Assembly: GCA_949358305.1 (NCBI GenBank)
Contig: OX442315.1
Span: 36,854,427-36,918,426, forward strand
DNA from: Strigamia acuminata
Lineage: Eukaryota; Arthropoda; Chilopoda; Geophilomorpha; Linotaeniidae
Direction of reading: 5' to 3'
DNA length: 64,000 bases
The first letter of the stretch is position 1, and each line of letters starts with the position of its first letter. Both the position numbers and the translations under genes were made by a program. Below are positions 1 through 64,000 of this stretch, in pieces. The notes under the pieces were generated by a model. That model did no database searches, had not been told where the DNA came from, and saw only the letters and a list, made by a program, of their open reading frames with translations.

Positions 1-2
1 CG

Positions 3-152
3 CCTTGCACTGAGCGGGCAGAACCAACACAAAAATCAACCAAGATACACGTAAAAGCCAAACGTCCTAAAACGATCAAGCCTAAGTACAAAGACTTCAG
101 GAGTGACCTAGGACAAGGGACTTTCAACGTGAGTACGATTGATTTGTGTTAA
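3..152 (+). CDS. C-terminal end of an unidentified reading frame cut by the window edge
   Basis: An open frame of 49 codons enters from the left edge and ends at TAA (150-152). The visible residues are rich in Lys, Arg and Thr, with no recognisable motif. The following 600 bases look like the untranslated or LTR part of a retroelement, so this is most simply the tail of a retroelement polyprotein. It could also be the last exon of a host gene. Nothing seen decides between these. Confidence 0.35.
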   Translation, partial: PCTERAEPTQKSTKIHVKAKRPKTIKPKYKDFRSDLGQGTFNVSTIDLC

Positions 153-850
153 CCTCCGCAGAGTAACCTGCGAAACAAGATTACCACACTATTTTAGCAA
201 GCCAGCTAGAAATAGTAAACCTACTCCAATTTAGCGAGTTGTGCAGACAAACGGTCGCACAAGCCTAAATTGCAGTAACCACGACGAGCGTTCCCGCCGC
301 TGTGTGTATCGCCGGGAACCACCAAGCGTCCGCCGCTGTGTGATCGCCGGACACCTACAAAAAACCCTAAACCTAGACAACAGACCAGAAGTAAGACCTT
401 TCAGGCATTCACTCGCGCCCGACCAGCGTGAGCCCGAAGGACCGAACGAGAAACGTGAGACGAGGACGCCATTCATTGCCACGCCGGCCCAAGACGACAC
501 CACGTTGCCACGCGGACGCCATCTTGGATCCACAGCGACAAAGGACGACCTCGACCAGTTTCCCGCCAACTTCACACCCCTTTCCTTTTACCTTTTTATT
601 CCCTTACATATTTTATTCCCTTTTAACTGTATATTCCCGTATAATAAATACATTTATTATATTTACCTTTTACATTGTCTTGCCGTGTTACATTATTTGG
701 GTAACCGCTTGAGTAAAGCGGTATTGCGAGATCAGAGAGTGACTCATACCACGTATCAGCGACAGACCGAGTTGAGCGCGACAGGTTGTAAGTAACGCAC
801 TCATCAATTCTAGTTTTGGTAAAGTGAGTTCTTTCACAGGAGCCACTCTA
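153..850 (+). repeat. Probable 3' untranslated or LTR region of a retroelement
   Basis: After the stop at 152 comes a more GC-rich stretch. It contains two imperfect copies of a motif around CCGCCGCTGTGTG (about 296-356), each followed by a self-complementary CGCCGG segment. A T-rich tract follows, with an AATAAA signal at 643-648. Composition changes abruptly to ordinary AT-rich DNA near 850. No second copy lies in the window, so LTR borders cannot be fixed. The frame open from 241 to 795 has no recognisable domain and I do not call it a gene. Confidence 0.35.
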
Positions 851-1108
851 CACCTAGATGATTAACATTTGTATCGAAGCTTTCCAGTCGTGAATAGGCA
901 ACAACACCACACGCATAAGGTCTCGCATCGCAGAAGACATGTATCTGCCTAATATTATTTTTATTTCTCCACGTGATAATAGGAAATAATAAATAGGAAA
1001 TTCTAACTCAGCAATTCTTTCTTGGTATTTGTATGTATCAAGTGTCAGTGGAGATGCATGACGTTTGATCACTGGGCTGTGGTCAGTGTAGTTTTTGGTG
1101 CACATAGT

Positions 1109-1154
1109 TCCCCATGTGGTCCAGTGGCTAGCATACCTGGCTTTCACCCAGGTG
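1109..1154 (+). pseudogene. tRNA-Glu (TTC) 5' fragment
   Basis: This stretch matches the 5' two-thirds of a eukaryotic tRNA-Glu. It has the acceptor start TCCCCATGTGG, D-arm with A box (TGGTCCAGTGGCTAGCATA) and anticodon arm CCTGG-CTTTCAC-CCAGG with anticodon TTC. The variable loop, T arm and 3' acceptor strand are missing. Short GAACGG-type repeats (1160-1205) follow instead. It is a truncated pseudogene or the head of a tRNA-derived SINE, not a working tRNA. Confidence 0.7.
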
Positions 1155-1729
1155 TCATGAACGGAGTAGTGAACGGGGTTGTAGATGGAGTCGTGAACGG
1201 AGTTGTTTGGCCATGTATTTCAAAAAAAATTATTACGGAGTATTTCATTTGTGTTTCGTCTGGCCATGGCGGAATCAGAACAGGATGTGATTTCTGTTAT
1301 GCATTTGGAGTTAAAACTATAAAAATAGGTTTATTAGCCAGGTTTCTCTTGCCTGACATTGTTTACAGTGTAATAATAAAGAAAATGATATAATTGTGCA
1401 ATTGTTAGCACTGTAAATATTTCTGACAATCGATTGGTACTACATGACACATTGTTACAGACGTAACAGTTAATTATAAGTACTGTATATATTTAAGTTT
1501 ATGGAATGACAGCTAAATTAGGAAGAATGTAATTTGCAATAACACTGGCATTGTTATGCCAATCAGGATGACGGACACCTGGAACTGTATATCGTATAAT
1601 TGCACCACGCCTGTCCAGTGTCTGAAGGCAAACGCAGTCATTTATATAAATCTAAAAAAGAATAATACCAAAGACGCGAATGATTTGCTAAAATTGTTAA
1701 AAACATTTTAAGAGTACTTTTAAGACATA

Positions 1730-2494
1730 CAGGGTGGTCAGAAAGTCTGGTTCTATGTAAATAATTCCCAAACTGTTCTAGATGTTGATTCAGCAAAATT
1801 ATTGTAAGGGTAGTATGTCAGGGGAAATCCAATTATGACATCCAATTTGACCTCTGAGGTCATCTTCAAGGTTATCTATATTGTAACTCAAGAACCGTGA
1901 CAGATAAAGCAAAAAGATGAATTAGAAAGTTGTAGAGCATCATCCAATTAGTCTAGAACCGTTCTTAAAAAAATTATTTCTTACTGAAAAGTTTTGAGAA
2001 AAAAGGTCTAAAACATTAATCTACTCAGCATTGTAACTCAGCTTTGTAAACTAAAACTATTGAGGCAACCAAGCTAATCCTCAATTAGGACACTTTATTT
2101 GGTCTTACTTGTAAGTGGAAGAGAGGAATCACAAAAGAAAAGAAATAATTTATTTTGGAAATACATTCCAACATGATTGTTTTAGGTTACAAAGCTGAGT
2201 AGACTAACATTTCAAACCTTTTTATCTCAAAACTTTTCGGTAAGAGATAATTTTTTTAAGAACATTTCTAGACTAATTAGATGTTCCTCTACAACTTTCT
2301 AATTCACTTTTTCTCTCTACCTGTCACGGTTCTCAAGTTACAATATGAATGACCTTGAAGATGACCTCTGAGGTCAAGTTGGATGTCATAATTGGATTTC
2401 CCCCGACATACTACCCTTACAATAATTTTGCTGAATCAACATCTAAAACAGTTTGGGAATTATTTACATAGAACCAGACTTTCTGACCACCCTG
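1730..2494. mobile_element. Foldback MITE with TA target duplication
   Basis: The element begins CAGGGTGGTCAGAAAGTC and ends with the reverse complement, GACTTTCTGACCACCCTG. TA dinucleotides flank it at 1728-1729 and 2495-2496. The two arms are inverted copies of about 300 bases with a roughly 130-base spacer, so nearly the whole 765 bp can fold on itself. TA flanks and a CAGGGTG start fit a non-autonomous Tc1/mariner-type element. There is no transposase frame. The arms have diverged by scattered substitutions and small indels. Confidence 0.85.
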
Positions 2495-2497
2495 TAT

Positions 2498-3315
2498 AAT
2501 GAACACGAAAATTTTTACGTTTCTACCAAGTTCCAGAACAGTTTTCATATTTTTTTATACAGTATTTTTTATTATTTACTTACCGATTGCCGTTCCATGT
2601 CTGTTACTATTCCATTGGCATCGTCGTAGCCAAATAACCTTAAAAAAAAGCAACAACTTTAAACTGTTGTACACATCTTAGAAACATATGATTACGCTGA
2701 TTGCCACGGCACAACAACTCCATCATCTGGACCTCCAATCAGCACCAATTGGCCCAACTTGCACATTGCACTTTTAAATTCTGCAAATAACAAAAGAATA
2801 TCGTAAGAAACCGAAAAAAGATAAAACCTAAAAATACTAAATAGTAATAAGCTTACGTTGATTTTTGGGATGAGAATATTCATTATTTAAACTTGCTAGA
2901 AAACGCCCTTCTTTTTTGTATCTAATCATATCTCGTGGGTCTATAAAAAGAATTATAATTTAGTTTGTGAAAATAAAAATATTACAATTCCTTATTTTTT
3001 TTACCCTTCCAGAAACCACCAACGGAGTCCCTAAAATATATAATGGTGCATTACTTGTAGTAAATTAAACCTGCGGTCACTGCTTAAAATTCTATGGGTT
3101 TATCTTTATTAGATGCATTCAAAATTTCTGTTTATGCTTTTTTTTTAAAATTCTGCCAAAAGCAGGATTAAACTAAAAAATTTCAAAAAGACAAACCACA
3201 ACAAGAGTGTTTTTTGATGTGCTTTCTGCCTGGTTTTGGCTTTGTTACATAATTCAAAGCAGCCGCTACACGAGTTATTTCCGGGTCGAACTTCCAGTTA
3301 TTACTGCATGCTTCC
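2498..3315. other. AT-rich intergenic DNA
   Basis: No exon, RNA gene or mobile element is recognised here. The short open frames at 2499-2681 and 2692-2883 have low-complexity residue content and no flanking signals, and I treat them as chance. Confidence 0.5.
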
Positions 3316-3323
3316 GGCTAGGA

Positions 3324-3770
3324 CAGGGGTCGGCAACCTGCGGCTCTTTCGATGCCAAGGTGCGGCTCTCCAAGATGCGGCGTCGCTACAACGTGCGTCG
3401 CTAAAATGAAGTACATTCATATAGCTGGAAGAATGTACTTCACTTTAGCGACGCTCGTTTTAGCGACGCCATTTTTTAATCTAATTAAACCTAACCTGAC
3501 TCAATGAATTGGCGCGGGCCCCCAAAAATTACCATTTTTTTTGTAAAAAGTCGATGATTTTTGCCGAAAAATCGCCATTTTTTGCGAAAAATCGGCGAAT
3601 TTTTGGTTATGCGCCAGGTTCAATTTAGCGCCGGGTTTCAAATTGGCGCCGGGAAAGCGGCTGAAAAAAAATTTAAAGCCCAGGCGTTTAAACGGTGGCT
3701 CTTTAAAAACTGGGAAATTATGTAAATTTTAACTTTTGGCTCTTCTGTCTCAAAAAGTTGCCGACCCCTG
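3324..3770. mobile_element. Non-autonomous hAT-type element
   Basis: Terminal inverted repeats CAGGGGTCGGCAAC and GTTGCCGACCCCTG bound a 447-bp element. Perfect 8-bp target duplications GGCTAGGA flank it at 3316-3323 and 3771-3778. Terminal sequence and an 8-bp duplication are standard for the hAT superfamily. The interior holds GCGACG-rich segments, a short hairpin (about 3408-3442) and no transposase frame. Confidence 0.92.
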
Positions 3771-3778
3771 GGCTAGGA

Positions 3779-6700
3779 CGATTGAGAAGGTGCTTGAAGG
3801 TGCTTGAAGGTGAAGCATCCACCACCAAAAAAAGTAAGTGTAAAACAAGAAGGCGAATTATTCGTTGTTTAGGCGCAAATAAAAGAATTTTATTTGCCAT
3901 TTTACTCATAAAGCCCAAACACTAATCTAAAAGCAGACACAAAAGCCGAAAACATCTCACACAAGTTCATATTCAGGCACGGATTTCTGTCTTCCAGCAT
4001 ATAAACAGAAACTTCGAATGCACCTGTCAAAATGTTTCCGTGTAAAACTTACGAATATTTTTCTTCATTACCAACATTAAATATTGAGTCCGGAACATAA
4101 AATTCTACAAAATATCAAATAACTTTAGAATCTACCGGTAACTGCTTTTTTGTTCAATCGCTTAATGGAAAAGAGAGAAAATGTTTTCCAACTCTTTTAC
4201 CTCCGTGAAAACCATTCTGCGGTGACGATAACGATATGAATCTTTCCACTGTATGGTTTGGCATTGATTCAATAACCCCTCGTGCAACCAGACCCCCTGA
4301 AGCAAAAGCAACAATAATTTTCACCATTTACTACGGTACTGTCAATTTCTGAAAATATGCACCTTGAGAGTATCCAATAAGATTAATCGGGCCAGGGTTA
4401 GTTAACATAAATTCGTTGAGTGAGTCATAAAATCCCGAAACTTGACGCCACATCGGAAGAAAACTTTCAACACCGAACCAGAGTTCGAGAACGTCGGCCC
4501 TTGAAGGTGGTGTTGTCTAGAAAAGAAAATAATAAAATAGAAATAGAAAATCAATCAAAATACAAGCACGCGGGAGTCCCACGGGACGCTCGTCTAGGGC
4601 CCAGATCAATTTACTAACAAATAGAAATTAAAGGAGAGAAAAATTTGTACGTAATTTAATTATCGGTAAATACAAATTTGGTTGCCGTGACCAGAGTCCC
4701 CACGATCCCCAATGCCCCAAGAAGCGTGAGTGAAGCTACTTACTGATCTTTCAATTGCATTCCTCAAAATCTCCATCCGATCAGTGGCATTAAACATAAT
4801 GCCATGAATAATTGCAGTCGGTCTGTACACTGAATTACAATAGTTTAGCAATAAGGTGATAACTGTTATTTCAAATACAGCGTTCATATTTGGAATTATA
4901 ATCAGTTGGTTTTGAAATGAGGATCGGTGGGTGTGCATAAACACAATGACCGATGTTGCTGTGTGTGATGTGAGCAAACATAACTCGGAAATCCTTAATG
5001 AAATGGAAATGAATAAAATTCTGCATTGTTCAGCATCACAGTTGTCTGTTCTACATCCTCTGCTACTTTTTTTCTACTTTTTTGTATAAAAAATAAAAAT
5101 TCTGCGATCATTGTCATGAACACACATTATGCTATAAAGAAAATATTTGATGTAGTTAAGGTAAACGGAAAGAAAAAGAGTATAAATTTTAAATGTTTAC
5201 CACACGAGCTTCAACCTGAGCATGCGCATATTTGATGATAACATAGTTTTCTTCCTGTTCCGCAAAAATGTAATCAGAGTGTGAAGTAAACTACAAATAA
5301 AGCAGCAGATATGTACCGTCCACCAACAATACCCAACTCACCACCATCAAAACAAACAATACACCCACACGAACATCCAAATCCAAATCCAAATGCAAAT
5401 GCAAAAAGCAGAATCCAACTCCCATGCGCCATTTTCCAGCGCCATCTATGAAATTCTTAAAACAATAAAGACGATTATTGTGCTAATTTTTAACCAAGAC
5501 GTACGGCCACGTTTGGTAGATACACATACCGGTGCTGTACGTACTAGTAATCCAGCTTTTTTGTGTGTTTTGAGTCGAGATCTTGGTATTGAGTTTACTC
5601 TATCACAAGATCGTCGCCCACCCGACGCCATTGTCCGAAAATTGCCGAAGCCGTTCGAGTGTGTTTCATCGCGGGAAGAGAAGCCATCGTTCCCGCCATT
5701 TTCGTATCATTCCTCTGTTCCTTGTTTCTATTGTTTTCTCATTATTCATTACGGTATGTATTATTTCAATATCATTGCTATTATTTAATTGCACAGATTA
5801 AATAACGTTCTTTTCCAGTGGTGTCCTCAAAATTAGCATCCACTGCTAGGGAGTATTTGATGTCGTAAAATCTGGGCTCATCCCCGGGTAATTGACAAAA
5901 TTGGTAAATTGGTAAATTCAACGGATAGCAATAGCAAGGAGTTGTCATGATTTTACCACCGGTCTACTGCTCACATCGACATGAGCAGACGCGTCTTACG
6001 GCCGCCATGTTGAGTTACTGTAAGCACTCTTGAACCATGTGCTCACTTGTCAGATTTGTGCCTCTGGATTTTCTCTAGAACTTGAGAACTGACCACATAA
6101 CGATAATTGTAAAACTTAAAAGTTCAGTGTAGATTATAGAAAACATCAGATTTAAACATTTAATGCCACGACATCTACAGTAAGATCTCCGAAGAATGGA
6201 TATGGATGGTCTACCAAGTAAACGCTGTGTTTGGGTGTTTTTAAAAATGTTATTTATTCATTTTTATTTCATGTCTATCAGAAAGTGAAAGTGAGCCCAA
6301 AACAGAGTGGGGATGAGATCGAGGCACATCGCGATGCTTATCCAATCCATCCAAATTTTCCATTAATTTTATCCTGAAGAGTAGTAGCCTACTACTAGTA
6401 GGTAGGTGGCGACATCTAGTGAAACATTTGTAAATCATTTCTGGGGCAGTACATGATTTTTCCGATAGTTGAATCAGTGTTGAATTATTCGTTCAGATGT
6501 CCACTTTATGCTTTTCCTTTGGAATTATAATTATTTTTGTTGCAAGTTTGAACGAATCTAAAATTATATAATTTTTGTGAAAATTGAAATCGAAAAAAAG
6601 AAAAAATTGGTGTTTCGCGAATGCTTTAACCACGGACCCAATAATTTCACCTCGCTCATTTTCATCATTTTCTTCCTGTTCCGCAAAAATGTAATCAGAG

Positions 6701-7407
6701 TGTGAAGTAACAAAACTTGTGGTTTTCTTCCTGCTTTTATAAGTTGAGTACTATTTCAAAATACTGTAACGGGTTTAAGCTGCATTAACTAGATTTATTA
6801 GGTTTAGTTTGAAAATTTAGAATTAGAACTGTAATTAGTAATTACAGATGGATAAAATTGCAATTGTATGAATTAATCTTCATCAGATTTGCTTTAAAAT
6901 AACAGAAAATACATTTATTCATCTGAATACTAATTGAATACCTACAAAAAACATTGCATCGTAAACATAAGTTATTAAACTGGTTTTGCAAATCTAATTA
7001 AACGAAGAATTGAGGAAAAATAAAAAATTTACGTGACAGAAATAACTTAGACGTTAAGTGAAGTTGCCATCAAAATCGACCTTATTGAAAATGTATACAG
7101 ACTAAAGTTGTACACAGGATTGGAAGCTTATTTATTAGGATTTGGGGGATAATCAATTTCAAGATCAATCATTTTGTATCCTTGCAACCCATAAGAGACA
7201 AGAGATTATTGGCCACATTCACCTCAGAATGTCACATATGGATTCAAATTTATTCCAGATTAGTGCTTTTTAAACTGCATTTAATTAATTCTAGTATTTT
7301 TTGTTCCAATATATCGCGGACCAGTATCATATTTTTTGTCCTAATGTGTTGCGGACCAGTATCATTCAGTTGTGAAATTTTGATGGAAGTAGGACAGGAG
7401 GGCGGGG
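3779..7407. other. Intergenic DNA without a recognised gene
   Basis: The stretch is AT-rich, with a slightly GC-richer island at 5500-5720. Several frames of 60-130 codons are open, for example 5393-5788 on the plus strand, but none shows a domain, splice borders or codon bias that I trust. It contains a 43-bp direct repeat (separate entry) and the left flank of the large LTR element that starts at 7408. Confidence 0.5.
5247..6710 (+). repeat. Pair of 43-bp direct repeats bounding about 1.4 kb
   Basis: The segment 5247-5289, containing TTCCTGTTCCGCAAAAATG, recurs exactly at 6668-6710, 1421 bp away. The flanking bases then differ. The enclosed DNA has no LTR, inverted termini or transposase. 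Possible causes are a duplication-associated insertion, a segmental duplication with one end decayed, or two ends of a dispersed repeat. Confidence 0.6.
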
Positions 7408-9321
7408 TGTATGACGGTTTACAATGGCTATAAATGCCTATTTTCTATCAAGAAAGCGCTGTTGCGCCAATATGATGGTATTTTTACAATATTCTGTGTA
7501 AAACTGATAAATGTCTAGAATAAAGTCATTTATGATGTTTCAAATACAAAGATGTTCGTTTATTAAGAATAAACACTAATTTCCACATGATACTAAAGTA
7601 TCACGGCATAATTACGAAGATTCGTCTGCTAAAACCCGCATTTGTCAATGCTCCATATTGCCACTAGATGGCGCGATCGCAATTAGCGATAAATTCGAAT
7701 ACGAACTTGAAAACCTCATGATTAAATATAAACGTATATTTAATCAAGTGAATAAATTGTGTTAAATATTAATATAAATATATATTAAGTATCTGACATT
7801 GTTAAATACAATGTAACTTCCATTTCTGCGGGACAGAATGTTTAGCGATCAATCGGTCAACCGATCAATCTGATTGGTGGAACCCATTTCCGGTCCTGGG
7901 TATCCAGTTCCGGTTGTAACAAGGATTAGCATAATTTGCATAAATGCTCCTCCGTATCCACTTCCGGTGATACGGGATTGGAGGGATTCGTGGAACCCAT
8001 GTTCCAATTGGATGACTGGATTAATCCTTAAATCCAGTCAGGTTATATAAACCCAAACAATCGGCCATTCCGCAGCTCTGTTTGATTATTTCTGTTTGGT
8101 ATTGTTACTTAAGAAGTATGATTCGTTGTTCACGTAAAAAACCTTTTGGTTCTTTGTTGATTTATTCGCAAAGAACCGTTGCATGATTCTACAGAATCAT
8201 GCCACCGCCGGCAATTGAAGTCGAAGTGCTGGGATTATTATGTTGCATAAATGTTACAGTCTACGGTTGCGACGCCGAAGGAGAACCCGCCGTTGTGCAA
8301 TTCAGTATCCTCCGGACAGGACCAAGTTGTCTTTTTCGGTATGAACGTATTCCGTTACCACGAGTAGCATCGGTATTGTTGAGAATCGGTTCCTTCACCT
8401 GATGGTGCCAAAGCAGTCTGTTTTACAGTAACCACGAGTAGCACCAAGTGTTTGGCAAGCTGATTCTCATGGTATTCGATGCCAAAGCAGTCGGTCTATT
8501 ATTAGTACCGCGAGAGATAAAACTGCTGTGCGGAGCCGCGAGCTATCGACCCCTGTGTACGTGGTACCGTCAACCACTCGATGGACGACCGTGCTGCGAC
8601 GCCGGGGACGCTTGATACCGTTCTGCATGGCAAGGCGTATATTCTAATCGATGGCAATTGTGTGTTGCGACGGGAAGCTTAATCTTCATTTTATTTATAA
8701 CAGCAAAACTTAAACTCGACAACCAGTTGGACCAAAATCAAGTCAGAAGACTTAATCTCATATTGAACTCAATATAACCGATAAGTTGACGACAACTTAT
8801 TCCCGAAATATCTAAATAAGAATTCACAACGATATGAATTAAATATAATTCATAAGTGGAATATTGATAAGTAAATGAATACATTTACTTACACCAATAT
8901 CCTCCCAAAGTTGTGGCGGTGCAGACAAAGTCAACCGCAATGCTCAGATCATTCGATTTATCGACGTGCGATAGTTTACACAGCGAACCAAGGAAACCAG
9001 CGAAGCCGTATCGGACTCCAGGACACAGCCATCCGGCTTAAGATGACATCTATAATCAGGTCGAGCGATGGGGAAACCGCTCCCATATTCCAGACCCGTA
9101 GTGATATTATTCTAGGGCCAGTTGGCCAATTCTTTGTATAGTTTAATAGCTGATTTAACTTGCCAAATGTCGGCATTAGTCCTATGTATAATTTAGCTCA
9201 TCCATATTGTTTGCCAACAATAAACTGTCTTGTATTTATCTCGTATTGTATTCACTGTTTATTTATTGCGATCTCTTCCCGGTACCATTGTTAAATGGGA
9301 GTTGTGGTCGTCACCGTCACA
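7408..9321 (+). repeat. 5' LTR of the 9.4-kb element
   Basis: It carries a TATATAAA box at 8044-8051 and an AATAAA signal at 9219-9224, consistent with U3-R-U5 order. Around 8355-8510 a block holding ACCACGAGTAGCA and GATGCCAAAGCAGTC is duplicated imperfectly. A CCACTAGATGGCGC motif lies at 7661-7674. The 67- and 88-codon open frames inside it are not supported as genes. Confidence 0.9.
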
Positions 9322-9323
9322 CG

Positions 9324-9341
9324 TGGAGGTCCCACCGAGAT
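9324..9341 (+). promoter_or_regulatory. tRNA-Gln-type primer binding site
   Basis: TGGAGGTCCCACCGAGAT begins two bases after the 5' LTR. It is the reverse complement of the 3' end of animal tRNA-Gln, including the CCA tail. This marks the start of minus-strand synthesis and confirms the plus orientation of the element. Confidence 0.85.
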
Positions 9342-9840
9342 TAGGTTGCAATTAAATTCGATTGAATTGCAACAGTGAATATTGGAGATAAATATTTAAC
9401 TAAAAGATTTAAGTTAAAAATAGACAGATTAAATTCTCAGTTTATATTTCCATGTGAAGAAGTTAAACTGATGAAATAGAAATACGTAGTAGATTTTCCT
9501 TCATTATTTTCGTTTGAAGATTTTAGGGATTTCAAAGACTACCACCTAATCTCACACGTGGAGGTCCCACCGAGATTAGGTTGCAATTAAATTCGATAGA
9601 ATTGTAAAAGTGAATTTTGAGATAAATATTTAACTAAAAGATTTAGTTAAAAAACAGACCAGTTTCAAACCATGTTTATTTTCTTGAGAAACACCAAAAC
9701 TGTCCTTTAACTAGGAATTTCGGAAGTTATAGACCTATCACACGATCACTGAAATAGGTTGCAAATTAATTCGATCGAATTGCAAAAGCGAATCTTGAAT
9801 CCGATATTAACAAAAAAATTTTAGTTAAAACAGACAAATA
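9324..9840 (+). repeat. Leader repeats that include a second copy of the primer site
   Basis: The block that starts with the primer site and runs through GATTAGGTTGCAATTAAATTCGAT recurs at 9559, with the 18-base primer site intact at 9559-9576. A third, decayed copy without the primer site starts near 9755. Unit lengths differ (about 235 and 190 bases). Confidence 0.8.
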
Positions 9841-12800
9841 GATTTTCAGTTTATATTTTCATGTGAAAAGTTAAACTGACGAAATGGAAACGTTTAGTGA
9901 ACTCTCTTTACTATTTTCGTTCGACAATTTAAGGAATACGAAGTATTTTAAATAAGAAATCAAAAAAAAAGTTTCGAGTGAAATAAGAATACAGATTTTT
10001 TTTTCGAAGTTTGTTTTATTTTCGAAAAGCTAAAAACATACAAATTTAGAAGGCGAACTTCTTACGAATTTATCTTTCCACCTGAAAAGTTAAAACGAAG
10101 AAAACACCGCAACTATTTGGAAATATTTACAAGAAATTAAGTTTCTTGTAACTGTACGTCGACGCCGATAGCCAGCGACCACGCGCCATAGCAATACGCG
10201 TCGATCTCCGTATCAAACGCAGCAGGGAAGCTACTCAAACCTTCAACGCAAGGTGCGAACGAATGCTTGGAAATTATGGCGGACAACAGATAAAAGACAG
10301 CGGAGAAATGTTACAGAAGGTTCGTAGAGATTTATTTAAGTGTCGCGAACTAATTTTTCCACTGCCATCGGTACCAAAGATAATTTAGTTGTTGGAGAAA
10401 AACAACACACTCCATTTCGCAGAAAAGATTTGCAAATCGAAATGAATATTACCTTTATTTGAAGGAATTAACTATTTTCACAAAAAGTACATTTTTTCCT
10501 TCGGGACAATGGAAATTAAGAAAATATAAAATGGCGGCGAATGAAGTTGCCGACCACGTAGAATAGTATTTTTTACATTGAAAGTTACGAATCACGATAA
10601 ACGCTTTCCCTCGGAAAAGTAAAAGGATTTCATTCAATCTTTCCTTTCGGAAATTTAACAGTGTTTTAAGTTTCCAACGATATTTGGGTCTCCCAAATTT
10701 TGAGAATTTCTAAATGAAATTTAGCTGTTTGAAAAACAACGAATATTTTTAGTAATCTAATCGGACATTTTCCCACATGATTTCTTAAAACCGGAATAAC
10801 AAATCCATTTGTGGCTATGAACTTTGCCACATGAAATATTTACGGAGCGAATATTTTTTAATTGGATTGAAGCTTTAAAATCAGATAGCTGATTTAAACG
10901 AAGAAAATAAGTTTCAAAGTAATTATTTTTCTTTCGGAAAAATCAAATAAATCACCGCTGATGAAAAGTTGTATTTTTCCATTCGAAAAAACTAAGAATT
11001 GCACAAGATTTATCTTCTATTTTGAACATAGATTTTATTCGGAAAAGGAAAGATTCTAGATACATTATTTTTCTCTAAAAATTAAGAATTTAGTCAATTT
11101 TCCTAAAGGTTAATGGAATGTCATCATATATTTCGTTCGTAATTTACGTGTTAAAGTTTAATCAGAAAAACGATTGAATATGTTTTATTTGCGATAAGTA
11201 AAAGAAAGGTTCTTTAAAAATGGAATTTCGATGCAAATCCCACAGTAAAGGGAATGTTATGTGTGAGCAATTAACGAAAAGTTGGAATAACTTCATTTTA
11301 TTTCATTCAAAAGTAGTTGTGAAAAATCAATTTCAAATATTTTTCAAAGAAAAATTATTTTTATCGGAAAAAAGTAATTTACATGTCCTCGCGCGGACCG
11401 AGTAGTAAACTGCTTAATTGTGACATCGATACTGTTATTGTGTCACGTGTTATACGGAATTCCAAACCAGTGAATTACGAATTTTGGCGCGATAGGAATA
11501 GAAGTTTGACAGTGAAAGTTCTCCAGATTTGCCTTTTCATTTGAAAAGTTCAAATTGAGGAAATGCTGCAGCAGATGAAGGTATTTACGACAATTGAGAT
11601 TTAAATATTCTTTCATTCAAAAGATAAAAGATCTCTGCAAAAACATCTCGTTATTAGAGATAAGGGGGACGAAAATTATTAAAACGAATAATCAAAGACA
11701 CGTCCTTCGTAAATATCGCAAAGGAATAACTAATTGTGAAAACAATTGTCCGCTCAGGAAAAGTGGAATTTAGCTAGATATTTTCTTTCGAAAAATCAAA
11801 GCAATTGTCATCAAAAAAGAAAGATTTGATGAATAATTTTTACCCAAAAGTCTAAAGGATTGTCGAATAGTTTTCTCCCGAAAAACAAGTACACATTTGT
11901 ACCAATAACTTTATCGTTTAAAGTAAAATTTCGAATATTTTCTTTTGGAAGATTAGAGAATTAGATAATTTTTCTCGCAAAACAAATTTAAAGAATTTTA
12001 ACGAATTTTTATTTGTTAAAAAAATTTGTTAAAAAAGGGGGAGATGGATGGTGAAAATTTATTTTTTTCACACTCGAAAAATGGAATTTAAACCCGAAAA
12101 AGTAAAGACTTGGTCAAATTATTCTTCCTATTGGAAATGAATACACAATGTTGGGAATCGAAAATAGATTTCAATTACAAAGGAATGATTATTTGAACGA
12201 TAATTGAATAAGAATAAGAAAAATTGAGAGTTTGAGAAAACTTTATTAAAGTTGTGGTTGTAACGATATCACACACTAACGGAATAATTAAAAGAAAAAT
12301 ATTTTTTGAAGAAAAGTTATTTAATTATTTGGATTGGTAAAAATCCCAAAGTTCAAGAAGATTGAAGTAAGTTTATTTTATTTTCATTTGAAAAATACAA
12401 TATTTTACGAATGTCTTCCCGAAGGAATTTTATTTTATCGGTAAAATTGAATCTCGAAGGGAACGGACTTAGTAGAGAACTACTAAATAGATGTAACGTC
12501 CTTTATACCATTGGCCGACACTAACATCCGCCAATCAGAAGTTGGGAGATCTAGGGATCCCCAGCCCCCTGCTATTAAAGGAGGACCAGATCAGATACTG
12601 ATCATTCGCATCCAGACCAGACCAGAAGACGTGTTCCAGAGTCATCTTGACCACGCCGTCCCGATTTCAGTCACGATTCGAATTTTGTGTGCCGTGTAAC
12701 CTGCAAAAGCTAACACGTGTCAAACAAACGCGAAGTTTAATTTTATTTTGTCAAAAGTAAAGTTTAGAAGTGTTTCTTGTTGAAAAGTGTATTATATTCG

Positions 12801-12849
12801 TCTTCTTTATAAATTAAAGAATTAAAATCGTCAGATTTTGAATTTTTTT
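9840..12849 (+). other. Long AT-rich untranslated leader of the 9.4-kb element
   Basis: About 3 kb holds no long frame. A degenerate motif of the form TTTnnnTTnGAAAAGTTAAA recurs many times, for example near 9875, 10090, 10610, 11540 and 11880. The leader therefore looks like a decayed array of short units. Purine tracts AAGGGGGA occur at about 11661 and 12038. Function unknown; packaging or priming RNA structure is possible. Confidence 0.55.
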
Positions 12850-14331
12850 ATGGCTCAAAAACCATTGAATATGATCGATCCAAAAGGAAATAATAAGCAG
12901 ACAAACTTAAATTTAAGTTCTGTACCACTTGGCGATCAAACAGAAAAGATTCCCGATCATTTTACTCTGTATTGTAATCGTCATGGACTGGATAAAACCA
13001 AGTTTAAAAATATAATCGAAGCTTCAGACTATGTAAAAGCTAGGAACTGGCGAGATCGTACCCAATCTCAATCTTCACATCAAGATCCAGTACGGAATCC
13101 ACAAACATACAGCCGAAACTTAGTGAATCAAGATTCTCATACTATGTTTCAAACATCCAGTAGGGGATCTAAGTTAGAAAAGTTTAAACCACCTAATTCG
13201 GTAGATAAGGGGGAAGAGAATTATAAACCTAATAATTCTCATCCAGAGAGTTCGTTAACTAACCAGTCGGTTGTTCAGAACAAATTAAAACTCGTTTACA
13301 ATCGAGATCAGCTAATTTCAGTTCGATATGCTAATCCAGCTGAAGCACAACGATATGTGGCTAGCCTTAATCTGTCGATTAACCTACCGCTATCAAAAGA
13401 ATTGGGAACCGTAAACAAAAGTTTTGGGCCACCAATATCAACGCAAAGGAAAGATATTCGGACTCCAAACAAACATTTGCAGTCAAATAACGTACAACAA
13501 CGTGCCCGATCGCCGATCACAAACTCATGTTTGCGGACGTATGATTTGTCTACCAAGAAGAGTCCCCAGCCAAGACAATTCTACCTAACGCCCATTTCAA
13601 ATCGAAAAAAAGTCAAGCAAACTTTTCCCTTGAAAAAGTATTACCAACACGATAATGAGAATGATTTTAAACCTAAAAAAGAAAGTTTTTTGACTAACCC
13701 ACGGGAGATCCGGTATCAATTCGAACAGTATTGTAAACAATACCAGTTAAATTCAGCTGAATTTAAAAATATAAACGAAGCGCAACAATTCGTATTTCGA
13801 AATCAATACCGTAACCAACGACTAAAACCCGTCCCAGTCGTCAATCTGACGGAGATACAACAATTTGCGTCTGGAAAGCAACCCTGCAATATCCAGAATA
13901 ATTCATCTCAACGAGAGGAATTAAGAACTTCAAAAAAGCGTTTTCGGTCACCAAGTCCAGCTGGTGATGAAGAAACTTCAAATACAAACCAACATGTTCA
14001 AAAACTGACTGAAAACCCAGGTTTCCAATCATCAGTTCCACGACTTAGAGTCAAATATAGATCCCCTCGTTTGTTGCGGGATTTCACAATTCCAAATATG
14101 GGTCCTTTCCACGTATGGTTTTCCAATGAGGGTCCCATTCATGTATGGTTTTCCAGAGATGACCTAAAACAAAAAGTTGGGTCGTCACGGTCATTTACAC
14201 TGCCAAGTCAGTACACTGTATGTAACTGCCCAAAGGAAAAACGTCGAAAGAAATCAGTACAGCAGGCTGAGAGATCTCGGAAATTCGCAAATATGCGAGC
14301 TCAATATTTAGCAAAGAATCATGTTGATTAA
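12850..14331 (+). CDS. 493-residue basic protein with three internal repeats (LTR element ORF)
   Basis: This is the only long frame of the 9.4-kb element. The first in-frame ATG is at 12850; the open frame extends four codons upstream without ATG. A roughly 33-residue repeat occurs three times, at about residues 34-66, 141-174 and 286-318. Its pattern is F-x2-Y-C-x4-L-x4-F-K-N-I-x-E-A-x2-F/Y-V; copy 2 is the most divergent. Near residues 417-436 a nine-residue GPxHVWFS unit is duplicated in tandem. The C-terminus is very basic (KEKRRKK) and includes a CNC pair. The protein is rich in Asn, Gln, Lys and Ser. I find no Gag capsid region, CCHC knuckle, protease or polymerase. The FKN-EA-V pattern faintly recalls nucleic-acid-binding viroplasmin-type folds, but that is a guess. 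A packaging or structural role is inferred from position only. Confidence 0.75.
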   Translation: MAQKPLNMIDPKGNNKQTNLNLSSVPLGDQTEKIPDHFTLYCNRHGLDKTKFKNIIEASDYVKARNWRDRTQSQSSHQDPVRNPQTYSRNLVNQDSHTMFQTSSRGSKLEKFKPPNSVDKGEENYKPNNSHPESSLTNQSVVQNKLKLVYNRDQLISVRYANPAEAQRYVASLNLSINLPLSKELGTVNKSFGPPISTQRKDIRTPNKHLQSNNVQQRARSPITNSCLRTYDLSTKKSPQPRQFYLTPISNRKKVKQTFPLKKYYQHDNENDFKPKKESFLTNPREIRYQFEQYCKQYQLNSAEFKNINEAQQFVFRNQYRNQRLKPVPVVNLTEIQQFASGKQPCNIQNNSSQREELRTSKKRFRSPSPAGDEETSNTNQHVQKLTENPGFQSSVPRLRVKYRSPRLLRDFTIPNMGPFHVWFSNEGPIHVWFSRDDLKQKVGSSRSFTLPSQYTVCNCPKEKRRKKSVQQAERSRKFANMRAQYLAKNHVD

Positions 14332-14924
14332 CATGATATGATACACAAAGATTCCCCGATTATAGTGTAAACAGAAAATCCTCTTCTAAAAATCATGACC
14401 TCTCTTCTAAAGAAAAGGGGGACAAAATATAAAGTTAAAATTAACAATTCTCGAAAAGTAATATTACAGTATTAAAAGACAACTAGTTTAAATTAAAATT
14501 AGTCAATTGTACAAAGAATACCAAGTGACTCCGGTCATGACAATTAAGGGGGACATTTTGATTCTTAAATTGTCAACTCTTATCATCTAAAAGCTATTTA
14601 TTGTATATTTATAGCGATACATCTGACTAGGCATATGAAATAAATATTTTGTGATAACACAAATGATGATTTTATGTATGACGAAAGTTTCTTCAAAAAG
14701 AAGACTTGGAAATAAATTCTGGACTTGAATTTAGGCTATTAGAAAAGATTATTTCGGCAGAAAATCAGAACTTAGATAATTCAAGTTAGTTTATGTAAAC
14801 TCAAATTCGAAATTGGAAGTCACGGTATCTCCAAGATACATCAAGTCCGAAAATAGCATTTATGCTAATTAGGAGAATAACGAAAACTCTATAAAATATT
14901 ATATAGTTGTGTTATTAAGGGGGA
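14332..14924 (+). other. 3' untranslated part of the 9.4-kb element with repeated purine tracts
   Basis: AAGGGGGA-type tracts occur at about 14414, 14545 and 14917; the last abuts the 3' LTR and is the expected plus-strand primer. No coding frame is seen. Confidence 0.65.
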
Positions 14925-16838
14925 TGTATGACGGTTTACAATGGCTATAAATGCCTATTTTCTATCAAGAAAGCGCTGTTGCGCCAATATGATGGTATTT
15001 TTACAATATTCTGTGTAAAACTGATAAATGTCTAGAATAAAGTCATTTATGATGTTTCAAATACAAAGATGTTCGTTTATTAAGAATAAACACTAATTTC
15101 CACATGATACTAAAGTATCACGGCATAATTACGAAGATTCGTCTGCTAAAACCCGCATTTGTCAATGCTCCATATTGCCACTAGATGGCGCGATCGCAAT
15201 TAGCGATAAATTCGAATACGAACTTGAAAACCTCATGATTAAATATAAACGTATATTTAATCAAGTGAATAAATTGTGTTAAATATTAATATAAATATAT
15301 ATTAAGTATCTGACATTGTTAAATACAATGTAACTTCCATTTCTGCGGGACAGAATGTTTAGCGATCAATCGGTCAACCGATCAATCTGATTGGTGGAAC
15401 CCATTTCCGGTCCTGGGTATCCAGTTCCGGTTGTAACAAGGATTAGCATAATTTGCATAAATGCTCCTCCGTATCCACTTCCGGTGATACGGGATTGGAG
15501 GGATTCGTGGAACCCATGTTCCAATTGGATGACTGGATTAATCCTTAAATCCAGTCAGGTTATATAAACCCAAACAATCGGCCATTCCGCAGCTCTGTTT
15601 GATTATTTCTGTTTGGTATTGTTACTTAAGAAGTATGATTCGTTGTTCACGTAAAAAACCTTTTGGTTCTTTGTTGATTTATTCGCAAAGAACCGTTGCA
15701 TGATTCTACAGAATCATGCCACCGCCGGCAATTGAAGTCGAAGTGCTGGGATTATTATGTTGCATAAATGTTACAGTCTACGGTTGCGACGCCGAAGGAG
15801 AACCCGCCGTTGTGCAATTCAGTATCCTCCGGACAGGACCAAGTTGTCTTTTTCGGTATGAACGTATTCCGTTACCACGAGTAGCATCGGTATTGTTGAG
15901 AATCGGTTCCTTCACCTGATGGTGCCAAAGCAGTCTGTTTTACAGTAACCACGAGTAGCACCAAGTGTTTGGCAAGCTGATTCTCATGGTATTCGATGCC
16001 AAAGCAGTCGGTCTATTATTAGTACCGCGAGAGATAAAACTGCTGTGCGGAGCCGCGAGCTATCGACCCCTGTGTACGTGGTACCGTCAACCACTCGATG
16101 GACGACCGTGCTGCGACGCCGGGGACGCTTGATACCGTTCTGCATGGCAAGGCGTATATTCTAATCGATGGCAATTGTGTGTTGCGACGGGAAGCTTAAT
16201 CTTCATTTTATTTATAACAGCAAAACTTAAACTCGACAACCAGTTGGACCAAAATCAAGTCAGAAGACTTAATCTCATATTGAACTCAATATAACCGATA
16301 AGTTGACGACAACTTATTCCCGAAATATCTAAATAAGAATTCACAACGATATGAATTAAATATAATTCATAAGTGGAATATTGATAAGTAAATGAATACA
16401 TTTACTTACACCAATATCCTCCCAAAGTTGTGGCGGTGCAGACAAAGTCAACCGCAATGCTCAGATCATTCGATTTATCGACGTGCGATAGTTTACACAG
16501 CGAACCAAGGAAACCAGCGAAGCCGTATCGGACTCCAGGACACAGCCATCCGGCTTAAGATGACATCTATAATCAGGTCGAGCGATGGGGAAACCGCTCC
16601 CATATTCCAGACCCGTAGTGATATTATTCTAGGGCCAGTTGGCCAATTCTTTGTATAGTTTAATAGCTGATTTAACTTGCCAAATGTCGGCATTAGTCCT
16701 ATGTATAATTTAGCTCATCCATATTGTTTGCCAACAATAAACTGTCTTGTATTTATCTCGTATTGTATTCACTGTTTATTTATTGCGATCTCTTCCCGGT
16801 ACCATTGTTAAATGGGAGTTGTGGTCGTCACCGTCACA
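14925..16838 (+). repeat. 3' LTR of the 9.4-kb element
   Basis: Same length as the 5' LTR and apparently identical, including TATATAAA, AATAAA and the CCACTAGATGGCGC motif (15178-15191). Confidence 0.9.
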
Positions 16839-17117
16839 GGTGGTTGGTTCCAAAAAAATAAATAAATGCTAATGGAATATCTTTTACTCCACAGCGCAGC
16901 GCCACCTGTGACTCAACCGGAATAAACGCACTTATGCAAATGAGCTTAACACGAATACTTTGTTCTTGACCACGATCACCTTAAATCAAAACCATCAACT
17001 AGCAGAGAACACGTTAGGTAATAGCTCTATAATCAGCTTACCGCCAGTTAATGACGAGTGTTGTGTAGTCAGGTGATCAACTGACATCACATGATCAAAA
17101 AAATGAGGATCAGAGAA

Positions 17118-17225
17118 CAGGGCTGGACTGGGAACAAATTTACTACCGGGAAATCTGGACAGGTCGGGCCACTGGAACAAATTTATCGGAAATTCCCAGT
17201 ATCCTACCGGGCCAGTCCAGCACTG
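17118..17225. mobile_element. 108-bp hAT-type MITE
   Basis: Termini CAGGGCTGGACTGG and CCAGTCCAGCACTG are inverted repeats. Flanking 8-mers TCAGAGAA (17110-17117) and TCAGAAAA (17226-17233) are a near-perfect target duplication. The size allows no coding capacity. The flanking AAATGAGGATCAG is also duplicated on the two sides. Confidence 0.75.
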
Positions 17226-17233
17226 TCAGAAAA

Positions 17234-18409
17234 TGAGGATCAGATTATTGAATTGGTTTTTCAGAAATTTCATATTTTATGCAAATAAAAAGCCGTTCAA
17301 CAGCAAATCAAATAAAATACATCGTGATTGGCCGCTTGAAATCTTTTGCTGCAACTACAAGTAGTTTGTTAGCTCAGGATCTCAGATACTTTTTAACAGT
17401 TACTTCCTGACTGTCCCATGGACATGGTGTGAAGCTAGTGTAGCATTATTATTGTCTTCCAGCATTCAGTGCTGCTTCAGTTGTTAGCTGTTGCCATAAG
17501 CAAAGTCCCTAGTGCTGCTTTTTTAAGATTCAAGTTCTTTCTCAGCGGGTCACTAGGGGATAAAAAAAATCTCAGTTGACTGCCCATCAGTTTTAACTTG
17601 GAAGCTCTTTTCAAGAAAATTGCAGCTGTTAGTGTATACTCGTTTCAATAGAATACAATACTCCATGCACTTGACCTAAAAAAGAAGACCTGACAAATAG
17701 AAGAGACCTGTAAATAAAAAATGTTGTTATTGAGACGAGGCCATAAAAGCATCTCTCGTTAACACATCTTAGAAGTTCAGCAGTGCACGATTTATGAGTG
17801 TTTTGAATGAGGGTTAACAACTGGCTAACAAAGACACATATTAAATAATGAATTGCAGCATTATTTATTATGTTTATGTGCATTTATATGAATTTTGTGT
17901 TGTGTATGGGCCCCAATTACTGTAAGAAATGAAAAAATTTGAGAAGAATTAAATTGAATAATTAAAAAGAAAAATTAAGTGTGTTGGTTTATAATCTAAC
18001 AAGCAATAAGAGAGGGCACAAGAAACATAATAACCTAATCTTGATGCTTCAGCTAATAACCCTTTGACCGTGACCGATAATTTCTTGTATTTTTTTATTT
18101 TTTATTTTTATTTTTTCATTCAATGCTAATATACTTTAAGTAAGCATTAATACACATGAGGTATAGTAATTTATGAAGAAACATGAATCGTGATTCAGCG
18201 GTGTATAAAATTTATTTTTTCTTTTTTCTTTTTTACAAATGGTTTGTGTTAGTTTTCACTGCATTTTCAGCGACTCGTGCTTTTCTTCTTCGGTTTTTTT
18301 AATAGATTGATGTGCTCACTACGTGTCAAGATTCTTTATTCCAGATATGATGTAAATTGATATCAAGTAGGTAGAATGTTGGATAAGAGGTAGACAGTTT
18401 GAGTGTTGG
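17234..18409. other. AT-rich intergenic DNA
   Basis: No gene or RNA is recognised. Poly(T) and poly(A)-rich tracts lie near 18090-18240. Confidence 0.45.
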
Positions 18410-18413
18410 TTAA

Positions 18414-18818
18414 CCTTCCCGTAGCCATGGGTGGGCAGATAAAGTATTAAATTGGGGAAAATAACTAGGTGTGTTCAATTTGGTTTAAGTAAATACTTAA
18501 AAGTTTGCTGAAATGAAGTACGAGAGATATTCCTGCTTTTATTCTTCAAATATTTATTTTTTATTACATAATAATTAAATAGTTGTATTACTATTTGATT
18601 ATTATATAATAAGAATAATAATATTTGAAGAATTAAAGCAGGTAGGTCTCTCTACTTCATTTAATATTTATCGAACCTAAACCCCATTAATGGAGGCACC
18701 GCGGACGTTTTTGTCATGTTTGTGGGTTAGACAGCACACCAGTACGAAAACGTTTGGTACAAAAAACCGTAATGGTACGTAATGAACTGTGTTGTAACTA
18801 GCCATGGCTATGTAAAGG
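18414..18818. mobile_element. TTAA-flanked hairpin MITE (piggyBac-like)
   Basis: TTAA occurs at 18410-18413 and 18819-18822. Inside it, CCTTCCCGTAGCCATGG and CCATGGCTATGTAAAGG are imperfect inverted ends. The core (about 18515-18660) is a long AT-rich palindrome whose arms read GAAGTACGAGAGATATTCCTGC and its diverged complement. TTAA flanks are the hallmark of piggyBac insertion. No transposase is present. Confidence 0.65.
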
Positions 18819-18822
18819 TTAA

Positions 18823-20244
18823 TGTTCTGCAAAAGTGGACACAGCCGGAGCCAAACTGAGAGATTAATCCCAGAGGAAAATTAGGCCCACGACAATAGAT
18901 GCGGTAGACATTTCAGGTGTATAGCCATGATGAGCAATACTTTGGGTGGGGTAACTACATATAATTAATTGTATTGAACGTATGAGAAAAGGTTGTATGA
19001 ATCATCTCACTCTATAATTGCAATTTGCATAAATAGACTGACAAGTGAGGTACATTTTGAATCTGACTCTTTTCTCATCAATCTAACCATACTAAGAACC
19101 TTCGAGTTCCTATTCTACAATAATATGTTGGTAAAAATAGATTTCAATTTAATTTCGATGGAAAAATAAATTAAAATTGTTATTTTGTTTCAATGACAAC
19201 CAAGCTCATTACTATAATGAAGCGCAGCCAAAATCTCAAGTCTAATCTCCCGATTGCACAATTAGTGAAAATTTCCATTTCCATGGAAAAAAACAGACCA
19301 AGTCTGTCTATTTTCGTTTCTTTAAAACAATATACTGGTATGTATTTATTATTTATTCAACCTCTATTTGTTACTTTAGTTCTATAGACACTAAACCTGT
19401 TTCCATTTACTTAAACTCAAGTTAGTGTCACCTAAATATACCAACAGGTGTGCAGAACAAACAAGGCGCAAATTCGCTTTAAAAACGAATGTGGAATGTT
19501 CCATTTTCGTTTCCACCTAAATAAATACGCTCGTAATGTTCAGATGAGTTGTTAATCTTATGATACAACGATTAATCTGATTACATACCGGACATAACCT
19601 TGGCCTTGAAAAAGATTTTCATGTATTGTTTCCTGGTGATGAATAAGGTGGTTGCCATACCTGATGATTATATTGGTAATGCACGGATCTGGTGATCATG
19701 TTTGATGTGTTATGTAGAGTTAATAAACGGATATGTGAAAGGAAATCCTGACACACCAAAGAATTTTCAAACCTATTTCGTATTCGGATCCGCCTCAATT
19801 TTAATTTAATTTAATTTGATAAAAATCATCAGCAGTTTCCTACGTTGGAAACCAGTCTATCTGCTCACAGAAATTTTGTCTACAGAAGAAACTGGTATTC
19901 ACAAATTTCATTCCAGTCTTGGAATGTCTGAGAGATATGTTCTGTGACATAAAAAATTAACTTTCTGGCATGTCAATGCAACAGCAAACTAGCAATCTTA
20001 TTCATCCTAACTGCAAAATTAGCCTTAAAAATTTTTATTGGCGCTTATCTTGTTTTCTTTCATGGCCATTCACCATTTCTTTTCTGTTGCATAGAGCTGT
20101 GAGTACCACACAAAGTCTGGTGTGACAGACTGGCACATGTTCTGCTACCAGATGATACTGATAGGCTCTTCTGTCAAGTCTATACACACAGAAAAGTCTG
20201 TAGGCATACACTTCTGTTAGCAGATGATCTTATGAGTACTAAAC
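18823..20244. other. Intergenic DNA without a recognised gene
   Basis: Only short frames without splice context are found. No RNA gene or mobile-element ends are seen. Confidence 0.45.
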
Positions 20245-20248
20245 TTAA

Positions 20249-20423
20249 AGCCTGGTTGTTGCATCCGGGGTTTGCTGCAATGAGCTGTGATCGGCTGCGG
20301 GAAAAAAATCGCTCGGAAAAGTAGAAATATTTCCTATTTTTCCGCGCGATTTTTTTCCGCAGTCAATCACAGCAAAGCCCAGCTGCAACGATTCCGCAGC
20401 GTAAATGCAAGTGTGAAACGGGC
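20249..20423. mobile_element. TTAA-flanked hairpin MITE, 175 bp
   Basis: TTAA duplications at 20245-20248 and 20424-20427 bound the element. Ends read AGCCTGG and its partner CGGGC. The middle is a strong inverted repeat: CTGCGGGAAAAAAATCGC pairs with GCGATTTTTTTCCGCAG (about 20296-20361). It resembles in layout the 196-bp element at 38986. Confidence 0.65.
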
Positions 20424-20862
20424 TTAACAAATGTTTATTGGATACAATAAAATTAATATTCAGTTGCGTGCAAAGTTTTTATCGATTTAAATAAAAACTG
20501 ATTTCAAATCCACGTGACAATGGACAAAATTACACTTGAGCATTAAGAGGCGCGGGTCACATGTTATCGCCCGATAGTGGCATAATCGTCGCTATTTACA
20601 TCACACAGTTGAAATGCAAATGGCGATGCCCTTACTGATTGAAACTCGAGGAGAAGCCGCATTGCGGCATCTTTCCCTGATATTAATTTGTGTGACAGAG
20701 GACGAAATTAGAATTATTTAAGTGTGAATTATTGCTTGAATTTTTAAAATAAAATGAAAATGAAATGAAAAAAGTAAAAGAATATGAGTAAAAAACCAAA
20801 ATAAATGAGCAAAAATAAAGTTTAAAAAGTAAAAATTGATTTAAAAAAAAGAATTAAATTCT

Positions 20863-21086
20863 GTAAATGCTCGAATAGAACGCGGATATTCTATTAACAA
20901 AAGCTAAAGTTTCTGTGAATTTTTTTAGTGTTCTTGATTGGTTTAAATATTATTTTTAGTTGTTTTGTTCAATTTAGATATTGATATTTAGTGATTATTT
21001 GGTTAATTTACATTGAATTCAGTCGTTTTAGTCAATTCAGACCCGCGTGCACTTGGCATCCCGCGTTCTATTCGTCGAGCATTTAC
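20863..21086. mobile_element. Foldback element upstream of the BRICHOS gene promoter
   Basis: GTAAATGCTCGAATAGAACGCGG at the left is matched by the inverted CCGCGTTCTATTCGTCGAGCATTTAC at the right, apart from a CGA insertion. The 224-bp interior is AT-rich. No clear target duplication is seen. Confidence 0.6.
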
Positions 21087-21229
21087 GGTACGAGTAGAAA
21101 AAGGGGGTAAAAATATGATTAAAACATCACTTTTTTATTAGAGTAATATAAATTATTCTCAGGGTCCGAAAAAAAGGTTGCACTCCCTCGTGAGCCTTTA
21201 ATTAATCGTAATTGAAAATGAGCATGCGA

Positions 21230-21464
21230 CGTTTCTTTGCACAGCCACCGCACAGGTCACCAACGTTCATAGCCCGAGGAGTATTGTGGAAAAAGCACGC
21301 GCTGCAGCGGTTTCTCACTCATGACGTCGCCTGACGCGTATCCGGCATATTCGTTCAGTTTACTGGCCGCCAACCGGTCCCTTCGGCGTTCTTTCGTTCC
21401 AGATTAAGGCGCGCACATCCAACAACAAAGCAGACGCGCGCGTCTTGCTCGCGCGTTTTCCACC
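21230..21464 (+). promoter_or_regulatory. CpG-rich promoter region of the BRICHOS gene
   Basis: GC and CpG content rise sharply before the first coding exon. TTCAGTTT at 21354-21361 contains the arthropod initiator core TCAGTT, about 108 bases ahead of the ATG. A CRE-like TGACGTCG lies at 21322-21329. No TATA box is visible at the expected distance. Confidence 0.45.
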
Positions 21465-21542
21465 ATGAGCTCGTTCCATGGATCCACGGATAAAATCGTC
21501 GAATCCGGAATGGACTCCAGTTCAACGTCCATCAACTCGCAG
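21465..21542 (+). CDS. BRICHOS gene exon 1 (N-terminal cytoplasmic tail)
   Basis: The ATG sits in a strong context, CCACCATGA. The exon encodes 26 Ser-rich residues ending INSQ. Donor GTAAAC, phase 0. Confidence 0.75.
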
Positions 21543-24500
21543 GTAAACGAAATGAATTTTTCAATCAGTAACACGACTCGCACGTAACGGGAGATTTTCA
21601 TTTGTTTTTTTTTACACCATCTGACAACGTGCACGTGCTAACATGAATATTTATTTATTTATTTATTCTATTAAGGTTTAAGTTTACAACCTTTGCTCTT
21701 CTCGTGTATCATTTGAATGAGTGGTTTATTAACTCGACTTATATTCCGCGATGAAATGTTGCATAAAAGAATCCATAATATTATATTGTTTTGTTTCGGT
21801 TACATAAATCTGTTTTATTGTTGTGGGAAAATAATTTTAATTGAAATACATCTGGCCAGGTGGTTTATACTTATAGGGATGTTTGGATTTATAGGTGTTG
21901 TAACTGGTCTCTTCTATTGTTGTTGCGTGGACAATACCCACCACGTGCTCGTCGTGACGTTGAAATGATGCGAAAGGCTGAATGAAGTGAATTGATGGAA
22001 TAGAATAGAATGGATGCAAATGAGGTTGCGTGATTGAAATATTGAAATTTTTATTTTATTTTGTTTGAAATAGATTTATTTTATTTTATTATTTTTAACG
22101 TCTAAACAAAATTTGGAAGTCTGAAATTTAATTTATCAATTTACTCGATGTTCTAGTGGGTCTAGACATTTTTATTGTGACTTTTTTAATGATATTTTTT
22201 GGAGCAGTTATGGTTGGAAAGTATAAAGGGGGAGAATATCCCCTACTCATTTTCCCCCTTTCTTTCTCTTTCTTCCTGTGCCCTACTTGGACCACTTAAA
22301 CATACCTGTCACTTTTTCAGCATGTCTTTTCTGGAGGGAAACGATTTCAAACAAAAAGTCATTTTTTATTTTTATTTTTATATTTTTAAAAAATTACATT
22401 AAACCTAGGTCTATTTTTTGCTTTAAATTTATTCTAAGTCTAGAATTAAGTTCATGGTCTAATTCGGTTTTTTTATTTTTTATTTTTTTAAATGTCAAGT
22501 AAAAACTTGATTAAATGTTTAGAAAGAGGAAAAAATTGATTTTTATTTTGTCATTTTTGATCGTTATTTTTTTGGGTGTTTTTCGACTTGAGAAACTGAC
22601 AGGTTGTTAAGGAATGCTTCATGAGTTTGCTCTAATTTGTCAGGCTGAGCCAAAGTCAAAGTCAAGTTCATTTTTTTAAATAATATTAATTTTTAGGTTA
22701 ATGACTCGGATTAAGGCATTTTGAGTTTTGAATTGTGTAATTAGAAAGTTGAATAATTTCTTTAAAGGGTTTGTGACATGAAAATAAAAACTGTTAAGCT
22801 CGAGCAAACCTGTTTCCACTACAACTAATTTTGAACGACCACAATCTGCAACAACTGCAATTGCTCATTTTGCATTAAACGTGCAAACAATTTGGATAAA
22901 CTGTGGCGAGCGATGAGAAATGTGATGTTTGCAGCTGGACAAATAACAATTATGGCAAAGGCTGCACTGCAATGCATCAGCAGAAGAGATAAGTTACAAT
23001 TGCTGTTGAATTTCACCTGCACAGGAAATTCCACTGAAATTAGATTTGATTGGTTGAAATTGCACGTCTGTTAGCTGCCATTGTTATTCTTTGTTGCCTA
23101 TACGCGGGGAGATAGAAATCAAATGCCTTTCCGGCTTGAAAGTTGGGAGAACTAATGATTTGTTCTAATCTCTTTTATCTTGGCTCCTGCTGACCATGGC
23201 CTTCTCTACGTAATCGCACGGATCCCATGATGAGTTGATGACCAGTAGCACCAGTAGTGCAAATCGTTGGCAGTTGGGGAAAGTGTAGTTCAAGTGCAAC
23301 AGGAAAGAATAAGCAAATTTGAAATTCTGATCTTAAAAATGAAGAAATTATTGTTTTTGGTCTCGGTAGGGGTCGGGTAGTTAATCAATGTTTCCCACTT
23401 GGCAATTCAAATGAAAATTTTGCATTTTTGCATTTAATTGTAATTACTTTTTAAGTTAAGTTGTATCAAAATAATACTGAGAAATTAATGCAGTTACGCG
23501 ACAGACCAGTTGCACAGATTGCAACAATGCTAATGCAATGACTGATACCACAAAGTGTTGAGAAATAATTACAAAGAAAGTAATTAAATGCAAAATAGAA
23601 GTTTCTGTTGCGTTTACAAATTATAACCATATTGGCCTATGTTAAATGCTCGCACTCTTTGTATACCCTTTCTGCACTTTGCGCTAATTTCTTCTTGAAT
23701 GCAAGCAGAAATATCAGCACAAGGTGCAGAAACGATACATGCTAATGCAACGTTGCTAAGTGAAATCCACTTCGCAATGGTCTCCTCAAATTTGGCGTCA
23801 AGATACCGAGTGCAGACTGTATATTGTATCGCCAACCCTAATACTGCTATTAACGGTACAAGTCTGTATCCACCAAGCATACTTGGCAAAGTGTTTCTAC
23901 TAAAGCTCTCTGTACTTATTACACGTTCTTTTGCTCAAGTGCATGCATGCTGTTTGAACGTGATTGTTTCAACAAGAATTTGACACGGGAGGGAATAAAG
24001 CCTGCTTTTTAGTTTTGCAAAATCGAATTATTCAATATACTTGGAACACGGAACTTTTCATAAGAATTGTCAATACGAGAATACTTGGCTTCAGATATTA
24101 CTTCCTGGCTCTTGTTAGTCGGCTGCATTAGGATTGATTCATTTGCTTCATATCAAACATGGCATACTAGAGACACACACAAGTCACCCTTTTTGTCGAC
24201 GTGTATGCATGTTTACAATCAATGTAGTTAAAGTAATCTAAGTTACTGGATATGTACAAATCTATTTCAATTTCAAATTTTCTATTCTCTTATAACATGG
24301 AAAATGTAAGTGAAAATTGACAACTTGATATTTGAACAGAATTGCAGATAGAATTAATTATTTATTTCTAAACATGAGTTAATGAAATGGTTATACGAAT
24401 ATATAGGTATATTTTCCTATTTGTAGTTGCCATTTTCACCGGCTATACAACCTGAAAATCGTCGACTCAAAATCATAGCCGCCATCATCTTTGCTTTTCT

Positions 24501-26348
24501 GGTTTTGATCGCTGCAGCTGCTCTTGTGGGCATTTATCTGAGTCAGCCACCACCACCCCCAGAAGTTTATACAATTCGGTTAAAAGATCCAGATGCGTTA
24601 ACAGAATCATCACGATCTGTGCGATTAAAAGTGAAATATGATAAAATGTCCAAGGTGAGTGAGTAGTTTTTCTTTACGTATTTTCCATTGACTTAAACGA
24701 AAATTGTTTCGTTTTGAGGTTTGATTGTCACAAAAATTATGCAAGTTTGTATATTTTTTGTTTGGGTTGTAGATATTACGGTTTAAAAAGTTTCGATGCA
24801 ATTTCTTGTGAATTGTATTTCGACTTTACAAACACGTAGTGGCTAGGCAATGTTTGCTGTAAGGCGGCATTGTTGCCGCTGTTCACGGCCGTAGACAAAT
24901 AAACCTATTAAATTGATCTCATCTACTTGCACATTTCTAATAATTGTTTTATAAATTAAAGGTTGAGTACACTATGACGCCATCAGTGGACAATCCTGCA
25001 GAAATAATTTACATGCTGAAAGATTTCAGTAGGGTAAGATTTCATTTTCATTTTTAATAGTGCAATTTTTAGTTAAATACAGTTACATGCTAAGTGGTCT
25101 GGACAGATTTCATACGTGCGTTCAAAGTTCACAAAAACGACAGAAACAATTTAAACAAACTTTGAATACACCTAATGTTAAATTTGCTCTACTCCCATAT
25201 GCGGTTTAAAAGCTTCAACATTTGATATCACATTATTGAGTACACGATTGAAACGTTTCTGACCAAACATCAGGGAGATTGTTTAAATGGGAAATTTAAT
25301 GCTGCACAATAGAACTTTGTTGTGTTTGTGGTGATTCCGAATCACCTGAAGATAAATTGATAAGATTTATCGTGTTGATGAATCCGACCGCCAGGAGCGC
25401 TACTAGAAATAGACTAGATTGACTAGTCTCGCATTTCTGCGGATCTGAATAATCAGAATAATCTATATATGACGTCACTTCCGGTCAGTATATAAGACCG
25501 AAGCTTGACCGGAAATGACACTACAGTTACCACAATTCAGCAAGAGCACCACTTTCCTCACCTTTCAGGCCGTTTCATCGGATTGATCGAGGACCGGTGC
25601 CCGCTGATAAAATCAACTGTAAGCAACAAGCCGCATTTATTTAACGTGGCCAATCCACGTTAGAATAAATATCCGAATCTATCGTTTAATTCGCACGAAG
25701 CGAATTCCCGCGTGTTTGTTCGAAAACACGTGTCAACCGAACATAATTTCGGGACTAATCCACGATCGATACGAATCGCCAATCGATCGCCGAAGAAAAT
25801 CACGTACGCCACGTGTTCCGCAAGACGTATTCCACACGAAACGGATCTCGTTTAGTTTGGGCTCACCGAACGCATTGGCGAAAGAATTCTGCGCACCACG
25901 CGTACGGAACAAGACGGATTCAGTTTGGATTCAACCTAACACTTTGGCGGTAATTAACACGCGCGCCACGCGTCCCAAACGAAGTAGGCCTCGTTTGATT
26001 TCACATCCAAACTGCTAAGCGAATTGAGACTGACTCGATTCGCGAAGTGTAAAAAATATAACCCTAGACAACAACAGAAGCCACGTGTAAGTCTAAACAA
26101 TTGAGGGCTAATTGTTTAGCAACAACTCGTATTCGCAACAGGATCCGAGACCATCAATCATACATTTATCTGACTGTATTAATTATTCCTAAGTTAATAA
26201 TAAAGTGTATTGCTTGTCCCGACAAAGTATTTGTATTTCTTAACCACAAAGTCGAATCACGACACGTGGGGGCCCGTCCGGGATAGAATTTGCTAACCTT
26301 ACGACAAAACTGAGAAATACCGGGATATCGAAATTGTTTGAGTCAAAT

Positions 26349-26390
<42 letters not shown>

Positions 26391-29300
26391 TCGAAATTGG
26401 ATTCAAATAATTATGCAGCCACCGCTAGCGATCGTGAAACACGTTACAAGCAAAGACAAGAACGTGAACGTCAGGATGGAACGGTCTACGATCCACTCTT
26501 GACGCCGGAAGCTCGAATTCACGAAAACAAAGTTGAGACTAACTCGACTGAAATTCCAACAGAAGAAACTAACCCGATTGCAAAAAAGCTCCAGTTTTCG
26601 GGCAGAGAATTCGAAGGACCAGGAACCTCTCACGGAGAGAATATTTTCACTAAATCATTCGAAAACCCACCAATCCATAGCGACCACGATCCAACCAATG
26701 AGTTAGATAGCGACGAAATTCTAATCGAAGAAAACGGACAGGACTCACCTATCCATAGTTTCGACGATCCAAATGACCCAAACAACAGCGGATTAAACGA
26801 TGAAAACGACCGTCAAAACAAATTGAAACGATTAACGCTTCATCGTTCACTAACACCATCGATTTCGCTGCCAAATTCGCCACGGTCGATTCCCAAAAGA
26901 GATCAAATGACCCTCTTCAATAGTACGACCACAACACAAACCGCAATATTGCGCGAACGAGCCCGAGCAAATCAGGCAAGGCAAGAAAAGGCGGCAGATA
27001 GACGAGCCACATTCGAACGCGAAATAGCTCGAGAAATAACAGAAAAACGAGCCGAAATGGAACATGAGATTGCTGATCAGGCGAGAATAGACGCCTTGGA
27101 GGAGAGAAAGGCTGAATTAATGGAAGAACTAGCCAAAGAGCACCGCAAAAAAGTCACCGCAATGGAACAAGAAATAGCTCGCGAACGTCAAGCGAGGCAA
27201 ACAGCCGCCGCCAAGGAGAGTCAAGAAAAACAAATAGTAATGGAGCGAGAATTGGCCCGAGAATTACTAGCAAAACAAAGAATCATCGAACGAGAAATGG
27301 CAAGAGATCATGAAATCCAGCCATTAAGCAATGGGTTGGGTCAACGCTCGGAGACAAACTCCTTGCAGAATTCCCCAGAGCGATCCCCTTCAGCAAAGGA
27401 GTTAGTAGCAAAGGCCATCGAAGTGACGCGAGTGGCTTGCGCTCACGGTATCGAGATAGATCAGGATAAGGACCCTTACGAAGAATTAAGTAGGGTGATC
27501 GATCTGGTCAACGAGAGAACGGAAAAACGAACAGCCGAAAACTCTACAAATCAAGAAGAGAAACGGTGCCGGGTCAATTCAACTCAACCCCCGGTCAAGA
27601 AAAACGACGAGCAAACTTCAGACAGCGAAAGCATCGACTCTCTGACATCTCACCTCAGTATCCGAGTCACCGGACTAGACAGTATCGTAAACGAATCGGA
27701 CGAAGTCAAGAAGGAACTCTACGAGGCGTTTATACAAGATAGAAGAAATAATCAGGGTGCTGAATCATGGGCAATGAAAAACTCATTCGCAATGAAAACT
27801 GGCCAAACCAGTAATACTAACCCAAGCGACCCTAACGCCGAACTAATCAGATGTATAAATCAAAAGAACCAGATACGAAACAAAGCAGGTCGTAATAAAC
27901 TAGCCATGCCGACGCTCGAGGAGATTAATGCCGTTAAAAACCACCTCGAAAAGAAACACGCCGCCGAAGCATATGCTGGGAGAGACTCCTACGTTTTTAT
28001 CAAAAAAGTGGACGGAGCCCTCACGGGGACCCGACTGGACGATCTGATACCGCCCGGAACAAAGTTGAGCCGAACCTCCGCTCCAGAGAAAGCGAACCCC
28101 GATAACTCAACCATAGCGCAAGACCTCGCGAATAACCCGAACACCGCGGGATCATCAGGACAAACGTCGTTCCAACACAATCAATTCGGACTGACGGGCA
28201 ACGGTACGCATTACCCAAGCCTCCCTTCCGACAATCCACGATCATCACCGCTGCTTAGTGAGACTGACTCGCTAAGCAACCAACTACGGACGATGAAAGA
28301 CGAACTCCTTCGGGCCATGGACCAAAAACTTCAACAAAGCCGTGGCCAAGAGATCGAGGAAGACGATCGAAGCGAAGTATTGTTGAAACGTTACTCCGCG
28401 GACCGATGGCTGTATTCTCGCAAGGATAACAACATCAAGTGGACGACCCTGAGACTAATTAAGTTCGACGGATCCTGGAACGCCGGCAACTTGTTTTTGG
28501 ACGAAGTCGCCCTGACGATTAATCGTTTGGGAGCGGAACCCGACGAAATGGTTTCACGCGGGATACCAGAAATGCTGATAAATCGAGCCCGAAACTGGTA
28601 CGCTGATGTCCAACCCCGAAACTGGGAAGACTTCGTCATAAAGTTCCACAACCAATATGGCGAGACGAGCCAGGAAATCCAGAAAAGAGTAAGCTCTATG
28701 AAGCAAGCTCCCGGGGAAACTCTGAGAGAGTACGTACAACGAGCCGACAGCCTGTTCCGTGAAATGGACAAACCATTTGACCAACACGCTCAGAAAGCTC
28801 TCTTCGAACAAGGACTAAACGAAACCGCAACCAAAGTCCTACGAGAAATGAACGCTCCTAAAGGAGATAATTTCAAAGCCATCCTAGCTTTCGTCGAGAA
28901 AAAACACACCGAAGTAAATGCTCGGTATAACGAAAATCTGACAAAAGAAGAACGAGCTCTAGGAGTGGCTCGACAGCAACGAATACAGGAGCGCAGCATA
29001 GACTCAACTAAGCTGCTCCAATCACGGAATTACCTAAACGGAAATATCGAACCACTTCTATCAAAAAGGAATAATAGCGGGTCAAACCCCATACCGCCTC
29101 CTGGGAACGCTTACCAAACAAAGACGTCTAGTGCTGAGGATAGATCGGAAGACCATTTAGATTTGATCTCGTCTTCTTGTTACAGAGAGTACACGAAGGG
29201 ACCAGTCAACCGAGAGGGAGGAAAGAGCGGTCCCTGCAACTTCTGCCGGGAGGACGGCCATTGGCGACAGGATTGTCCTGAACGAGCAAAGCAAAAAGTC

Positions 29301-32300
29301 AACGAAAAAGTTGCAGAGCGAGAAGAATTGCTGAAAATGCTCGGTAAAGAACAAGAGAGAATCATGAAGGAATTCACCGCTAAATTTGACAACATGGCAA
29401 AAAACTGGCGTTCGCAGGCGGAATAAAGATAACTCCGTCTGCGCAAATCTCGTCACCCATAGATTTCGAACTAATCAAAAAACTAATCACCAAGCTGAGA
29501 AAAAACTCAGCAGTCCAGCGATACTGGAATAACCAGTTATCCCCAAGACTAAGGCCAGTTATGTTGACCTATTTTAAAAATTTGAGTATCTCTCGTTCTC
29601 ATTTTAAATTCATCACAAAAAGTTTATTCAGATGTAAATTATTTCATAAAATAAGTAGTTTTCTTGGCCAACCTGCAAACGTTGGTTTGGTCCCGATAGT
29701 TTATTCTTGGGGAGGGACGTGTGGTGATTCCGAATCACCTGAAGATAAATTGATAAGATTTATCGTGTTGATGAATCCGACCGCCAGGAGCGCTACTAGA
29801 AATAGACTAGATTGACTAGTCTCGCATTTCTGCGGATCTGAATAATCAGAATAATCTATATATGACGTCACTTCCGGTCAGTATATAAGACCGAAGCTTG
29901 ACCGGAAATGACACTACAGTTACCACAATTCAGCAAGAGCACCACTTTCCTCACCTTTCAGGCCGTTTCATCGGATTGATCGAGGACCGGTGCCCGCTGA
30001 TAAAATCAACTGTAAGCAACAAGCCGCATTTATTTAACGTGGCCAATCCACGTTAGAATAAATATCCGAATCTATCGTTTAATTCGCACGAAGCGAATTC
30101 CCGCGTGTTTGTTCGAAAACACGTGTCAACCGAACATAATTTCGGGACTAATCCACGATCGATACGAATCGCCAATCGATCGCCGAAGAAAATCACGTAC
30201 GCCACGTGTTCCGCAAGACGTATTCCACACGAAACGGATCTCGTTTAGTTTGGGCTCACCGAACGCATTGGCGAAAGAATTCTGCGCACCACGCGTACGG
30301 AACAAGACGGATTCAGTTTGGATTCAACCTAACACTTTGGCGGTAATTAACACGCGCGCCACGCGTCCCAAACGAAGTAGGCCTCGTTTGATTTCACATC
30401 CAAACTGCTAAGCGAATTGAGACTGACTCGATTCGCGAAGTGTAAAAAATATAACCCTAGACAACAACAGAAGCCACGTGTAAGTCTAAACAATTGAGGG
30501 CTAATTGTTTAGCAACAACTCGTATTCGCAACAGGATCCGAGACCATCAATCATACATTTATCTGACTGTATTAATTATTCCTAAGTTAATAATAAAGTG
30601 TATTGCTTGTCCCGACAAAGTATTTGTATTTCTTAACCACAAAGTCGAATCACGACATGTTTACATGGTATTTGCAATTGTTGACAAAGGAAAGTTGTTG
30701 TTGCCACAGTGTAGGCTTGTTTGAACAATAAAGGCCTGTCAGTGTTTTATTGGTCTTTAAACCGATGAAGGAGTTATTAAAGATAAAAGATTTCTGCAAA
30801 CACCTTTTTTGATTAGATAAAATTTAGAAGAATTAAAAATTCTTTATAAATTATTCAGTTGGTGGGTTAATTGTACGTCCAAACAGAAGTTGAAGCTAGC
30901 AATGAAAAAAATGTTAAACCTTAGTTAAAGGCTTCATTGCCTCGCGATAGCGAAATGGATTCTCCTTATCAAGGAGAATGCAGTGGAATGGATGGTGCAA
31001 TAGGTTGGATATGTAATAATAATCGACGAAACATCCTTTTATCACGTACCAGTGTGGCCATTTCCCGCATGAAAATGAAATTCCACCTCTTTTCCAAATT
31101 TAGTTTGGCTGCCATTGTCAGATTTCCAACTCATTTCTGGCCTGCAAATCGAGTGCAAAGCAGAGTGACATTTGAAAGTCAGCTGTTCATTGCCGTTGTA
31201 AGGATGCATTGAATGACATGGATGTACTACAATATACCAGTATCTATTCGTACACCGTAGGTATCAATAAGGGATTTCATAAATGACACGCTGAAGGTGC
31301 TGAAGTGATTTATCCAATAATCACAATCACTGCACTAACTTATTATTGAGGACCCACGCCAGGTCCTAGTGATTATTTTGCCTGTCACATGACTTTTATT
31401 TATACTTTATTTTTTATTTTACTTTATTTATTTTATTTTTTTATTTGTTTATTTATTTAATAATTTACAACAAACTCTCTTTTTCTGAGTTTAAGCATTC
31501 TTCAGCACTAACAACTCTTTTTCAGACGATTATACATAAGCGCTGAAGTGCTGAAGCGATTATTTATGTGATTGGTCCACATGATTAAAGATCCATGATA
31601 ATCGCTTCAGCAGAATAATCGTCAAAATCACTTCGGCGCCTTCAGCGTATCATTTTTGAAACCTCTTATTGTTCAATAGGTGCATTCTAATTTCTAAGTG
31701 GTTCTTTATGTCGTTTTTGGCAAATTCTGGCTAGTATCGCTGTGAAAAGAACATTGAAAGCGTTAAAGAGAGTTTTGCTTGCACATTTCATTTGTGCTAA
31801 TACAATTTCTAAGCAGTTTAAGAAAAAGCAGTTTTCATAAATTTTCTTTTGTCTACTTTTTGCTGAGCTGTGACTCTGAGCAGAGCACACTTTTTTCTAA
31901 CCGACTTCGGTGTTTGAAATGTGCTCGGCTCGGGATTCAATAGAGCGCATCTATACTGGTTCAGTGCCATGAATGAGAACTAGAAAGAAGAGTGTAGAGG
32001 GATGTTAGACGTTTCAGTCCCTGACACAGTTTGAAATTTGCAACCTCGTCCTTTTGTCTTCTTCCTCTTCCTCCCTCTTAGCTATACACGCTTCCTTAAC
32101 GCCCTGCTTGTCTTTGCTCTGCTTCTTCCTTGTTATTGTCATTGGGTTATTGTCCCATGTGCACAAAGCATTCTTATACTGCTCACATTTTTATTGCTAC
32201 TTCTTCTCAGCTTTAGTTTTAGGGATTTAGGCTAATGATGAATGCTATCAAGTAAGCTGGAATAAATCGTTAATGCTATAACTCGAAAAATGAAAAAATG

Positions 32301-35300
32301 GAAAAATAGAAAAATCCAAGCACTAAATTCCAATTTTTGCACGAGCAAACACAAAAGTTTAAAATTTTTTATCGCACACGAGTGACCAGTGATGTTATCC
32401 TTTATTACGTCCAAAAATCGTGTATTTGTACAGATTTTTCAGTTTGATTTTGGCGTCAAGATACCAGACTGAATTCAGCTGGTAAAGAATGACAGTTAGT
32501 CGTATTATTCAAAATGGCATTCGAGGGAATTGTTTTAAATTTCTTCATTTGATTGTATTCACTTTCTTTAAAACGACTATTTTTTGATACGAATCACTTC
32601 CTTGCGTTTGGAATTGCTTTGTAAAAATGCTATTAATTTTAGTACAGAAATGACACGCGTCGTTTATTGTTTCAAATTCTGCCAGTCATTTTGCCTTAAA
32701 GAAAAGAAAAGAAAAGAAAAGGTGTTATCATTTACCACAAGTAATAGTAATACAATGGAATGCTAAGATTTACTTTCAAAAAAAGAAAAGAAAAAGAAAA
32801 ACAACTTGTTTTATAAATGTAACATTTATCAGGATTTTATTTATATATAGATTTATTAATGTACAGTATTAATTACAATGTTAAATGAAAGTAGATAAGT
32901 TAAAGAGTTAAAAAGGTTTTAAGTTTTATGATAATCCATTCAATTGTTACGGTAACATTTCTGTTTAGATTTCATCTGTAGCTTGTAGCTGCATTCAACA
33001 ACTCATTTAGTATACAGTAGTAAAAAGAGAATATATTCAAAAATGCCAAAAACCGTATTTAAAATTGTAGTTTGACTTACTTTGTGTCTAAACATGAAGC
33101 GCATGCGCACTGCTACTGAAAGCGGACTGATTTGGCTGCCATTTTTTAACCAAATTGGCAAATTCACATTCTAAATTCAAAGTTTCCATCCTAAGAGATT
33201 TGAATTCTCGTACTTGTACATCGTTGAGAATTGAAATTGACTAATCTCAATTTTTTTTTTCTTCTAAAAATGTTGATTACTTTAACGGTGAATATTTTTC
33301 TTTTGTTTCATTTCTTAATGAGGCATTGTACATTGAAAATTGATGGTTGTAGTTCAGTAATTATAATAACATTTAATTTCAAGGTCTTTGTCAATGTCCT
33401 GTCCAAACTTCATTTTATCAGTGTTTATCACATTCATTACAATATTCATATAGAAGAATAGATGATGTTTTGAGATTAAAAGAAATTGCTGACATATTCT
33501 TATCAACAAGTTCATTGTCATCATAGGGTCAGTTTTGATGGACTCTTAAATTTAAAATTATGCTGATGCAAAAATTGTGTGCATTTTTGAATTCCATAAA
33601 TTTGGGTCAGGATTTTATTGACCAATATATAAATAGTTTTTCTTTCAAAAGTTTATCGATTACTACGATGCATTATTCTAAGAAAATTCTGTTGTTGCAA
33701 ATAGCCTTGGATTGACTAATTCAGTATACGGATGCTGTGACGGGAGGCTAATTGTAACAATTTTCAAAGTTATTTCATTAGCAGACAATGGTAAATATCT
33801 TAATCTCATTATGTAATTTTGTTCTTTATTTATTTTTACAGGCTCTGGTGGTTCACAAGGATTTTAAACGAGGATTGTGTTTAGTCGGCCGTTTAAATGA
33901 CACAGAGGACAGCGCTAAGCAACGAGCCAAGGCCTTTAAAGTAAGTGGATCAAGGATCTTCAGCTATAGTTTAATTTCATGTCCCTCACATCATTCAATA
34001 CTGGTTTCTAGACAATAAAAACTTGGTGTGTGTCTGTGGTATTCACTTTGAAGGTCACAAACATGCTCAAATCAGGGTCTTCCTTCTTCCCTTTCATTGA
34101 ACAGGAAGAAATTTTTAAAAAAAATAATCAATTCAATGCCAAATGATGATGAAAACGGTGAATTAATTATTCATTACAATGGTCTTGTTTATTCATGTAT
34201 TTGTGGTGTATTTATTACCGGTCGTTGCTCTGTCAATTTCTCACGACTGCAATGAATGCAAAATTATGCAGATCATGTGAACTATTACTACAATTAAGAT
34301 TGATGTGTTTCGTGAGCTTGATTTGAATGGATTGCAATGGATGTGGCTGGATATCGTTGGATGGAATCGGACACGAGGCATCACGTACGGGAATATTTGC
34401 ATAAGTGTTTATTCATAGTCGAAATACATAGGTGGCGAAAATTAACATGAAAGAAAATGGAATGCCGAACGCTCCAAAGATGGTCCACAGATTTATACCA
34501 GGGCTGTGGATATCTTTGTTGAGTGCCCCTCACCTCACTTCACCTCAACTCACCTCACTTATCCCCATGCTGCTTTTTGATGCAAAGATTTAATTTGAAT
34601 TACCGGTACTGTAATGTGTATTATCCGTCAGTCTGCTGTATGACATTCAAAATGAAAAATTTTAACTTTTGGGAGTTCACCTCGGACAATGTACACTTAC
34701 TGTAAAACCAAAAAAATCTTTACATTTTCCCACGAAGGCAGCACAGAATAAGGTGAAGATTTTATTGGCCGTAGGTGCACTACGTATTGCTGGCAATAAA
34801 AATTAATTATAATAATAACAGAAATTTTCACTATTAAAACCGTATCGTGGAATGCTGGTACTAAATGAGAATTTAAGAAATCAATGCAACGGTTGAATGT
34901 TTTATGATCAATTTGATATAAAATTTCTATAAGAAAAAGAAGGCAACGTCTGCTGCCAGGGGAAAATAACATGGCGTTTTAAATTTAACCTAACCTAAAC
35001 TTGCTAGGTATATTCTTCAACTCATTTAGACTGAACAGCATTTTAAACAACGTATTTAAACTGCTTTTTAAACTGCTCATATCAATGTAATTTAAAAAAT
35101 GGCGGTCAATTCGGTATGTTATCAGTCGGTGGGCATGCGCATGAGCATGACATTTAACCAACATCTTTAACTGCAAGTTAAACATGCATTTGTGGATGTG
35201 TCTGTAATACAGTACTGTCTTACACAACTGAACGCAACAGAAAGATAGTTTGTTACGAGTAAAGCTTTACTAGTAAACTCAGGTTGTAAACATCTTACTT

Positions 35301-38300
35301 GTTAGTGATGAATTGAAAAGTTTTTTTTCTTTTAATTGAAGTCAACAGGATTTAAGTAAATAATTGATTTCAGTTCATCCGTAGTTAAACACACCACAAG
35401 AGTGGTTCATTTACTCAATGAAAATTAACGAATAAAACATTTCTTTTCTAAAGTAGATAAATCTCTGTACAGAATTTAAACAAATTTATCAAAAGGTTCT
35501 CCTAAGGGATTTTTTTGTTGTTGATTTTGCATAAGAAAATAGCTGTTCCCTTTGGCTTAATTTAGCTGTTGGTTCAGTTCAATGTACCTATTTTTTCTGA
35601 AGAAATAAATAATTATTGTTTACGTACCGTAGTTAAATATGAATTTAAAAAACAAATGGATTTTTAGTTTCTAGTTTTTTTTGTTACAAAAAGTTTTGTT
35701 TTTACAAAAAAAATAAAAAAAACCAAAAAAGGTACACTACTTAATAATAACAATTATTGCCTAGTATATCCAGGAACCAGGTCATAATTAATTTAGAAAA
35801 ACTGGGTCCACTGGGAATTTTCCATTGACTCACAAACCTACTTTTTGTTTTATTTATTTATTTATTTATTTGTTGTATTTATTATCTAAATGCAATATGT
35901 TTAGTCAGAAAGAAAGTTTATGTTGTCTATTAAATTGAAACTTGACCCACTTTTCCGCATTTACAGAATAAACAACTACAGATTGCGAGCACCGAACAAT
36001 TTCTCATCGTCAGCGGCACAGTGCATTCCGAAGTTCTCGAATTCACCGCTGGATGGCGAGTGGCGCGATACTGTGGCTCTTTACCCGCTCACTGGGTCGT
36101 GAGATTTGAACCCCCTGTTCATCTGCCCGAAGTTGAGCATGCAACGCAGAGAGAACCTGTCGAAGTAGAAAGTATGCCTCCAACTTCGATTCACGAGCAA
36201 CCAGGTGAAGAGGAAAAAATGCAGGTGAAAAAAAAAATTATTGCGATGCAATGACCTAATTTGATTGTTTAACATTTCTTTTGATTTCTTTTACATTATT
36301 ATTTTCAAAATTAAAAACATAAAAAAAAAAAAAAAAAAAAAATACACGTAGAAAGTATTTGGTAATGATATCTTAAAGTCGTTTACGACTCACGCCTCAT
36401 TGCGGAAGAGGTCACAGATTAAGCAATGTATAAGCAAAAGAAAAGCTTTGCCCAACCCGCCCATGTCACTGAACTTTTGTTTCAAAAGTATGCGGTGATT
36501 AAGATTTATTTTATTTTTATTTGTTTTTACTGAAGTGATAGTAAAAATCACTACAAATTATTTTCAAATGCAAAACCAGCCATGTGTCATTCTTTGGAAT
36601 CTTGGGAATCCTCTGGAATCTTGGGAATTCTCTGGAATCTTGGGAATCCTCTGGAATCTTGGGAATCCTCTGGAATCTTGGGAATCCTCTGGAATCTTGG
36701 GAATCCTCTGGAATCTTGGGAATCCTCTGGAATCTTGGGAATCCTCTGGAATCTTGGGAATCCTCTGGAATCTTGGGAATCCTCTGGAATCTTGGGAATC
36801 CTCTGGAATCTTGGGAATCCTCTGGAATCTTGGGAATCCTCTGGAATCTTGGGAATCCTCTGGAATCTTGGGAATCCTCTGGAATCTTGGGAATCCTCTG
36901 GAATCTTGGGAATCCTCTGGAATCTTGGGAATCCTCTGGAATCTTGGGAATCCTCTGGAATCTTGGGAATCCTCTGGAATCTTGGGAATCCTCTGGAATC
37001 TTGGGAATCCTCTGGAATCTTGGGAATCCTCTGGAATCTTGGGAATCCTCTGGAATCTTGGGAATCCTCTGGAATCTTGGGAATCCTCTGGAATCTTGGG
37101 AATCCTCTGGAATCTTGGGAATCCTCTGGAATCTTGGGAATCCTCTGGAATCTTGGGAATCCTCTGGAATCTTGGGAATCCTCTGGAATCTTGGGAATCC
37201 TCTGGAATCTTGGGAATCCTCTGGAATCTTGGGAATCCTCTGGAATCTTGGGAATCCTCTGGAATCTTGGGAATCCTCTGGAATCTTGGGAATCCTCTGG
37301 AATCTTGGGAATCCTCTGGAATCATTAATTCACGCAATCACAATTTGTCTGGAGAATAATTTGGAGTGTTTTGTACTTTATTTATTTTCATTTATTTATT
37401 CAAGTTTTTGCCCCTTAGAAATCCTAGAATAACTTTACGTTGGCTTCTCCCAATTTGACCAATAGCACTTTTGCTTAGTACTTTGATATTTTATTTTTTA
37501 TGATTACCGCCACGACAAAAATGGTGTCTGTGATATTTCCAGTCCAGTTATGTATCCGTAACAGTACTGGAATTGGTAAAATTTCACTAACTACCACTAA
37601 AAATGCTTTCGCTTCCGACCTCCTAGATTAATTATTGTGCACCTACAATCCTCGACCATTTAAGGGTTAATGAATTAAAATTATTAAATTTTACTCGTAG
37701 ATTTTAACGGATTCGTTGACACCAAAGGAAAACAAAGAAGCCGAGAGATTACCGCCAGACCCTGCTCTTATCCAAAGAGCGGAGGACATTGCAGTACTGG
37801 AGGAGAAAACTTCCATCTTGGCTGAAAAACTAGATCTTCCTGGAGAGACAATTAGGCCTAGTTTCGAAGGACCACCGGTTGTGGAGAAGTTAGCCATGTT
37901 GGAAGAAAAAATACCTCACGAATTGATCCCGGCTATCTTCGAAGAAAATGGCGAAGGAAAAGATGGTTTGACAGACGATGGAGATACCGGCCTATTGTAT
38001 TCCGAAAAACTTTTGTTGGCAGATAAATTAATAGAGGATAGAACAGAAAATGTAAAATCTAGTGCAGATGAGAAATCAACTGTGGAAAAAGGTCACGAGG
38101 ATTCGTTTGCATTGCAGAATAATTTACCGTCGTCCACAGATTTTCCTCATTCAACCGCTACTTCGCTACATGAAGAAAAATATCCTAGTAGTACTAGTAA
38201 AGGTGAATACATTACATACAATGCTTTTTTTATTGGGGTAGTAATAGCTGTTAGTTTTTGACCACATAATTTTACAAATAGAAAATGACTAACAATTAAG

Positions 38301-38494
38301 GATTTTGAATTTTGAAAATATCAGAAGTTGAATTATTTTATCTTTATTGGCTGATTCTTAATTTATTTTATATTTATTATTTTGTTCTAGATAAATTTGA
38401 TACGAGAAGAAAACGTTCAGCATGCGATGTGCATTGTTGGTACTACATCAGAAAAACAAAGGGATACAAAAGATGTTTTAATAAATGTTTTTAA
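21465..38494 (+). CDS. BRICHOS-domain type II membrane precursor with a furin-released cysteine hairpin peptide (7 exons)
   Basis: Exons: 21465-21542, 24427-24654, 24962-25033, 33842-33940, 35967-36224, 37701-38202 and 38391-38494. All introns are GT-AG and all phases agree, giving 446 residues. Residues 1-41 are a short cytoplasmic tail ending in RRLK; 42-64 are a membrane anchor; a poly-Pro stalk follows. A BRICHOS domain spans about 75-203, with its two expected cysteines at 139 (GLCLVGRL) and 195 (ARYCGSLPAHWV; compare the CGEVPLYYI end of lung surfactant protein C). Residues 204-416 are an acidic linker. RRKR (418-421) is a furin-type site. The last 25 residues carry four cysteines as C-x3-C-x12-C-x3-C, with net charge about +5. 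BRICHOS domains chaperone a hydrophobic or beta-prone C-terminal segment in the secretory pathway, and annelid arenicin-type precursors share this order. Antimicrobial activity is inferred, not shown. Confidence 0.85.
24427..24654 (+). CDS. BRICHOS gene exon 2 (membrane anchor)
   Basis: Acceptor TTTGTAG, donor GTGAGT, phase 0 at both ends. It encodes residues 27-102: the hydrophobic segment IIAAIIFAFLVLIAAAALVG, five prolines, then the first BRICHOS strand (EVYTIRLKD). Confidence 0.85.
24962..25033 (+). CDS. BRICHOS gene exon 3
   Basis: A 72-base exon, phase 0 at both ends (acceptor AAAG, donor GTAAGA). It encodes 24 residues including EIIYMLKDFSR, the segment before the first BRICHOS cysteine. 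Confidence 0.8.
25327..26264 (+). repeat. 5' LTR of the gag-only element
   Basis: It holds a palindromic CRE, TGACGTCA (25470-25477), 11 bases before a TATATAAG box (25489-25496). Inverted CCGGTC/GACCGG segments surround the TATA box. AATAAA lies at 26199-26204. The 100-codon frame from 25716 is not supported as a gene. Confidence 0.9.
26267..26284 (+). promoter_or_regulatory. tRNA-Pro-type primer binding site
   Basis: TGGGGGCCCGTCCGGGAT begins two bases after the 5' LTR. It differs by one base from the site complementary to animal tRNA-Pro. A perfect version occurs at 59935. Confidence 0.85.
26388..29426 (+). CDS. gag: Gag polyprotein of the pol-less element, 1012 residues
   Basis: The ATG at 26388 directly follows a 38-base A run. 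The first ~190 residues are polar and acidic. A long charged coiled coil spans about 190-310 (repeats such as EREIAREI and MEQEIARERQ). A variable middle part follows. A retrotransposon Gag capsid-type region lies at about 685-840 (ARNWYADV, then WEDFVIKFHNQY, then LREYVQRADSLFREM). One CCHC zinc knuckle is at about 950-963 (CNFCREDGHWRQDC), with a final Glu/Lys-rich helix. It should assemble particles and bind element RNA in the cytoplasm. It is unusually long for Gag, mainly because of the N-terminal coiled coil. There are no internal stops, so it is probably still functional. Confidence 0.93.
29720..30657 (+). repeat. 3' LTR of the gag-only element
   Basis: Apparently identical copy of the 5' LTR, preceded by the purine-rich primer tract and followed by the TGTT target duplication. 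Confidence 0.9.
31265..31671. mobile_element. Foldback MITE in intron 3 of the BRICHOS gene
   Basis: The first 46 bases, starting CAATAAGGGATTTCATAAATG, are repeated inverted at the end (31626-31671) with about seven mismatches. The repeats also contain the pair CGCTGAAGGTGCTGAAGTGATT and its complement. The interior is T-rich. No transposase is present and the target duplication is unclear. Confidence 0.7.
33842..33940 (+). CDS. BRICHOS gene exon 4 (first BRICHOS cysteine)
   Basis: Acceptor TTTTTACAG, donor GTAAGT, 33 codons, phase 0 at both ends. Encodes HKDFKRGLCLVGRLND and a helical AKQRAKAFK tail. Confidence 0.85.
35967..36224 (+). CDS. BRICHOS gene exon 5 (end of BRICHOS domain)
   Basis: Acceptor TTTACAG, donor GTGAAA, 86 codons, phase 0 at both ends. 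It encodes the second BRICHOS cysteine within VARYCGSLPAHWV, then the start of the acidic linker. Confidence 0.85.
36591..37323. repeat. 19-bp minisatellite, about 38 copies
   Basis: The unit TCTGGAATCTTGGGAATCC repeats almost without error, with one variant base near 36629. It lies in intron 5 of the BRICHOS gene. The unit is itself two related halves (GGAATCTTG and GGAATCCTCT). Since 19 is not a multiple of 3, all three plus frames cycle through the same peptide and stay open; the minus strand also has an open frame. These frames are repeat artefacts, not genes. Confidence 0.97.
37701..38202 (+). CDS. BRICHOS gene exon 6 (acidic linker)
   Basis: Acceptor CTCGTAG, donor GTGAAT. The exon is 502 bases: phase 0 in, phase 1 out. 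The 167 residues are rich in Glu, Asp, Lys, Ser and Pro, with repeated LEEK/AEKL/ADKL heptad-like segments. No cysteine is present, so the four cysteines of the C-terminal peptide can pair only with each other. Confidence 0.8.
38391..38494 (+). CDS. BRICHOS gene exon 7 (furin site and mature cysteine peptide)
   Basis: Acceptor TTGTTCTAG after a T-rich tract; the phase-1 G from exon 6 completes a GAT codon. The exon encodes DKFDT-RRKR followed by 25 residues beginning SACDVHCWYYIRK and ending CFNKCF, then TAA at 38492-38494. The whole mature peptide is therefore on one small exon. Confidence 0.85.
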
Positions 38495-38985
38495 TTGTTT
38501 GAAATTTTAAATCTAAAAAAAAATATGTTTTCTATAAATATCTCAGGTTGTTACCCAGCGAATTTATGATTATTGTTGTCACTAGTTGGAAACCCATCAA
38601 TAATGATGGGAAGGGGAAATAATAAGACGTTTGAATTTGATTTAGCTTGGTGAGGCCGACGTAGGGTGGCGCTAGCGCACGTTAGCGCAGGCGCAGTGTT
38701 ACGGTCCAATAAACATTGCAATGCCTACTGTGGTCTAAAAAATGCTGATTACCATAAATATAAATGCAATGTAAAAATTCAAATTTTAATTCACTTTTCT
38801 GTTGAATTGGAATTCACTTTTCTGTTGAATTGGGATTCACTTTTCAATGATTTTTACATTGAATTTGAATTTACAAGGATCAGCATACTGTTTGAATTCA
38901 ACAGAAAAATCACCTGAACCATGTTGATTTGTCTGCACCTTGGTGAAGCAGACACCACTTAAAATGAAAATTTACTTGAGTTTAA

Positions 38986-39181
38986 AGCCCGGTTCACACC
39001 AGCAAGCAAAAGTATCAAGAATGCTTGCAAGCATTCTTGATACTTATCCACCAACCAATCAAAATCAATCCTGATTGGTTTAAATTAAGAAGATTGATTT
39101 TGATTGGTTGGTGGATAAGTACACTCTGCGTACTTACTTACTAATATGAATGGCTTACTTGCTTGCTAGTGTGAACCAGAC
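38986..39181. mobile_element. TTAA-flanked hairpin MITE, 196 bp
   Basis: TTAA at 38982-38985 and 39182-39185 flanks inverted ends AGCCCGGTTCACAC and GTGTGAACCAGAC. The interior is a long palindrome: ACTTATCCACCAACCAATCA pairs with TGATTGGTTGGTGGATAAGT. There is no coding capacity. The flanks suggest piggyBac-type insertion; a 3-bp TTA-type (Harbinger) reading is also possible. Confidence 0.75.
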
Positions 39182-40842
39182 TTAACAGCGCCACCCAGCG
39201 TCACCAACACCAAGCTGAGACATATGTTAATGCGTAGACCAAGCAGATTATTATTATTCAGATGGAGATGAGATTGTTGTTATTCTTACATTTTCTTTGT
39301 CGAAAATTTAATTCAATCCAACTCCCAATAGCAAACCGCAAAAAGTTGCGAATTTTCATTGATGGAGAACTTATTTAATTTATGAAAAATTTGTGCACAT
39401 ACAAAAGTTGATTTGATGTATTCCTAGTGCTTAACTACTTTTGGCATGGTTACTACTGTAGGTAGTACATTCAAAAAATCATTTTGATTAAAACTTTTTA
39501 CATTTTTAATCAGCATCATGTAACTTTAAAAAAATGGCGACTTGTTCTTGTTTGCTTTTGTAATGGGAATACACACAGCAACTTAAGTACCAAAAGATGT
39601 TTTGCTGCAGATACTATAATGGGGTTGGAGTGTTTTTAAATCGAGATAAATGATGATAAAAAATATTTTTTATTTTTGATGGAAAAATTCATTGTGATAA
39701 AACTATTACAGAAATTGCCATGTTTGATTGCAAACAAAATGTAAATAGGATTTTTATGGTGGTGTATTTTAATATCATGAGAGCAAGATTTATTTATATG
39801 TCGCGCAGTGTAGGGGCCAATAATTCCAAAATTAAGGAAAAAATTTGCAGATGTTCAAAACTCTAATGCAGGGCCCCAAAAGAACTGCGGTTCATAAATC
39901 TGCCGCTGGTAGATGAACGTGTTGTAAATATTTAATGTATACATTTATTATGCCTTTACTTGATTTACAAAGGGGGAAATATTTTAATTATAATGATTTT
40001 AGAATTGGTTTTAGCTGCTTTCATGTATTTGTGAATAAATCTCGAGTTTTTAATGTAATATTTTATTTTCAGCGGTAAACAAATTTCATTTTTACTGGAG
40101 CTATAAACAAATTTAGATAAAACAATAATGCAGATGGAAAAGTTGATTTTCTAATGGCATACTTCATATTTTTGATAATTGTGGGCCATTGATTAGTTTT
40201 TTTGTATACATTTTTAATATACAGGGTGTTTTAATAAAGTGTTTGCAGTCGAATATTTCTGCCACTAAGTAGTAATCACAGATTTTGTTGTTTAGAGTAA
40301 ACAGGGATGGGCAATTAATTCATTAAAGAACAAATTTAAGTTTTCAGCAATGTGTCATGGGTTTTCACATTGTAACTTAAATAGTAACAATGCAATCTGA
40401 AAAACGCCAATTGTAAGGTTGTAGACCGTCATTTGTTTAATCAGAAACCATTAAAATCAAATTTTTCCTCTTACAAAATGGGATAAAAACGCTTTTAATA
40501 GACTTCACTTTCCTGAAATGTGCATGAAACGAACCGCCAAATCAACCTGTTTTAATGTCACCAGTAGGTCGATGAAACGTCATTCGATTAAATGTACGAA
40601 CCCAGCCATGGGCATTCGTGGATCTATAATGAAAATTGTGGTAATAAACAATAACAATTAAGCTGTATGATTAATCCAAGGGGGCCAACAATTGCTATAA
40701 ATCTCATTGATGGTTGGCAAAATCCCTCTAAAAATCTCCTACTCACCAAAATAATTGAGATTAAATTCAAAAGAAAATGCTCTTAGTTTTTGAGAAAAAA
40801 AATAAAAACACTTTGGGGCAGGGAGGGTTGAGTTGAGTCTCA

Positions 40843-40968
40843 TAAATCTTTAAATCTCTAATAAATCTTTAAATCTCTAATAAATCTTTAAACCTCTAAT
40901 AAATCTTTAAATCTCTAATAAATCTTTAGATCTCTAAAAATCTTTAAATCTCTAATAAATCTTCAAAT
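40843..40968. repeat. AT-rich 19-bp tandem repeat, 6-7 copies
   Basis: The unit TAAATCTCTAATAAATCTT is repeated with a few substitutions. Its period equals that of the unrelated minisatellite at 36.6 kb. Confidence 0.85.
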
Positions 40969-42432
40969 CAAATTCTTGAACCACTTGATCTTGACCCACG
41001 CATCGTTGTTGATGCCGATGCAAACAACCCATGGACTTGACTAAATTCAAGAATTTGTTACCGATGCACGCGTGAGTTTCCACAACGTAGGTATTCAACA
41101 GTTTAATGTGCGTTTTTAAGTCATTATCACACGAGCACAAAATGTGGAACTGTAATGTGTCATCTTTTAAGCAAATCGCCCAATCTTTTAGCCCAGATAA
41201 ATCTTGGTGACGCGAACGGTTGGAATTGTCCGTCATGGCTTTCCAATGCCTCGAATTTGTCGTTTGAACTTCGACTATCATCCAAAGTGAAGTTGGTGCT
41301 CCACAATTCTTCATTGAGACGGTCAAATTGAACAAAAATATCCGTTAGGTCAGCATTTGAATCTTCAGTTTCAAAGCAATTACCGGTAACCTCGTTTTCG
41401 TTTATTTCCATGCGATCCCTGGCGCTTTTCGTCCTCCCGTTTACTTTCCCAACGTTCCTGGCATTTCTCGTCCGCTTAAACCTTCCATTTCTTTTTTCAA
41501 CCTAAAATGAAATATAAATTAATCATAAATTAAATTATTCCGCCATGTGCCAGAGTAAATTTCACACACGGCGTGCACAATGCGTGCACAAGGCAACACT
41601 ACAGCTCGCAGTGTGCCATAGACAATAATACGGGGTGTACAACATTGTCCAATACAAGTTTTTAACTTGTTTTTCAATTAATAAAACGTGTATGAACACG
41701 TAATATATATAACGATGTTCGTAAAATTTGTTATAAACCATGCATGGTTTTCCTTGTGGTGTGTAGTACTTTTGTAATTGCGGTAGCGACAGACTTTAAC
41801 CGTTGTTTGGATTTTGAATGTGGGCGAAATTACCCAACTATAAGATAGAAATAAAGAGAGAAAAATAAATTCATTAATTAAACCTCGAATTAATTCTTAT
41901 GTACTCACGATTTAATAATATCATTCTAAAATTAACTTTGTGGAGCAATTGTAAAAGGAATGCTTGAAAAACATTTCCGTCAACAGTCAACACCGGGCTT
42001 TATAAAGTTGATTTTGTCTAGTTTTTGTAGGGTTTTATATAGTTACCTTGGGGTTTTACAGTTGGCAGAGATCGGCGCCACCAATCACCGCTCTCCTTCC
42101 ATTCAGTCAATCCTGGCGCTCCTTTTATTTTTATCGCCAGACGGCGCGAAATTCGTGCTGTACGGATTGAAAAATACTTTTTTTCCCCATAATGCATCGG
42201 AATGTGAACCGAAAGAAGTGGTGTTGTAATTCGTCTTCAGATGGCGTATTATCATAAAGAAAATAAACTACGGTATATTTTCTTTTTATTTAAAAAGGAA
42301 AATTTGTGTGACACATTTTTTATAAAAGAAATATTTATTTTCTTAATTGATATTTTAAATTTTAGATTAAAGGAAAATGTTTTCGTATTGAGCGTCGTCC
42401 ATTGCGCATATCGAGCACATTGAACTTCTGCA

Positions 42433-42515
42433 ATGGCGCGGTCTTCGAGCGAAGATTTACTAGTGACTGAAATTAAGTTTTCTGGTGGCCCACAAGCGAA
42501 TGGCGTAAAAACAAA
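42433..42515 (+). CDS. Candidate first coding exon of an unrecognised gene
   Basis: ATGGCGCGG in a good start context (CTGCAATGG) opens 27 codons with non-repetitive residues: MARSSSEDLL, then VTEIKFSGGP. It ends at a strong donor, AAA-GTGAGTG, in phase 2. The next open plus-strand exon at 45098 accepts phase 2 exactly. I recognise no domain. The evidence is splice-signal and phase consistency only. Confidence 0.45.
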
Positions 42516-45097
42516 GTGAGTGAATGTACAAACATTTGATTTAACGAGGTTTTAAGAGAGAACGTTGGTTACTTCGATTGTGCGTAGCGGTATGTAAAAT
42601 AGGTAATATTTATTATTCTCGATTTTTTTGTTCTCGGCTAAACTGTTACTGATTTTAGTCTTTGTTATGTTTGCAATGGGATGAGGAACAGGAATAGAAA
42701 GGCTCCATCTGTCGCTCTCAAAGTGAAAACTCAAAGCGGCTACTAAAGTAAATACAATGTCAAATAATCCCAACTGATGCCAGCTTCCTGTCATTCTGAC
42801 ATTTTACTCCTTTGCCGGTCCCACTGGTGGTCTCATCAACCACCCTGAAGTAAAAGCATGGGAAATGTTTCAACATTTTTATGATCCTAAGATTATGTTC
42901 TATTTGAGCAAATAGAATTTATTTTTAGTTTAGAATAAGAATGAATCAGACATGTTTTCCTTTGTCAGAGCCGTTTTAAGCCGCCTACACTTTTCAGTTC
43001 GAGGTCCCAAATTGTTAGCAACTTCCCAAATAGTCCAGTCCACCGGTGACTCCTGAAAATCAGCCTCCGATAATCAGGATTTGGGGTTCGTAAACACATG
43101 TTGACCACCATGGAAAATCGGACCAAACAACTCAATCTATTCAATTCTGTCACCTCTGCCGGGCACATAGAAAATGCACAAGGAATACATGAATGCGACA
43201 GTTCGGTGAAATCTATTCGATTATCGAAATTAATTTTTTTTTTTAATTTTCACTTCGATGGAGATTGCTGGATTTGTCGGCCAATAAAAATTCGTCGTGC
43301 ACGCGTTCTTGTGATTTGCAACTCGCCTGTGTGTAAATTCGGCAATGCACTTTGTTTCCAAAATTATAAAACTTGAAATTTTTAGATTTCCGAGTTGAGA
43401 AAAGATTCAAATATCGTGCTGAAAAGATTTAAATGTTGAACAAAAATTTTTTTTTTATGTGTCTGTCTATCGCGAGATGTGCTGGCTCGTTAGACAGTGC
43501 CGATACCGCTGTGTTTTTGGGCAGTACTCTAAATCTATAGTTAATTAATCCTATACGTAAAATAAAGTGAAAAATTGAATTGAATTACTAGTAAATTTGA
43601 ATCTAACATGAAAAATGGTCGCTAATTTATAGTCTGCTTTCTTTCAGTCGCAGTAGGCGTGCACACAACGTTGAACTGAAATTAAACAACGAAACGTTAA
43701 TTTGTCAGCAATTCTAAACAGACTTTTTGAATGCAGTGATTATCAAAGAATAATGAAATTCAATTAAGTCCTTGAGTCAAATTGGAAACGGAAGTTGAGG
43801 GAAATTTTAGATTATTTTGTAAACACTTGACATTTGAATCGTGTGTGTGCAGTGATATAATATCTTTATATCATATGATCGGTTTCTTTTATGTGTTGGA
43901 TGAGTAAAATGTGTGATGGAGACAAACAGATGGGGGCGTTGGAGGGTGTTGACCCACCAAGGGGCGATTGGGTGTCACATGTTTGCCCATTGGACCTACT
44001 CAACCTGAATAAACATGGCAAGCAGGATATTACTGGGGACATTATGCCACTGAAACCTCTTACTCAATAACATAAGAAGCAATGTACTTTCAACTCTTGC
44101 GCTATTCAACAATAATTAATGGCAAGTGTCTCATTGATTTGATTTTCTTTTGTTTTGTATTGAAATAATACGAAAAAAAAATTAAAATCATTTATTTTTA
44201 ATCTAAATATTTTCAGCTTGACGAGCCAATCTTTGAGTTCGCGTTAAATATAAGGAACACCTATCTCAATGCGCACTTGCTATTTGATAATAAGTGATTA
44301 TAAGTGATTTTAATGACATTAATGAACGTATAGTTGACAGGACATTGATGCAGAAATGGCTGACAATTTTGTAGTCATGGTTTGTATCCAAAATTTGGTT
44401 TTTGTGTCTGCTTGTAGGTTTTACGAGTAAATTAAAATTAAATTTTTTTTTATTTTTACCCAATTAACGAAGTATGACAAGGCTTACCATATTTGAACAT
44501 ACGTCTGCTTTTAAGCACGTTTTCTGACGGTTTTTGACGATGAATGCTTCACCTTGAATCATTAGGCTATAGCATTTACAAGTTTGTCTGTTTGTGTGTG
44601 TGTGTACGACCGTACATTGTTGAAAAAGTCAGTTAAATATTTGCAACTGTTTAACATTCAAACGTTTTGTAACAAACAAATGTGAAGCCGGTCTGTTTTC
44701 TTTTTCTCTATGGCAGTGTAATCACATTGAGTCGTGTTTATCCAACCAGAGGGCGTTGCAGCTGATTTTAGTGTGCGCGCTATGTTGCAACGAGTTAGTT
44801 CGAGCCACTGTCTTCCTGCTTGATTGGTTAGAATAACATTGCTCGAACAAATGTCTAGGTGAGCCGGTGTCAAGTTACCCGCTAGCATTGTTTGATCCTA
44901 TTAGTAATGCATAGACCCTCTTTTCAACGAATTCTGAGCCTTCAAGTTAAAAATAAATGATTGAACACCATAAATATCATATCACATTTCAACTCCAATG
45001 AAAGAAATTTTGATTGATATTTTTATAGTTTTATAGGGTGAAAATTCTTTCTATTTTCTTGTAAACGATTATAATTGATTGATTTTCCTTTCCACAG

Positions 45098-45185
45098 TCT
45101 GCGTCGTGTGTTATTAGGCCAAGGAAAGAGCATCCTGAGGAATGGCATTGACGGACCCTGCTGTGCATTCACGTCAAGAACCCAG
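45098..45185 (+). CDS. Candidate second exon of the unrecognised gene
   Basis: Acceptor CTTTCCACAG is good; donor CAG-GTTGGT is weaker. Joined in phase 2 to the exon at 42433 it stays open for 30 codons (LRRVLLGQGKSILRNGIDGP, then a CC pair) and leaves phase 0. No homology recognised. Confidence 0.45.
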
Positions 45186-47722
45186 GTTGGTGAATGATTT
45201 TACTTTAGGAATTAACTCAAAAGGTGACATTTTGAGAGCCGAAAATGCTTCTTAATTTCTCAGCAAATGATAGAGTATATACTGTTTACTCTGTATAATG
45301 TTTCCAATGGTTATGCTGTTTTTATCATACCAAGAAGGTTAACACAGGATTTTTAACGAAATTGTCGTGTTTAATTTTGAAACAAAACCTAACACGATTG
45401 TTCTATTGAGAATTGAGTGTGCCTGTTATTATTTGAAATTGGACAAGTACTAACAAGATCCAATGTTGCTTATCGTATAACTCGTGTTCAAATGACACTG
45501 AAGTGTATAAGAAAATTAGAATGTTCTAAAATGATACCATAATAAACAATTTAAAGACTTGTTTACAGGATTACTGTACTATATTTAGATCTGGTGATCC
45601 TAGATAGCAAACTGTGTCCCCCGAACTGATAATTGATGATGAACAGAGCTGATCACTTTCATCGAATAAATTTTGAAGAGATTACATGGATGGTCTGAGA
45701 AATGGCTTAGGTACTGTACGTTCATCATGTTTATTATAACTAGTCTACAATCTGCTACGAATATCTTGATGCCAAAATCAAACTGAATAGAATTCCATTT
45801 GCGCACACATAAATGTAACACGGAGTAAGTGATACTGATAATGGCGCTATTCGATTGTGCAATAAACAATTTTAGACTTTTGTGTTTCCGTGTACAAAAA
45901 GTGGAATTTAGTGTTTGAATTTGGCATCAAGGTGCTGGGCACAGGCTGCGTTTTATCGGTATATCTGCAAATTTGCGTATGTGTCAAATTCTGCAAACTA
46001 CTCCGTAGCAATTGTCGTTAAAAGTGCAGAATTGGCTGAAAAGAAAAGATTAGGTTGGCTATAAGGGGGTAAGGTGTACTCTCCGACTAGCAACTTGAAT
46101 TCCCAGTCACGTGCCGAGCCCGGGAAGGCAAAAATCTGAGCATCAATGCTGAATTGCTGAGGGTTTGTGCAGTATCAACAAGCCAAGTTGGCTTTTCCAA
46201 ATTGAATCAAGCAAAATTGGCTGCCTTGAGCTTTTCTCTCACCCTTCCTATTCCATTTTATATTTCCTTTATAGCTAGTCACTGTTTATACAGTACCCTG
46301 ATGTCTCAAGAAACACTTTGATTAAAATGCCGTTGTTTTTGCTCGTTGAATGTTGATGTATAAACAAATAGGAAAGGCAAACTCACTTTGACTCCGATGA
46401 CATTGAGGACAAATTTAAAAAAAAAAGATATATCCTTATCTATATATATATATATACAAATACACAGTATACTGTATATAAAAGGTAGTAGAAGTCTTAA
46501 AAGGAATTCCGACACTTAAGCACGCACAACTGCACCTTAAACAAATTGATACATACTTGTGTTTGGTTTGCTGAAATTTACTCTGGAATGAATTAAAGCA
46601 AGAGAGAATAACAACAAAGTATCGTTGAACCTTGAATGTGGAAACTTTGCTTTTGTTTTTGTCTAGTTTTGTGATTGCAGCCGATTTTAGCAATATCATT
46701 TTGGATTTTTGTTGTGAAAATTAACATAGTTGCTCTTTTTGTATTTTTTTGGGTCTGATGCATTGTAGAAACAGAAAAACAGCATAAACTCAAACTTTGG
46801 CGAGTTCAAAAGGCCAAATTGAATGTATTTTTTGTAATGAAACAAAGTAATTCTTTATTTGCCAAACTATCTAATTTTATTGCAAAGCCCTTGGATACAA
46901 GTTTTCTGAATCTATCAGTTGAAGCACATTACAAGAAATATGCAACAATGAATTTTTGTTCACTTGCTAAAATGTATATAAAATTCTTTGTTATACAATA
47001 TCCAGATTTCCTGCAGCACACATTTCTAAGCTTATATTCTTCACAATGATTAAATACAGAGTACAATTAGGCATTTTGCTAGAATTAACTCATTGGTTGC
47101 ACACAGACGGTGTTATGTTCTGAAGTTTGCATGACTAAATTGAAAATTAAAACACTACCGGTAGGTGCATTCACAATATTTCCTTTTTGCTGGTTTTAGT
47201 AGTTTTATTAACTGAAAGGACAGCAAAAACAGCCTGGTTTTGGTTTTTAAAACCGAATTAAAAAAAAAATGACTATAAGACAAAAGTTAGATCGAGGGCA
47301 GAGATGGATGAAGCTTCAGGGCCCCAATACAACAGGAATTAATGTACGAATGTACTGTAAATCTTTTCATTATGCATCCAAGCACTATCGGCAAAATTAG
47401 AGGTTTGCCGTCTAATGGGAACCCGCGCACAATAAAGGATTTACGGGGCATAATTCGTTGATTGTTTGAAAATAAAGGAATTTTAGCCGCCATTTATTTG
47501 CAAAACCCAAAAACTTGATTATAAACATACAAAAACGGAACAATCTGGCATATATCCATCCATAGATAGGCATGTTTTCGTATTCTGCTCTTTCTGCTTA
47601 TAGAAACACTAAATACAATACCGTATAAATAGAAAGTTTGAATGCACCTACCGATATTGAAGAATAAATATGAAAAATCTACAAGACAAGCGTAGAGTAT
47701 ATTAATTCTCACTTTAAACAAA

Positions 47723-48292
47723 TCAGTTCTTATTTTCATGCGTTCTCTCTACACATTGCGCACATCCATTTGCGCACAACGGGTAAGAATGGAACATGAA
47801 ACGCGAGGGTGCATAAGGATGATACGGGGGCGACAAAGCAAAGAAGTCCGGCCGCGCCGAAGGGGAGAGGAACGGAAAGCGGGTGGCGGAGTAAGAGGAT
47901 TCGAACGGCACAGCTCCTGCACTAAGCAGTGGTAAATGATGGGAAGATGGGGTTAGGGGAGTAAAAGCGGACTGCACGCTGCCGATCGACACGGAGCTAT
48001 TTGGGAGTAAGGGTGGTGGTAGGGGTCTTAGTGGGGGCATGTACGAAGGAGTGTCCGATGAAATGAGATGGTGAAGAGCTTTGGTCATTTCGGCTCCTTC
48101 GTAGTTGTGAAGAACAAGTTCCAAAACGGATTGGTTATGGTTGCGAGCTGGTGCTGATGTCAACGGCAGTCTTGGAGGCGAGGAGGCGTCTTTGTCTTCG
48201 TCGCTGCTCATATCCGGAGATTGACCGTCTTCTTCCTTCGATTGAGATTGGTGGTTTGGGGTGTGTGGCTCGCTGGCTTCGGGTCTAGTTAC
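47723..48292 (-). CDS. Dmrt93B: Dmrt93B exon 2 (partial DMA motif, C-terminus)
   Basis: The acceptor lies after CCCCTTTTTCAG on the minus strand; 189 residues to the stop at 47723-47725. The acidic Ser/Asp stretch ([12 protein letters not shown]) precedes the DMA-like helix. Confidence 0.88.
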   Translation of the reverse strand, partial: VTRPEASEPHTPNHQSQSKEEDGQSPDMSSDEDKDASSPPRLPLTSAPARNHNQSVLELVLHNYEGAEMTKALHHLISSDTPSYMPPLRPLPPPLLPNSSVSIGSVQSAFTPLTPSSHHLPLLSAGAVPFESSYSATRFPFLSPSARPDFFALSPPYHPYAPSRFMFHSYPLCANGCAQCVERTHENKN

Positions 48293-49623
48293 CTGAAAAA
48301 GGGGAAATTTGGATAAAGACTCTAATGTTTGCACCTTTCGATTGGATTTGGTTTTTTGTTCAATATCTCTACAGTATTTACGAATTGTGACAAATTTGAG
48401 AGATTTTTGTTGAATCTTGATATTTTTTTTTTTTAGATATTTTTGTTAAATCTTGATATTTTTTTTGAGAAATTTTTGTTAAATCTTCACATTTTTTTTT
48501 TGAGAAATTTTTGTTAAATCTTCATATTTTTTTTTTGAGAAATTTTTGTTAAATCTTCATATTTTTTTTGAGAAATTTTTGTTAAATCTTCACAATTTTT
48601 TTTTGAGAAATTTTTGTTAAATCTTCATATTTTTTTTTTGAAAAATTTTTACAGTTTGGATGAATAAATAACTTTGTGCAATTGAACATTTTATGACTAA
48701 ATTAAGAATAACATTTTCACGATGAACAGTCGCATTCAAAAATGGGCGTTTTGTGAGACATTCAGAAATGTAGTCAAGTTTGATTTTAAATGGTATAGTT
48801 TGGCCCTTTTTGGTCTTATTTAAGCTACAATTATTGGATAAGAATGCAGTTTGCGCCGGGCTGCAAAAACACAAAAATCCCTCAGTGTAAAATTGCTTAT
48901 TCCACTCAAACTAGAGTCATTTCAAATTGGCAGCAATTTTCGAAACTAACGCTTACATTACTTACAATTACTTACTGCTCACTTAATTGTGCATGCAAGT
49001 GCTGACTGCTGTAACATACATAGTGCGTAGTTAGTGCACTAAACAGTAAATCGAGACACACAAACAAATAATACAAGCTCAAAAATAACCAAATCAACAA
49101 CTAAAACAAGATTGTTTGCGCCAACAAAATAACAATAAAGAAAACCACGCGCAGTTTGCGCTCAATAAGAATCCAAAACACTAAATCACATTACTGAAAC
49201 TCAAAAAATATATAAGGAAGAGAGAAAATTGAAAAGCAGCGAGCAAAACACGTTTCGTGAATGCTCCGACCCCAAGCACGACAATCGAAAGCACTCGTGT
49301 ACGGTAATACTTACAACATTCTTTACCTGCAGTCCAAATATGGGTCCAGGTGGCAAATAAGAGTAGGAAGTGCCCGTTGTCACGGCTCTGAGCCCGATAG
49401 CAATGGCATCTTCAGCCGCTTGTTGTCTCTTGAGAGCCACTTGAGCTGCCATGACACGTTGACGTTCAGCAATAAGATTACATTTGGGGCACGTGCAGTC
49501 CTTGAAACGGCAATGTCTTTTATGCCCTTTGAGCCACGAGATCATGCCGTGGTTTCTGCACCGGGCGCATTTTGGACGGCGCGCACCCTTCTCCGTCGTC
49601 GGCTGATGATGGGCCAGCAACAT
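47723..49623 (-). CDS. Dmrt93B: DM-domain transcription factor, Dmrt93B-like (2 exons)
   Basis: Exon 1 is 49327-49623 and exon 2 is 47723-48292, joined in phase 0 across a 1034-bp intron (donor GTAAAG, acceptor TTTTTCAG) to give 288 residues. The DM domain (about residues 14-60) has the full intertwined zinc pattern, visible in [24 protein letters not shown] and CPKCN, plus the basic tail [17 protein letters not shown]. The stretch after it, ending LPPGPIFG, is what leads me to Dmrt93B rather than dsx, Dmrt11E or Dmrt99B. Exon 2 contains the second half of a DMA motif ([23 protein letters not shown]) without its usual first half, then Pro/Ser-rich sequence and a C-terminal [10 protein letters not shown] proteins bind DNA in the minor groove and act in sex-specific or neural development. 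Confidence 0.9.
48418..48650. repeat. T-rich tandem repeat in the Dmrt93B intron
   Basis: Six to seven copies of a unit of about 33-37 bases, built on GAGAAATTTTTGTTAAATCT plus a variable T run. The length of the T run differs from copy to copy. Confidence 0.9.
49327..49623 (-). CDS. Dmrt93B: Dmrt93B exon 1 (DM domain)
   Basis: It starts at ATG 49621-49623 with [19 protein letters not shown] and ends GPIFGLQ exactly at the GTAAAG donor (99 codons). The frame continues past the donor for 41 codons that carry no DMRT similarity, supporting the splice. Confidence 0.92.
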
Positions 49624-49716
49624 TGTATTCTGCTACTCGGGCGAATCGGTTACATCCATGTGTTGCCAGATGCCAGCCCCAGCTAAGCACCGCCCATTCG
49701 CAGCCCCTCACCTTGT

Positions 49717-49727
49717 CACGTGATTGG
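49717..49727 (-). promoter_or_regulatory. E-box and CCAAT pair upstream of Dmrt93B
   Basis: CACGTG (49717-49722) adjoins ATTGG (CCAAT on the gene strand, 49723-49727), about 95-105 bases before the Dmrt93B start codon. The spacing suits a proximal promoter. No TATA box is visible. Confidence 0.35.
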
Positions 49728-50399
49728 CTGCCACTTTTTTCACTGCCTTAAGCCATTGGATGTTTGCCAGTCTGATGCAATTTGATTATTGCGATGTGGG
49801 ATGGAATTGTTGCTTTGTTTCGTGCATTTTTCAGCCAGGCCTAAGTTACTAGTATTTGGTTAGTTATTCTATTTTGCAATGTGGTAACGGTTTGGCATGT
49901 TTCTATCGATGGGATTCAAGTTGGATTATGGGAACAGTAACAGCTTGTATACATTGAAATGGGACTCCAAATAATGTGTACATTAGTTTTGTTTGTGCAA
50001 GTTGATTTTGTTGGGGGGAAGGTTGAGTTGAGTTGAGTTGAGTTGATAGGTTTGCTGTGTGGCCATAAACAGACAAGATGAGGTAAATATTTTTAGGTTT
50101 TGTCATTTGTCATTTTTTTTTTGGTTATTTTATTGGGGGAAATATGGAATAAATGGTAGGAAGCGTCTATTGAATAGATTACGGTAAAATACTTCGGTTC
50201 AATGTGGTTATTGACAGACAATTTTACGAATTCTTCCCAAATACTCCATCCGTTTTCAATTTCAACAAATTTTACAAATCTCGTCTTCTTGTCCTCACAC
50301 TGGGGGGCTACGATCATGTTAGGATTGATTGAAAATCAACAGTTAACTTATGCACAATTCTGCATACTGGTACTTGTAATTGGCATAGGGATTTAAGAG

Positions 50400-51660
50400 T
50401 TAACTAATTTTTTTTCTTAAATAAAAATAGAATAAGATGTTTCGGTATACTTTAAAAACAGATGCATATTTGGAGTAGTTAATTATAAGAAATGATGACT
50501 ATCCAAACGAAAGTGTTTTAAAGCCAGAAGGAAGAATGTGAATGAATTTTACAAAATTTTTTTTCTCAATTTTTCAATTTTTGATTTTTTGAAATTGCAG
50601 ATGGTCGGATTTGACTTTCAGTCATTTAAAACCGAGGTTTACTAGTACTGGAGAAATGGCTAGAGTATCTAATTGGGTGAGGGTGATGCCATTGCTCCAG
50701 ATTTGTTGAAATCGAGACTCCAAACTTTGAGGAATTTGATTTGTCAAGATTGGTTGGATTTGTTTGTGGGAAATAAAATAAAATAAAATATGTAAAATAA
50801 TTTGATTGGTATAAAATGGACAATATTGTTAGCGCAACTAACTTTAACTTTAACTTACAAAATTTATTGAAAAATTGTTGAATCTTCTAGTTGATGTTGC
50901 TAATAATTCTCTTACTCAAGAAATTCGTAATCTTTCGTGAAAATTGTAATTTATCTTTGGAAAAGTTTCCATAGAGTCAAGAGTTCAAGAGAAAATAATT
51001 TCATAATTAATGATGTACATATAACGATTTGTGCAACCAAGCACTAAAACTATTGTGTTGTTGTTCGCCATTCAACATGGCTACTGCACATCCGCGAAGG
51101 GCCCCACCTGGCGGAAGGTTTTTACTCACCCAAGAGCGAGCCCAAGAGGGTGGCTAATGTCTTGTTCTCATCCAAGGGGCGAATTAAGGCTTGGGGTTGG
51201 GGGGAGGTTGGTGCACTTAAGAAAGGGGAGAGCCGTAATGTTCAAAAATGATGTCTTTACATCTTTTTCAAATAAAATAAAAATGCATTAAATAAATGAA
51301 ATAAATGCAATTTGCAGATGAAAAAATTGCAGTTTCATGCAGAACGATGCATTTTCCGGTGAAAAAAAATGCATTTTTATGTACTAGTAAAAAAAATCTG
51401 CTTACACGTGGAGAGAAAAAATGCATTTGTGGACATGTACCAGGGGGCCCTTAGCATCGGAAGGCCGGGGCAATGGCTCCCCCTAGCACTGTGACTGAAA
51501 GCAGACTAATTTTCTTACCATTCGTAGCTGCATTTTTGTAAAGTCATTTAGATTAAACAGCATTACTTTATTTTAGCAATATTAGGCCTAATATTAGGCT
51601 TAATACAGCTAAATAACAACTGCAATTAGAAAATCGTCTGCGCAGAATGGGATGCGCACT
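50400..51660. other. AT-rich DNA without a recognised gene
   Basis: Short frames only. A segment near 51485-51560 resembles one near 33105-33160 (CTGAAAGC-GACT followed by a CATT-rich stretch), suggesting a dispersed repeat. Confidence 0.4.
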
Positions 51661-51749
51661 ACTAATTTAGCATCAAGATACCGGGCGCAAACTGTAGGTT
51701 GGGAGAGGTAGGTGTTTGCTATATTTTTATTGTTATTTCAATTTCGATT

Positions 51750-52182
51750 TGAGACCAACTACCACCAGTTGGCACTACCAATGCCATAGGAAGGAGGTTG
51801 TTACTGTGTCATCTCTTGATGTAAATTGTTTCAATCGTAGCATTATTTCCATTTCTATCTCTGGGGCTGGTTTCCGTTTTGAGGATTGTCTTCTTAGACA
51901 TAGTTCTACATCAAAACATATTTAAATCTTTTGACTAGGGGTGTTCAACATCCCAGGCCACATTAGAAGTAGAGGAATCGCACTCCTGCAGTAGCGGCAT
52001 TGTGGATAGGTTCCTGCACGTGTGGAGATTGTTCTGTATCTTTCATGAAGAGGAAATGTGTTGACTGCCTCATTAAGGACAGAACGACTGTCATGCTACC
52101 ATGTACACATGCTTATTTTTGCACAAGTTGCACTACATATATCACGTGTGAGCACACACAACCTTCAAAATCTGTTAAATAA
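51750..52182 (+). pseudogene. Degenerate RING-type zinc-finger fragment
   Basis: From about 51991 a frame encodes CTCGDCSVSFMKRKCVDCLI and then, a few residues on, LPCTHAYFCTSC. The spacing C-x2-C...C-x-H-x3-C-x2-C matches the first six ligands of a C3HC4 RING of the kind seen in IAP/MDM2-like E3 ligases. The last C-P-x-C pair is missing and the frame stops at 52180 within an AATAAA. The block upstream (51750-51925) is open in a different frame. A relic, or a last exon whose partners I cannot find. Confidence 0.35.
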
Positions 52183-52706
52183 ATAGAAATTAACAAAACT
52201 TAAAAAAAATTGGTCTTGCTTATGAATATCCTAAACAAAAATGAACTCACACCAGTGCCTCATGCTTTAATATGCGCGTAAAAATGCGCGAGTACGGTAT
52301 ACACAAGTGTGGAAAGTTGTGGCAAGAACAACTAAACTAAGCTACAAAATAAACAAGCTTTAATTAAAATGAAACGTGATACTTAACATGTGTTAATACA
52401 TCTAGGCATGGGAGCAGCCATCTTGGCCGCTGGGAAGAGAAGGAAGAAGTGCACAGTGTGGCAGAAAAAGAAAACAAAGTACACCAGTGAACTCTGGTGT
52501 CAGTAATTGAAACTCAATACAATAAATACAGTGGTTTACTAGGTACAGCCTTGGACATACAAATCGTCCCAGTCCAGCTTGAAGCTCACCTGCAGAATGA
52601 GCGTTTTTGGCTGTTTCCACCTAATAGTGAAAAAACTGAGTGATATGTTGTGACAATTTGACATTTAAATGATGTCACACAATCACCTTCACATCATGGG
52701 TTTACA

Positions 52707-52945
52707 GGATGTTTCTAAAAGTCTTCTTTCCATTAAATATTTCCTAAACAATTGCATCTAGGCTAAATTTGATAAAGCGATCATAAAGAAGTTGGGTGAG
52801 AGCAATCCAATGAGATTATCAAATTTGACCTTGAAAGTCATTTTCAAGGTCATTCACTTTCTAACTTTTAAACCAATCGGGCTAGAGAAAAATTTTAAGT
52901 TAGAAAGTTGTAGAGCACCATCAAATTAGTCTACTAGTAAATGAA
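52707..52945 (+). mobile_element. Decayed half-copy of the 765-bp foldback family
   Basis: The order of motifs matches one arm of the element at 1730: ACAGGATGTTTCTAAAAGTC start, then AATTTGACCTTGAAAGTCA with TTCAAGGTCATTCA, then TTAGAAAGTTGTAGAGCACC and ATTAGTCTA. The similarity is patchy and the other end is absent. Confidence 0.55.
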
Positions 52946-52949
52946 TCAA

Positions 52950-55900
52950 TAGTTGGCTATTCAACAATGCCCTAAGAGATGGAAATCAGACTTGATTTAG
53001 CGCTGTATCACGCAATACATCATTGTGGGGTAAATGAAACGTATTCAGGTGTCGTATGCAGGTAGTCCATGAAGACTACCGTACATCAACTTGATGATGT
53101 AAAGGTTGTCGTAGCCAATGGGGTGTTAACAACCATGAGCAAAGTGTTCTCACTCCTTATTTAATAGCCTCGTTAATAGCACATCTGTGTTGATGTATTT
53201 TATTTTGTGCTCTAGTTTTCTAAAGTTTATACAATGGTAATAAAATATGAAAACAGAGTTCATTTTTCTCTAACATATTCCACTTTAAAGTGCATGAGTA
53301 AAGTTTTTAACATTGTGTTGTGTTTTAGACATTATTTTAGCTCAAATCTTTATTACGTTATTGCGATAGTAATTAGAGAGTTTGCGGCAGGTACTTTTTC
53401 CTTACAATTATGACATTTTTTACACTTTTTTTTTCGTGTAAGGTAAAAGTATTAAAGTTTGGGTTGCGGTTGAAGTTTCATGTTATAGTTTTAAAATTAG
53501 ACTTAACCTTATACTGTACATGTCACGTGATTACCAAAACTAGCATTGTCTTGTTAGCATAAAAAGAGAGAATTCTTGTTTTTAAATGTTTTAATACAAT
53601 GCTGCAACTTTATTATTGTGAATTTAAATGAATTCAAAGCAGAAACAATTAGATAAACCGTAACTTGTGCTCCGTGCGTGAATGAAGCGGAGGATTCAAA
53701 ATGGCGGCGAAAAAGGTAACGTCTGTGACCTGAATAGTGGAAAACGACCGGATTGGCTACGCTATTTTCAGTTGTAGTGTAAGCTCCAGTGGATACTTAT
53801 AGGCATAACGGGGGTTTTTGTAAGGGAAAAATGCCTGTCACAAACTCTCTAATGTTGAATGCAAATTGTAATGTTACCGTGGTGATTGACATAAATAAAC
53901 GAGTCGACTCGAACAAAATCAAAGAGTACGGATGTGTGTGACTTTTATTCTGGATTAAATCTGTAGAGTTGTGTGGATTTAAACCATTGATTTCCTGACT
54001 GTATGTCCGGGAGTAGTACATGTTCAAATCCCCATCCTTACTGCAATCCTTTGTTTCTTTGATTTTTTTCAAGTCAGTCATTTAGGCGTTCCTAATTAGT
54101 TTTCTCTTCAAAAGTTGCGGGTCGCAGTTCCATATGTCACGGTAGCAACTCAATAATTCGACTTTTGATTAAAACTTAACTTCTCAAAACACGACGAAAA
54201 CGCCAGTTGCAAGTTGCAACCTAACATACTTTACCTTAATCCTTCCTGCTATCTAGCGACGAGAATTGGAATTAAAGTACTTTGAAATCTTGTCGCTAGA
54301 TGGCAGCACGAGACCGGGTGGAGGCGAATGGTAGATTGCGTGTGCCCACGAACAAAATCGCGTGATGTTTAATTGGAATTGTGTGCAGAGTTAGATGACT
54401 GCCGCGAGTGAAAGGACTGGTTACCAAAAGAAAATGAAGGAGTTTCGTTTCTATGCGGCCAGGAGGCAGTGTAACTGAATGAAGGCAACCCACTTTTCGT
54501 GGTAAATCAAGCCGTGAAGTGCATCGGAGCGAGCAAATAGAAAATAAAAGCAAAGTCGCACACCACTGCAAACAGATGGTCACTGCCCCAGGTTAATGTG
54601 GGACTTGAAAGGGTTAAATTAAGATAGTCTTTGAGAAACGTGAACGATTCCTTTGAATATGTAAATGAAGTGCATGATCTGGTTGATGCGAGCGAAGCCC
54701 TTCATTATTTTTTTCATCTTGAGACTATTTCCTAATGGATTGGTTTCTTTGTGTACGTGCACTGAGGTGGTTCCTTAATGAAATTCCAGCGTTTCGTGTG
54801 GGATGTCAATCACGCTCTCTTTTCTCTAGCTCACTATTTTCTAAATAGAAACTTTAAAATGAATTAAGGGCTATAGAAAAAGAAGTTTGGAATTAAATTT
54901 GCATTTTACAAGATGAGGTTTTAGACATTTAATTTACCGTACTTTGCGCATAATTTTTAGAAAAATATATTTTTTCGACCAATAAAGAGACAACTTGTTA
55001 TTATTAAAAATTATTCTTAAATTTTATTTTTAATTTTTATGTTCATAATTTTTCGATTTATTTTTATTTTTTATGGGAATAATCCCTGAATTAATTTTAT
55101 GGGATTACCCGATTTGCCACGTGTCGTTTTGGACGCACTTCGGAACACAAGACGCGACGCAAACCCAATTTTTGTAAGACTTATCAAAGTAAAAAATTGC
55201 GTCTTATGGTTCGCAAAATATACAGTATTCACCTTGCAAATTTGTTCTTCATTTCATTCATTCAAAATTTTTTTCCTGGTAGCTCTTCCATGTAATCATT
55301 TCTCCCTTACTAATATGTACTAAGACTCAGTTTTAAGCGGGGGTTTAAGTCAATAGGAGGTGATAAATATTCAGTTTGGTCGTTGTTTCCATGTAAATTG
55401 GCTTGGTTGTCACTTGTTTGACTTTATTGCTATTGTATAAATATTAAGTGATCTAGATATACACAGACACTTTCCTAATCATGTTTAAAGAGACTACAGT
55501 TATAAGGCATTAATTCTTTTTGTCATATGTGGTCAAAAAGTAGTCGCACCACAAATGGAGTGAATATTTGTTTGAGCTAAAATTTTGCCTCAGATTTAAA
55601 ATTTTTCATTTATTTTTCACCAAGTTAAGATATTTTTGTATTTTTTTTAAAAATTTAAGCTGAATACAAGTACTATCAATCTGCAAAATTTTAATTCCAT
55701 TCATTAAATAAGTTTTTAAGTTAGTGTATATCTAACTGGAGTGCATAACTAGTTGTGGGGTAAATAATTTTTTTTTACTAAGCTCGTGATCATGAAGTCT
55801 GTAGAGAGCAACGATGGTTCTGGCTGGAACAAGCTTAGAAATGTCTCGGCGACTGCTGCTTTATTATTTCAGAGATTTGCATATTTACTTTATTGCAAGA

Positions 55901-56429
55901 GATGGATTAGATTTACTAGGTTTCAATTAGAGCTATTAAATTTATCCAATTTTTAATGTTTTTGTTTTGTTTGTTTGTTTGTTTGTTTGTTTGTTTGTTT
56001 GTTTGGTTTTGAGGGGAATTCATTGGATTTTTATTCCCATTTTAATGAAAAAAAATTGATCTTAAAAATTGGCATCAAGAATGAGGAATATTAAAATAAT
56101 GATCAATGTTTACAAAATTTTTAATAAATTTCTTTGCAAGTGATCGATTGGCCAACATTCAAAGTCTACAGTTTCGTTTGCTTTTAATTATTGTGATACA
56201 AAAGCACAGCACAACATTTTGGAGTGAAAATCTCGTATTAATGCATGTAGCATCTTGTACAGCACGATGTAAAATGTGTGTGTTAAATCTTTATTTGATA
56301 TGCAGTTATTATTATTTTGGTTTAAAAATAACATTTTATTTTCTCACCGTTCATTTTGTGATAGTCTACACTTGATTAATGGCATTTTCTCCTCAACTTG
56401 TACTTGCCAAACAAACAAACAAACCCTAG
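52950..56429. other. AT-rich DNA, possibly intronic
   Basis: No exon is recognised. A (GTTT)n microsatellite occupies about 55965-56005. A small inverted repeat around CTAGCGACGAG/CTTGTCGCTAG lies at 54255-54300. ATGGCGGCGAAAAAG-GTAACG at 53700 could be a tiny first exon but nothing supports it further. Confidence 0.4.
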
Positions 56430-56598
56430 GTCGCTATTCACCAGGCTCCCTCGAATCAGACGACAATAAGATGCGAGCAATTGGATACTATGTAGCAAAC
56501 GAACTGGCTGCACCAATAAGAAGGCGTGTGGCTGACCTTGCATTGGTTCGCCGCGAGAGGAGACCCAGACGGGAGCGAAACTCACCAATGTTGTCGAG
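56430..56598 (+). CDS. Candidate internal exon, Arg-rich
   Basis: A clean acceptor (AAACAAACCCTAG) and donor (GAG-GTGAATG) bound 169 bases that are open only in the frame needing phase 1 in. It encodes SPGSLESDDNK, AIGYYVANELAAPIRRR and an Arg-rich end (VRRERRPRRER). The frame stops immediately past the donor. Because the exon at 45098 leaves phase 0, an undetected exon must lie between them if they belong to one gene. Function unknown. Confidence 0.4.
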
Positions 56599-59445
56599 GT
56601 GAATGCTTGAAACGGGGTTTTGCTGTCGTTTTAAGTGCACGTAGGGTTAAGGCGAAGCAGTCTGAGATTGGCCCGTGACTCCATCGTTATACTAATATGT
56701 TGAAGAGGCTGAAGCTCATTAAATCGCGTTCTCGAGTGCGTTTTGGCGCAGCGTCTGTTCGTTCGAGTTGCAAGTCGCTAATTTAATTAATGCGGAATGA
56801 GATAAAGGGAATGGAGGACCCTCGTGGGCCCTCGTGGTAACGAATTTTTTCTTTTTAAAAATTGGCCGCATTGGGACTTTGAATTCGTTGTATGGAGGGT
56901 CGAGTCGGAGCGGAGACGAAGGGCTCTTGTTGTTTATTTATCGCTGTGACGACTTGGTGGACTTTGTAGCAATGTGTGCTTCGTGCCCAACGACGGTTAA
57001 TGAGCCATTTGAATGTGAAAAGAAAAAAGCAGTTTTGATCTTTTCTTGATGGGCTACAATTTGCATAATGTTAGTTTACTTTGAATGGAGATAGGTCGAT
57101 GTAAACATGCTGGCAATCGATGCTAATGCTTAGCTTATTTAGCTATGTCGTTTGTTTCTTTAAATTCTCTTTTATTTTTCTGTCGCTCTGACTATTTTCA
57201 AGAATTATAAAAATAAAATAAATGATTAACCTATACTGTCAATGTTCGACAAACGTTCTTGCAAATTTGTTGTGGATAACTGTGTGAACGGCGGGGTCCC
57301 AAGTACAACCTTCTTTTGCACTTTATTTAATCATCTATTATGTCCATTAGAATTGTCGAAACTCGAGAGCTTTATCAAAAACCGCCACTGATAAAATGCT
57401 TAAATTTTATTAATAACGCAAAAATTTCAATTTTTTGATTTCTTTAACCCTCCATAGGGTCAATTTTGACCCCGAAAAGTGTTTTTTATTTATTTTTTTA
57501 TTAAAATAAATGTTTTTATTTCTGTTTTTTCTTTTTGTATTTTTCTTTTTCATCATTTAGAGCAATAAAAAAATATATACAGTATATACTGTGTCTGAGT
57601 GTATAAAAAAGAAAAACAAAGAAAAAAAAAACTTTACGTTAAATTGATCCCACGCTGGCCCAATAGCTCATCAGGAACTTTTCTAATATTACTTTGACTT
57701 ATTAAATCTATTTCACCATACCTCTCATAAGAAATATTAATAATAAAAAAATGATGTGTGATAATGTACTTCCTTTTATACTGCATGGCCTATTTTGGAT
57801 GTCTCGACTGGTGGGGGTCTTTAATTGGATGAACACAACATAGAGTTGAATGCATCTCCCCTTTTCCATAACCCCCTTCATCTCTTGGATTCTTTTTGTT
57901 AAGAGTTGCATCTACCAATAGCATTCACATGATCCGCATGTCAAGATGAAATGACGTCATTCTCCAAGCTGCTTGTCATCACCATCATTACCATAGCAAC
58001 TGTTTTGTTGATGAGCTGCTAGGGGGATTAATATAACAGTTGGAAAATTGGTTGACAACAACATGCATGAGAAGTGAAAAATGTGTTGATGACATTCTAC
58101 TTTCCATGCTTTATTTATCAAATTTCTAAACTGACATCATTCATTATTATAAAACGAGTTTAGGATTGGAAGAATTATTTTCTGAACTTGGGATTAACCT
58201 TAAAAAAGGGAGACCATCAGGTATGATTTCAAGAGCTAGGGGAAGGGATAATAACTTACTGGGAATAATAATAGGCATAAAATGTTAGGGTATTGGGGGA
58301 AAATAGTATAATGTTAAGTCGGGGAATTGCAATGTTGTGTCAACATCGAGCTTTGGCCATTGCATCATTGGATTGTGGACTTACTTCACTAGACGCATTC
58401 ACAATGCCATTTCAATTTGTTTATATATTTTAAACCAGTCCAAATGTAAAATTTAACATGTAAAATTTTGGATTTGGACTAATTTATAAAATATAAACAA
58501 GTTTAAATAACTTTATGAATTCGCCTTCTATTATAAAATGCATTGTGACTTTGGTGTGCTTTTATTCAGTATACATTGTACGATCTTTAATCTAGCGTTG
58601 TCTATGCCTTTGTTAAATAAGGGCTCAATATTTGTTGTAGCTTAGGCCACCGTAATAACCAATCGGATCCCGTGTGTAAGGCTGCATATTTCTAGATCAT
58701 GTCTATAACTTTTATTGAATTGAATACAAAATAATGAGGGGAGCTTTCCAACTTAAAAACCTTTTGCCAAATGAGTAGGATTTACTTTTAGGGAATAAAG
58801 AGAGGTTTTTATTTAATCAATCACCTTGTAATGCATTAATTTTTATTAAATTTGAATTGCAATCATCTGTAAGACAAACACTTGAAGTTTTCATGTTAAA
58901 TCTGCTATTGTGATTTCTGATTAAATTAAATTTGAGATTAGCCTACAATCAATAGTGTGAGAAGAAGAAAAATGCAATGAAATATGATATTTCGTGTTAT
59001 CTTCTTTATTTTTAAGTAAAATTAAATTTACTCCAACATTCATGTTTTTTCTTTATTTTTTTTTCAAGTGTTTGCAGCGAACAATTTTCTTCGAAATTGA
59101 AAAAGTAATCAGAGATAACCACTTGAAAGGGGAAATGTTTCCTTCCTTCAGTGTGGGAAAAAGAAGGGATTTTGTGGAGAGGGTTCATATTTCTCAATAC
59201 ACTTGCACCTTTTATTTAATTAAAGAAATGCAATAATATGTTTTGTGGCTGTGCAGAGGGTAGTTTCTAAGGTTTATATTGCGTGGTGATCTCACAAAAA
59301 TATCTTTGCATGTCCACCATGTTTCCAGCAGTTTAGTAAGGGGATAAAATATTATTTCTGTAAATTGAATTTTATTTCTCCTTTTTGTTTATTTCAAGTA
59401 AAAAAAAAACCCCCTTCTTTTGATGTAATGCAACTTGGTGCAAAT
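56599..59445. other. Intergenic or intronic DNA
   Basis: No gene is recognised. A palindrome GGGTCAATTTTGACCC at 57468-57483 follows TTAACCC and resembles one end of a transposon, but no partner end was found. Confidence 0.4.
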
Positions 59446-59930
59446 TGTGGGAGTAGTTCTGCTCCCCTCCACTTGCGCTTGCCCTGAGGTTTGCATGCAG
59501 CCGTTAAACGGTTGCACGCAAGCAGCCCGTTCTATGGTTCTGAGCAGATTTTCTGAGCAAAGTAGCTTCGCGCACTTTGATTACTAGTCGTAATCAAAGC
59601 CTTTTCTTTTAATTTCTGAGAGGATATCTGTGTCGAGTATGCTCCACAGAAATTGGTGCGCACGCGTTGCCATCGTAGGAGAGCAACCGTGAGTGTGTGA
59701 TGTTAACGCCAAGAAGATGTTTCCCGCTGTTTAATTTTCATCATTTCATTTGTATCATTTACTCATTTTGTGACCCTGTAATTAAACGATAAAACATTTG
59801 TTCATTTTCTTTTTAAATTTTATTATTCCCCTAGACCAACTCAAGTTGTTGAGTAGAAGATCCACGTGGCATCTAACCAGCGAATATCTCTAGTTTAGCG
59901 TTAATGTAGAGATAAATACCTGGATTGCCA
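59446..59930 (+). repeat. Probable 5' LTR of a degraded retroelement
   Basis: It is inferred from the perfect tRNA-Pro-type primer site that follows. A plausible start is TGTGGGAGTAG-TTCTGCTCCC (59446), with a short inverted repeat; a plausible end is TTGCCA (59930). The second LTR is not in the window, so the left border is uncertain. Confidence 0.45.
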
Positions 59931-59934
59931 TGCT

Positions 59935-59952
59935 TGGGGGCTCGTCCGGGAT
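59935..59952 (+). promoter_or_regulatory. tRNA-Pro primer binding site
   Basis: TGGGGGCTCGTCCGGGAT is the exact complement of an animal tRNA-Pro 3' end. It lies four bases after the inferred LTR end. Confidence 0.8.
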
Positions 59953-60033
59953 TGTTTTAATTGTTTAAACTCATATTTTACTGTGTATTCTCTGTTTCCT
60001 TTGTGTTTCTTTTGTCTACTTTCCAGTTGACAA

Positions 60034-60992
60034 AATGGATACTCCATCTCAAATTGGAAAATGACCGTGCGGTCATCCCAGTATCCAGAAACAATCAGCG
60101 ACGGTAACAGCGGCTATCGAAACTGAATTACTCGCTGAACAAACTATCGTCGATGAATAGACTGCAATTTCAGATCCGAAACAACTTAAGGATGCCGAAA
60201 TTAAGCTGTTCGGACAGCCAGTACATCGAGTGCGAGTTCAGATCACGATCGGGAACTCCTGCCACTTCCTGTTAAAGAAGCGGAAAAGACATTAAAGGAG
60301 ATTCTCAAAAGTGAAACATCAAGATGGCGTCCATGTAACTGACGATATGATAATAGAGGAAATTTATCGTGCAATGGTGCATCATCATACCAGTCGAGCC
60401 ATGGAAGAATTTAAATTTGAAATGGAACGAATCTGCTCGATAGCATCTATCACCGCCTCAACCAAACCCAGGCCGAGGTGGTGAACGATTCTGCGACTCA
60501 TTTCTGCGAGTACCCGAGGATGCCGACCACCCAATACGAAATGCACTAGTTAGGCATGGCTGGTTGTTTTTGACCAACTTTCGTACCTAATCCGGTGTCG
60601 TCTATACCAGCACCACGAACACGTTTCTAATCAACTGTGCAAGTGGTACCCTCGCGTTCGATGTCTCAATCTTGTTCATCGAGATCGCCAAACAGTGGGA
60701 GAAACGTATCTCTGATTCATTCGTCGTCACTGACGAATGAAACTCAAGAAGGTGTGACTGGCTCGTCACTCGTCAGAATTCCGACAATCAAAATCACATT
60801 TCCGTCGATCAGCTAGCCGATCTTCAAGGAATCGACCACCTCGGGAACAACAAAAGTCACTTGATGTACCCGAATCCAGGAAGTCATCGTGCCAATCGAC
60901 CACGAGAAGTTCAATTTCCATGCTCTAAGAGAAGTCGGACGCTACACAAGTCCAATTACCATTTTTCAGGAGGATAAGCGACTCTAAGTGCA
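60034..60992 (+). pseudogene. Degraded gag-like region
   Basis: It follows the tRNA-Pro primer site. The first ATG (60034) stops after ten codons, and later frames are broken by stops and probable frameshifts. Residual coding composition is visible: GC content is higher than in the flanks and Arg/Ser-rich stretches occur near 60800-60950. No motif survives that would name it. Confidence 0.4.
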
Positions 60993-61294
60993 ATGCGAAC
61001 TGTCGAAGGTCCCTCCTGTCAAGCACAGTCACCAATAGAGTGCGACACACTCTTCATCCCTTCATTTGTTGCTCTAGCCACGGGTGTAGCCCGTCCAAAG
61101 GAGAGAATTTCCGCAGTGCGAAGATCAAGATCGCTTTCCATCTGCAAGCAATCCCCACTGCAACTTCCGCCATCTAAGGATTCGCCACTCTTGGAGCGCG
61201 GAACCGACATAATGTTGCATTTGACGCCCTACCAGCGCCTGTGTTTGTTGTTCTCGTTCTGTTCAGTAACGGGTGCAACAAAAACAATATTGGT
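60993..61294 (+). CDS. 5' part of a reading frame split by the 2.4-kb insertion
   Basis: The frame is open from ATG 60993, with a second ATG at 61212 followed by a hydrophobic signal-peptide-like segment (RLCLLFSFCSVTGA). It runs into the TGGT target duplication (61291-61294). The frame resumes, still open, at 63693 on the other side of the inserted element. The order (degraded gag region, then a frame with a signal-like start) permits an envelope-type or other secreted product, but I recognise no family. Confidence 0.45.
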
Positions 61295-61557
61295 TGTGGA
61301 GTTTTTCGGGTTCGAGACCGAGGACGGGCGACAACGGTCGCCAGGGGGCGGGCAGACATACGCAAATATGTCCAGTAGACGTTTTGGGGTAAAACAGCCA
61401 ATCGGGGCTGTTCGTTTCTGGTCAGCCAATCAGAGCTGACCAATGAGATATATAAAGAAGAATTGTTTGTTAATAAAATTACTTGAAGTTAACTAGAGCT
61501 TGTAGTTGTGTCTTGGTAATTTCGGGTCAGCTAGTCTCAGCTTTGAGATAGTTTACA
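61295..61557 (+). repeat. 5' LTR of the 2.4-kb element
   Basis: Three CCAAT boxes stand in a row (in AGCCAATCGG, AGCCAATCAG and GACCAATGAG, about 61397-61445), just ahead of TATATAAA (61449-61456). AATAAA is at 61472-61477. The layout is a compact Pol II promoter plus polyadenylation signal. Confidence 0.9.
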
Positions 61558-61570
61558 TCAGAAGTGGGAT
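61558..61570 (+). promoter_or_regulatory. Offset tRNA-Leu-like primer binding site
   Basis: TCAGAAGTGGGAT is complementary to the acceptor/T-arm strand of animal tRNA-Leu, but lacks the TGG that pairs with the CCA tail. Confidence 0.5.
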
Positions 61571-61606
61571 AGAAGAATTCGATGCGACGATAGACGGAAC
61601 GAATAG

Positions 61607-61711
61607 ATGAAAAGTTAGATGAAAAGTTAGATGAAAAGTTAGATGAAAAGTTACATGAAAAGTTAGATGAAAAGTTAGATGAAAAGTTAGATGAAAAGTT
61701 AGATGAAAAGT
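61607..61711 (+). repeat. 12-bp tandem repeat GATGAAAAGTTA
   Basis: Eight to nine nearly perfect copies lie in the leader of the 2.4-kb element; one copy has C for G. A further roughly 40-bp direct repeat containing GATTCGCTGGAACA and GTTAGCCGA occurs at about 61790 and 61947. Confidence 0.9.
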
Positions 61712-61887
61712 AGATGAATAAGCGAGACGAAAACGAAATTCAGGTTAAAAAAAATAACCACGTGGACGGTTCGGGAATAAAAGAGACGATTCGCTGGAAC
61801 ACCACGCGTTACGAGGGTTAGCCGAGTTACAGGACGATAAAGTAGACGAAAGATAGAAGAAGTAAGAGGCGACGATTGTTTTTGGCG

Positions 61888-63513
61888 ATGGAAGCGGAAT
61901 TCGGGTTGGCAAATTGCGCGTGGGCAGTTTGGGAAACGAGAGTCGATTCGCTGGAACAGACACGTGCTACGAAAGTTAGCCGAATTACGATGGCCGGAAC
62001 AAAGACAAGTTTGCTGGAAGAGAAGATGCGACGAGGAGAAGTTCTTACAAATAGCGAGTGGACGGAAATGCAAATGCAAATGCGAATGCGAATACAAACG
62101 CAGATGATGCAGATGATGCAAGCGATGCAGAGAAAATCGGAGGTACCAAAAAAGACGATGAAGAACGAGCCAAAAGAAGTAAAAAACGCGCCAAAATTAC
62201 CGCGTGTTAAGAAGATTGCGAACAAAAAGAGGGCCGCATCAGAAGCAGTTTTAGCGAAGATCCGACGTGGAGAACTTCCAACCGAGGCGGAATGGAACAA
62301 CGGATGGTTGGAGTTGAAGATCCGAGATGTCAAGCCATTGTTACAAATCCGTAACATTGTGCCAGCAAAATCGACATATGAGATGAAAAGTCAATTACGA
62401 CGAGCGGTGCGTGCAGAAGCAGGAATCGGCGAAGGCGAAGGCGAAGACGAAGTCGAAGAAAGCGACGAAGAAGATGACGAAGACGACGTAGAAGAAACGG
62501 TCGAGACGGTCCAAAACGAAGATGAAGTCGCGGCGGATCGTAACGAAGATACGACCAAGACGGATCAAAGCGAAGATGAAATTGCGGCGAAGCCAGTAAC
62601 GGTAATCAACAACAGACCGAGGGAAATCGCGATGAACGAGGTCGACACAAAAGCACGAGTAGCTGCCGAAGAAATCAACTCGGGCAAGTCGGTGACAGCG
62701 GAAGAAACGGGGATCGTGTTGGCGATAATTCACGACGAAGACGCAATCGAGACGATCCCAGACGAAGCGACGATTGAAGCAGATCAAAAGGGAGATGCGA
62801 TTAGGACGATTCGAAGCGAAGATGAGATCGCGACGGATCGCAACGACGATAAAATTGCAAAGAGACCGGAAGAAGCGATCAAAGAACTGAACGAAGAAGC
62901 GGGCGATAAATTGGACGGCGACGGTGATGTAGTTGAGGACGATCTTGGTGAAGAAAACGAAGGGAATCGAGATGCGGACGAAGAGAATCGAGATGCGGTT
63001 AATGCGAGTCCAGACGATGCGAGGTCAGAGGAATTGGATGCGCAACCAGACGAAATTACCGTGGAAAAGTGGGAGTTTTGTGCGAATCTGACTCGAGTTG
63101 AAGAAGCGAACGAACTGCAAGGCGAATTTGTCGCGGGACTGGATGGACTCGAAGAGGGCGGAGTTGGACTTGGCGACAGATCGGAAGAACTCGACGGGAA
63201 CGACGCGTCGGACGAGCTTCTGCCGGGCAGAGAAGCACGACACGTGACATTCGAGGGCGGCAGAGATGGATGTGATTTCCGAGCCGAAGAAAACAAGACA
63301 AATCGGAATTGGCGTACGAGACTCAAATCAAGTGATCGAACGAGGGAATGGAGGTTCAAAGACGACGCAATGTCGGGAGCAGAGGACGAGGCGTCGGCGA
63401 GGACGCCGACGTTTAGTCGGATGACCGAGTGTGGAGTTTTTCGGGTTCGAGACCGAGGACGGGCGACAACGGTCGCCAGGGGGCGGGCAGACATACGCAA
63501 ATATGTCCAGTAG
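61888..63513 (+). CDS. 541-residue acidic protein of the 2.4-kb LTR element
   Basis: First in-frame ATG is 61888. A motif L-x2-K-x-R-R-G-E-x-x-T-x2-E-W occurs twice, at about residues 42-58 and 121-136. Between them lie a Met/Gln-rich helix and a Lys-rich stretch. Residues 142-176 (LKIRDVKPLLQIRN, then an L-R-R-A-V helix) resemble a SAP-type DNA-binding helix pair, tentatively. The remainder is strongly acidic, with recurring DEIA-DRN/ED units. The frame runs 84 bases into the 3' LTR before stopping. No Gag, zinc knuckle, protease or polymerase motif is present. It has no internal stop despite biased composition, which suggests selection or recent origin. Function unknown. Confidence 0.75.
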   Translation: MEAEFGLANCAWAVWETRVDSLEQTRATKVSRITMAGTKTSLLEEKMRRGEVLTNSEWTEMQMQMRMRIQTQMMQMMQAMQRKSEVPKKTMKNEPKEVKNAPKLPRVKKIANKKRAASEAVLAKIRRGELPTEAEWNNGWLELKIRDVKPLLQIRNIVPAKSTYEMKSQLRRAVRAEAGIGEGEGEDEVEESDEEDDEDDVEETVETVQNEDEVAADRNEDTTKTDQSEDEIAAKPVTVINNRPREIAMNEVDTKARVAAEEINSGKSVTAEETGIVLAIIHDEDAIETIPDEATIEADQKGDAIRTIRSEDEIATDRNDDKIAKRPEEAIKELNEEAGDKLDGDGDVVEDDLGEENEGNRDADEENRDAVNASPDDARSEELDAQPDEITVEKWEFCANLTRVEEANELQGEFVAGLDGLEEGGVGLGDRSEELDGNDASDELLPGREARHVTFEGGRDGCDFRAEENKTNRNWRTRLKSSDRTREWRFKDDAMSGAEDEASARTPTFSRMTECGVFRVRDRGRATTVARGRADIRKYVQ

Positions 63514-63692
63514 ACGTTTTGGGGTAAAACAGCCAATCGGGGCTGTTCGTTTCTGGTCAGCCAATCAGAGCTGACCAATGAGATATATAAAGAAGAATTG
63601 TTTGTTAATAAAATTACTTGAAGTTAACTAGAGCTTGTAGTTGTGTCTTGGTAATTTCGGGTCAGCTAGTCTCAGCTTTGAGATAGTTTACA
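63430..63692 (+). repeat. 3' LTR of the 2.4-kb element
   Basis: Apparently identical copy of the 5' LTR, followed by the TGGT target duplication. Confidence 0.9.
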
Positions 63693-64000
63693 TGGTAAAC
63701 AACGCCAATTTATGCAACAGAGTCGTTGCTTGGTTTGAATCTCACATCCGGGGCCAGCAGCCGCCCATCCTGCACCAACAGTTGGTGCATGTCAGAATCG
63801 CTCCGAAAGACCCACAGATGTTATTCGAGATGGGTTTTGGGAATGATGCGGGTGCGAAACTTATTAAACAAGTTTGGATCCACATCAATCCTGGCTTCCA
63901 ATCTGGACCATGCGCTAGAAGACCGTTATGTAACGTCAACGAGCGTAAAGATCCAAATGACGTCACCACTAACTTGCTGCCACTGTTGTCGCCCACTTTT
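63693..64000 (+). CDS. 3' part of the split reading frame, cut by the window edge
   Basis: This is the continuation of the frame at 60993-61294 beyond the inserted element, counting the target duplication once. It stays open to the window edge for about 100 codons. Residues are mixed and protein-like (e.g. VVAWFESHIRGQQPP and AKLIKQVWIHINPGFQ). No domain is recognised. Confidence 0.45.

What the first reader, a model, noticed from the sequence alone, without database searches (positions are those of the whole stretch)
21465..38494. Arthropod-type BRICHOS precursor ending in a cationic four-cysteine hairpin peptide
Seven exons join in consistent phase into anchor - BRICHOS - acidic linker - RRKR - 25 residues with C-x3-C...C-x3-C, net charge about +5 and aromatic residues (WYYI) on the putative strand. 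This is the precursor layout of annelid arenicin-type antimicrobial peptides, where BRICHOS chaperones the beta-hairpin. Such a gene in an arthropod-like genome would extend that system, or reveal a secreted signalling peptide of the same build. Seen: motifs and splice signals. Known: the BRICHOS-peptide arrangement. Inferred: activity.
Basis: partly seen in the sequence, partly recalled or inferred. Interest (0 to 1): 0.88.

Follow-up and report, generated by a model that had tools for sequence, protein, structure and literature searches.

The report
Centipede BRICHOS precursor with four-cysteine peptide
A centipede gene looks like a membrane-anchored precursor in which a chaperone-like BRICHOS domain precedes a small, positively charged, four-cysteine peptide at a cutting site, a layout known for marine-worm antibiotics, though what the peptide does is untested.

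Summary
Seven GT-AG exons (21465-38494, +) join in phase into 446 residues: short tail, membrane helix, divergent BRICHOS domain, acidic linker, RRKR, and 25 residues with C-x3-C-x12-C-x3-C and net charge +5. No transcript could be checked. The BRICHOS call is weak (17.4 bits, E 0.0051, cut-off 25), but the three hallmark residues are there, with the Asp-to-Cys distance of 16 seen in this genome's ITM2 gene. The host is the centipede Strigamia acuminata (scaffold lengths). No second copy was found. ITM2 is a separate gene whose C-terminal peptide has no cysteine. 'Arenicin-type beta-hairpin' is not supported: two single-sequence AlphaFold runs gave helix-loop-helix at modest confidence, and the cysteine spacing also fits alpha-hairpinins. 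Best reading: a type II BRICHOS proprotein from which a furin-type protease frees a two-disulfide cationic peptide, most likely for defence, with signalling close behind. A new variant of a known kind. No other arthropod could be searched, so conservation is unknown.

The parts
21465..21542 (+). exon 1, residues 1-26, start of the cytosolic tail; CCACCATG start context
   Evidence: ATG to GT donor, phase 0
24427..24654 (+). exon 2, residues 27-102: rest of tail with RR, membrane helix (residues 40-65, bases 24466-24543), Pro-rich linker
   Evidence: mean hydropathy 3.18 over 19 residues from residue 42; RR just before it
24962..25033 (+). exon 3, residues 103-126: start of BRICHOS, hallmark Asp123 (25022-25024)
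   Evidence: best of 6 loose in-frame candidates; Asp123 is 16 residues before Cys139
33842..33940 (+). exon 4, residues 127-159: BRICHOS middle, hallmark Cys139 (33878-33880)
35967..36224 (+). exon 5, residues 160-245: end of BRICHOS with hallmark Cys195 (36072-36074), then start of the acidic linker
   Evidence: Pfam BRICHOS ends at residue 202
37701..38202 (+). exon 6, residues 246-412: acidic linker (residues 205-421 net -23)
38391..38494 (+). exon 7, residues 413-446 and stop
   Evidence: one 100% match in the genome, at this place
38405..38416 (+). RRKR, furin-type cleavage site, residues 418-421
   Evidence: the only RX[KR]R in the protein
38417..38491 (+). 25-residue cationic peptide, residues 422-446, C-x3-C-x12-C-x3-C, net +5
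38708..38713 (+). first polyadenylation-like signal (AATAAA or ATTAAA) after the stop

Best explanation
This is a centipede gene, with no second copy found, for a type II membrane proprotein. The N-terminal tail is cytosolic and one helix anchors it. In the ER lumen a divergent BRICHOS domain (one disulfide, Cys139-Cys195) shields the C-terminal peptide until its two disulfides form, and the acidic linker masks its charge. A furin-type convertase then cuts after RRKR421 and frees a 25-residue cationic peptide with two disulfides, probably nested C1-C4 and C2-C3. The exon chain, the hallmark residues and the motif are shown by sequence. Topology, chaperoning, cleavage and disulfide pairing are inferred from named BRICHOS families. 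The likeliest use is host defence (about 0.4 given release), with a signalling ligand at about 0.35. The stated confidence is for the proprotein and release mechanism, not for the use.
For: Open 446-codon frame over seven GT-AG exons. Pfam BRICHOS over nearly the whole profile. Asp-to-Cys distance of 16, the same as in this genome's ITM2 (junction there chosen by hand) and as D144/C160 of human ITM2A (PMC2751770, passages). The protein's only six cysteines are the two of BRICHOS and the four of the peptide, so the peptide's four most simply pair with each other. RRKR occurs once, directly before the peptide. Annelid BRICHOS antimicrobial precursors have an acidic proregion and a dibasic cut before a cationic C-terminal peptide (PMC6265681, passages; PMC10745061, one section), and some have a membrane anchor. 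Alvinellacin pairs C1-C4 and C2-C3 (PMC4002450, passages).
Against: Pfam score below the curated cut-off; no BRICHOS hit for the separate exons. No transcript or proteomic support for any junction. Poor acceptor scores for exons 2, 3 and 6. No conservation test: the search for homologous proteins was off and G000 has no relatives held. 215 residues lie between BRICHOS and RRKR, against about 9 between BRICHOS and KR in the genome's ITM2. No kB-like site within 1 kb upstream.
Confidence: 0.62

Rival explanations
1. Signalling ligand: the freed peptide is a hormone or growth-factor-like ligand for a receptor, and BRICHOS only helps it fold. (Shares the release mechanism with the best explanation.)
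For: No paralogue found, whereas effector families often duplicate; no kB-like site upstream; a modest net charge of +5. The S. [quoted passage not shown]
Against: No C-terminal Gly for amidation; the peptide is cationic and aromatic like defence peptides; I recall no hormone with this cysteine pattern (recall, no call).
Confidence: 0.25
2. Tissue protein in the manner of chondromodulin or tenomodulin: a type II BRICHOS protein whose C-terminal cysteine module acts in the matrix or at the membrane, cut or uncut.
For: Anchor, BRICHOS, long linker and C-terminal cysteines are the layout of those families, whose C-terminal part has four strictly conserved cysteines (PMC2751770, passages). The end of this BRICHOS reads C-G-x-L-P-x-x-W, which I recall (no call) as resembling chondromodulin more than ITM2.
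Against: The module is only 25 residues long and strongly cationic, with a furin site right before it; no meaningful sequence match to a solved structure.
Confidence: 0.2
3. Exon 7 is not part of the main product: the protein ends by reading into intron 5 or intron 6, and the peptide belongs to a minor isoform or is not made.
For: Exon 6 reads on in frame into intron 6 for 19 more codons ending in a hydrophobic tail, and exon 5 reads on for 9 codons to a stop.
Against: RX[KR]R plus a C-x3-C...C-x3-C tail appeared 0 times in 60 simulated 64-kb sequences but does so here, in phase, behind a usable acceptor and donor. No AATAAA or ATTAAA lies in intron 6.
Confidence: 0.15
4. A helical-hairpin toxin-like peptide (CS-alpha-alpha) used in venom or secretion.
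For: AlphaFold2's best models have two helices, each holding one C-x3-C. The 4C motif of alpha-hairpinins is CX3CX4-20CX3C (PMC11591084, passages), and scorpion venom has peptides of the CS-alpha-alpha class (PMC11722136, passages). Centipedes are venomous (general knowledge).
Against: No second copy found; a type II BRICHOS precursor instead of a signal-peptide toxin precursor; Foldseek found nothing significant.
Confidence: 0.07

Closest known systems
BRICHOS-related antimicrobial peptide precursors of annelids (arenicin, alvinellacin, capitellacin, nicomicin, HfBRI family)
   Same: Hydrophobic anchor (signal peptide or membrane helix), BRICHOS, acidic proregion, basic cut site, short cationic C-terminal peptide, often with one or two disulfides.
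   Different: Arthropod host; 215 residues between BRICHOS and RRKR; 12 residues between the inner cysteines; predicted helical instead of beta, at modest confidence; activity untested.
ITM2 / group A BRICHOS proteins of insects and nematodes
   Same: Membrane-anchored BRICHOS proteins with a C-terminal piece; in the centipede's ITM2 it follows KR, and the Asp-to-Cys distance is also 16.
   Different: The centipede's own ITM2 lies on C10, scores 66.2 bits for BRICHOS, and its 25-residue C-terminal piece has no cysteine and net -3. One direct comparison of the two regions gave BLASTP E 0.63.
Chondromodulin / tenomodulin
   Same: Anchor, BRICHOS, long linker, C-terminal cysteine module (PMC2751770, passages).
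   Different: The module here is much shorter and cationic; no membership test by tree was possible.
Alpha-hairpinins and scorpion CS-alpha-alpha peptides
   Same: CX3C-X12-CX3C falls inside the CX3CX4-20CX3C rule; best models are helix-loop-helix.
   Different: BRICHOS is not mentioned in the passages read on these peptides; the motif is also compatible with beta-hairpins, so it does not decide the fold.

Membership tests
BRICHOS domain (PF04089) | Profile score over the curated cut-off of 25 bits | tested here: not met
   13.9 bits with the whole protein, 17.4 bits with the region alone; the genome's ITM2 reaches 66.2
BRICHOS domain (PF04089) | One Asp and two Cys conserved across the superfamily, Asp-to-first-Cys distance of 16 in ITM2A | tested here: met
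   Asp123, Cys139, Cys195; rule from PMC2751770 (passages)
BRICHOS domain (PF04089) | Beta-sheet flanked by two helices | not testable with these tools
BRICHOS-related antimicrobial precursors (annelid type) | Anchor, BRICHOS, acidic proregion, basic cleavage site, cationic C-terminal peptide | tested here: met
   with BRICHOS itself below the Pfam cut-off
BRICHOS-related antimicrobial precursors (annelid type) | Beta-hairpin mature peptide (common, not universal: nicomicin and HfBRI-28 are helical) | tested here: inconclusive
   AlphaFold2 best model helix-loop-helix in 2 of 2 runs; propensities favour strand
BRICHOS-related antimicrobial precursors (annelid type) | Groups with the annelid AMP clade in a tree; kills microbes | not testable with these tools
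   No relatives searchable; no assay
ITM2 / group A | Close to ITM2 in sequence | tested here: not met
   The clear ITM2 is another gene; one BLASTP between the two regions gave E 0.63
ITM2 / group A | The C-terminal cysteine pair is absent (group A) | tested here: not met
   Four cysteines here; none in the genome's ITM2
Alpha-hairpinin / CS-alpha-alpha | CX3CX4-20CX3C and helix-loop-helix | tested here: inconclusive
   Motif met; fold only from single-sequence models of pLDDT 68.9 and 73.5; no significant PDB match

The most novel reading that the evidence does not exclude
Arthropods have their own BRICHOS peptide system beside ITM2: a membrane-anchored BRICHOS precursor that folds and delivers a two-disulfide cationic defence effector, perhaps with a helical instead of a beta hairpin. 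BRICHOS would then be an animal-wide prodomain for cystine-rich defence peptides, and this would be the first such effector in a centipede genus whose genome paper found no antimicrobial peptide homologues.
Probability: 0.25. Interest if true: 0.8.

Novelty: new variant of a known kind. Interest (0 to 1): 0.6.

Why it matters
The BRICHOS-chaperoned antimicrobial peptides named in the passages I saw are from annelid worms ('marine animals'). The Strigamia maritima genome paper states that no antimicrobial peptide homologues were identified (PMC4244043, passages). A BRICHOS precursor with a cut-ready cationic cystine peptide in this genus gives a concrete candidate and lets one ask whether BRICHOS became a peptide prodomain once in animals or repeatedly. 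If the client is helical, it also bears on which clients BRICHOS can serve.

Tried and rejected
Homologue search over public proteins: not possible, the database is off. Pfam on single exons: no BRICHOS. Genome search with the Pfam BRICHOS model: nothing at E 0.001; 4 fragments at E 10, none of them in this gene. Two are exons of ITM2 on C10. One (C1, 19.2 bits) lies in a stretch whose frames look retroelement-like by eye, and one (C3:24697225, 16 bits) I took for chance; neither was followed beyond translation. A second match to the peptide (C3:26434906, 36% identity, E 0.106, a stop inside) I took for chance. Solved structures by sequence: none for the whole protein or the peptide; three matches at E 1.5 without meaning for the BRICHOS region. 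Foldseek and VIA-align with the peptide models: nothing, or E above 6. NCBIfam: only weak unrelated hits, best E 0.013; Pfam for the peptide: one hit at E 1.3. Weak Pfam hit to the SP-C propeptide (E 0.23, residues 6-66) not used. Promoter kB scan: none. RNY frame test: uninformative. Odorant-binding family: no match, but the controls rang nowhere either. Paper search for six short peptide strings: 0 papers.

Reading: of 13 papers with BRICHOS, 'antimicrobial peptide' and 'arthropod' I saw passages of 4; of 21 with BRICHOS and 'insect', passages or a section of 7; the rest only as listings. Of 425 papers with BRICHOS 40 were listed. The mixed searches list only 15, 40 and 15 of 87, 6,224 and 1,040 papers; none of the 15 holds BRICHOS, which does not exclude papers lower down. 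BRICHOS with insect and Hymenoptera: 0.
Full report
Identity of the genome. The window lies at C3:36854427-36918426 of a 237,517,015-base genome in 157 contigs. C1 is 66,985,994 bases, C3 37,788,348 and C10 10,363,448. The genome note of the centipede Strigamia acuminata gives 237,534,282 bp in 158 scaffolds, a longest scaffold of 66,985,994 bp, chromosome 2 of 37.79 Mb and chromosome 8 of 10.36 Mb (PMC10556566, passages; found). The missing 17 kb and one scaffold may be the mitochondrial genome (inference). The TTAGG pattern has 7,401 forward and 11,514 reverse matches against 8 and 13 for the reversed control, beginning at base 1 of C1, and Chitin_bind_4 gave 54 matches over the cut-off. So 'arthropod-like' is right, and the animal is a geophilomorph centipede.

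The gene. Seven exons with GT-AG introns join to 446 codons. Exon 3 did not appear with strict thresholds and was the best of 6 candidates with loose ones. It carries Asp123, which stands exactly 16 residues before Cys139 of exon 4, as in the centipede's ITM2, and that supports the exon 3-4 junction. The Pfam match runs through exons 3, 4 and 5, which supports the exon 4-5 junction. The junctions 1-2, 2-3, 5-6 and 6-7 rest on splice signals and phase only. The acceptors of exons 2, 3 and 6 score poorly in a generic matrix whose values I set from general knowledge. The best hydropathy window starts at residue 42 (mean 3.18), behind RR, which predicts a type II anchor.

The BRICHOS domain. Alone it scores 17.4 bits, E 0.0051, over profile positions 8-91 of 91; the cut-off is 25. 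Single exons score nothing, and the exon-by-exon genome scan lists 4 fragments at E 10, none in this gene. Against shuffles the picture is fair but not overwhelming: 0 of 10 hit BRICHOS, 1 of 10 hit something else at E 0.041. What tips the balance is the hallmark set: Asp, Cys, Cys are the only residues completely conserved in the superfamily in Hedlund et al. (PMC2751770, passages), and all three are present (Cys-to-Cys distance 56 here, 60 in the ITM2). I treat the domain as BRICHOS, divergent.

The C-terminus. RRKR is the only RX[KR]R in the protein. The 25 residues after it hold four of the protein's six cysteines and net +5; the 217 residues from 205 to 421 have net -23. The tail motif occurred once in the window and 0 times in 60 simulated windows; the looser form (any four cysteines) is expected 0.48 times per window by chance. 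Exon 6 can also read on into intron 6 and exon 5 into intron 5, so other C-termini are possible. The first polyadenylation-like signal after the stop is at 38708 and there is none in intron 6.

Fold of the peptide. AlphaFold2 on 33 and on 30 contiguous residues gave helix-loop-helix in the best model both times (mean pLDDT 68.9 and 73.5, pTM 0.30 and 0.28). Without an alignment this is weak. Simple propensities favour strand, and the helical and strand moments do not decide. The spacing C-x3-C-x12-C-x3-C satisfies the alpha-hairpinin rule (PMC11591084, passages) and is, from recall, also a spaced-out version of the annelid and horseshoe-crab beta-hairpin pattern.

Surroundings and paralogues. 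No second copy was found: matches of the whole protein (7), of the BRICHOS region (3) and the strong match of the last exon are this gene's own exons; these searches score only the best candidates. The genome's other clear BRICHOS gene is ITM2 on C10: joined by hand from its exons, it scores 66.2 bits and ends in VKR plus 25 residues without cysteine and with net -3. That fits group A of Hedlund et al., in which the C-terminal cysteine pair is absent. So this centipede has at least two BRICHOS genes, and of these two only the one studied here has a cystine peptide.

Mechanism. By analogy with BRICHOS proproteins in general (PMC10182729, passages; PMC9627735, passages and one section), the domain would keep the C-terminal segment from aggregating in the ER until it is folded, and a convertase would then cut at RRKR. 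Host defence is the first guess for the freed peptide because charge, aromatic residues and precursor plan match the annelid peptides, because S. maritima has the Toll and IMD pathways but no identified antimicrobial peptide homologue (PMC4244043, passages), and because two-disulfide cationic peptides of about 17-22 residues are a known defence format (PMC13001179, passages). Against it stand the lack of paralogues, the missing kB-like site upstream and the absence of any assay. A signalling ligand is nearly as likely.

Odds.

Verdict. As a candidate second BRICHOS system in arthropods it is worth a quick test by RNA-seq and by searches of other myriapods, which were out of reach here.

Noticed in passing
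window 25327-30500: An LTR-type element lies in intron 3 of the gene: 300-base stretches 100% identical at 25327-25626 and 29720-30019, with one open gag-like frame of 1060 codons (weak CCHC zinc knuckle) and no pol noticed. Identical ends suggest a recent insertion.
   Followed up: partly
window 7500-15316: A second pair of identical 300-base direct repeats 7517 bases apart (7500-7799 and 15017-15316, the first cut at the start of the stretch searched), with a 501-codon open frame at 12826-14328 that matches no Pfam family at E 0.1.
   Followed up: partly
window 36595-37323: A 19-bp unit repeated 38 times at 99% identity sits in intron 5 and is open in several frames on both strands, an easy source of false gene calls.
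   Followed up: no
window 49204-49632 (-): DM-domain exon of a DMRT-type gene (Pfam 83.1 bits) on the opposite strand, about 11 kb downstream; 47726-48445 (-) may be another exon of it but has no Pfam match.
   Followed up: partly
L008 about 930-2010 (G000:C10:8581333-8582413): The centipede's ITM2 gene: its C-terminal piece after KR is 25 residues, acidic and without cysteine, as reported for group A and unlike the vertebrate ITM2 families.
   Followed up: yes
window 61604-63510: A 12-bp repeat array (61604-61733) just before a 555-codon open frame (61846-63510) with no Pfam match at E 0.1; the stretch 62001-64000 is purine-rich on the + strand.
   Followed up: no
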